Positions 1 to 36,872 of a DNA stretch of 36,872 nt are shown piece by piece. The notes under the pieces were generated by a model that was not told the origin of the DNA, ran no database searches, and worked only from the letters and a program-made list of their open reading frames with translations. Every line of letters begins with the position of its first letter. Within the stretch, counting starts at the first letter, position 1. Both the position numbers and the translations under genes were made by a program. Source of the DNA: an uncultured Methanobrevibacter sp. (GTDB lineage: Archaea > Methanobacteriota > Methanobacteria > Methanobacteriales > Methanobacteriaceae); the NCBI RefSeq assembly GCF_947166415.1, contig NZ_CAMVEE010000002.1:60279-97150 (forward strand), read 5' to 3'.

Positions 1-270
1 GGAATTGTTCTGGCATTTTATCTTAAAGATAATCGTGCATTTTGCAAATATGTTTGTCCGATTACTGTATTTTTAAAAATTTCAAGCTATTTTTCACTTT
101 TAAGAGTTAAAGTTAATGAAAATAAATGCATCAGTTGTGGCAAATGTGTAAAGGCATGTCCGATGGATGTTGAAATGTTAAACAATTCCAGAAAAAGAGA
201 AAACGGTACGGAATGCATATTGTGCCTTGATTGTGTTCACAGTTGTCCGAATGATGCTCTGAAATTATGA
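1..270 (+). CDS. 4Fe-4S ferredoxin-type protein, C-terminal end (5' truncated by window)
   Basis: An open frame runs from the first base to a TGA at 268-270, giving the last 89 residues. It carries CKYVCP near its start, then two ferredoxin motifs, CISCGKCVKACP and CILCLDCVHSCP, each the CxxCxxCxxxCP type that binds a [4Fe-4S] cluster. A hydrophobic stretch (GIVLAFYL) precedes the first Cys pair. This arrangement fits the NapH/MauN/polyferredoxin-like membrane proteins that pass electrons at the membrane. The N-terminal membrane part lies outside the window, so the exact subfamily cannot be fixed. No downstream partner is seen on this strand: the next genes are convergent and of viral type. 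Confidence 0.85.
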   Translation, partial: GIVLAFYLKDNRAFCKYVCPITVFLKISSYFSLLRVKVNENKCISCGKCVKACPMDVEMLNNSRKRENGTECILCLDCVHSCPNDALKL

Positions 271-351
271 TTTGAACAGGTTTAATTCATAAAATTTAGT
301 ATTTTCTGTCATCATGAATCTTTTTGATTAAATTGACAGTAATATTAATAG

Positions 352-543
352 TTAATAATTAAATAAAGTTGTTTGCTTAGGTTCAATAAAGCTAGGTTCA
401 TTAACTTCTTTTACAACATCATCATCTTTAACTTCTCCAATCAGCAATGGCGAATATGGATTTTCATATACACATTTCTGAAGAATAGCTTTATCTTTAG
501 CGTCCAAATGGAATTTGCCGTTTTCATCATACATTGTTATCAT
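352..543 (-). CDS. 63-aa protein with a DUF1848-like tail and C-terminal PIP-box-like motif
   Basis: This small ORF starts inside the 3' end of the terminase-small-like gene (17-nt overlap; a second ATG at 534 would shorten it to 8), so it is probably translationally coupled. Its second half matches the C-terminal tail of the DUF1848 protein at 33695-34633: both have SPLL-(I/L)-G, an acidic D-rich spacer, and end in IEPKQTTLF followed by NY or DF. The last seven residues, QTTLFNY, fit the PCNA-interacting peptide pattern Qxx(hydrophobic)xx(aromatic). The Cys cluster and catalytic part of DUF1848 are absent, so it is a free-standing tail. It may be a remnant or a small clamp-binding protein used by the viral block. 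The homology of the tails is visible; the PCNA role is inference. Confidence 0.6.
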   Translation of the reverse strand: MITMYDENGKFHLDAKDKAILQKCVYENPYSPLLIGEVKDDDVVKEVNEPSFIEPKQTTLFNY

Positions 544-1336
544 CTATTTGTTTTGCAAGAATTTCTATCTCTTCCATCATATCCTTTTGTGAAAGTTCTA
601 TTTTCTTATCTTCAAGTTCAAGAACTCTATTTTTGAACAATCTATCCATTTCATCTTTAAATAATTTGTTTTTAGCATCAAATGCTCTTACAGATAACTC
701 CAGATATCTTATTTTCAATTCAGTGAGATCAAGTAAGTATCTTACTAAACTTTTTTCATTAGCATGAAATCTTACTTCCTTATCCAGTTTTTCAAAGTCA
801 ATTTCAATGTCAACCGCATTTTTAGTAATCTTGTCCAGGTTTTCAAGGCCGGTTTTGATGTCTGTGACCAGTTGCTGAAGAATTGTATCAATAGCTAAAT
901 CAATATTGTCTTGATGAACGTTATTGTCAGTTATTTGTTTTTGGGTAATGGCACTATTTGTTAGTGAATCCTTATCTCTGGCTCTTGAGTCTTTCTCATT
1001 GTCGATTAAATTATATTTCTTTTTAAATCTGGAAAATGTTGCTCTGCTTACTTCAAATTTATGTTCTTCAGCAAGCCATCTTCTGACGCTTTCATCTGTA
1101 GCACCTGAAGTTTTCATTACATGTATTTCATCCAGCAATGTTTCCAGGAAATCCCCTTTTGTTATTTTTAATCCTGCTTTGAATTCTTTGAATGTTGAAA
1201 GTGAAACTTCACGGCCATACTTTGTTTTTAACAATTCTAGGATTTCCTTGTTGCTCATTGCCTTCTTGCAACAGTTGATGATTTCCTGTTCGTGCTGTTC
1301 TAAAAAATAGTGCACATCTGAATTTACTCGACCCAT
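527..1336 (-). CDS. Two-HTH DNA-binding protein, terminase small subunit-like
   Basis: 269 aa, with ATG at 1336 and a strong ribosome binding site (AGGAGGTT) just upstream. The N-terminal third holds two tandem helix-turn-helix-like units: residues about 25-60 (NKEILELLKTKYG followed by VSLSTFKEF) and about 75-110 (DESVRRWLAEEHKF followed by VSRATFSRFKKKY). The rest is charged and strongly helical, probably coiled coil, with a middle segment rich in N, Q and D. Tandem HTH plus a helical oligomerisation region is how many phage terminase small subunits are built, and the neighbours (RHH-like proteins, portal and scaffold genes elsewhere in the window) agree. No terminase large subunit is present nearby, so the role is not proven; a viral transcription regulator is the alternative. 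Confidence 0.5.
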   Translation of the reverse strand: MGRVNSDVHYFLEQHEQEIINCCKKAMSNKEILELLKTKYGREVSLSTFKEFKAGLKITKGDFLETLLDEIHVMKTSGATDESVRRWLAEEHKFEVSRATFSRFKKKYNLIDNEKDSRARDKDSLTNSAITQKQITDNNVHQDNIDLAIDTILQQLVTDIKTGLENLDKITKNAVDIEIDFEKLDKEVRFHANEKSLVRYLLDLTELKIRYLELSVRAFDAKNKLFKDEMDRLFKNRVLELEDKKIELSQKDMMEEIEILAKQIDDNNV

Positions 1337-1346
1337 AGGTAACCTC

Positions 1347-1595
1347 CTATAAATCTCTTAATTCGTTTTCAAGCTGTTCCTTTTTGGCCCGGATTATCCT
1401 GTATTCGTTCTGTTTGATTAGTTTTTTAAGAACAGGGTCTGAGTCAATTATTTCCATTGTCTCTTCTGCATCGCCGATAGCTATCAGTTTTGCTCCAAGC
1501 TCGTAGGCATCGTTATGGTTGAAGGCTGATTCCTCTACTATTTTTTTAAGTGTCAAATCCACTCTTGCGCTGATGTTGGTTTTTTCCGGTATCAT
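1347..1595 (-). CDS. Small ribbon-helix-helix-like protein with coiled-coil tail
   Basis: 82 aa starting at an ATG at 1595. The segment ARVDLTLKKIVEESAF followed by DAYELGAKLI resembles a ribbon-helix-helix fold: a short beta strand, helix, turn, helix. The C-terminal part (KEQLENELRDL) is a predicted short coiled coil. It is related to the 63-aa product at 1734-1925 in the same region of the fold. It lies 10 nt upstream of the terminase-small-like gene, and the two share a transcription unit with the PIP-tail ORF. RHH proteins usually bind palindromic operators as dimers, and an AT-rich palindrome (1652-1672) lies just upstream. Autoregulation is therefore plausible but inferred. Confidence 0.55.
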   Translation of the reverse strand: MIPEKTNISARVDLTLKKIVEESAFNHNDAYELGAKLIAIGDAEETMEIIDSDPVLKKLIKQNEYRIIRAKKEQLENELRDL

Positions 1596-1605
1596 AATAC
1601 ATATA

Positions 1606-1672
1606 TTTATTATGTATTATATATAAAATTATATTATTTAAAAAATATAAAAGTAATAATAAAATTATTACT
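1606..1672 (-). promoter_or_regulatory. Upstream region of the RHH/terminase-small unit: TATA-like box and 9-bp inverted repeat
   Basis: At 1652-1672 the plus strand reads AGTAATAAT-AAA-ATTATTACT, a perfect inverted repeat with 9-bp arms and a 3-nt spacer. Nearer the gene, an ATTTTATATATAAT-type sequence (about 1610-1633) can act as TATA box for the gene starting at 1595. The palindrome could be an operator or the 3' hairpin of the upstream gene ending at 1734; its position supports either. Confidence 0.45.
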
Positions 1673-1733
1673 TTCACAAATGAAAAATAGTTTCTTTTTA
1701 AGAGTTATTACCTGAGATTTTTGTTTTGAAGTC

Positions 1734-1925
1734 TTATTCATCCATTTCGTCAAGTTCCTTTTGCAGGTCATGGATTTGCATTTCCTTGTAGAACCTTTCG
1801 AACTTTCCTGTTTCGATAAGATATGCTGAAACTTCAAGAGCATCCCTATAGGTATAATTGGACTCTTTTATAATTTGCTTTTTGTCTTCATCCATGTAGG
1901 ATGATGTATTATTTATATTGGCCAT
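1734..1925 (-). CDS. Small ribbon-helix-helix-like protein (paralogue of the 1347-1595 product)
   Basis: 63 aa, ATG at 1925, preceded by the promoter/operator element described at 1956-1985. The core MDEDKKQIIKESNYTYRDAL followed by EVSAYLI lines up with LTLKKIVEESAFNHNDAYEL-type sequence in the next gene, so the two are paralogues. The acidic C-terminus (DLQKELDEMDE) is helical. It is a candidate repressor or antirepressor of the virus-type genes. No enzymatic motif is present. Confidence 0.5.
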   Translation of the reverse strand: MANINNTSSYMDEDKKQIIKESNYTYRDALEVSAYLIETGKFERFYKEMQIHDLQKELDEMDE

Positions 1926-1955
1926 AGCTATTACAACCTGTATATAATAATTAAT

Positions 1956-1985
1956 ATAATATTTTATTATTACTTTTATATAAAA
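1956..1985 (-). promoter_or_regulatory. Shared virus-gene promoter, copy 1 (for the gene at 1734-1925)
   Basis: The plus strand holds ATAATATTTTATTAT at 1956-1970, a palindrome with 6-bp arms (ATAATA/TATTAT) around TTT. It is followed at 1974-1985 by TTTTATATAAAA, a good archaeal TATA box for minus-strand transcription. The palindrome sits between the TATA box and the start codon, where a repressor would block initiation. The same 15 bases occur at 12096-12110 and 17558-17572. Confidence 0.55.
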
Positions 1986-2058
1986 TTATCATTACAAGTT
2001 CAAGGCCAACAATTTTTCGCATCCCTATTAAGCATAGAATAATGAGAGTTAAGCCCAA

Positions 2059-2123
2059 TATAATTAATAGATATCATTTTACTTTTGATTTAATGCAATG
2101 GTTCTGACATTAACATTGACGTT
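2059..2123. repeat. Imperfect direct repeat flanking the adhesin gene, left copy
   Basis: The segment 2059-2114 matches 10021-10075 at about 47 of 56 aligned positions. Shared blocks are CATTTTACTTT, ATTTAATG and TGACATTAAC, and similarity fades out over the next 10 nt. The two copies lie just outside the two ends of the giant adhesin gene. The rest of 1926-2234 holds only the promoter above and AT-rich spacer. Confidence 0.6.
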
Positions 2124-2234
2124 TGTCAATATCAAACATGATTTTGTAATGGAACGTAATGTGAAACTGTTCTGGAAAACAAGTTTATTCACAAATGGAA
2201 AAATTCATTTCCTAAATAAAAAAAATGAGAGATT

Positions 2235-5200
2235 TTATTTTTTAGAACGTTTATTCGGCAGCAGCCCCATTACCATCATTAATAATGCAAGCACGAGCCA
2301 ATAAGCAGGAACGCCTGTTTTATGCATTGCTATTTTATCCTTAACAATATCAGATACATTATTGCCTTTATTGTCTGGTGTATCATTGTTTGTGTGGTTT
2401 TTATGATTATTGCCGTTATCCTTCACAGTAAGAGTTAATTTAATTTGATCCGGATAATATTTATCATCACCTGAATAATAAGCAGTAACGTTATATTTTC
2501 CTGCAGATAGTCCTTCAATATCAAAGATGGCCTTTCCGGCCTTGACTGGTGAAGTGTATTTCTTGCCGTCAATAACTATGCTGACAGTTCCTGTTGCATC
2601 AGTCGGAAGCTTGATGACTATATGGATCTTTTTGCCGCTGTCAATAGGGTCATTGCTTTTGCCTGTCATATTAGGTTTAATCTTATTGACTGTAAATGAA
2701 ACAGTTTCCATATTAGGATTATAATTTCTGCTTCCTGAGTAATATACTTTAGCGGTTTTATGACCCGCACACAAATTAGGAATGCTTATAACTGCTTTTC
2801 CATCCTTAATCGCAACAGTGTAATTCTTTCCATCAACATTAATAGTTACATTTCCAGTAACGTCCTTCGGTAAAGTCACAGTGATTTTTTCATCTTCACC
2901 TACATTAATGTCACAGGCATCAATGTCCATAGTAGTATTCAGTGCATTGACATTGAATTTACCATTTACCGAAACACTTTCAATATTCTTATTGCCATTA
3001 TAAGTAACAGTTACCGGATATGAACCAGAATCCAGATTATATAAACTTAAAGTAGCATTATACATGGATTTTGAAGCACTGCTTGATGCGGCCAGTAATC
3101 TTTTCTTCATCTGACCATTGAGCTCAAGAGTTTCGGTAATGCCGTTTACGGTAACATTTACAGAACCTTCAATATCACAGTTAATGGTTATAACCGCAAA
3201 ACCACCATAATCAATATCTGAAACTTTCAAAGTAATATTTGGAATTAATTTTTCAACAGTGACTTTTCTTGAAGATGAATTGGACTTATGGTTCTCATCA
3301 CCAGGATAGGTTACAACAACTGTGTAGTTTCCAGCGTCTAAAACACCGGTATTGAATTCAGCAGAACCTCCTTTAACAACAACAATAGTTGAAAACTCAC
3401 CAATGGTTAAGTTATACTCTCCGTCCACATCAGAATAAACGAAACCTTCAACCCCTTGAGGATAGATAGTATTTGAAGCTGTAACGAACACATTTGTGGC
3501 AGCCTTATAGACTTCAAAAGTTGCATTATGGGTTGTGGTATTGTAATTCTTATCTTTGAATGTCAGATTTGCATAATAGACGCCAGCATCAAGGGTAATT
3601 GATCTGTTTCCAACACCATTTTCAACAGTGATGTTGTATACAGTACCATTGATATCAACATTATAGATTCCGTCTACGTCGGCAGTGATTTCAATCAGTG
3701 ATTGTTCGCCGTAAGTTACATTTGAGACGGTGACATTTGCATTGTTTGGTGTTGGAAGGACATTGAATTGGCCTGATATGCTTACGCTTTCAATGTTATT
3801 GTCTCCATTATACACAATATCCACAGGATAATTTCCGACATCGAGATTATCTAAAGTTAAAAATACGCGTGTTTTTGATTTTATGAAATTGGATGATGAA
3901 TCAAATAACATGACAGTCCATTGATTTAAGTCAATGGTTTCAGTTCTGCCATTTATAGTAACATTTACTGAACCTGTAACATCACATGAAATTACTAAAA
4001 GAGCAGTATCACCATAATAAATATCCTGAACACTTAATGAAAGGTTAGGAATGAATTTGGTAACAGTAACTTTAGTTGATGATGTATTAGACTTGTGGTT
4101 CTCATCACCTGTGAAAGTGACAACAACTGTGTAGTTGTCTGCATCAAAAAGACCTGCATTAAATTCACAGAAACCTCCTGTAACATTGAGAATAGCTGAA
4201 TAGTTACCTACTGTTAAGTTATACTCTCCATCCACATCAGAATAAACGATACCAAGAATATTTTCAGGATAAACAATACAAGAAGTATTTTCCTGATAAA
4301 CACTGTATGCGGCCACCACAATCAAATTGGTATCAGCTTTATAAACCTCAAAAATGGAATTATTGGTTGTGGTATTGTAATTTTTAGCGTTGAATGTTAG
4401 ATTTGCATAGTAGATTCCTGCATTGAGGTTAATTGATTTGTTTCCAATGCCATTGTTTACTATGATGTTGTGTACTGTTCCATTGACATTAACATTATAG
4501 ATTCCGTCTACGTCGGCAGTGATTTCAATCAGTGATTGTTCGCCGTAAGTTACATTGGAGACTGTGACAACTGCATTGTTGTGTGCTGGGTTGATTTTGA
4601 TGTATGTTGTGTCTTTAGCTGATTTGAAGTTATGGTCGCCTGAATAGTTTCCTATAATCACATAGTATCCTGCATCCAGTACAGGCAATGTGAGATTTTC
4701 ATTAACGTCTAGTTCAGCAAGGAATGTGCCGTCATTCAAGAAATATTTGATTGTGCCTGTTGCGCCATCAGACAATGTATGAGTGACAGTTGCAGTTTCA
4801 CCATAGCTGATTTCACTAGGATAGACCTCCAGCTTAAATAAAGTGCCGGTAGTGTAAACGGTGAATGTTGTATTGCTAGAAGCAGGATTGTAATTGCTGT
4901 TGCCTGCAAAGGATACGCTTGCATTATAATTTCCCGCATCCAATGGAGCATGTTCAAAGTAGGCAAAATTATCTTTAACAGTTACATGAGTCAAATCACC
5001 TGCAATTGTTAAATTATATTCACCATCCATACTGGCATAAACAACAGCTTCAATCTGTTCCCCATAAACCTCATCGAAAACAATGACAACCAAATCAATG
5101 TCTGCCTTATATACTTCAAAAGTAGTGTTTTTAGAAAGGGTGATGAAATTCTTATCATAAAAACTTACATTGGCATAATATTTTCCTGCTTTGAATTGAA

Positions 5201-8200
5201 TAGATTTATTTCCAATGCCGTTTTTAACAACAATATTATAGGTTGTTCCATTTATTTTAACATCATAAATGCCGTCAAGATCAGCTCTGAGTTTAATGTT
5301 GGATGATTTTCCATATGTTATGTTTTCAACTTCCACAACCACATTATTCACAGCTTTATCCACCCTAAATGATGCTTCGTTGATAGTTAAATAATAATTC
5401 TCTCTGGATGTATGAGTCTGATAGTTACCCTCATCCAGATTAATCTGCTTTACGCAGACCCCATGGACAACTTCCATTTCAATGACTGAAACGCCAATGT
5501 CTACATTATATGTTCCGTCGATAAATGTCCTTAATGTGATTGTTGTAGGATTTCCGTAAGTCACATTGTCTGCAGTGACACTGCCTGATGCTGAAGCATA
5601 TACTTTAAAGTGTCCGAATGCACGGCTTGAACTGGTGGTTTTATTTCCAGGGTTGTATATGCCTATATAATATTTTCCGGGTTTTAAATTATAAACTGAC
5701 AATGTGGATTCTGGGTTGTATATTTTTCCTTCATGTACAACATCTGAGGTTTCTTCATTCACAATTACGTATGTTGCATTGGCAGTCATGTTGATTATTT
5801 TATACTCGACTTTCAATGCATTAGGATATTCGACATCCTCACATGAGATAATGGTAACCTTACTTGGGTTCTTATCATTTGTCTCGAGCTTTAATGTTAG
5901 AATCTGATGGTCAAGTTTAAAATAGAGTGTAGGATTCTGCTTGTATATTGTGACATCTGCAGACATGTCTCCCTCATCTGCATTGACATTGGAGAAAACT
6001 GCACCCTCATAATTTTCTGCATAAAATTGTCCTGTGGAGTGCAGTATGGTATAATCTCCCCCAACAAATTTAAGAAAATCAACATCTACTTCATAGGTAT
6101 TGCCCACATAAAGAATGCCATGTTCGACTGACATGCGGATTCTTGTAGGGATGTATTCTGTATAATCCTCATCTGCCGCTGCCTTATGCCATATTTTAAA
6201 CTGGTCCTTTTTGCTAGGGTCATTTTTTCCAAACCAGCAGTTGTAAACAGAAGAATAATAACCGCAGCAGTATACACACTGACCACTGCTTTTGGCTTCA
6301 TTGTCAACAAATGTACATGACCATAATGTTAATTCGGCATGTGATGAATCAAGATACATTGCACCTCCCTCATCCTTAGCAGTATTGTATTCGAATCTGC
6401 AGGAAATGAACTTCGGATCGCAGTTATTGTTAATGTAAACCGCTCCTCCGTCACCGGAAGTTGCCTTATTATTAAGGAATATGCAGTTACTTGTACTTTC
6501 AGTCATGGTGCCTGTATAAACTGCTCCTCCGTCACCTGCGCTATTGCCTGTGAATGTAGACATGCCCAATTCCAATGGGGCGCTTTTGGAATCGATATAA
6601 ATTCCGCCTCCTCTGTCTTCAGCAGTGTTATCTTTAAAACTGCAGGCGTAGAATTCCGGACTGCATTTATTGTTGATGTAAACTGCTCCTCCGTCACCGG
6701 AAGTACATTTATTCTTTTTGAATATTGAGCCTGAAACCTCACTATTGAGAGTGCTTGTATATACTGCACCGCCGTAATCCTTTGCAGTGTTTGAAGTGAA
6801 GTTGCAGTCAGTTATTCTTATTTCAGTGTCGGCATATACTGCACCGCCACGGTTGTATGCATAATTATTGGAAAAATCACAGCCTATGACTACTATTAAC
6901 TCATTTGCGCGAACTGCTCCCCCATAACTTTTTGCAAGGGTTTGTCCTGAAGCTTCATTACTGCTGAATATTGAACTGGAAATGGAAACTGATTTGTCAC
7001 CGTATACTGCACCTCCGTCAACATATGCCTCATTATCAGTGAAAGTGGATCCTCCTATTATTATGCTTGCATCGGCATATATTGCTCCACCAAGATTATA
7101 TGCAAAATTGTCATCAAATATGGAATCTTCGACTTTAGTAACTCCATTTGAACGAACTGCTCCTCCAAAGCTTCTTGCAGCAGTTTTGCCCGTAGCGTTA
7201 TTTTTTTTAAATTTGGAATCTGATATTGTGGTTCTTCCGTCACAATATACTGCACCGCCGTCGACATTTGCCTTATTTCCTGTAAAATTGCAATAGGTTA
7301 TGGTTATATCTTTATCAGCATAAATGGCACCACCGTGATTATATGCAAAATTGTTTTCAAAGCTGGAGCTTTCGACAGTTATGGAGTTCTCTGAGCGGAT
7401 TGCTCCTCCAAAACTTCTTGCAGCACCATAACTTTTTGCTGAATTATCCTTGAATACGGAATGTGAAACTGTTGTTTTACCTTTACAGTAGATTGCACCT
7501 CCATCAAGAGTATCCACCATATTGTTGGAAAAGACTGAATATTCAATATCCGCATCACCTTTACAGTAGATTGCACCACCAGAACTGTCTGTAATATGGT
7601 TAGTAAATCGGCTGTCCTTTATGTTTGCATCTGAATAAGCATATATTGCGCTTCCATAATTGTCTGCCCCATTCCAGTCAAAGCTGCAGTTATCTACTGT
7701 GACTGTTCCTTTTGAGCAGACCGCACCACCGTAACTGTTTTCTATAATAACATAGTTAACATGACTTGCCGCATTTTGATAGAATGTTGAATCGGAAAGT
7801 GTGGTTTTGCCTTTGGAGTATATTGCTCCACCGTCAACAGGTGCCAAATTGTGGTTGAAACTGCTGCCGGTTACTTTAACTGCAGTATCCGCATATATGG
7901 CTCCGCCGTCAGTGTATGCATAATTATTATCAAATATGCAGTTTTTGACTGTGAGTGTTCCTTGTGATCTGATTGCACCTCCATATGAATATTCAGCATA
8001 AGGAACTGCAGCATCACCATTATCAGCAGAGTTGTTTATAAATTTGGAATTGGAAACTGTGCACTCTCCTTCACAGAAGATTGCACCTCCGTCAACAATA
8101 GCTTCATTGCTGGTAAAAGTTGCATTATTGATGTTTGCATTACCTTTACAGTATATTGCACCTCCATCAGGGTCTGAACATATTCCTACGGCAAGGTTAA

Positions 8201-9899
8201 AAACATATACTGAATTTTTCGTGAAAATGTTTTGACCAGTAATTGTTAAATCATCATAGGCACATATTGCACCGCCACGACAGCCGCCCTGGTTATCTGT
8301 AAATGTGCATGAGTCAATATAACATTTGCCTTCAGACCAGATTGCACCGCCTTCAACTGGAACATTTTCAATCCCGGAAGCAGGAATAACAAGCCAGTTA
8401 TCATCAAATACTGAACTGTTAATATGGGTTTCACCATTGCAGTATATTGCACCGCCCCGAATCTTCGGTGAGGATGGCACATAGTTTTTGTTGAATTTCA
8501 TAGATTTACCGTATATGTTTCCTTCACAGTATATTGCACCTCCCAGTAGACCTTGACTGCCTGAATTTGAATAAAATTCACAATATCCATTTGTATCGCT
8601 ATCCCAGTTGATATATACATTTTTCATGGCAGATATTGCGCCGCCGCCTGCAGCGTCGTTACGGTTATTTGAAAATTTGGTCTGACCAGTGATTATTAAA
8701 TTATCATTGGAAACTATTGTACCTGCAGTATTGCTGTCAAAACTGCATGAGATAATATAGCATTTGCCTTTAGCTTCAATGACATAATAACCATTATTTT
8801 TATTTATTTTTGTATTCTCGATAGTGATTTTTTTATTGGCAGATATTGCTCCGGCACCATATTTTGCGTCATTTTTCTGGAAACTTGATTCATTAATTAT
8901 GAGATTGTCTTCTGCATATACTGCTCCACCATCATTTTCTGCATAGTTATCGCCAAAATAACCTAAATCAATATTACATTCGCCGACAGAGTAAATTGCA
9001 CCACCGTAGCATTTTTTAGTTGTAGTTCCATCGGCTTTATTATTTCTGAATTGTGAATTTATAACTGTGGTTTTGCCGCCACAATAGATTGCACCACCTT
9101 CAAGCACTGCCTGATTGTCATCGAAACTGGTATCCCTTACTTTCACTTCCTTATCAGCATATATTGCTCCACCATAATTGTCCCCATAATTATCATTGAA
9201 TTTGCAGTCCTTAATGTCAACTGATCCTTTTGAGTAAATTGCACCGCCACAGTCTCGGGCATAATTATCCTTGAATTCACAGTCCTGTATGGTTAATGCG
9301 GATGAGGAATGTGTATTTAAGATAGCTGCGCCTTTATCTGATTTTCCATTTTTAAACACAATATTTTTTAAGATAACACTTATTCCGTCTTCATTTATCT
9401 TAAGTATGCAATCGTCGCCATTCCCATCTAAAGTATGGCCGTCGCCGTCTATTGTTAAACTTTTTTCGACTTTGAGAGTGTGTCCGCCATCTGCCAGTGA
9501 ATAATTACAGTCCAGAACTAGTGTGGCTCCTTCATCAGCACCGTTAAGATATCCCTGCAAATCAGTAAATGAAGTGCCTAATATACCATTAGCACTGCTT
9601 GCAGAAACTGTACTCTGGATTTCTGATTCATTGTTACTGCATGAGAGAACATTTCCATTATTAGAAGTAGAATCTGCTGTAAAATTAGTTGTTTCAGAAT
9701 CATCTGTTATAGAATCATCTTCATTAGAATTGCCATAGTGGGAACTGCCTTCTCCCAGAGTATAGTTCTGAGGGTTTATATCTTGAGGTATTACTGAATC
9801 ATTTGCAATATTATCCGATGTTATGTCCTCTGCATTGACTGCTGAGGCAGTTAATAATGCAATAATCAATATTATAAGTAGTACAATCTTTTTTCGGAT
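2235..9899 (-). CDS. Giant adhesin-like surface protein (beta-helix plus Ig-like repeats), apparent ATC start
   Basis: The most plausible start is an ATC at 9899, five nt after GAGGTGGG, giving about 2554 aa. From there the product begins RKKIVLLIILIIALLTASA, a full signal peptide with a cleavage site near AVNA-ED. The first conventional codon, TTG at 9869, would cut off the charged n-region. Residues about 35-105 are Ser/Asn/Asp rich. About 175-1235 form a right-handed beta-helix of several dozen GGAIYxxG...F..N units, as in chlamydial Pmp proteins. About 1235-2470 are Ig-like modules with NVTYG, YYANLTF and D-G-x-YN signatures, including a tandem 278-residue duplication. The C-terminus has HKTGVPAYW, a membrane helix and a KRSKK tail that anchor it outside the cell. 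N-x-S/T sites are very frequent. It is typical of Methanobrevibacter adhesin-like proteins, with a role in cell contact inferred. Confidence 0.85.
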   Translation of the reverse strand: MRKKIVLLIILIIALLTASAVNAEDITSDNIANDSVIPQDINPQNYTLGEGSSHYGNSNEDDSITDDSETTNFTADSTSNNGNVLSCSNNESEIQSTVSASSANGILGTSFTDLQGYLNGADEGATLVLDCNYSLADGGHTLKVEKSLTIDGDGHTLDGNGDDCILKINEDGISVILKNIVFKNGKSDKGAAILNTHSSSALTIQDCEFKDNYARDCGGAIYSKGSVDIKDCKFNDNYGDNYGGAIYADKEVKVRDTSFDDNQAVLEGGAIYCGGKTTVINSQFRNNKADGTTTKKCYGGAIYSVGECNIDLGYFGDNYAENDGGAVYAEDNLIINESSFQKNDAKYGAGAISANKKITIENTKINKNNGYYVIEAKGKCYIISCSFDSNTAGTIVSNDNLIITGQTKFSNNRNDAAGGGAISAMKNVYINWDSDTNGYCEFYSNSGSQGLLGGAIYCEGNIYGKSMKFNKNYVPSSPKIRGGAIYCNGETHINSSVFDDNWLVIPASGIENVPVEGGAIWSEGKCYIDSCTFTDNQGGCRGGAICAYDDLTITGQNIFTKNSVYVFNLAVGICSDPDGGAIYCKGNANINNATFTSNEAIVDGGAIFCEGECTVSNSKFINNSADNGDAAVPYAEYSYGGAIRSQGTLTVKNCIFDNNYAYTDGGAIYADTAVKVTGSSFNHNLAPVDGGAIYSKGKTTLSDSTFYQNAASHVNYVIIENSYGGAVCSKGTVTVDNCSFDWNGADNYGSAIYAYSDANIKDSRFTNHITDSSGGAIYCKGDADIEYSVFSNNMVDTLDGGAIYCKGKTTVSHSVFKDNSAKSYGAARSFGGAIRSENSITVESSSFENNFAYNHGGAIYADKDITITYCNFTGNKANVDGGAVYCDGRTTISDSKFKKNNATGKTAARSFGGAVRSNGVTKVEDSIFDDNFAYNLGGAIYADASIIIGGSTFTDNEAYVDGGAVYGDKSVSISSSIFSSNEASGQTLAKSYGGAVRANELIVVIGCDFSNNYAYNRGGAVYADTEIRITDCNFTSNTAKDYGGAVYTSTLNSEVSGSIFKKNKCTSGDGGAVYINNKCSPEFYACSFKDNTAEDRGGGIYIDSKSAPLELGMSTFTGNSAGDGGAVYTGTMTESTSNCIFLNNKATSGDGGAVYINNNCDPKFISCRFEYNTAKDEGGAMYLDSSHAELTLWSCTFVDNEAKSSGQCVYCCGYYSSVYNCWFGKNDPSKKDQFKIWHKAAADEDYTEYIPTRIRMSVEHGILYVGNTYEVDVDFLKFVGGDYTILHSTGQFYAENYEGAVFSNVNADEGDMSADVTIYKQNPTLYFKLDHQILTLKLETNDKNPSKVTIISCEDVEYPNALKVEYKIINMTANATYVIVNEETSDVVHEGKIYNPESTLSVYNLKPGKYYIGIYNPGNKTTSSSRAFGHFKVYASASGSVTADNVTYGNPTTITLRTFIDGTYNVDIGVSVIEMEVVHGVCVKQINLDEGNYQTHTSRENYYLTINEASFRVDKAVNNVVVEVENITYGKSSNIKLRADLDGIYDVKINGTTYNIVVKNGIGNKSIQFKAGKYYANVSFYDKNFITLSKNTTFEVYKADIDLVVIVFDEVYGEQIEAVVYASMDGEYNLTIAGDLTHVTVKDNFAYFEHAPLDAGNYNASVSFAGNSNYNPASSNTTFTVYTTGTLFKLEVYPSEISYGETATVTHTLSDGATGTIKYFLNDGTFLAELDVNENLTLPVLDAGYYVIIGNYSGDHNFKSAKDTTYIKINPAHNNAVVTVSNVTYGEQSLIEITADVDGIYNVNVNGTVHNIIVNNGIGNKSINLNAGIYYANLTFNAKNYNTTTNNSIFEVYKADTNLIVVAAYSVYQENTSCIVYPENILGIVYSDVDGEYNLTVGNYSAILNVTGGFCEFNAGLFDADNYTVVVTFTGDENHKSNTSSTKVTVTKFIPNLSLSVQDIYYGDTALLVISCDVTGSVNVTINGRTETIDLNQWTVMLFDSSSNFIKSKTRVFLTLDNLDVGNYPVDIVYNGDNNIESVSISGQFNVLPTPNNANVTVSNVTYGEQSLIEITADVDGIYNVDINGTVYNITVENGVGNRSITLDAGVYYANLTFKDKNYNTTTHNATFEVYKAATNVFVTASNTIYPQGVEGFVYSDVDGEYNLTIGEFSTIVVVKGGSAEFNTGVLDAGNYTVVVTYPGDENHKSNSSSRKVTVEKLIPNITLKVSDIDYGGFAVITINCDIEGSVNVTVNGITETLELNGQMKKRLLAASSSASKSMYNATLSLYNLDSGSYPVTVTYNGNKNIESVSVNGKFNVNALNTTMDIDACDINVGEDEKITVTLPKDVTGNVTINVDGKNYTVAIKDGKAVISIPNLCAGHKTAKVYYSGSRNYNPNMETVSFTVNKIKPNMTGKSNDPIDSGKKIHIVIKLPTDATGTVSIVIDGKKYTSPVKAGKAIFDIEGLSAGKYNVTAYYSGDDKYYPDQIKLTLTVKDNGNNHKNHTNNDTPDNKGNNVSDIVKDKIAMHKTGVPAYWLVLALLMMVMGLLPNKRSKK
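3657..3722 (-). repeat. 66-nt exact repeat inside the adhesin gene, copy 1
   Basis: Identical to 4491-4556 over 66 nt, an offset of 834 nt or 278 codons. It encodes the NVTYGEQSLIEITADVDGIY region of an Ig-like module. Identity at the nucleotide level within an otherwise diverged repeat points to recent duplication or gene conversion. Confidence 0.85.
4491..4556 (-). repeat. 66-nt exact repeat inside the adhesin gene, copy 2
   Basis: Partner of 3657-3722. Surrounding protein sequence (three successive Ig-like modules) is also duplicated, but with many substitutions and a small insertion near 4250-4320. Confidence 0.85.
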
Positions 9900-9958
9900 G
9901 TTCCCACCTCATTTCACAATCCATTATAATAATTGTTATTTAAAAATATTATATAAAC
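9897..9958 (-). promoter_or_regulatory. Adhesin gene TATA box, ribosome binding site and ATC start
   Basis: On the minus strand a GTTTATATAATA box lies at about 9947-9958. About 40 nt further on comes GAGGTGGG (9910-9903), a ribosome binding site complementary to the 16S 3' end. It is followed after AAC by ATC at 9899-9897 where ATG would be expected. The in-frame codon two triplets before the AAC is TGA (9911-9909 area), so no upstream start is possible. Confidence 0.55.
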
Positions 9959-10020
9959 ATTGCGAATATTTGGATGCAAAACATTCGTTAAAAGACGAAC
10001 TATGATAAAAGAGGCCTCAT

Positions 10021-10085
10021 TATAATCAATAGCTCCATTTTACTTTCAATTTAATGGAAGGGTTATGACATTAACGGTTGGCGTT
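10021..10085. repeat. Imperfect direct repeat flanking the adhesin gene, right copy
   Basis: Partner of 2059-2123, in the same orientation (about 84% over the 56-nt core). It lies between the adhesin promoter and the end of the viral decoration-like gene. The remaining spacer 10086-10178 is G/T-rich on the plus strand, and I see no gene in it. Confidence 0.6.
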
Positions 10086-10178
10086 ATGGTTTTGGTTTCT
10101 GTTTTTGAAATGTAGTGTATATGCAAGGGTTTGTGGATGTGGTTTTTGAATAGTTGATGGGGAGGGTGTTAATGTTAA

Positions 10179-10907
10179 TTATGGTAATTCGCTTGCTATT
10201 TCATGATACTTGTCGCTGACAATAGCTACATCTGGAAGTTCACAATATGTAACTCCGTCTGCATCTTTAACATAATTGGCCTGAGCAATGATATTTGATT
10301 CTGAAGGTATGATCATATTAACGACATGAGTTATTTCATCCTGTTCAAAAGAACAGTCTGCAAGATCAATACAGTTCTGGGATTCAGGATACATTTCAAT
10401 TTCAGACATCTGACGATAAACTCTAATGTATTCGGTATCCTCATTTTCCGTTAGATTAACGATTGAAAGTAGTCTTAAATCATGGCCATGTACTGGATTG
10501 CATTCACCGTCACTGTCGATGTAAATTCTTGTGTTTGGCAGTATATCTGCAGGTGCGGGTCTTTTCAATTTTAATCTGAAAACATCTCCAAGTACGGCCA
10601 CAGTAACTAATGTTAATCCTGACGTTTTAACCTGGACTTTACCTAATAGATAACCAAAAGCTAACTCTCCTTCTTTTGCTTTTCTAACTATTGTGTGTTC
10701 CATTGTGGATGATTCATCCAATGTTACCATTTCACCTACTGCACATTGGTTGGAACAAATCCAGGCCGTTTGTTCTTCATTAACATAGTTTCTTTCGCCT
10801 TCATCCAATAGACATGCAATAACGTCCATTTTTTCTTCATGTTCTAATCCTGTTGGATATCCACGGCCATGTCCGATAGTTGAGCCGTCATCATAATCAA
10901 TTATCAT
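10179..10907 (-). CDS. Virion structural protein, head-decoration-like (putative)
   Basis: 242 aa, ATG at 10907, one nt after the stop of the preceding structural gene, so the two are co-translated. There is no signal peptide or membrane segment. The middle (about residues 45-125) has an alternating beta pattern ending in the phrase LPNTRIYIDSDGECNP, which resembles the small beta-barrel of DUF2190-type head-decoration proteins, where a G..vy...dG turn recurs. Several Cys and His residues are scattered, with no clear catalytic motif. The assignment rests mainly on context, namely pairing with a DUF2341-like beta-sandwich protein under a viral-type promoter. A receptor-binding or tail protein is the alternative. 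Confidence 0.4.
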   Translation of the reverse strand: MIIDYDDGSTIGHGRGYPTGLEHEEKMDVIACLLDEGERNYVNEEQTAWICSNQCAVGEMVTLDESSTMEHTIVRKAKEGELAFGYLLGKVQVKTSGLTLVTVAVLGDVFRLKLKRPAPADILPNTRIYIDSDGECNPVHGHDLRLLSIVNLTENEDTEYIRVYRQMSEIEMYPESQNCIDLADCSFEQDEITHVVNMIIPSESNIIAQANYVKDADGVTYCELPDVAIVSDKYHEIASELP

Positions 10908-10908
10908 T

Positions 10909-12057
10909 TTAAAACACCCAATCCCAATTGTGATTAATTATTTTGTCTGGAATGTGAAGTCCAGTATCTTCCATTGTTTCATCATTAGCGTCCCACATTA
11001 ACGTACTGCCTTTGTAGGCTTTGGTATATTCATGTTCGCCTTTGTATAATCTAATTCCGTGTTTGGAATCTTTTTCAGTTACTGTTATTGTTGGAATTCC
11101 ATTAGCTGCAAATAATGGTGATGGGAATATCAATATCCATTTCAAGTCAAAATAATTGAATTCTTCAAAATCAGTTGTTGCATATCCTGTTGGTGATATT
11201 TCAATTTCAGCGTAATTGTTATCATAGAATTTACTTGGATTGTTTCTGCTGAATCCTTCAAGATAATCAGAAGAACTTGATGTTCCTGTACCTACACGGC
11301 CATGAATATGGTATTGCTTCCAATCTCCCCCATCATCACTTCCTGAGGAATATGCATCAAAGGAACTGGCCATAACTAATGTCTTTGCTCCTTCAAACAT
11401 GCAATAGTTTTTAACAGTGCTGGTCCAATAGAACATGGTTTCTTTAATATCTTCAGAATATATGAGATTGAAATCTGACTGCATCATGTAACTTCCAATG
11501 GTTGAACCAAGAAATGTTCCATTATCATTAACGGCAACATTACCACTTATATGTTTAAATCTAACTGCAATAACACGATTATTAGTTAAATCTTGACCTG
11601 AAGCAAATGTTGTGAATAAACTACTTGGAAGTCCAGTATCAAAGCTTGGAACGAATCTTGCTCTTAGAAATTTTCCGTTATCTGTTGAGTCATTGTTGAT
11701 ACTTAAACCTGAGTAGTTCATGAAATATTGTGAGTATGTATCAGAATTTGCATCAAACATTAACAGATCATTACCTGGTGTTAATGTGCTGGCGAAGGTT
11801 GTGTCATGAACTTCAAGGATCAACTTTGTAGTTTGAGAAATTTTTCCAACAGGAATTCTGACAAGTATTGCTGCACGTTGAGATCCATAAGCTGGAATGT
11901 ACATTACTGGACATGCTGTTCCATCCAATGTTTTGATTTTTAGATTTTTTAAATCACTTCTGAATAAATTAGCAAAAGAACTATCCTCCAAATTATCCAA
12001 AAACAAATAATCATAGTTGGATGAATAGCTACTGCTTCTCTGATTGTAATTACTCAT
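10909..12057 (-). CDS. Beta-sandwich structural protein, DUF2341-like (putative virion/tail protein)
   Basis: 382 aa from an ATG at 12057 (MSNYNQRSSS); the frame extends further upstream but over promoter sequence. The pattern NFNL/ILVRIPVGKIS...LILEVHD at about residues 50-95 and VIAVRFKHISGNV, followed by FEGAKTLVMASSFD and TVTEKDSKHGIRLYKG, resembles the DUF2341/concanavalin-type domain found in phage tail and surface proteins. It lacks a signal peptide, so it is not an S-layer-type secreted protein. The C-terminus is Trp/Asp rich (INHNWDWVF). It is followed after one nt by the decoration-like gene and preceded by copy 2 of the shared viral promoter. Function as a virion component is inferred. 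Confidence 0.45.
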   Translation of the reverse strand: MSNYNQRSSSYSSNYDYLFLDNLEDSSFANLFRSDLKNLKIKTLDGTACPVMYIPAYGSQRAAILVRIPVGKISQTTKLILEVHDTTFASTLTPGNDLLMFDANSDTYSQYFMNYSGLSINNDSTDNGKFLRARFVPSFDTGLPSSLFTTFASGQDLTNNRVIAVRFKHISGNVAVNDNGTFLGSTIGSYMMQSDFNLIYSEDIKETMFYWTSTVKNYCMFEGAKTLVMASSFDAYSSGSDDGGDWKQYHIHGRVGTGTSSSSDYLEGFSRNNPSKFYDNNYAEIEISPTGYATTDFEEFNYFDLKWILIFPSPLFAANGIPTITVTEKDSKHGIRLYKGEHEYTKAYKGSTLMWDANDETMEDTGLHIPDKIINHNWDWVF

Positions 12058-12095
12058 TACAATGTTAATTTGCAATTCTTTTATCAATGTCATAA

Positions 12096-12124
12096 ATAAT
12101 ATTTTATTATCCTTTTTATATAAA
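12096..12124 (-). promoter_or_regulatory. Shared virus-gene promoter, copy 2
   Basis: ATAATATTTTATTAT at 12096-12110 is identical to copies 1 and 3. TTTTTATATAAA at 12113-12124 is the TATA box for leftward transcription into the structural gene starting at 12057. Confidence 0.55.
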
Positions 12125-12160
12125 TTATATAATAAATATAGTAATATTAACATTAATGTT

Positions 12161-12244
12161 TCTGATTTCAAAAGTGCCCGTCTTGCACTGAAATATACAT
12201 TAGGTATTGAAAAAACAACACTAACAATCAGGCCATTAATATGA
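12161..12244 (+). pseudogene. Possible 3' remnant of a plus-strand gene
   Basis: Within an AT-rich spacer, 27 codons read SDFKSARLALKYTLGIEKTT and continue LTIRPLI to a TGA. Base composition (gcccgtcttgcactg) and residue mix look coding, unlike the flanking spacer. No start or upstream coding sequence precedes it; that space is the viral promoter. It could be the 3' end of a gene cut by insertion of the viral block. I cannot name the parent gene, and chance is possible. Confidence 0.25.
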
Positions 12245-12338
12245 AATTAAATCCCCCTGATTAAAGCTAAAATAAATAGCTATTGTTTTAATGTAACGTT
12301 AAATATTAAAAATTTTACATAACTTATCATGAAAAAAA

Positions 12339-12416
12339 CATATCGATAGATTTAAATATATGGATATATAAATTAGGAATTACAAATATCATATCGATAT
12401 TCTTAAATATGTCGAA
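12339..12416 (+). promoter_or_regulatory. ArsR-operon promoter with tandem CATATCGATA operators
   Basis: CATATCGATA occurs at 12339-12348 and again at 12390-12399, 51 nt apart. Each copy is followed after 2-3 nt by a TTAAATAT-type sequence that could be a TATA box. TATCGATA is itself palindromic, as expected for a winged-helix dimer site. The promoter directs the operon beginning at 12426, so autoregulation by its ArsR-type product is likely. Confidence 0.5.
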
Positions 12417-12425
12417 ATTATAATT

Positions 12426-12776
12426 ATGTATATGGTATCTGAAAACAAGGAGGACTGTTGCAGAGAATGTTCAGTTGAAGAATTACTAAAAAATACTCCC
12501 TCCCCTAAAAAACTAGAAAACAATGCAACATTATTGAAATCTTTAGCTGATCCGACAAGATTAAAAATGATATATTTATTAAAAAACGGTGAATTATGTG
12601 TCTGTGAAATATTGGAAGCCATGGACAAATCCCAATCCACAATTTCACATCATCTAAACATGATGAAGAAAGAAAATATTCTTTTAACAAGAAAAGAAGG
12701 AAAATGGATTTATTACCGGTTAGCTGATGAAAATATTATTGAAATCTTGGAAAACTTATTCAATATAGTGGAATGA
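12426..12776 (+). CDS. ArsR-family winged-helix metal/redox-responsive repressor
   Basis: 116 aa. The core LADPTRLKMIYLL at about residues 38-50, the recognition helix region QSTISHHLNMM and the wing KEGKWIYYRL are diagnostic of ArsR/SmtB. The sensor motif ELCVCEI (about residues 56-62) matches the ELCVCDL metal-binding loop of arsenite/cadmium sensors, and an N-terminal CCREC adds further thiols. It is the first gene of a four-gene plus-strand operon (7 nt to the next gene). It probably represses its own operon until a thiophilic metal or metalloid binds. The start may be the ATG at 12426 or at 12432. Confidence 0.9.
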   Translation: MYMVSENKEDCCRECSVEELLKNTPSPKKLENNATLLKSLADPTRLKMIYLLKNGELCVCEILEAMDKSQSTISHHLNMMKKENILLTRKEGKWIYYRLADENIIEILENLFNIVE

Positions 12777-12782
12777 TGAAGT

Positions 12783-13157
12783 ATGGTTGAAAAAATAGCA
12801 TTAGCCTCATGCAATGGTATGAGTCCCAATGGACTAGTATCACGTGTTGCAGTAGGAGATTGTAAAAAAGAAAACGAAAATATCATATCAATCTGTATGG
12901 GTTCAACTTCTGCAGATATAGAAGGTAAAAATAATCCAATGCTAAAAAAATACCCAATAATAGCAATAAATGGATGTTCAAATAATTGTGTAAATAAAAT
13001 TCTAAAAAACAAAGGAATAACCGTGAAACAAACAATAGAAGTAGGAGAAATCCTAGAACCACATAACATTTCAAGCAAAGATCCTTTCAGACTAGATGAT
13101 GAGGGAGAAAAATGTGTTGAAATCATTAAAAAGGAAATTAACAAAAGAATGGAGTAG
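12783..13157 (+). CDS. DGC-domain putative zinc-binding protein
   Basis: 124 aa, ATG at 12783. It shows the features of the DGC family named for its D-G-C residues: an N-terminal ALASCNGMSPNG thiol loop, then VAVGDC, a central ICMGS, and AINGCSNNCVNKIL, with Cys positions spaced for metal binding. Such proteins often sit beside ArsR regulators or corrinoid and redox enzymes, and their biochemical role is unknown. Here it follows the ArsR gene directly and precedes a Cys-rich protein, so it may hold or relay the metal that the regulator senses. Confidence 0.75.
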   Translation: MVEKIALASCNGMSPNGLVSRVAVGDCKKENENIISICMGSTSADIEGKNNPMLKKYPIIAINGCSNNCVNKILKNKGITVKQTIEVGEILEPHNISSKDPFRLDDEGEKCVEIIKKEINKRME

Positions 13158-13164
13158 GATTAAA

Positions 13165-13554
13165 ATGGATTTAGAAATATGGAAATCATTTGTAAATGAT
13201 AATTATTATGAATTCTCCGCATTAAAAGATAAAGCAAAAATAGCGCTGCTGCTTCCAGATACAGATAAAATGATAATCCTTGAAAAATCAGAAGACAAAA
13301 TGTTAATCCATAGCGGACATGCAGATGAATTTGATTTTCCTTTTGCCCAAATAGCACTACAATTCTCAGAAGAATCTGCCGACAAACTTAACGAAAATTG
13401 GTCATTTAATACTTTGAAAAATTTAACCAAAAAGGATGAAATTAGAATATTATCTTTTGTAAATGAAAATGAATTAAGATATTACAAATTCAATATTTTC
13501 CTAAAAAAATTTGGTTATGAACTTAACTCAAGTTGTTCATGTGGGTGTTGCTGA
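13165..13554 (+). CDS. Small protein with C-terminal CSCGCC metal-binding tail
   Basis: 129 aa from the ATG at 13165, chosen because a GGAGTAGGA ribosome binding site precedes it; the frame is open further upstream but overlaps the DGC gene. The body is an ordinary alpha/beta sequence without a domain I recognise (MIILEKSEDKMLIHSG, FAQIALQFSEESADK). It ends in NSSCSCGCC, a cluster of four Cys typical of metal chaperone tails. Its stop overlaps the next start (TGATG), so it is translationally coupled to the 4Fe-4S protein. It may deliver a metal within the operon. Confidence 0.7.
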   Translation: MDLEIWKSFVNDNYYEFSALKDKAKIALLLPDTDKMIILEKSEDKMLIHSGHADEFDFPFAQIALQFSEESADKLNENWSFNTLKNLTKKDEIRILSFVNENELRYYKFNIFLKKFGYELNSSCSCGCC

Positions 13555-14360
13555 TGAGTGACAATTGGAATTTTGACGGACTAGTGCAGGATGTATTAGT
13601 AAAATCAGGTAATAAATCCTGCTGTGGAGATATTTCATTTCCAGATACCCATAAATTAGATAATCCTTCTACTCCTCAATCAACAATTTCAAATGATTTA
13701 CTTAATGAGTTTGAAAAATATCTTCAGGAATTGGGAATTATCGAAGTGGCCTATGTGAATGGAATTAATGATTATTTTTTACACGGCTTGAATTTTGACT
13801 TTGATTCAGCAATTGTGATTTCATATGAAATCAGCAAAAGTATTCATGATGAAGGAGCTGGAGATAAGGCACAAGCGTTCAATAATGAATTATATGAAAG
13901 TTTTGGAAACATCACTTATGAAATTTCAGATTACTTAAGATCCCATGGTTTTGAAACAATGGTCGCTCATCCAAGAGAGGAAACAATTGATTTCTCTCAT
14001 TTGGCTCAAAAAGCAGGAATGGGCGCAATTGGAAAAAGTGGATTATTAATAAGTCCGAAAAAAGGACCTAATCAAAAGATATCTGCAATATTGGTGAACA
14101 TTGAAAACTTGCCTTTATTAAATTGTAATAAGCATGAATGGATTTCAAGATACTGCAACTACTGTAATTCCTGCGTTAAAGCATGCCCGCAAGAAGCACT
14201 TATCCTAAACAGAAAAAATAAAAATGTGGAGTTTATTGCAGATTTATGCATTGGCTCCACTAAAGGTTGTGTTGAATGCATTAAAGCATGCCCATTCTAT
14301 AAAAAAGGTTATGAACATGTTTTTAAAAAATACAAAAAACTAGAAGCCAAAATGTCTTGA
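13554..14360 (+). CDS. QueG-like (COG1600) double 4Fe-4S protein
   Basis: 268 aa from ATG 13554. Residues about 145-190 (AQKAGMGAIGKSGLLISP, then KISAILVN) match the segment of epoxyqueuosine reductase-type proteins that binds a cobamide and substrate. Two clusters follow: CNYCNSCVKACP and CIGSTKGCVECIKACPFYKK. The N-terminal domain is not a standard DUF1730, and an early SCCGD adds thiols. As last gene of an ArsR-controlled operon it is unlikely to be the housekeeping tRNA enzyme. More likely it is a specialised reductase, perhaps of organometal(loid) or corrinoid substrates. That function is inferred. Confidence 0.7.
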   Translation: MSDNWNFDGLVQDVLVKSGNKSCCGDISFPDTHKLDNPSTPQSTISNDLLNEFEKYLQELGIIEVAYVNGINDYFLHGLNFDFDSAIVISYEISKSIHDEGAGDKAQAFNNELYESFGNITYEISDYLRSHGFETMVAHPREETIDFSHLAQKAGMGAIGKSGLLISPKKGPNQKISAILVNIENLPLLNCNKHEWISRYCNYCNSCVKACPQEALILNRKNKNVEFIADLCIGSTKGCVECIKACPFYKKGYEHVFKKYKKLEAKMS

Positions 14361-14627
14361 TTATAACATTAACTATCACCATTTCTTATTTGAAACTTGT
14401 TTTTTAAAAGTAGTTGATGTATGCATAGTTATAGTCTGAATGATTTTTTGTTAACTTTGATGTTAATGTAACACACAGTTTATCAAATAAAAATAGTTAC
14501 AATTCATTCAATTTAATTAAGCGTAACATCAATTATTTGTAGGTTAAATTATGTTAAGAATAGTCTGGAATAATAAATAAAAATATTGTTGGATTAATCC
14601 ACCTTGCCATACCCATGTTATAAGCGA

Positions 14628-15122
14628 GCCAATTCGCCCAGGCCGACCCGATGCCGACCGAAGGGAGGCATCTGTGGGAGGCCTGGGTGAATAGAATTGG
14701 CGAGCATATACTATAAGGAGGAACCGACCCTTGCCGGTCGGTTCCGTAAGTCATCAATGAAGAAAACTAATTTTATTTAACCAGCGGCATCATTATATGC
14801 AGTCCGACCTATAGGTCGGACTGGATGCCTTGAGCGTAAGTGAAAGGCCAATACTATAGACCTAACAAAAATAGCTTTATCAGTTCCGAGGAATAGGGGA
14901 TTGTCCCCTATTCCGAGTTTATGGATTTGTAATTAATGATTTTGTCAAATTTAAGAACCGACCATTTATCGGTCGGTTCGGGGTTAAGTTTTGGTAAACT
15001 TGAGTATATTAGCATTGGCACTCTTGGGTAATTAAATGGGGGCTTGTCCCCCATTAATTAGGCATTAAGGGTTTCAATGCAATATATTTGGGGGAAATGA
15101 AAACACATAAAACATTTCCCCA
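14628..15122. repeat. GC-rich array of seven hairpins; candidate structured RNA or hairpin element
   Basis: The gene-free stretch 14361-15192 is much richer in GC than neighbouring spacers and contains one inverted repeat after another. (A) 14628-14701 is nested: GCCAATTC/GAATTGGC, CCCAGGCC/GGCCTGGG and GATGCC/GGCATC. (B) 14720-14745 has GGAACCGACC arms, 6-nt loop. (C) 14786-14829 has GGCATC/GATGCC outside CAGTCCGACC-TATA-GGTCGGACTG. (D) 14890-14914 has GGAATAGGGGA arms with a 3-nt loop. (E) 14955-14979 has GAACCGACC arms. (F) 15029-15060 is TAATTAAATGGGGG with its complement (one bulge). (G) 15089-15122 is TGGGGGAAATG with its complement (one bulge). CCGACC/GGTCGG recurs in B, C and E. It matches no RNA family I recognise (not RNase P or SRP). 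Confidence 0.65.
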
Positions 15123-15192
15123 CAAAATAAACAACGAGCAATTCAATGAATAATTTTAGCTCCGGTGGAAAAGTAAGAAAACACCATCATAG

Positions 15193-16161
15193 CTATATTC
15201 TAGTTCTATTAAATCCCATGTCCTTTAATATCTTATTATATTCTTCACGAGTAGTAAAAGAAGGTGAATCTTCATCCCCAGTGCTTCCGGTTGATCCAGT
15301 TTCACCCGTATCACCAGAGTTTTCAGGATTTCTTCCTCCAGGAGTGGAACCATCATTACTAGCTTCAATTTTAATTCTTCTCTCAGCTAATTTTTCCATT
15401 AGCTCCATATCAACGTCACCAGATAATAGCTTATCAATTATCTCTTTATCCTGTGCATTTTCATTATAATTAAAGTTATATTTGGCTTCGTACTCTTTTA
15501 TTTTCCTTTCATTTTCAGCTTTACGAAGCTCAGATAATTCTTTTAAGATTTCATCTTTAGAGTCTATGAATTCTTTATTTTCTTCAATAGCTTTTTTTAT
15601 CTCATCATATTTTTTAGATTCTTCTTTTAAGCTATTAATTTCATCCTGAAGCTTTCCAATCTCAGCATCTTTACCTTGAAGTTTTTCTAAAAGTAAAGTT
15701 GTAGCAACATTAGTATCTTTTGCAGGTGGCTGAGGTTGTGGCTGTGGTGCCGGAGGTTCAGGATTTGGATTTCCTGTTGCACCGGTTTCTCCAGTTATAT
15801 CTGAGTTCAACAATCTAATTTTTCGAGGGCTTTTAGTTACACCAACATCTATTAAGCTCATAGTATCAATTCCAAATGAATCTCCATTATCTTTTAATAA
15901 GACATCAACTTTAGGAGATAGGCCTTTTCCTTCCATATCCAGTTCATCAGGAATTTCAAGGAATAGCTTTCCTTCTTCGTATTCAATATTATTTCCAATT
16001 CCTACGTAGATATTGTCATGTTCTGAAGTGAGTGGAATTCCTCCACGGTAGTTTTCAGCTATTTGCTTTAGATCTTCAGCCGTCCATTTCACAGGTTTGT
16101 TGAGTCTCCCGTCCAGGTCGGAATAGTCATAGGATCCAACTTCAAAAAGTTCATGTTTCAT
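15193..16161 (-). CDS. Mu gpI-like prohead protease/scaffold protein
   Basis: 322 aa from ATG at 16161; a GTG at 16170 would add three residues. The N-terminal 110 residues (KWTAEDLKQIAENY, IPLTSEHDN, LSPKVDVLL, IDTMSLIDVGVTKSPRKIRL) resemble Mu-type gpI and related capsid maturation proteases. A Pro/Gln linker (PNPEPPAPQPQPQPP) leads into a long coiled coil of scaffold type (about residues 155-260). The end is Gly/Thr/Ser rich with collagen-like GETGSTGSTG and a similar earlier GETGATG. It lies downstream of the portal gene, the usual order in tailed viruses. The expected next gene, a major capsid protein, is missing; the hairpin array occupies that place. Confidence 0.7.
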   Translation of the reverse strand: MKHELFEVGSYDYSDLDGRLNKPVKWTAEDLKQIAENYRGGIPLTSEHDNIYVGIGNNIEYEEGKLFLEIPDELDMEGKGLSPKVDVLLKDNGDSFGIDTMSLIDVGVTKSPRKIRLLNSDITGETGATGNPNPEPPAPQPQPQPPAKDTNVATTLLLEKLQGKDAEIGKLQDEINSLKEESKKYDEIKKAIEENKEFIDSKDEILKELSELRKAENERKIKEYEAKYNFNYNENAQDKEIIDKLLSGDVDMELMEKLAERRIKIEASNDGSTPGGRNPENSGDTGETGSTGSTGDEDSPSFTTREEYNKILKDMGFNRTRI

Positions 16162-16192
16162 GATTATCACATTTTATTATATTATTTATTAT

Positions 16193-16218
16193 ATATTTTA
16201 TTATTTATTTTATATAAA
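16193..16218 (-). promoter_or_regulatory. Shared virus-gene promoter, diverged copy
   Basis: Within the 63-nt gap between portal and scaffold genes, ATATTTTATTAT (16193-16204) matches 12 bases of the 15-base palindrome found upstream of three other virus-type genes. TTTTATATAAA (16208-16218) is the TATA box. A portal-to-scaffold gap carrying its own promoter is unusual for a viral late operon. Confidence 0.45.
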
Positions 16219-16224
16219 CTTTTA

Positions 16225-17526
16225 TTATATTTCGTTTCCGCTTTCAGATGAAATTCTCTCACCAACAGGTTGTTCCTCTTCAAAGTTACTGAGATAGTTC
16301 TTATAGATTTCATCACCTTCAGAAGACAATTCCATAATGTATCTTAACACATCATCTCTTGAATAGCTGAAATAAATGTTTAAGGATTCTTCAATACCCA
16401 TCAGTTCCAACTGCATATTCAATAGCTGATTGCAATACTTTAACACCCATTTCTGGTCATTGGCCACATTAACGATAAAACCTGTAATGGCTGAATCGTT
16501 AATGTATTCTGCAACATTCTGATTAGACCTTTCATTACCTGCCTGCGACTGAGGAGTTACAAAAGTTCTTAAGATATTGTTTCTGAAGATTTCAGTCTGT
16601 CTTGTATAGTCTGACTGGTAGTTGTTACCACCCAAGATTTTGGATTCAATTCCTGGAGGTACAATAGCTACATTGCTGTTAGCAGTTGTCCCATAATCTG
16701 CATATAAATTTTCCTTTGCGGTTGAAGACAGTTCCATTATATATGGCCGACCGTTTTCATCAATTGCCGGCTTGACTTCAATGATATTGTCCTTATTGAT
16801 TCTTTCAACCTGATTTCTTTCAAGATTACATTTATGATAAATGTCATCAAGACAGTTCAGGATAATGCTTTGGGCTTCAGAGTATATTTCATTATACATG
16901 AAGTTGATTACCTGTTCCGGTTCGTATTTGACTGTTAATGTTCCTTCTTCAACACTGATGAAGTTGTTGAAATCCTCCGGAGATCCGTTGACAACATCCT
17001 TTGGCATTTCATGCAAGTATAGCTGCACCTCATTGTCATCATTGAATTCCTTTTTCAATCCATAGCCATGTGCACCGATTTCCAGAAATATTGGTTTGAT
17101 GTATTTTCCTATGGACTTGTCCCATCTCTCGACAGGCTTGATTAGACCTTCACCATCAACCATTCCTCCCTGCAGGATTTCCTTGGCCACTTGTCTGATG
17201 TCAATTTTTCTTGCCCAAAGGATTAATGTGAGTTTTTGCTCTTGAGAAAGCTTGTTTTCTTTGTCCACCAATACCATATTAACATTGGCCTTGTCAATTC
17301 TGTTTTTCAAAATTCCTGAAGTGTAACCGTCAAGCTTGACAGCATAACGTGCATTAGCTATTGTCTTATTAATTACTGGCGGAAGTGCATCAGGTAAATC
17401 TAGACCAGTATTAATTCCATCAGTCCTTGGTTGCCTTTCATTTTCTCCCCAATAGCTACGCTTAGTGTTGTACTGCTCTACACGATTATTCAATAATCTT
17501 GTTTTGATATAATCCGTAAGTCCCAT
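16225..17526 (-). CDS. Phage-type portal protein
   Basis: 433 aa from ATG 17526; the frame runs on to a TTG at 17541. It begins MGLTDYIKTRLLNNRVEQYN, as SPP1/HK97-type portals do, and has VINKTIANARYAVKLDGYTS, KANVNMVLVDKENKL and ILQGGMVDGEGLIKP in the clip/wing region. The stem region includes GIESKILGGNNYQSDYTR, where substrates of the DNA channel are expected. QSQAGNERSNQNVAEYIN followed by WVLKYCNQLLN is the conserved C-terminal part. In virions a dodecamer forms the DNA gate and binds terminase. It is complete, with no frameshift, although terminase large and capsid genes are absent nearby. Confidence 0.8.
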   Translation of the reverse strand: MGLTDYIKTRLLNNRVEQYNTKRSYWGENERQPRTDGINTGLDLPDALPPVINKTIANARYAVKLDGYTSGILKNRIDKANVNMVLVDKENKLSQEQKLTLILWARKIDIRQVAKEILQGGMVDGEGLIKPVERWDKSIGKYIKPIFLEIGAHGYGLKKEFNDDNEVQLYLHEMPKDVVNGSPEDFNNFISVEEGTLTVKYEPEQVINFMYNEIYSEAQSIILNCLDDIYHKCNLERNQVERINKDNIIEVKPAIDENGRPYIMELSSTAKENLYADYGTTANSNVAIVPPGIESKILGGNNYQSDYTRQTEIFRNNILRTFVTPQSQAGNERSNQNVAEYINDSAITGFIVNVANDQKWVLKYCNQLLNMQLELMGIEESLNIYFSYSRDDVLRYIMELSSEGDEIYKNYLSNFEEEQPVGERISSESGNEI

Positions 17527-17557
17527 AATAATCATTTCCAATAATGTCTACTTTAAA

Positions 17558-17599
17558 ATAATATTTTATTATATTATTTATTATATTATTTATATAAAA
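17558..17599 (-). promoter_or_regulatory. Shared virus-gene promoter, copy 3
   Basis: ATAATATTTTATTAT at 17558-17572 is identical to copies 1 and 2. TTTATATAAAA at 17589-17599 is the TATA box; the interval is longer here because of an extra ATTATTTATTATATT-type stretch. The rest of 17600-17836 is AT-rich spacer in which I see no gene. Confidence 0.5.
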
Positions 17600-17836
17600 T
17601 AAGTAATAAGATTATTGAATTAGAGTGATAGTAAAAAAGTGAAAATTTATCTGTTAAATTTATTAATAGCCAAAAACAGTAGCTAAAAGTCATGAGTATT
17701 TGTAAAACATATTAAAAATTTATTACATGGTTTATTTGATTGAATACACGTTATAAACTTATTAATCTACTTGATATGATTAATTTATTTAAGATTAGTC
17801 AAAAAATAATAAAAATCGAAACTATTCTAATATGTA

Positions 17837-19543
17837 TTAAAATTCAAAACCCAATAATGTTCCTTCAATTGAATTGTCATTCAATTCTAAAACAACATGA
17901 TCTGAAATATTGAAATTTAAATTGTCCGGAATAGAATCAGAATTCAACATACATATATATTGCATATCAAATTTTGTTGTTTTTTCATAAATTAAATTTA
18001 AAGCACTAGCATATTGTCTAGAATCAACACCATCAAAAATATTGCTATCATGAATTAAGAAATCTATGTAATTATAATCAACAAAATTTTCTAATAACAT
18101 TAAATCATAACATAAGACAATCATTCTAGTTTTTCCAGTACTATTTATCCTAGGAATATCTACACTATATTCAAATCCTTTCTCAGAACATTCAATAATT
18201 AAATCTCCAGGAACATCATATAAATAAGAAGAATTATCACTAAACGTATTGATTAAAGAATTTAAATGATTTTTATTTTCATCATAATTGATTTGGAATC
18301 TAGATTCTAAATCCAATAATTTTATTTTTAATTTATTTTTTTTATCAGAAATTTCATCAAATTGCTTTATAACAGATACAATTGATTCATATTCACTTTT
18401 TTGTTCAGCATAATATTTTTGCATATTGTTATATTCATTTAAAGCTCCAAAATTATTTAAAATATCCATACATTCAGCTTTTTTATCAGATTTGTTTTCA
18501 ATTTCCTGATTAATTAGGACTAATTCATTTTTTATTGATTGAATTTCTGTTTTTAAAAAATTAGTTCTATTGAAAATTATATTTTTATGAAATTCTTTAG
18601 ATTCACTTATTGTTTTTTTAACATTATTCGGAAAATAAAAATTTACTTCATTATATATCTCTTCTACATTAATATCATCAATTTTTTCTTCTTTAATAGA
18701 TTCTTCATATATATCAATTTTTTTATTTAAAAAAATAGTTCGTTCAAATAATTCTTGAATTTCTTTACTTAATCTATCTGCAGATTTTTCAATTTGCTTA
18801 TAAGATTCATGAACTCTGTAATTATCCAAATCATTTTTAATTTTAGTTAGATCATTCTTTAATCTATTCATTTCTGGAACTAACTGCCCTTTTGATCCAT
18901 AAAGATTTTTTAAGTTAGAAAAATTTTTATTTAATCTTTTCACTTCATCTTCATATTCCTTATATTTAGACATTAATTTCCAATCAAGACCCACACAAAA
19001 ACTTGTACAATCAATTACATCAATGTTATTATATGTAGAACTTGTTTTGAAAGGAGATTTCTTGATATCTTCATCTCTGCGTATAAAATAACTAATCACT
19101 TTCCTAAATGTAGGTTTAAATCTAAATTCCTTTTCATTTTTCAAACCTAATAACGAAGTTCCCAAAACCTCTTTCCATTCATTCAGAGTATAAAAATAAA
19201 TTTCTTTTTCTTTAGAGTAAGTAGGTTTTAAAGGAAACTTACTAAAGTTTCCTTCAACAATAATAATCGATTTTTCATCAAATGACCTCTTAGCATAAAT
19301 TTTCTCATTGTATATATCTATGCTAATTGTAAATTCCCAATCATTAAATGTATCCTCAGGCAAATAGTCTTTATTTGGAGTTCCACCTAAGCAAAAATGA
19401 ATTATATGCACTAATGTAGTTTTTCCAAGCCCATTTCGAGACTTTTCAGTATTATCATCACCCTCTGCCAATATTATATTAATACCTTTATTAAACTGTA
19501 TCTTTTTAAAACTATTCTTATTAGCATATAATTCATGAATCAT
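17837..19543 (-). CDS. ABC-3C system ATPase (DUF2326, SMC/RecN-like)
   Basis: 568 aa from the ATG at 19543 (MIHELYANKNSFKK), the usual start for this family; an upstream TTG or ATG would add eight residues. Walker A is SRNGLGKTTL at about residues 35-45. A long central coiled coil (about 200-430) carries the SMC-like arms. Near the C-terminus RINSTGKTRMIVLCYDLMLL is the signature-like segment and FLIHDSNIFDGVDSRQ the Walker B/D-loop. DUF2326 ATPases are the ATPase component of ABC-three-component conflict systems, thought to sense invading DNA. The gene overlaps the middle-component gene by 11 nt. Confidence 0.9.
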   Translation of the reverse strand: MIHELYANKNSFKKIQFNKGINIILAEGDDNTEKSRNGLGKTTLVHIIHFCLGGTPNKDYLPEDTFNDWEFTISIDIYNEKIYAKRSFDEKSIIIVEGNFSKFPLKPTYSKEKEIYFYTLNEWKEVLGTSLLGLKNEKEFRFKPTFRKVISYFIRRDEDIKKSPFKTSSTYNNIDVIDCTSFCVGLDWKLMSKYKEYEDEVKRLNKNFSNLKNLYGSKGQLVPEMNRLKNDLTKIKNDLDNYRVHESYKQIEKSADRLSKEIQELFERTIFLNKKIDIYEESIKEEKIDDINVEEIYNEVNFYFPNNVKKTISESKEFHKNIIFNRTNFLKTEIQSIKNELVLINQEIENKSDKKAECMDILNNFGALNEYNNMQKYYAEQKSEYESIVSVIKQFDEISDKKNKLKIKLLDLESRFQINYDENKNHLNSLINTFSDNSSYLYDVPGDLIIECSEKGFEYSVDIPRINSTGKTRMIVLCYDLMLLENFVDYNYIDFLIHDSNIFDGVDSRQYASALNLIYEKTTKFDMQYICMLNSDSIPDNLNFNISDHVVLELNDNSIEGTLLGFEF

Positions 19544-19766
19544 TATTAATTCTCCTAATTTTATCATTTTTGAGTTCGATTAAATTAAGAATATATAACA
19601 TGTCGAGAGTAATAATAAACCTCTCATAATTGTTCACAGATTTATTATCATTTACTTGATTCCATAATTCTGAAACAGAAGAGGGAACATCTAATTTATC
19701 CAGCAATAATGCTCCAACATATAATAATGAATCTTTTTCTTCTAGGAATTTGTTTGGCAAAATCAT
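19533..19766 (-). CDS. ABC-3C middle component 6
   Basis: 77 aa, ATG at 19766, overlapping the HNH gene upstream by 4 nt and the ATPase gene downstream. The sequence MILPNKFLEEKDSLLYVGA, followed by SVSELWNQV and the helix FIITLDMLYILNLIEL, matches the short MC6 family that bridges the DUF2326 ATPase and the effector subunit. It has a wHTH-like fold by family knowledge. The tight overlaps make the three-gene unit certain as an operon. Confidence 0.85.
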   Translation of the reverse strand: MILPNKFLEEKDSLLYVGALLLDKLDVPSSVSELWNQVNDNKSVNNYERFIITLDMLYILNLIELKNDKIRRINNDS

Positions 19767-20524
19767 TTTTCAAAAACCTCACACAATTCAAACATATAAC
19801 ATAAAACAGATAATGCAGCAGCATTTTCACTAAATGAATATGAATCATTTTGTATATACTCCCATAATTCAAGAAAAATCTCATCATTATCATCATGTTT
19901 TTCTTTAAGTTCTAAATACTTATCTTTAAAAAATGATTTTAATGTATTGATAAATTTTTTATCTACTTTATCCATCTCTGTTACAAAAGATTTAACTTCA
20001 TAGGTCTTCATAAGCCCAATATCCAATAATCGTTTAACTTGACTGCTAAAATCATTTTTATTGATTTTATCTGAAACATCAATATGCTCAAATTCTTCAA
20101 ATGAAAATGAAGGATTATAATCTCCAGAAGAAATGTTTCTAATTATTATATCTAATTCTTTAGAAGAAATTTCCAAATTTGATACTTCTAACTGTTCATC
20201 TACCCATTTTTCATGATTACTTTTTATTTCATGTAATTTGGAGGGAGGATAAGAATTAGATTGTTTATCAACTTTTTTATGACATGTGGGGCACAGCAAT
20301 ATTAAATTTTCATAATCATCTAATTTATCTTTTGGATAGTTGCCATCACCTCTTGGTCCATCTTCACTTGAACCAATAATATGCGCTATTTCACCAATTT
20401 GGGCAGCTTCATCTTTTTTGGTTGCATTCAATGTTATTTTTGTTCTGCACATAGAACAGCGCCCACCAGCAAATCCAAATAACTTTTTAATAGTTAATTG
20501 GCTGTAATTTCGATTTGATGACAT
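19763..20524 (-). CDS. ABC-3C effector: HNH nuclease with ABC-3C C-terminal domain
   Basis: 253 aa, ATG at 20524. The N-terminal half is an HNH endonuclease with zinc Cys pairs: CSMCRTK near residue 20 and LLCPTCHKKVD near residue 95, plus the catalytic GEIAHIIGSSEDGPRG and YENLILL. The C-terminal half (about 125-253) is helical and fits the ABC-3C CTD that joins effector and middle component. It would cut DNA when the ATPase is triggered. A TTTAAATTG-type TATA element lies about 30 nt upstream. It starts the ABC-3C operon. Confidence 0.85.
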   Translation of the reverse strand: MSSNRNYSQLTIKKLFGFAGGRCSMCRTKITLNATKKDEAAQIGEIAHIIGSSEDGPRGDGNYPKDKLDDYENLILLCPTCHKKVDKQSNSYPPSKLHEIKSNHEKWVDEQLEVSNLEISSKELDIIIRNISSGDYNPSFSFEEFEHIDVSDKINKNDFSSQVKRLLDIGLMKTYEVKSFVTEMDKVDKKFINTLKSFFKDKYLELKEKHDDNDEIFLELWEYIQNDSYSFSENAAALSVLCYMFELCEVFEK

Positions 20525-20733
20525 ATAATTATATATGATCTAATACAATTTAAAGTTACTGACTTACAAATATTATGTACTTGGGAACATATTTTAGTTA
20601 ATAAGATACGTAATATATCGTATATAATTTAATGACATTCGGTTGTGTAATTGTTATCTGAAATATGTAGTCAATTTAATTTTAATTAAGAACTCGCAGT
20701 GTTTGGTAATGACATTGAAATATAGTAAGTATT

Positions 20734-20812
20734 GGATAATTGGATTCGAATCCACGAAGCACTAAGCAATAGGCCCTGAACCTATCTCATTTGGTCCCTC
20801 TGACACATACCT
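20734..20812 (-). pseudogene. Decayed tRNA-Leu(CAG)-like sequence
   Basis: Read on the minus strand it has a D-arm (TCA/TGA stem, GGGACC loop), a perfect 5-bp anticodon stem ATAGG/CCTAT closing TTCAGGG (anticodon CAG), and a long variable arm ending GCTTCG. A T-loop-like TGGATTCGAATCCA follows. The T-stem and acceptor stem do not pair (3' ATTATCC against a non-complementary 5' end), so it is not a working tRNA. The rest of the 650-nt gap 20525-21175 is T/A-rich spacer without a convincing ORF. A tRNA remnant beside a defence island suggests an old integration or recombination point. Confidence 0.4.
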
Positions 20813-21175
20813 ATTAAAAAAATTAGATATATTTTATTCTTTAATTCTAGATTAAACTACTTTATTGAAATCTTTTTTAAGTTATGTTTTCAATCTTTCT
20901 ATTAATTGAACTATGTTTCTTTTTTGTTTTTTTACTGTTTTTCTCAGACATATGGACAAGAAGGCAGTTTTATGATTAGAATTTTTTAACGGATGTCACT
21001 TTAACGGTTGATGAACTGTAAGATAATTTCTGTCACCTAAAATTGTATATTAATTATTATTATATATTGTGCTTTAAAATTTTATTTTATCAACATCAAT
21101 GTAATTTTTAGTTTTATATTGTAATTTTATGCTTTTCTTATTCTTTTTCTTATTTCATGTTTTATTATAATATAA

Positions 21176-22684
21176 TTAGAAATTTAATAAAAAATTTAAA
21201 GATTGGTCTTCAGGAGTTATTTCTTGTATTTCAGATTCTAAATTTAAATTAAGTTTAATAGGGTATTTAAATATATTCAAATCTTTAATTGGAATTGCAT
21301 AACCTTGAAATATATCTTCAAAATATTCAAAAAAGTCTTCTTTACTCATTATTGAATTTCTTTTAAATGTGTTCCACATATTTATTGGAGTATTTTTAAT
21401 TAATTCATCAATTTTAAAATAACCTAAAATTTCTCTATTATTTTTAGAATAAATAAAACAGTTTCCAAAATGCTCTTCAGTAAAAAATTTTTTAAAAATC
21501 ATGCGTTTTTTCTTATTTAATATATTATTAATTTCTTTTTCATAAAATAACATTATAAAATTCTTTTTTGTAGGTTTATTTAGTTCATTTACATACTCTT
21601 CTAGTCTTACTCTATTTTTTATGGATTGAACAACGCCACTATAACCTGGAAATAGATTTTCTTCAGAATATCCCTCTAAATATAATTCATTTAAGATGTA
21701 ATGTTTTAAATCTCCGGGGATAATAAACTTATAAAATATTTTTTCATTATGAGGAATGATAAAATCATTTAATCCATAAAGTTTAACATAATTTTTAATT
21801 TTTGCTTTAGGATCAATATTATTTATTACATCTTCTATTATAATCTGGTCTAAAGGTCGCCTATCAAAATTATAGTTTTCACTAATAATAAAGGTAAATA
21901 ACCCTTTTTGTCCCATCAAATTTTTGTTTGAATTATACTCGGGTCTGTAAAATTGTAATTTATATGGGTGCGGATGACCGGGGATATAACTATTTTCAAA
22001 TAATTTATAATTAAAAGCCCATAAAACACAGTCATCAGTGTTGTTGTGTAAAATATTGTTTGTTGCAAAATATAAAGAAGATTTATAATCATAAGACCAA
22101 TCCATAGCTTGGGTAGGTAATCCATAATGTTGAGCTAATGAAATTATTTCAAAAAAATCTAAATTAGGCCATTTATTTTTTGGTGGTTTAAATTCAATTG
22201 TTTCATGGATTAAACGTCTAATGGTTGGAGTAGTGGAAATTTTCAAACCACTTTTATCTGCCCAGTTTAAAAATTTTAAGAGAACATATAATTCTCTTTT
22301 ATATTGTATTTCATTTTCTGATTTGACCCAACATTGTGCAGGAGTATTATCTTTCATTTCTTTAGAATTTTTATTCAAAAGAATTGTCTTACCTTCTTCA
22401 TTTAATTTTTTATAAGTTTCATATGGAATTTTGCATCTTCTAAAATGATCTGCTGCTGAAGTTAGTTCATATACGCAAAATTTTGAATCAATATAGTTAT
22501 TTATCATGTAATTTCCGTTTTCATCTTTTCTTAAAGCAGATGGAATTAATTCATATTTACTACTTCCTAAACCTCTAAAAATATAATTTTCACGAAAATT
22601 AGGGGATTTTCCTTGAAGTTTTTCAATTAATTCTTCATATGATTTAATTTTAATTATTTCAATAAAATCTTCGAAATTAACCAT
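21176..22684 (-). CDS. FRG-domain protein, last gene of the helicase/PLD cluster
   Basis: 502 aa, ATG at 22684 behind an AGAGAGG ribosome binding site. YIFRGLGSSKYELIPSALR at about residues 33-52 is the FRG motif that names the domain. The second half of the domain is LAQHYGLPTQAMDWSYDYKS followed by LYFATNN at about 185-215. The C-terminal 200 residues are charged and unassigned. FRG proteins are common in defence islands and are suspected to act on nucleotides or as effectors, but the activity is unproven. It lies 94 nt after the second PLD gene, so it may have its own promoter while remaining part of the cluster. Confidence 0.8.
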   Translation of the reverse strand: MVNFEDFIEIIKIKSYEELIEKLQGKSPNFRENYIFRGLGSSKYELIPSALRKDENGNYMINNYIDSKFCVYELTSAADHFRRCKIPYETYKKLNEEGKTILLNKNSKEMKDNTPAQCWVKSENEIQYKRELYVLLKFLNWADKSGLKISTTPTIRRLIHETIEFKPPKNKWPNLDFFEIISLAQHYGLPTQAMDWSYDYKSSLYFATNNILHNNTDDCVLWAFNYKLFENSYIPGHPHPYKLQFYRPEYNSNKNLMGQKGLFTFIISENYNFDRRPLDQIIIEDVINNIDPKAKIKNYVKLYGLNDFIIPHNEKIFYKFIIPGDLKHYILNELYLEGYSEENLFPGYSGVVQSIKNRVRLEEYVNELNKPTKKNFIMLFYEKEINNILNKKKRMIFKKFFTEEHFGNCFIYSKNNREILGYFKIDELIKNTPINMWNTFKRNSIMSKEDFFEYFEDIFQGYAIPIKDLNIFKYPIKLNLNLESEIQEITPEDQSLNFLLNF

Positions 22685-22778
22685 TATTGCCTCTCTAAAT
22701 ATTTTTGAACCTACTTTTTTTTAAATTTTATTTTATTTTATTTTCATTAAGTAATATTAATTATATAATTTATCTTGG

Positions 22779-24284
22779 TTAGAACGTTTTATAAATTATG
22801 CATTCATGATGGTTTAATTGGTTCCACAAATCATCAAATGCTTCAATAATTAATTCTGGATAAGGTATTAACTGTAAGATGTGATGTTTTTTTCCAAAAG
22901 AATTTACTGACGTTCCAAGCGAATAAACTTTTGGTTCTTTATAAATATTATTTGAAGGAAATATTAAAAATCTATCGTGGAATGGATAACCGTAAGTTCC
23001 ATGTTGCATTCTCACTTCTAGGTTTAAGTTTAAACCATATTGTTTTTTAATCTTAAATCCTTTTTTAATTTCATTAATCTTTCCAGCTTTTTTTGAAGTA
23101 ATTGCTCTAAGAGGAACGTTAAGTGTTTCCGAATAATATAATGTCTTAAAAATTTCATCTGCAGTTAGATAAGGATCCCATAAATAAACTCCATTTGCAC
23201 CATTTTCGGAAATTAGTTTTTGCAAATCCTTCACGGCATTTTGTTCTTCATTATATTGTTTAAATGATAATTTATTTGATAATCCAATTTTTTTAATATG
23301 GTTTACAGAGTGATTTATTTCATCATTGTAATCTAGGGGTCTTCGTTTGATTATTGGAGAAATTTTATTTAAAGGAATTCTTTTAAGTTTACCGTTTTCA
23401 TAAAATTCCCTTACATAATCTTGTGACACGACTTTTGCATTAATACTTAAATCATGCATGTAGTCCCCAACATCATGATACAATATTAAATTATCTTCTA
23501 AATTATAAATTGTAGTTTCTATCCCTCCATATGAAAAATTATCGAATATAAATTCTTCTTCATCAAATGTTTTTAATTTTTTAGTTGAACTTCCTATAAT
23601 AATGTTATCTTGTTTTGAAGTCACTGTCACAATGCCATTTGGTGTTTCGTTTAATTTTTCATTCCAGCTAATTGATATTTTTGTCCGATCAAATTCAGTT
23701 ACAAACTGATTAACATTTAATATGGTTATGGGGAATTGAAAAATAAAATTTCCAATTCTTTCAGGCACAATTTTAAATTTAAAATCTAATATTTCTTCAA
23801 TATGATTACAAATTTTATTAAACTCTTTATAATTCTTATTGAATGAAAATTCTTTTTTAGAATTAAAAAATTCCAAAATATATGAAGATTGCACTGCATC
23901 TTCTTTAATTAAAATTTCCTCTAATCGATTTTGTTTTTTCAATGAAATGAATTGTTTTGGAATTAATTCCAATGATTTTTGTTTGAATTCATTGTCATCT
24001 GAATTAATCCAAATATTATTCTTCAAAGATTCAAATCTATTTTTCACTTCTTCAATTGTTAAATAATACTTTTGAATGCCTAATGAATAGTTTTTATTTA
24101 TGTTTTCAGGGGTGTGCGTTAAATATCTTGCTAATTTTCCATTATACTCTGATTCAGTAAAATAAATTAATGTATAAAGGTTTAAGATAGTATTATCTGA
24201 TTTATTTATTAAAAATATTTCAGTTACTTCGCAACTTTTATAAAAACCCAGTTTTTCAGGGGACAATAGTAAATTAAAAATCAT
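22779..24284 (-). CDS. Half-PLD nuclease-like protein B (C-terminal HDRF/GTSxN domain)
   Basis: 501 aa, ATG at 24284. The C-terminal 140 residues form a phospholipase-D-type half-site: GVYLWDPYLTADEI, LRAITSKKAG, then PFHDRFLIFP and SLGTSVNSFG. The canonical HxK(x)nGS/TxN becomes HDR with GTSVN. The N-terminal 350 residues have no domain I can name with confidence; the layout recalls VPA1262-type proteins, from memory only. It shares its C-terminal domain with the product at 25495-26691. Two half-sites are normally needed to make one PLD active centre, so the pair may form a heterodimer. It sits 69 nt after the helical protein gene. Confidence 0.65.
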   Translation of the reverse strand: MIFNLLLSPEKLGFYKSCEVTEIFLINKSDNTILNLYTLIYFTESEYNGKLARYLTHTPENINKNYSLGIQKYYLTIEEVKNRFESLKNNIWINSDDNEFKQKSLELIPKQFISLKKQNRLEEILIKEDAVQSSYILEFFNSKKEFSFNKNYKEFNKICNHIEEILDFKFKIVPERIGNFIFQFPITILNVNQFVTEFDRTKISISWNEKLNETPNGIVTVTSKQDNIIIGSSTKKLKTFDEEEFIFDNFSYGGIETTIYNLEDNLILYHDVGDYMHDLSINAKVVSQDYVREFYENGKLKRIPLNKISPIIKRRPLDYNDEINHSVNHIKKIGLSNKLSFKQYNEEQNAVKDLQKLISENGANGVYLWDPYLTADEIFKTLYYSETLNVPLRAITSKKAGKINEIKKGFKIKKQYGLNLNLEVRMQHGTYGYPFHDRFLIFPSNNIYKEPKVYSLGTSVNSFGKKHHILQLIPYPELIIEAFDDLWNQLNHHECIIYKTF

Positions 24285-24353
24285 CTCTTTTCACTAATTT
24301 AAGCATATTTAAATTTTCAAATAATTTATAATAAATTTAATTTGATGGATGTG

Positions 24354-25493
24354 TTATGAGTGTAGGTTACATTCAGCTAACAGTTCATCAAATTTTTCAC
24401 TTTTTTTAATGTCAATTAAATATTTTTCATATCGAACTTCCTTATCTAGTTCTGAAATATATTTTAGATTATTTTTAGAGTCATTTATTAATTTTTCCAC
24501 TTTATTAATTTCTGATGAATTTAATAAACTTAAAAAGATTTTCCAATCATTCATGTCTATTGTAATGAATTTATTACTAAATTTATTTTTCAATTTATTT
24601 AAAGTGATTCTTAATAATTCATCTTTTGGAATAATTTCTAATTCATGTAACACATTAAATAATTGTGATAATTCTCTTAAATTTTTTATTTCTAAATCAT
24701 TGAAAATGCTATAAAAAATATCATAATTGTCTTTAAGAATATTTGCAACATCAATTAGAATTTTCTTGCTTTTTGGAGATTTGATATAATCTAGAATAAT
24801 TCTTATTAATAATGGGAGTTCTATTCTTTTTAAAATATTAAAATTATGGTGCCACATTTCAACATCAGATTTAAATCGGCTATTTTCATTTGTAAATGGT
24901 TCTATTAGATAATTAAATAATGCATACATCTTTAAATCATCATCAAAGTTAAAATCAATATCATTGTTTATTTTCAAATTATTAATTATTTTGTCTTTTA
25001 ATAGTGATATAAATAGATAATTATGTTTTTCATTAAACATCAATTTAAAAAAATACTTTTTATCATATTTATAAATCCAATTTAATAATAAGATAAGTGG
25101 TTGAGGTATAGAAAATGGAATGGGCCACCATTCCTTAATAAATGAATAATAATTATGATAAGGAGTAACAGGAAAATATTTATAGTTAATATTTAAGTGG
25201 CCTTTGAAATATTGCATTAAATATCCTTTTAGATTTGAATATGATTTTAATTTAGTGATATTGGGTAAATCATTAATATTTTCAATATCTCTATTTAAAA
25301 ATCCAATATAAAAGGCAAAAGTATATTTCATTTTATCTTTTTTTCGAAAATCTTTAATTATTGTTTCAAATTTTTCTTCTTCTAATTCAATTTCTGATAT
25401 TTTATATAATTCATTTAAAAAAGAAGATTCACTGATTTCTAAACCCTCTATCATGATTTTATCAATGATTTTTTCTAAATCTTCAAGTTCCAT
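24354..25493 (-). CDS. Unrecognised alpha-helical cluster protein
   Basis: 379 aa from ATG 25493, chosen because GGAGGAATAAA precedes it and it starts one nt after the stop of the PLD A gene. It is rich in Lys, Asn, Ile and Leu, and almost entirely helical by inspection, with no membrane segment or metal motif. A Trp/Pro-rich piece (EWWPIPFSIPQPLILLLNWI) near residue 120 is the only distinctive feature. Repeated helix pairs in the second half suggest an alpha-solenoid scaffold. Being placed between the two half-PLD genes, it could be the subunit that joins them or recognises the trigger. I do not recognise the family. Confidence 0.7.
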   Translation of the reverse strand: MELEDLEKIIDKIMIEGLEISESSFLNELYKISEIELEEEKFETIIKDFRKKDKMKYTFAFYIGFLNRDIENINDLPNITKLKSYSNLKGYLMQYFKGHLNINYKYFPVTPYHNYYSFIKEWWPIPFSIPQPLILLLNWIYKYDKKYFFKLMFNEKHNYLFISLLKDKIINNLKINNDIDFNFDDDLKMYALFNYLIEPFTNENSRFKSDVEMWHHNFNILKRIELPLLIRIILDYIKSPKSKKILIDVANILKDNYDIFYSIFNDLEIKNLRELSQLFNVLHELEIIPKDELLRITLNKLKNKFSNKFITIDMNDWKIFLSLLNSSEINKVEKLINDSKNNLKYISELDKEVRYEKYLIDIKKSEKFDELLAECNLHS

Positions 25494-25494
25494 T

Positions 25495-26691
25495 TTATTC
25501 CTCCAAGTTGTATATGTTATCTGAAACAATATCATCGTACAAAATATTAAAAATTTCTTTAGAACATAATGAATCTAATTTTACTATATTTGAATAATTA
25601 TTCCCATAAGAATTTAAAGAGGTTCCCATTTGATAACCAATAATTGATTTAGCTGTTTTTGAAAATATAAAACGGTCATGAAAAGATTCTTTTGCTTTAA
25701 TAAAATTTAAATTTTTTAAATTCAATCCCCTAAATGCATCCCTTGCATTTTCACTTAATTCTCTTTTAAACTTATTAAATGTAATACCATTTGTTTCACA
25801 AAAAACAATATTTTTAACATTATCAGTCTTACATAAAAGTGTAACAATATTTATTAAACCTGAAATGCCTCCATTATCATCGCTAATCGCATATGGGTCA
25901 TATATCCAAATTTCTCCTGAAAGACTCATTAGTTCTTCAAATATTGATAATGCTTTTAAACGTTCATTTTTTCTTAAAAATTTACATAAATTTTTTTCTA
26001 ATTTCTTATTCTTTTTAATACTTGATGATTCAATATTTAAATATGCTGAAATAGAATCTAGGGAGGCATTATCGCTTATTACAAATGAATCTTCAATTCC
26101 TTTTGTAATATTAATTTTCTTTTTAGTGCCCAGTAACTCTTTTTGCATCGTGTTAGTTATAGTTCTAATATTCATGCCGATTGAACGAATAATATTATAT
26201 TTAGCTTTATAAATTAAATGATTTTCAAAAAATATTTCAATTTCATAGTTATTCCAATCACCTTGTGAGTATATTTCATAACCATTAGTCACATCTTCAA
26301 AAATATAAGATTCCAAAATTATATCATTCAATTTAAATTTAACAATTGCAGTTCCTTTAACATCTTCTCCTTTTAGAGTCAAATAAGGAAATGTTTCAGA
26401 GTTATGACTTTCGCTAAATATTTTCACTGGAGAAAAAATGATCAAGTTTCCGCTCCCAGAAGCAGTTATTGGATAATTACAATATTCTTTAACAAAATTA
26501 AATAATATTTCAAATTCATCATCAGACACATTTAATTTATTATTTTCCACTATGGAATTATCTGTTTGATTAACAAATTCTTTATAAAATGTACTATAAT
26601 TTCCATAGGGATTCTTCTCATGGTTGCAATCAAGGAAACCTTCAATTACAAAATCTGATTTAAAATCAGTAAAAATCTTTATTTTCATCAT
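25495..26691 (-). CDS. Half-PLD nuclease-like protein A (C-terminal HDRF/GTSxN domain)
   Basis: 398 aa from the ATG at 26691; the frame reaches a TTG at 26709, and the start lies inside the end of a 54-aa ORF. The C-terminal domain has IWIYDPYAISDDNGG, IVFCETNGITF, then ESFHDRFIFSKT and YQMGTSLNSYGNN, the same HDRF...GTSxNS(F/Y)G signature as the product at 22779-24284. The N-terminal 200 residues are mostly beta (KGTAIVKFKLNDIILESYIF) and differ from those of the partner. It is likely a nuclease subunit, since PLD-type domains of this kind cut DNA in several defence systems. The His is present in both; Lys is replaced by Arg. Confidence 0.65.
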   Translation of the reverse strand: MMKIKIFTDFKSDFVIEGFLDCNHEKNPYGNYSTFYKEFVNQTDNSIVENNKLNVSDDEFEILFNFVKEYCNYPITASGSGNLIIFSPVKIFSESHNSETFPYLTLKGEDVKGTAIVKFKLNDIILESYIFEDVTNGYEIYSQGDWNNYEIEIFFENHLIYKAKYNIIRSIGMNIRTITNTMQKELLGTKKKINITKGIEDSFVISDNASLDSISAYLNIESSSIKKNKKLEKNLCKFLRKNERLKALSIFEELMSLSGEIWIYDPYAISDDNGGISGLINIVTLLCKTDNVKNIVFCETNGITFNKFKRELSENARDAFRGLNLKNLNFIKAKESFHDRFIFSKTAKSIIGYQMGTSLNSYGNNYSNIVKLDSLCSKEIFNILYDDIVSDNIYNLEE

Positions 26692-26830
26692 TAAATTCTT
26701 TAAAAACAATTTTATTGCCTGAAATATTTATAAATTCTTCTAATATTCTATTTTCAATATGTTTTTCCATTTTTTCATGACACAATGTTAGAATTTTATC
26801 GTCATTCCAATAAACTTCTTGAATTATCAA
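26666..26830 (-). CDS. 54-aa ORF between the Zn/TM and PLD A genes (TTG start)
   Basis: The sequence between 26691 and 26833 holds a frame that starts with TTG at 26830, 2 nt after the TAA of the preceding gene and 6 nt after GAGGG. It runs to a TGA at 26666-26668. The product begins MIIQEVYWNDDKILTLCHEK and ends NDENKDFY. It overlaps the PLD A start by 26 nt, and its codon use is like its neighbours. The length, spacing and ribosome binding site make it a likely real gene that annotation by length alone would miss. No domain is recognised; a small antitoxin-like or adaptor role is only a guess. Confidence 0.55.
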   Translation of the reverse strand: MIIQEVYWNDDKILTLCHEKMEKHIENRILEEFINISGNKIVFKEFNDENKDFY

Positions 26831-26832
26831 TT

Positions 26833-27327
26833 TTATCCCTCAAATATTTGTAAATAAATTTGAACACATATTAAAATTAAATTCACAATACTCACTCCAG
26901 TCATTATCCAAGTTAGGTTTTTCGTTGTTTTATTTTGATTAAAACTTTCTTTATTTAATCTAGATGATGATTCTTCAGATGTTTTAACAAAATTATATAA
27001 TCTTGCGTTGCTGATTATTTGTGAAGTTTCTGCTGGTGAACACCAATTAGGTTTAGATTTTATGTCTAGTAGACCATACATTCCGTATTGTTTTTTTGTA
27101 ATGTTTTCTTTAAACTTACACATTTTTCTAAGATTATTTAATTGTTTACAATAATCATATGCTGGACAAAATCTAATTTCCCAAATGTTGCCTTTAAAAT
27201 TTTGTTTGTAAATTGCTTTTTTAACACACTCTTCACAGCAATAATATTGTTTATCATCATTAACATAGTGTGCATATTCATCAATTTCATTACCGCAAAT
27301 ACTACAGTTATCGTTAATTCTTTTCAT
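26833..27327 (-). CDS. Zinc-binding protein with C-terminal membrane anchor
   Basis: 164 aa, ATG at 27327, overlapping the helicase gene by 14 nt, with GGAG nine nt upstream. The N-terminus has a treble-clef-like zinc site: CSICGNEID then YYCCEECVKKA (about residues 8-36). More Cys/His residues follow (FCPAYDYCKQL, RKMCKFKE). The last 25 residues (LTWIMTGVSIVNLILICVQI) form one membrane helix, so the protein is tail-anchored with the zinc part in the cytoplasm. In a defence operon this suggests either a membrane-disrupting effector or the anchor that holds the complex at the membrane. No known family is recognised. Confidence 0.75.
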   Translation of the reverse strand: MKRINDNCSICGNEIDEYAHYVNDDKQYYCCEECVKKAIYKQNFKGNIWEIRFCPAYDYCKQLNNLRKMCKFKENITKKQYGMYGLLDIKSKPNWCSPAETSQIISNARLYNFVKTSEESSSRLNKESFNQNKTTKNLTWIMTGVSIVNLILICVQIYLQIFEG

Positions 27328-29140
27328 ATATATTCTCCATATTAGTAAGATTTATCATACAATTTTCATTTTGGCAATGTTTAATAAATTCATTGAAAGT
27401 GGGGTGATGTTTCAATGTTTCAGTATTTCCAATAACTATTAATTTTCTTTTTGCACGAGTTAAAGCAACATTTATTCGCTGGTCATTAATAAATCCCGTT
27501 TCATTATCATCATTGCTCCTAACAGGGGATAAAATTATTATTTCCTTTTCTTTTCCTTGAAACCCATCTACTGTATTTACTTCAACATCAATCATTTTTT
27601 TAATCAAATCAACTTGATCATTATAAAGGGATATAATTCCAACATTCTCTTTATCAATGGTTAATTTCAGATATTTGTCTGCAATTTCAGATGCAATTTT
27701 AGCTTCCAAGGCATTAAATGTCGAGGTACTGTTCTCATATTGTTTTTCTTTATTATTTTCCAATGATTTTGTATCTAAAAACACTAAAGGACTTTCTATG
27801 TCGCACTTCCCAAATCTTTCATCTATTTTTATATTTTTATAATTCTTGTCACATTTTAATCTATTGTTATAGAATTTCTTGTTTGGAAATTTCATCAAAG
27901 TTTCATTCATCCTATGTTGAATATTCAAGAATTGTTTTTGACTAGGAAAATTATTAATAAGTTTTTTAAATAAAGTCTCTTCTAATTCAACACATTTACT
28001 TTTAACTGTGGGTGGCAATTGCTTATGATCACCTGCTAAAATAAATTTATCAGCTTTTGATATGGGCAATAATACTTTAGGGATAGTTGTTTGTGATGCT
28101 TCATCAATAACTGCAACACCAAAGGAAACATTATTAAGAACATCTAATGTAGAGGATGAGTTAGTGGTTAGAACTATTTCGCTTTCAGATATGATTTCTG
28201 ATTCAATTTCTTGTTTTAATAGATTATTTTTAGCATATAATTGATTAATTAGAAATTTGTCATAATTTGGCTTATTAGTTAATTTTTTTATTTTCTTGAG
28301 GTTTTTTGAAATCTCTTTATATTTTGGATGATTTTTAAATTTAAAGTTCAAAGTTGCTTTTCTAACCTTATAATTAATTTTATGCTCATTACCGATTCTT
28401 GTTATATTTAATTTTGTTGGCATTAATCTTTCAACAATATTATCAACAGCTGCATTACTATCAGCAGTTACTAATACTTTATGATTTTTGGCTTCTTGGC
28501 GAATTAATTCAACCAAGGTTGTAGTTTTTCCAGTTCCAAATGGTCCATGGATTAAAAAGAAATCTTCACTTTTTAAACTTCTAATCACGGCTCTTTTTTG
28601 TGATTTATTGAGATGTTTGTCATAAAAATTAATGTATTTTATTCTTTTTTTATTTGGAGGATTTAAATTATTTAATGCATATTGAAGAGCCATAAATACA
28701 TTGGGGTTTTGTTTATATAAATTTAAATTTTCAATCATTTTCATATATTCACTATCCCTGACAAATAAATCAATTCTTGCTTTATCAGGTATTCCCCATT
28801 CTAAAATTTTTTCGTTATCAAATACAACTAAAATAGAGTTTGATCTTTTTTCATAAACTTTGCCCTTTAAAATTTTTTCAGGATGATTTTCGTCACTCAC
28901 TAAAACGGTATCTAATTCATTTATGTCTGTGTTTATTTTTTCATCTTTTTTGAATTTTACAGTGATTGGGAATTTATGTATTCTACGTCCAGAAATATTT
29001 CTAATTGTATTTTCACCATTTGATTCATGATTTTGAAGTAACTCAATGAGTTTTTTCTGCATTTCTTTTTCTTCAAAATTTCTCTCATGCATAATAAGAT
29101 TAATTAATTTATTTTTATATTCTTCTGGCAATGATATCAC
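27314..29140 (-). CDS. SF1B helicase of UPF1/IGHMBP2 type, first gene of the cluster
   Basis: 608 aa from a GTG at 29140. All SF1 motifs are intact: Walker A LIHGPFGTGKTTT (about residue 200), VLVTADSNAAVDN (Ia), VAVIDEASQ (II), LAGDHKQLPP (III), QHRM (IV), TVDGFQGKEKEIIILSPVRS (V) and RINVALTRAKRKL (VI). The N-terminal 170 residues include a beta-barrel-like 1B region. UPF1-like helicases unwind DNA or RNA 5' to 3', and related ones drive the Mokosh defence systems together with a PLD nuclease. Here it leads an operon with two half-PLD proteins. No kinase or nuclease domain is fused to it, unlike Mokosh I or II as I know them. Confidence 0.9.
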   Translation of the reverse strand: MISLPEEYKNKLINLIMHERNFEEKEMQKKLIELLQNHESNGENTIRNISGRRIHKFPITVKFKKDEKINTDINELDTVLVSDENHPEKILKGKVYEKRSNSILVVFDNEKILEWGIPDKARIDLFVRDSEYMKMIENLNLYKQNPNVFMALQYALNNLNPPNKKRIKYINFYDKHLNKSQKRAVIRSLKSEDFFLIHGPFGTGKTTTLVELIRQEAKNHKVLVTADSNAAVDNIVERLMPTKLNITRIGNEHKINYKVRKATLNFKFKNHPKYKEISKNLKKIKKLTNKPNYDKFLINQLYAKNNLLKQEIESEIISESEIVLTTNSSSTLDVLNNVSFGVAVIDEASQTTIPKVLLPISKADKFILAGDHKQLPPTVKSKCVELEETLFKKLINNFPSQKQFLNIQHRMNETLMKFPNKKFYNNRLKCDKNYKNIKIDERFGKCDIESPLVFLDTKSLENNKEKQYENSTSTFNALEAKIASEIADKYLKLTIDKENVGIISLYNDQVDLIKKMIDVEVNTVDGFQGKEKEIIILSPVRSNDDNETGFINDQRINVALTRAKRKLIVIGNTETLKHHPTFNEFIKHCQNENCMINLTNMENIYEKN

Positions 29141-29226
29141 TTAAAAATTTGGTTAATAGTATATTATTTTAAATACTATTTAAACTATAAGAGAGAGCAT
29201 TTGCAAAGTATTATTGTGGTGATACA
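29141..29226. promoter_or_regulatory. Divergent promoter region between helicase and HEPN genes
   Basis: The 86-nt gap must hold both promoters. TTTAAATAGTATTTAAAATA lies on the minus strand in its middle (about 29161-29185), and the palindromic TTTAAAT/ATTTAAA pieces could serve both directions. Shared control of the two sides is likely. Confidence 0.4.
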
Positions 29227-30081
29227 TTGACTCAAAATAAAATAGACATTGAAAACTATGAATTAATAATACCTTTTTCTTTAATTTCATACCCTCCGAT
29301 TGTGGTTGATATAGAATTATGTGAATTTGACATTAACAATTTAAACCTTAAATTAACAAAAAATAACAACAAATATTATTTGAATGTATCAAATTTTGAT
29401 GATAAGTCTGAAATATGTGATTTTATAGAGAATTTTGAATTTTTTATAAAATATTATACATTAGGAAGGGAATACTGTGCTATTGAGTATGATGAGAATG
29501 AAATATATCCTAAAGGAATTAGTATGGAATTAAAAGAGGTACAAATAAAAGAAACTTCTGATCGTTTTGAAAAAGAATTAGAGAAAACTTTAACCGGTAA
29601 ATATGAATTAACTGAAGATTTAAAATTAGCATTGGATATATATTCAAAACACGCACAATATAACAAAAAAAGCCAATATTTAGATTTAATTACTATATTG
29701 GAAATATTAAAGCCCACTTATCCAGTTTCAGATAAATCTTTAAAAGCTATTGGTGAAATTAAAAAGGATATGAAATCAATTCGAAAGAATTTTAAAAATG
29801 GGTCTGAAGAGTTTAAGGAATTTGATAGATATTTCCATGACTTAAAGTTTTGGGAGGATAAGTCTATTAATAGTTCATTACAAAAATTTGCAAATGGGCA
29901 TCAAGAAGATTTTAAGGAATTTAAAGATATTGATGATAAACTTAAAAGGGCATATGCTATACGTAGCAATATTACTCATAATGGATTTATTGATGATGAC
30001 TTTGAGAAATATTATAATTTTTTAAGGAAATTTGTTGGGAAATTATTAAAAATAATGATTGATGAATCTAGAAGAGATTAA
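29227..30081 (+). CDS. HEPN-domain protein (RX4H ribonuclease motif)
   Basis: 284 aa from a TTG at 29227, after GGTGATACA. The C-terminal third carries LKRAYAIRSNITHNGFID, where R-S-N-I-T-H is the RX4H motif of HEPN RNases; YLDLITILEILKP and the following helices complete the fold, similar to Apea-like HEPN proteins. The N-terminal 100 residues are beta-rich and unassigned. HEPN proteins usually cleave RNA as dimers in defence and toxin systems. It is divergent from the helicase operon and could be its RNA-cutting arm or a separate system with the DUF2971 gene 51 nt downstream. Confidence 0.75.
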   Translation: MTQNKIDIENYELIIPFSLISYPPIVVDIELCEFDINNLNLKLTKNNNKYYLNVSNFDDKSEICDFIENFEFFIKYYTLGREYCAIEYDENEIYPKGISMELKEVQIKETSDRFEKELEKTLTGKYELTEDLKLALDIYSKHAQYNKKSQYLDLITILEILKPTYPVSDKSLKAIGEIKKDMKSIRKNFKNGSEEFKEFDRYFHDLKFWEDKSINSSLQKFANGHQEDFKEFKDIDDKLKRAYAIRSNITHNGFIDDDFEKYYNFLRKFVGKLLKIMIDESRRD

Positions 30082-30132
30082 ATTTATTGTTTTATCATAT
30101 CAAATGAGTAAATAACATTTAATATTGTAGAA

Positions 30133-31134
30133 GTGATTAATCCAATGTGGAAAAAGAAATACCATAAATTATATTTTCAGGATACCCGAGATATTAAATC
30201 ACAAGCTGAAGCTTCAATTTTAAAAGAGGATAATTTTCCTAAACTTCTTTTTAAATACATGAAAGCAGAACATGCAATAAATTCTCTCGAAGATGATTTC
30301 ATAAAAGTTTCAGACCCCTTCCATGTCAACGATCCATTTGAGGGGGAAATGCTTTTTGATTATGAAATGATATCTCAACAATATAAGGATGATTTGCTCA
30401 TTCGACAGCGGGAGGATCCGAATTTGAACTTCTCTGATGAAGACAAAAACTTAATTGTCAACAGCGAAAATCCTCTAAATTCATTCATGGATATTGTTTA
30501 TAATAATGATTCGGGCAGGGGTGAGGGCTTAACAATGGAGGAATTCAAATTAGAGTTTGTGGAGACTTTTGACGAGTTTGCCCAGTATAGTGTAAAAAAT
30601 TATAATCATGAACTGAAAAAACAGATGCTTTTTGTTTGCTTATCCGAATCGAATAATATTATTCCAATGTGGGCACATTATGCAGGCAATCACACAGGAG
30701 TATGTATTGGATATGACCTTACGGATTTTGAGTTGGGTTCTGAAGAAACATGTCATCCTATTTTATATGTTCAGGGCTCTGATTTTACAGAGGAAATCAA
30801 TAACATTGATAATGCTGAGCGAAACAAATTGAAAGTTTTGGAAGAGCCGTTTTTGAAAAAGTCACATGACTGGAGTTATGAGAAGGAATGGCGGATACTA
30901 ATTGATAAAATGAAATTAAGGCAAGCATTAAAATTAGGATTTTCATCTGTTATGGATAGACGTGAGGATTTATGCTTTATTAAATTTCCAAAACCTGTCT
31001 GTGTATTTTTGGGGTTGAATATTTCGGCTGATTGTAAACAAGAAATTATAAAAATTTGTAAAGAACGTGGAATAACAATTTATAAAATGATTAAAGATTC
31101 AAGCAGGTATAATTTAAGTCATATGGAAATTTAA
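30133..31134 (+). CDS. DUF2971 protein (ART-like fold suspected)
   Basis: 333 aa from a GTG at 30133 (an ATG lies four codons on). It has the DUF2971 landmarks in order: LFKYMKAEHAINSLEDDFI and FHVNDPFEGE at the N-terminus, MWAHYAGNHTGVCIGYDL in the centre, SHDWSYEKEWRIL, and VCVFLGLNIS. This family occurs beside toxins and defence genes and is thought by some to resemble ADP-ribosyltransferases, though activity is not established. GC content is higher than in the preceding HEPN gene, which hints at a different origin. It ends the defence island. Confidence 0.8.
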   Translation: MINPMWKKKYHKLYFQDTRDIKSQAEASILKEDNFPKLLFKYMKAEHAINSLEDDFIKVSDPFHVNDPFEGEMLFDYEMISQQYKDDLLIRQREDPNLNFSDEDKNLIVNSENPLNSFMDIVYNNDSGRGEGLTMEEFKLEFVETFDEFAQYSVKNYNHELKKQMLFVCLSESNNIIPMWAHYAGNHTGVCIGYDLTDFELGSEETCHPILYVQGSDFTEEINNIDNAERNKLKVLEEPFLKKSHDWSYEKEWRILIDKMKLRQALKLGFSSVMDRREDLCFIKFPKPVCVFLGLNISADCKQEIIKICKERGITIYKMIKDSSRYNLSHMEI

Positions 31135-31288
31135 ATTGTTTAATTCGAATACATTGCCTTACACAATTCCTTGAAGGTAATTAAATGATTCTATTAGATT
31201 TAAATTTCGGATTATTTAAGTGAAGTATTTATCTCATCCATTTGTTTAATCAACTCTACTTTCAAGCATTGTCATGCCTTTTCCACAT

Positions 31289-32131
31289 CTAGATATAGCT
31301 TTTCATATAGTTGACCAGATCATCTTTAAACTCATTATCATCCAATGCAAATTCGATTGAGGTCTTAAGCCATTCGAGTCTGTTTCCAATGTCATAGGTT
31401 TTGCCTTCAAATGCGACTCCATAAATTGAATCCAGTTTTTGAAGGGCATCGGTAAGCTGAATTTCACCGCCAACTCCAGGCTCTGTCTCATCAATCTTGT
31501 CAAAAATATCTGGTGTCAGCACATACCTGCCCATTATTGCAAGGTTGGATGGTGCCTTATCCATTGGTGGTTTTTCAACCAGTTCTTCGATTTTGTAGAT
31601 GTCCTTTTCAGCTTCGATTCCTTTAATGATTCCATATCTTTCAACTTTTTCTGGTGGAACCTCTTCAAGAGAGATTGCAGATGCATTGTACTTATTGTAA
31701 ACACCTATTAACTGTTTGGTACATGGGGTGGGACCTTTAGTGATCGAATCACCTAAAAGAACAGCGAAAGGTTCTCCTCAAATATGTCTTTGGCCGCATT
31801 TGATTGCATCGCCCAATCCGTTTTGCTCTTTTTGTCTGACATAACAGATGTCTGCCAAGTCAGTAATTTTTCTGATTTCCTTAAGGTCATGGTCTTTTCC
31901 TGCCTTTTGAAGGTTGTATTCAAGTTCATAGTACTTGTCGAAATGGTCTTCAATGGATCTTTTGTGTCTTCCTGTGACTATGATGATGTCATTGATTCCT
32001 GAAGCCACTGCCTCTTCGACAACATACTGGATGGTTGGCTTGTCATAGACCGGTAACATTTCCTTTGGTTGAGCTTTAGTTGCGGGAAGGAACCTGGTTC
32101 CTAATCCTGCGGCGGGAATAATTGCTTTCAT
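31289..32131 (-). pseudogene. galU: UTP-glucose-1-phosphate uridylyltransferase, interrupted by one TGA
   Basis: The reading frame from ATG 32131 to the stop at 31289 encodes a full-length GalU (281 codons). [20 protein letters not shown] with KEMLP is the nucleotide-binding signature, LLGDSI the metal-site Asp region, and APSNLAIMGRYVLTPDIFD plus GGEIQLTDAL the C-terminal marks. Codon 118 (31780-31778) is TGA, lying between KCGQRHI and GEPFAVLLGD, where relatives have Gly; GGA to TGA is one base change. No frameshift or other stop is present. GalU makes UDP-glucose for glycolipids and surface glycans. It may be a fresh pseudogene, a sequencing error or recoding; the first two are most likely. 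Confidence 0.85.
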
Positions 32132-32283
32132 GTATTTATATTGTATTTGGCTATGGATAAATTATGTGGAAAATCTTGGTTTTGATTTTGTGTTATAAAG
32201 ACACGGCGGATGATTTTTTAACATTTTATGGTGGTTCCCATTTGCTCACAAGTTTAGTTTTTTTAGACACAAGTTAGTTTAGG

Positions 32284-32531
32284 TTTATTCTTTTTTAGTA
32301 ACAATATTTTTAGTCACAAGTTAATTTAGGGTTATACTTTTTTAGTAACAATTCTTTCATGAACATTGGTTTTGCAGAATATTTTGAATGAAAATATACG
32401 TTGGATGATTTTTGAATAAGTTTTTATTAAGAGATTATTAAGACTTATCCCTTTTTAGTAACAAGGTTTAGATAAGTTTTTATTAAGTTTTTATTTAGTT
32501 ATTATTTACACTTATCCCTTTTTAGTAACAA
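32284..32531. repeat. Array of four about 22-nt repeats ending TTTTTAGTAACAA
   Basis: Copies lie at 32284-32305, 32331-32352, 32443-32464 and 32510-32531. All share TTAT-x-C-x-x-TTTTTAGTAACAA; the last two are identical over 22 nt (ACTTATCCCTTTTTAGTAAC plus AA). A second motif, ATAAGTTTTTATTAAG, precedes copies 3 and 4. Spacing is 47, 112 and 67 nt, too irregular for CRISPR. The gap 32132-32749 contains no gene that I can see. Tandem terminators, protein-binding sites or a decayed element are possible. Confidence 0.6.
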
Positions 32532-32749
32532 TGTTTTTTCAGAAATACGTATATTTCTGCTTAAAAAAGAATATGGAGACTAAACTCCACTATCGTATTA
32601 CATAATCAATCTTGCTTAATGTATGGCTCATCCATGACGGAATTGTTAGTTAAAGATAATTTGAAGAATATTTTTGATAGTTAGTAAAATCAACCCACAA
32701 CCGACTGATATAATCAGCAGTTACCTGAAATGGAGATTTCAATATCCTA

Positions 32750-33511
32750 TCAGTTTCTTCTTTTAAAAACCAACACTGCCAGGGACAATAAAAGCAACAC
32801 AAGAGGATTGCCTGTCTCATGACTTCCATTCACTTTGGCGAATCTAGTCTTTTTAAAGGATGCGTTTGTGTGATTTTGTGTAAGGTTCTCTTTGATGTTT
32901 GTCTGGTTTGTAGTGTTTTGGGAAGTGCTGTCTGATCCATTTCCTGTTGAGTTTTGAGTCAGGTTGTTTTGAAGAGTTATGTTTCTGAAATATATCTTGT
33001 ATGCGAAGTAATTCTGATACTCGTTGATGTTGGATATGAAGTTTCTGAAACTATAAACCATTTCAGTGGTGTCGTTGACTTTCAAAACACCATCATTGGG
33101 CACCTTGACAGTTGCAGATTTCTCGATGATTTTTTCATATAATGTCTGATTGAACTTGCTGAACTGCTTGTTGTCGGTGAATTTCCAAATCATATGCTGG
33201 GTGGCAATGACGTCACGCTGTGACTCCTCATAGAAATATACAAAGAATGTTTTTATGTTATTGTCGACATCCTCGTCATGGACATAGAACTTATCGCCCT
33301 TTTCAGCTGAATGCTCACCCCATTCAATACAATATCCCTTGTACCCGTCGCTGAAGCTGATATTGGAATCTCCGCTTTCAAGAGCTTCAGTCATAGGCTC
33401 ATCTGATAGGTACTGAGTAGGATTGTCCACAACAGTCGTGTTGTTCCCGGCCATGACCGGGGAAATTGTTATTACCAGTATGGCAAAAATGAGAATTAAT
33501 TTCATTTTCAT
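32750..33511 (-). CDS. Secreted surface protein with TQXA thioester domain
   Basis: 253 aa. Residues 1-21 (MKMKLILIFAILVITISPVM) are a signal peptide. The domain at about 45-175 has GYCIEWGEHS and, 50 residues on, ATQHMIWKFTD. These match the Cys and TQxxIW elements of thioester domains, in which Cys and Gln form an internal thioester that can bind host surfaces covalently. An Asn/Thr-rich stalk with many N-x-T sites follows (about 180-225). The C-terminus is HETGNPLVLLLLSLAVLVFK then RRN, an anchor like that of the giant adhesin. A TTTATATAA box 20-30 nt before the ATG implies a leaderless message. Confidence 0.8.
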   Translation of the reverse strand: MKMKLILIFAILVITISPVMAGNNTTVVDNPTQYLSDEPMTEALESGDSNISFSDGYKGYCIEWGEHSAEKGDKFYVHDEDVDNNIKTFFVYFYEESQRDVIATQHMIWKFTDNKQFSKFNQTLYEKIIEKSATVKVPNDGVLKVNDTTEMVYSFRNFISNINEYQNYFAYKIYFRNITLQNNLTQNSTGNGSDSTSQNTTNQTNIKENLTQNHTNASFKKTRFAKVNGSHETGNPLVLLLLSLAVLVFKRRN

Positions 33512-33694
33512 GGTGATATGTATTTTGGGTATTATATAAATTATTTTCCATTTGGAAAATTCTAAAACAGGGTTAGTGGGTTAAATTTAACTAATTATAG
33601 GGGATTTTATGTTTATTGATGAAAATGAGTGTTTTAGTTAATAAGGTTATAATTAGTGTGGAATAGAATTAAAACAATCTTACATAAAATCAAT

Positions 33695-34633
33695 TTAAAA
33701 ATCAAATAACGTTGTTTGTTTTGGCTCAATATATCTTATTACTTCAGTATCAATTAGATTATCACTTTCTTTTAGGTGTCCAAGCAATAATGGTGATTTC
33801 TCATCATGCAACTTAATAACATTCTTAGGAATATCAGGTTTTCGATTTGCGTAGCAATATTTACACTCACTTAAACAGGAATTATATGCTCCAATATCTC
33901 TTGAAGGAATACAATGACAGTTTTCTCTAATTCCACTAGCTTTAACATTTTTATAGACCACACCATGTGCCTGTTCCAATATTTCACGAGTTGTGCAACC
34001 TGCAGCATGTATACCATATTTTTCATAGCTTTCATTTGTTGCACAGGTTTGCGTATAAAGATTATACTTCTCGGATATCTCACCAATCCCTTTCAATAGC
34101 CTCACTTTATCATCATCAGTGAGTGGAATTATTTCAGGCATATTCTCTTCAACTTTTTTGTACATGTCCACAAAGCTGAATATGCATCTGTAAACCAAAG
34201 AGGCAATAGCTTCAGCCATATACTCAAAAGTTTCCAGATGTTTTTCAACTGTATATTTTTCAGTAAGCAGTATAGGGTCATATCTCCAGAGAATCTTATT
34301 CCTACCGACAATATCAGATAGTCTTTCCAACGTTTTAATAGATTGATTTATTGTTGGAACTTTAGGTTCTATATCCTTGCCGTATGCAGTAATCGTGTAG
34401 TTGCACAGAATATTGTATTTTTCATCAATACCTCCTATATGTTCCAGTATAGGTTGGTAGTTTTTGGAGCAAAACAGCAAGCAATCCACATCTTCAGGCC
34501 TTAAACTTAACTTATACACATTCTCTCTTGCAAAGGGATTTCTTGAATATGCATATCCTTCACTAAGCCTGTTCAGTAGCCATGGAGTGTAGTAGTTCAC
34601 TATGTCTGTTCTTCCGCCAACATTTATTATCAT
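33695..34633 (-). CDS. DUF1848 protein with C-terminal PIP-box-like tail
   Basis: 312 aa, ATG at 34633. It opens MIINVGGRTDIVNYYTPWLL, the DUF1848 start, with a Cys-containing LLFCSKNYQP segment and WRYDPILLTEKY. Near residue 250 it has NCHCIPSRDIGAYNSC then LSECKYCYAN, so a CxxxCxxC that could hold a [4Fe-4S] cluster in radical-SAM fashion. After SPLLLGHLKESDN the chain ends IEPKQTTLFDF. QTTLFDF resembles the PCNA-binding tail of archaeal RFC (QATLFDF, from memory). The role of DUF1848 is unknown; a sliding-clamp-tethered DNA modification or repair enzyme is inference. Its paralogue is 243 nt upstream. Confidence 0.8.
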   Translation of the reverse strand: MIINVGGRTDIVNYYTPWLLNRLSEGYAYSRNPFARENVYKLSLRPEDVDCLLFCSKNYQPILEHIGGIDEKYNILCNYTITAYGKDIEPKVPTINQSIKTLERLSDIVGRNKILWRYDPILLTEKYTVEKHLETFEYMAEAIASLVYRCIFSFVDMYKKVEENMPEIIPLTDDDKVRLLKGIGEISEKYNLYTQTCATNESYEKYGIHAAGCTTREILEQAHGVVYKNVKASGIRENCHCIPSRDIGAYNSCLSECKYCYANRKPDIPKNVIKLHDEKSPLLLGHLKESDNLIDTEVIRYIEPKQTTLFDF

Positions 34634-34744
34634 TTTATCACTTACTATTTTTGGTGATTATCACATTTTTTATTTGTGTTTTGGCCAGACTTATGGAGTC
34701 AGTTCTTACAAATAAATTTTGTTCAAGACAACATGATTATTTCT

Positions 34745-34762
34745 GAATAGCAATAGCTATTC
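34745..34762. terminator. Inverted repeat between the two DUF1848 genes
   Basis: GAATAGC-AATA-GCTATTC is a perfect 7-bp inverted repeat 115 nt after the stop of the upstream DUF1848 gene, within a 243-nt spacer. It may end that transcript or act as a regulator site for the gene beginning at 34633. Confidence 0.3.
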
Positions 34763-34876
34763 CTATTTATTGTCTGAATATCCGTTAAATTTTAGCTTTT
34801 TGAACGAAATTGCAAAACTTTAATTACAGAAGAAAATAATACTATTATCTGTAGTGAGAGAAAAGTAGTAGATAAT

Positions 34877-35668
34877 TTAGGTACTATTGGCGTAGCAATA
34901 CTTACATCCGTGCATGCAAGTGTTATATAATCCAATATCCCGTCCCATTAAACAGTTGCATTCACGGTTCCTATATTTTCCTTTAGGGACTTTTAAATTA
35001 TTTCCAATAGCCATTTCCAACACCTGCTGGGTCATGCATCCGGTTGAATCGAAACCGAACCGGTCAAGCAATGTGCCTTCAACACAGGTTTTCATCTGTA
35101 TGCCGTATACTTTCGCAATTTTTGAAAAGCCTTCACCAATAGCTAATCGTTCATCCCTTGTTACTTCCCTAGCTTCGGGAAAATTTCTCAAAACCTTTTG
35201 GTACAAATCTATAAAGCTTATTGTGCAGTCGGAAGTGTATTCATGCAATTCAGATGCCATCTCTTCAAACTTTTCAATATGAAAATCAATGCCATATTTT
35301 TCAGTGATGAATATTGGATCATATCTCCAGGATACGCAATTGCTTCCCAAAGCTTCAGACAGCTCCCTGAATGTTTTAATGACTTTCCTGTAGTCCGGAA
35401 CATTGACTTCAACATCCTTGCCGTAAGGGTTTATTGTCACAAACCAAAATTGCCTATAATCGGAAAGCTTATCCAGATTTCTTACCAATGGCTTTGGATT
35501 TTTAGAGCAGAAACATATAACATCAACTGTTTTGGGATTGAAATTGTACTTATAAATTTGATTATTGTAGGGATTTTTGCTGAGTACGAAACCCTCTTCA
35601 ATTCTCTTCAAGAACCATTTTGAATAAAAAGCGGGAATGTCAGTTCTTGTTCCTGTATTTATTATCAT
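34877..35668 (-). CDS. DUF1848 protein lacking the C-terminal tail
   Basis: 263 aa, ATG at 35668, 26 nt after the thiolase gene stop. It is a diverged paralogue of the 33695-34633 product, with MIINTGTRTDIPAFYSKWFL, VICFCSKNPKPL, WRYDPIFITEKYG and the cluster ECNCLMGRDIGLYNTCMHGC then KYCYANST. It stops directly after that cluster, where the paralogue continues for about 48 residues to its PIP-like end. The downstream bases contain no frame that restores a tail. It may have been shortened by an early stop, or may act as a partner subunit without clamp binding. Confidence 0.8.
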   Translation of the reverse strand: MIINTGTRTDIPAFYSKWFLKRIEEGFVLSKNPYNNQIYKYNFNPKTVDVICFCSKNPKPLVRNLDKLSDYRQFWFVTINPYGKDVEVNVPDYRKVIKTFRELSEALGSNCVSWRYDPIFITEKYGIDFHIEKFEEMASELHEYTSDCTISFIDLYQKVLRNFPEAREVTRDERLAIGEGFSKIAKVYGIQMKTCVEGTLLDRFGFDSTGCMTQQVLEMAIGNNLKVPKGKYRNRECNCLMGRDIGLYNTCMHGCKYCYANST

Positions 35669-35694
35669 GAAAAAAAGAAAAAGTAAAAGAGATT

Positions 35695-36864
<1,170 letters not shown>

Positions 36865-36872
36865 TTACATTT

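Follow-up and report, generated by a model that had tools for sequence, protein, structure and literature searches.

Organization of the gene cluster

The window analyzed here, a stretch of 36,872 nucleotides from Methanobrevibacter sp. (contig NZ_CAMVEE010000002.1, positions 60,279–97,150; genome G000), contains a cluster of six genes encoding a helicase, a Zn-TM protein, PLD A, a helical protein, PLD B and an FRG-domain protein. All of them are read in the same direction from the minus strand, as are the two pieces in which PLD A appears:

27314–29140, minus strand: helicase, 608 aa, GTG start; accessory IGHMBP2/UPF1-type SF1 helicase (TIGR00376, 524 bits)
26833–27327, minus strand: Zn-TM protein, 164 aa; Cys-rich (CxxC...CCxxC) with a C-terminal hydrophobic stretch, as read from the sequence
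26666–26830, minus strand: N-terminal part of PLD A, in a different frame from the main part; PLD A profile, E 6.6e-20
25495–26709, minus strand: main frame of PLD A, a VPA1262-like half-PLD protein with FHDRF and GTSLNSYG
24354–25493, minus strand: helical protein, 379 aa, ATG start at 25493; all-helical AlphaFold2 model
22779–24284, minus strand: PLD B, 501 aa; VPA1262 family, with a β-rich N-terminal part and a C-terminal half-PLD fold
21176–22684, minus strand: FRG-domain protein, 502 aa; PF08867, C-terminal part resembling PADLOC PDC-M11B

The tight packing described in the original prediction was reproduced on re-reading. The helicase and Zn-TM genes overlap by 14 nt (27314–27327), Zn-TM is separated by 2 nt from PLD A (TTG start at 26830), and PLD A by 1 nt from the helical gene, with a GGAGG lying within the PLD A end. 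Gaps of 69 nt and 94 nt precede PLD B and FRG, respectively, and these two genes may be transcribed separately. The cluster had been counted as seven genes; the additional 'small ORF' at 26666–26830 is the N-terminus of PLD A, and was rejected as a gene of its own because full-length relatives and the PLD A profile span it.

The cluster is flanked by the following genes:

17837–20524, minus strand: ABC-3C type module (PADLOC PDC-M68A/B), comprising HNH-CTD (19763–20524), a middle gene (19533–19766) and a DUF2326 ATPase (17837–19567), all on the minus strand
29227–30081, plus strand: divergent HEPN-like neighbour, RxxxxH motif (RSNITH) only
30133–31134, plus strand: DUF2971 protein, PADLOC candidate PDC-S31

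The ABC-3C and DUF2971 neighbours thus stand as claimed, whereas the HEPN gene is recognized by its motif, its product matching no Pfam or NCBIfam family above cut-off.

PLD A and PLD B are predicted half-PLD proteins of the VPA1262 type

PLD B scores 180.9 bits against NF040700 (VPA1262_N domain), above the curated cut-off of 80 bits, and is therefore a member of the VPA1262 family; a search with it gave at least 790 matches. PLD A scores 61.9 bits (E 4.6e-17) and a profile comparison shows its homology to PLD B (98.5%, E 1.6e-15); because it lies under the NF040700 cut-off and its homology is by profile alone, we refer to it as VPA1262-like. The long form of the family is described by NF040699, and the VPA1262 family is known only by name.

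In the AlphaFold2 model of PLD B (pLDDT 82, pTM 0.59), a structure search matched residues ~340–500 to Zucchini, NucT and Nuc, with FAM83A/B, TrmB and TrmBL2 also among the best matches. The predicted C-terminal fold of PLD B thus resembles single-HKD PLD nucleases and belongs, on this model, to the PLD superfamily. TrmBL2, TrmB and FAM83 have folds of the PLD type but are not known to be nucleases, and FAM83 and TrmB use the fold as an inactive sensor or scaffold. The proposal that the two half-PLD proteins are separate single-motif subunits is supported by the model for PLD B and by profile homology for PLD A. The canonical PLD motif is HxKxxxxD. It is absent from the half-PLD proteins, which carry an HxR-type motif, FHDRF...GTSxN, in which R replaces the lysine of HxK and the canonical D is lacking from its position. 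All 26 aligned rows, bacterial and archaeal, keep HDRF, and GTSxN does not vary among them. We infer that this HxR-type site cuts.

Full-length relatives of PLD A are mostly 439–455 aa (56 matches including its own, with shorter rows and fragments among them). One of them, P0121 (444 aa), is identical at 392/394 positions and continuous in frame across the break, and the PLD A profile matches both window pieces. In a second genome carrying the cluster, G114, PLD A is an open frame of 444 aa and the PLD B gene is split by a frameshift; all remaining genes, five per copy, are open. The two sequences differ by an indel at 26671, in PLD A, and another at 23465, both of them single and in 4–5-base runs, where assembly errors are possible. 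As a different half-PLD gene is frameshifted in each copy, PLD A here and PLD B in G114, neither copy would work in full unless these are assembly errors. PLD A is also split in a third genome, G079, with a transposase-like gene in it.

The helical gene lies in the position of the VPA1262 partner

In bacteria, a gene of one and the same partner family lies directly downstream of VPA1262 in 74/79 loci. Each of the 79 loci has one VPA1262 gene, which in two loci is in two pieces. VPA1262 and its partner are a compact, unnamed two-gene module, seen in records interpreted as coming from Bacteroidota, Firmicutes, Proteobacteria, Spirochaetes and Methanobrevibacter. Against the PADLOC library, the sampled proteins of this module gave a single marginal hit (13.2 bits) and nothing convincing. 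No one neighbouring family recurs in more than 4/79 loci, and an IGHMBP2-type helicase or Zn-TM was found in 0/79 of the flanks examined; FRG relatives lie near the pair in two loci (L024 and L030). Among the 153 ORFs of at least 40 aa in the window, none matched the partner profile at E ≤0.1.

The helical protein (21 matches including its own) is all-helical in its AlphaFold2 model (pLDDT 87, pTM 0.84). Its gene directly follows a VPA1262-like gene, the position held by the partner in other loci, and adjoins PLD A in G079 too, a second lineage. The helical protein may or may not be a diverged partner: comparison of the helical and partner profiles (hhalign) gave a Prob of only 0.1–0.8, and the score of 21.9 exceeded 150/150 column shuffles (maximum 18.8), but the reversed profile already reached 19.2. 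The PLD A–helical pair probably stands in for the partner found after VPA1262 in other loci. The lack of a partner for PLD B, together with the presence of the PLD A–helical pair, suggests that at least PLD A, the helical protein and PLD B belong together, and with the pair in the partner's place these three most likely form the core.

Helicase, Zn-TM and FRG proteins

The helicase belongs to the IGHMBP2 family, its TIGR00376 score lying above the cut-off of 348.9 bits, and its closest solved structure is SMUBP-2 (4b3f, E 1.6e-59). A paralogue, 43–49% identical, lies on contig C7 of the same genome, and similar accessory helicases occur without PLD genes in four other loci (L159–L162). Zn-TM matches no Pfam or NCBIfam family above cut-off; matches to it turned up in 11/150 genomes of the order, two of which are G000 and G114, and none of the nine further genomes combines it with PLD A, while in one it adjoins FRG. 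The FRG protein scores 52.8 bits against PF08867 (cut-off 25) and matches PADLOC PDC-S15 and PDC-M11B.

Distribution and probable transfer of the cluster

Alignment with G114 delimits the following segment:

19679–34750 (right edge approximate), strand not applicable: ~15 kb near-identical to G114 contig C3

Identity is 99.78% over 13,149 columns up to 32822 and 99.6–100% from there to ~34750, after which it falls to 67–92%. Since the cluster is ~99.8% identical and a housekeeping stretch of the same two genomes 73.6%, the sequences indicate that the segment was probably transferred recently between species. It also carries unrelated DUF1848 and DUF2971 genes.

The full six-gene set was found in 2/150 genomes of the order (G000 and G114), and these two known copies suggest one recent event. 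A conserved seven-gene system is thus not supported, whereas the block apparently did move between the two species in one piece. The M. ruminantium-like G079 has the PLD A–helical pair without the rest, and neither the helicase nor Zn-TM gave a match in its genome. No PLD B relative was matched to the genomes of the three PLD A–helical pairs among the 120 listed of at least 790. The original prediction would have been contradicted by genes that never travel together; such separation was partly observed with the helicase and Zn-TM, though not with PLD A and the helical gene.

Comparison with known defence systems

Mokosh combines a UPF1-type helicase with a PLD protein. The present cluster likewise has an SF1 UPF1-type helicase beside a PLD-type protein, and the helicase scores 284.6 bits on PADLOC MkoA. 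It differs in that the MkoA model PDLC03920 is matched at positions 482–1096 of 1112 only, leaving its first ~480 positions unmatched, and in having an additional helical protein and two half-PLD genes. PLD A and PLD B matched 0 PADLOC families at E ≤1, and P0121 none at 0.01. DrmA, DrmB and DrmC models had no match among the 10 window proteins scanned. In keeping with the original prediction, the cluster is not explained by the PADLOC models for Mokosh, DISARM or any other named system tested.

CoCoNuT Type III-C (PMC11090510) also has a UPF1-like helicase and two PLD domains, and the wider types list HEAT-like helical repeats. By comparison, the halves here are separate and of the VPA1262 type, and no McrB-type GTPase (AAA_5) was found by Pfam among 20 window proteins (for the helicase, among 25 listed of 30 families). 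DISARM, Dpd and BRIGADE (PMC12458937) share the logic of a helicase with a PLD nuclease; their helicases are of the YprA family, whereas the present one is an SF1 IGHMBP2-type enzyme. Hachiman HamAB, whose sensor helicase restrains and then activates a nuclease (PMC12278908), offers a model for a helicase-gated nuclease, with other helicase and nuclease families. The cluster is also close to VPA1262 loci: PLD B passes the family cut-off, and PLD A, a diverged homologue, lies directly before another gene, like VPA1262. Those loci have one VPA1262 gene, mostly (74/79) with the partner, and no IGHMBP2-type helicase, whereas the cluster has two homologues, no partner, and a helicase, Zn-TM and FRG in addition.

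Discussion

We read the cluster as a new form of the helicase-plus-PLD logic, with an uncharacterised nuclease-like family at its core. Its role is presumably defence. We tentatively favour a reading, for which the chances are somewhat short of even, in which the whole cluster acts together as an antiviral nuclease machine. As VPA1262-family half-PLD subunits, PLD A and PLD B would pair into a composite nuclease. The helical protein would restrain this nuclease or guide it to its target, and the IGHMBP2/UPF1-type helicase would supply it with single-stranded nucleic acid. The helicase and Zn-TM would be a later, translationally coupled front end to the core, and FRG an accessory effector. The proteins would then form one complex directed at a viral target, and Zn-TM may hold it at the membrane.

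A serious competitor, itself given rather less than an even chance, is that independent modules are stacked here, the PLD A–helical pair, a VPA1262–FRG pair and the helicase with Zn-TM each working alone, and that the transfer reflects island mobility. Several findings fit it: the pair alone in G079, Zn-TM without PLD A in nine genomes and once beside FRG, helicases without PLD genes, no such helicase or Zn-TM at VPA1262 loci, the absence of a family shared by more than 4/79 pair neighbourhoods, the FRG relatives near two pairs, and the DUF1848 and DUF2971 genes on the same segment. Against it, four genes are coupled by the 14-nt overlap and the 2-nt and 1-nt gaps, and PLD B lacks its partner in the very cluster that has PLD A–helical. 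It is unlikely that the PLD-like proteins are inactive sensors or scaffolds, with the helicase or FRG as effector; the R for K substitution, the absent canonical D and the FAM83A/B, TrmB and TrmBL2 matches agree with such a role, but HDRF and GTSxN are kept throughout the alignment, and Nuc, NucT and Zucchini, which are enzymes, match as well. Slightly less probable still is a decaying passenger island whose cluster has no function at present in these strains. The indels at 26671 and 23465, the split PLD B of G114, the split PLD A of G079 with its transposase-like gene and a broken galU-like copy point that way, but full-length relatives of PLD A, the helical protein and PLD B exist in public sequence, five of the six genes remain open in each copy, and single indels in such short runs may be assembly errors.

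The single-apparatus reading can be carried further, to a rather doubtful proposal of split-nuclease immunity. Two VPA1262-type halves would make one site, a helical gate would have replaced the bacterial partner, the helicase would have been captured as a copy of the IGHMBP2 housekeeping enzyme of archaea, and the cassette would move between methanogens; the bacterial pair would be the simpler ancestor, an unnamed and widespread two-gene defence system. The VPA1262 family (NF040700), so far a name, gains a concrete setting as a predicted half-PLD nuclease with an unnamed partner; in the archaeal version the nuclease is doubled and a helicase has been added. If the cluster defends, it adds one more system to methanogens, and the question becomes how half-sites on two proteins make one nuclease.

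Organization of the six-gene cluster

The cluster, on contig C2 of an archaeal genome, comprises six consecutive genes on the minus strand, in the order helicase, Zn-TM, PLD A, helical protein, PLD B and FRG.

27314–29140, minus strand: helicase
26833–27327, minus strand: Zn-TM, a small Cys-rich protein with a C-terminal hydrophobic stretch
25495–26830, minus strand: PLD A, VPA1262-like half-PLD, including a split-off N-terminal piece
24354–25493, minus strand: helical protein
22779–24284, minus strand: PLD B, half-PLD of the VPA1262 family (NF040700)
21176–22684, minus strand: FRG protein

The spacing agrees with the original prediction: the helicase and Zn-TM genes share 14 nt, gaps of 2 nt (Zn-TM/PLD A) and 1 nt (PLD A/helical) follow, and wider gaps of 69 nt (helical/PLD B) and 94 nt (PLD B/FRG) complete the array. 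The helical gene has a ribosome-binding-like stretch within PLD A. The seven genes originally counted, with a separate small ORF, reduce to six, the small ORF being part of PLD A. As a gene of its own it was rejected: the PLD A profile matches both the small ORF (E = 6.6e-20) and the main frame (E = 6.4e-174). Since full-length PLD A relatives are mostly 439–455 aa, and P0121, a public relative 99% identical to PLD A, is continuous through the junction, PLD A carries a frameshift in this assembly. The C-terminal part of the FRG protein (residues ~385–482) is PDC-M11B-like and also matches phrog_3136, a phage family of unknown function.

Probable transfer of the cluster-bearing segment

Window positions 19679–32822 match contig C3 of G114, a second archaeal species with the full cluster, at 99.78% identity (21 mismatches, 4 indels), and identity stays at 99.6–100% up to ~34750 before falling to 67–92%. 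In contrast, the second-helicase region of the same two genomes aligns at 73.6% identity across 3,395 columns and at 88.5% across the next 480. Because of this disparity, a segment of ~15 kb has probably moved recently between the two lineages. Of the 150 genomes searched for this order, two carry the full 7,965-bp cluster in near-identical form. The gene set predicted to co-occur is thus complete in two genomes, on the shared segment, while parts of it also occur apart (in the M. ruminantium-like genome G079, in genomes with Zn-TM relatives and at helicase loci L159–L162).

Two of the four indels disrupt a half-PLD gene: that at 26671 interrupts PLD A in the window, where PLD B is open, and that at 23465 divides PLD B in G114, where PLD A is open. 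Phase variation is expected in long tracts, which the base runs of 5 (26671) and 4 (23465) at these sites are not.

Two adjacent DUF1848 genes occupy 33695–35668; since near-identity to G114 stops next to or inside the second gene, this gene may mark the right edge of the segment. At 31289–32131, a stretch 100% identical in G114, lie two out-of-frame pieces resembling a UTP-glucose-1-phosphate uridylyltransferase, of which G114 has another copy (75%) on the same contig. Left of the island, a 2544-aa open frame (2235–9869) perhaps encodes an adhesin-like surface protein.

The VPA1262 family and its partner gene

A single scan of genome contigs with the PLD B family yielded 79 VPA1262 loci, from the best 80 of 93 confirmed matches, in records that were read as Bacteroidota, Firmicutes, Proteobacteria, Spirochaetes, Methanobrevibacter (L078 and L081) and a few others. 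A same-strand partner gene of 342–533 aa, whose start lies from 148 nt upstream to 13 nt downstream of the VPA1262 stop, is present in 74 of the 79, and all 74 products form a single BLAST-connected family (E < 1e-4). Sampled partners had no Pfam or PADLOC match (0/7, E 0.01) and no NCBIfam match (0/8). Among 442 neighbours of at least 120 aa within 5 kb, no BLAST family is common to more than 4 of the 79 loci, so the VPA1262–partner pair stands alone in varying surroundings; FRG relatives lie near one locus and DUF2971 relatives near two. The scan used two patterns, one of them FHDRF, so the conservation of this motif among the 79 loci is partly by construction; HDRF is present in all 26 rows of an alignment from a separate search for PLD B relatives.

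Among 72,556 plasmid records, 7 carry the family (three predicted conjugative); it also appears in 1 of 50,697 phage records and once in viral contigs, there with the partner. Of two plasmid regions viewed with the pair, one holds restriction endonuclease genes and the other reverse transcriptase, DUF4297 and integrase genes. VPA1262 itself lies within the integrase-bearing island VPaI-6, according to the available part of its description (PMC1464126).

Ten further loci within the order (L022–L031) carry VPA1262 genes, and in nine of them the partner profile matches the next gene. The exception, L029 in G159, has a VPA1262 protein of the long HDRY type that scores 161 bits, above the NF040700 cut-off, and is matched by neither the VPA1262 profile nor the partner profile. 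This 728-aa protein (L029:10309–12495, with undetermined bases (N) at its start) carries DPF...FHDRY...LSNSIQ ahead of a long C-terminal region; its resemblance is to the long VPA1262 form (L189), not to the two-gene form. Near VPA1262, L024 and L030 have FRG relatives, L023 and L025 have shorter FRG pieces, and DUF2971 is encoded at L022, L024 and L026. In two related genomes, a gene divergent from the pair (L023:11155–14370; L024:6064–9279) encodes a 1071-aa protein that, by sequence reading, may be an NTPase with an N-terminal nuclease-like region.

The PLD A–helical protein pair

No partner-like gene was found with the partner profile among the 153 window ORFs of at least 40 aa; PLD A and the helical protein are present instead. 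In G079, PLD A is split and followed directly by the helical gene; in the surrounding 19 kb nothing matches the helicase, Zn-TM, PLD B or FRG, and the helicase and Zn-TM have no match in the whole genome. A gene that reads as transposase-like is inserted in this PLD A (L032:8206–9714). Three helical-protein matches apparently come from the same records as a PLD A match, and none of the best 120 of 790 PLD B relatives apparently shares a record with the pair. On these observations, PLD A–helical is the more durable pair. As a candidate, strongly diverged member of the partner family, the helical protein has an hhalign probability below 1 against that family; the alignment score of 21.9 exceeds all 150 column shuffles (maximum 18.8), but reversing the profile gives 19.2.

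Helicase, Zn-TM and comparison with known systems

The helicase scores above the TIGR00376 cut-off, its closest solved structure is SMUBP-2/IGHMBP2, and it is paralogous to another copy that this genome carries (43–49% identical). Some match to the helicase was obtained for 129 of the 150 genomes searched from the order, and similar copies stand without PLD genes at L159–L162. Two genes without Pfam match (15193–17541) adjoin the ABC-3C ATPase; their relatives (86–91% identical) adjoin an accessory IGHMBP2-type helicase in G024 (L162). Zn-TM relatives occur in nine genomes besides G000 (the window genome) and G114, once adjoining an FRG gene. Neither an IGHMBP2-type helicase nor a Zn-TM relative was found at the 79 VPA1262 loci, many with incomplete flanks.

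The helicase domain is similar to MkoA of Mokosh, although the first ~480 positions of MkoA have no match in the cluster helicase. A PADLOC search of ten window proteins gave no Drm match, and no PADLOC model matches PLD A or PLD B, upholding the predicted lack of fit to Mokosh or DISARM. CoCoNuT Type III-C likewise combines a UPF1-like helicase and two PLD domains, in the available part of its report (PMC11090510), but CoCoNuT systems are centred on a McrB-type GTPase, and no such GTPase appears among the Pfam matches listed for 20 window proteins. YprA-helicase systems with PLD differ in helicase family, as far as the accessible part of that source describes them (PMC12458937). By these tests, the cluster works at most like these systems and is a member of none.

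Proposed mechanism

Whether the six genes act together was weighed against a stacking of independent modules. That parts of the cluster occur separately speaks for stacked modules, whereas the tight coupling of four genes, the joint transfer and the replacement of the usual partner by PLD A–helical speak for a single machine. We tentatively favour the single machine, somewhat short of an even chance, with stacking a very close second, and infer every functional step. In such a machine, the two half-PLD subunits would pair to form a nuclease, which the helical protein may restrain or target, and the helicase would open or deliver nucleic acid, by analogy with HamB acting for HamA in Hachiman, as described in the available part of that work (PMC12278908).
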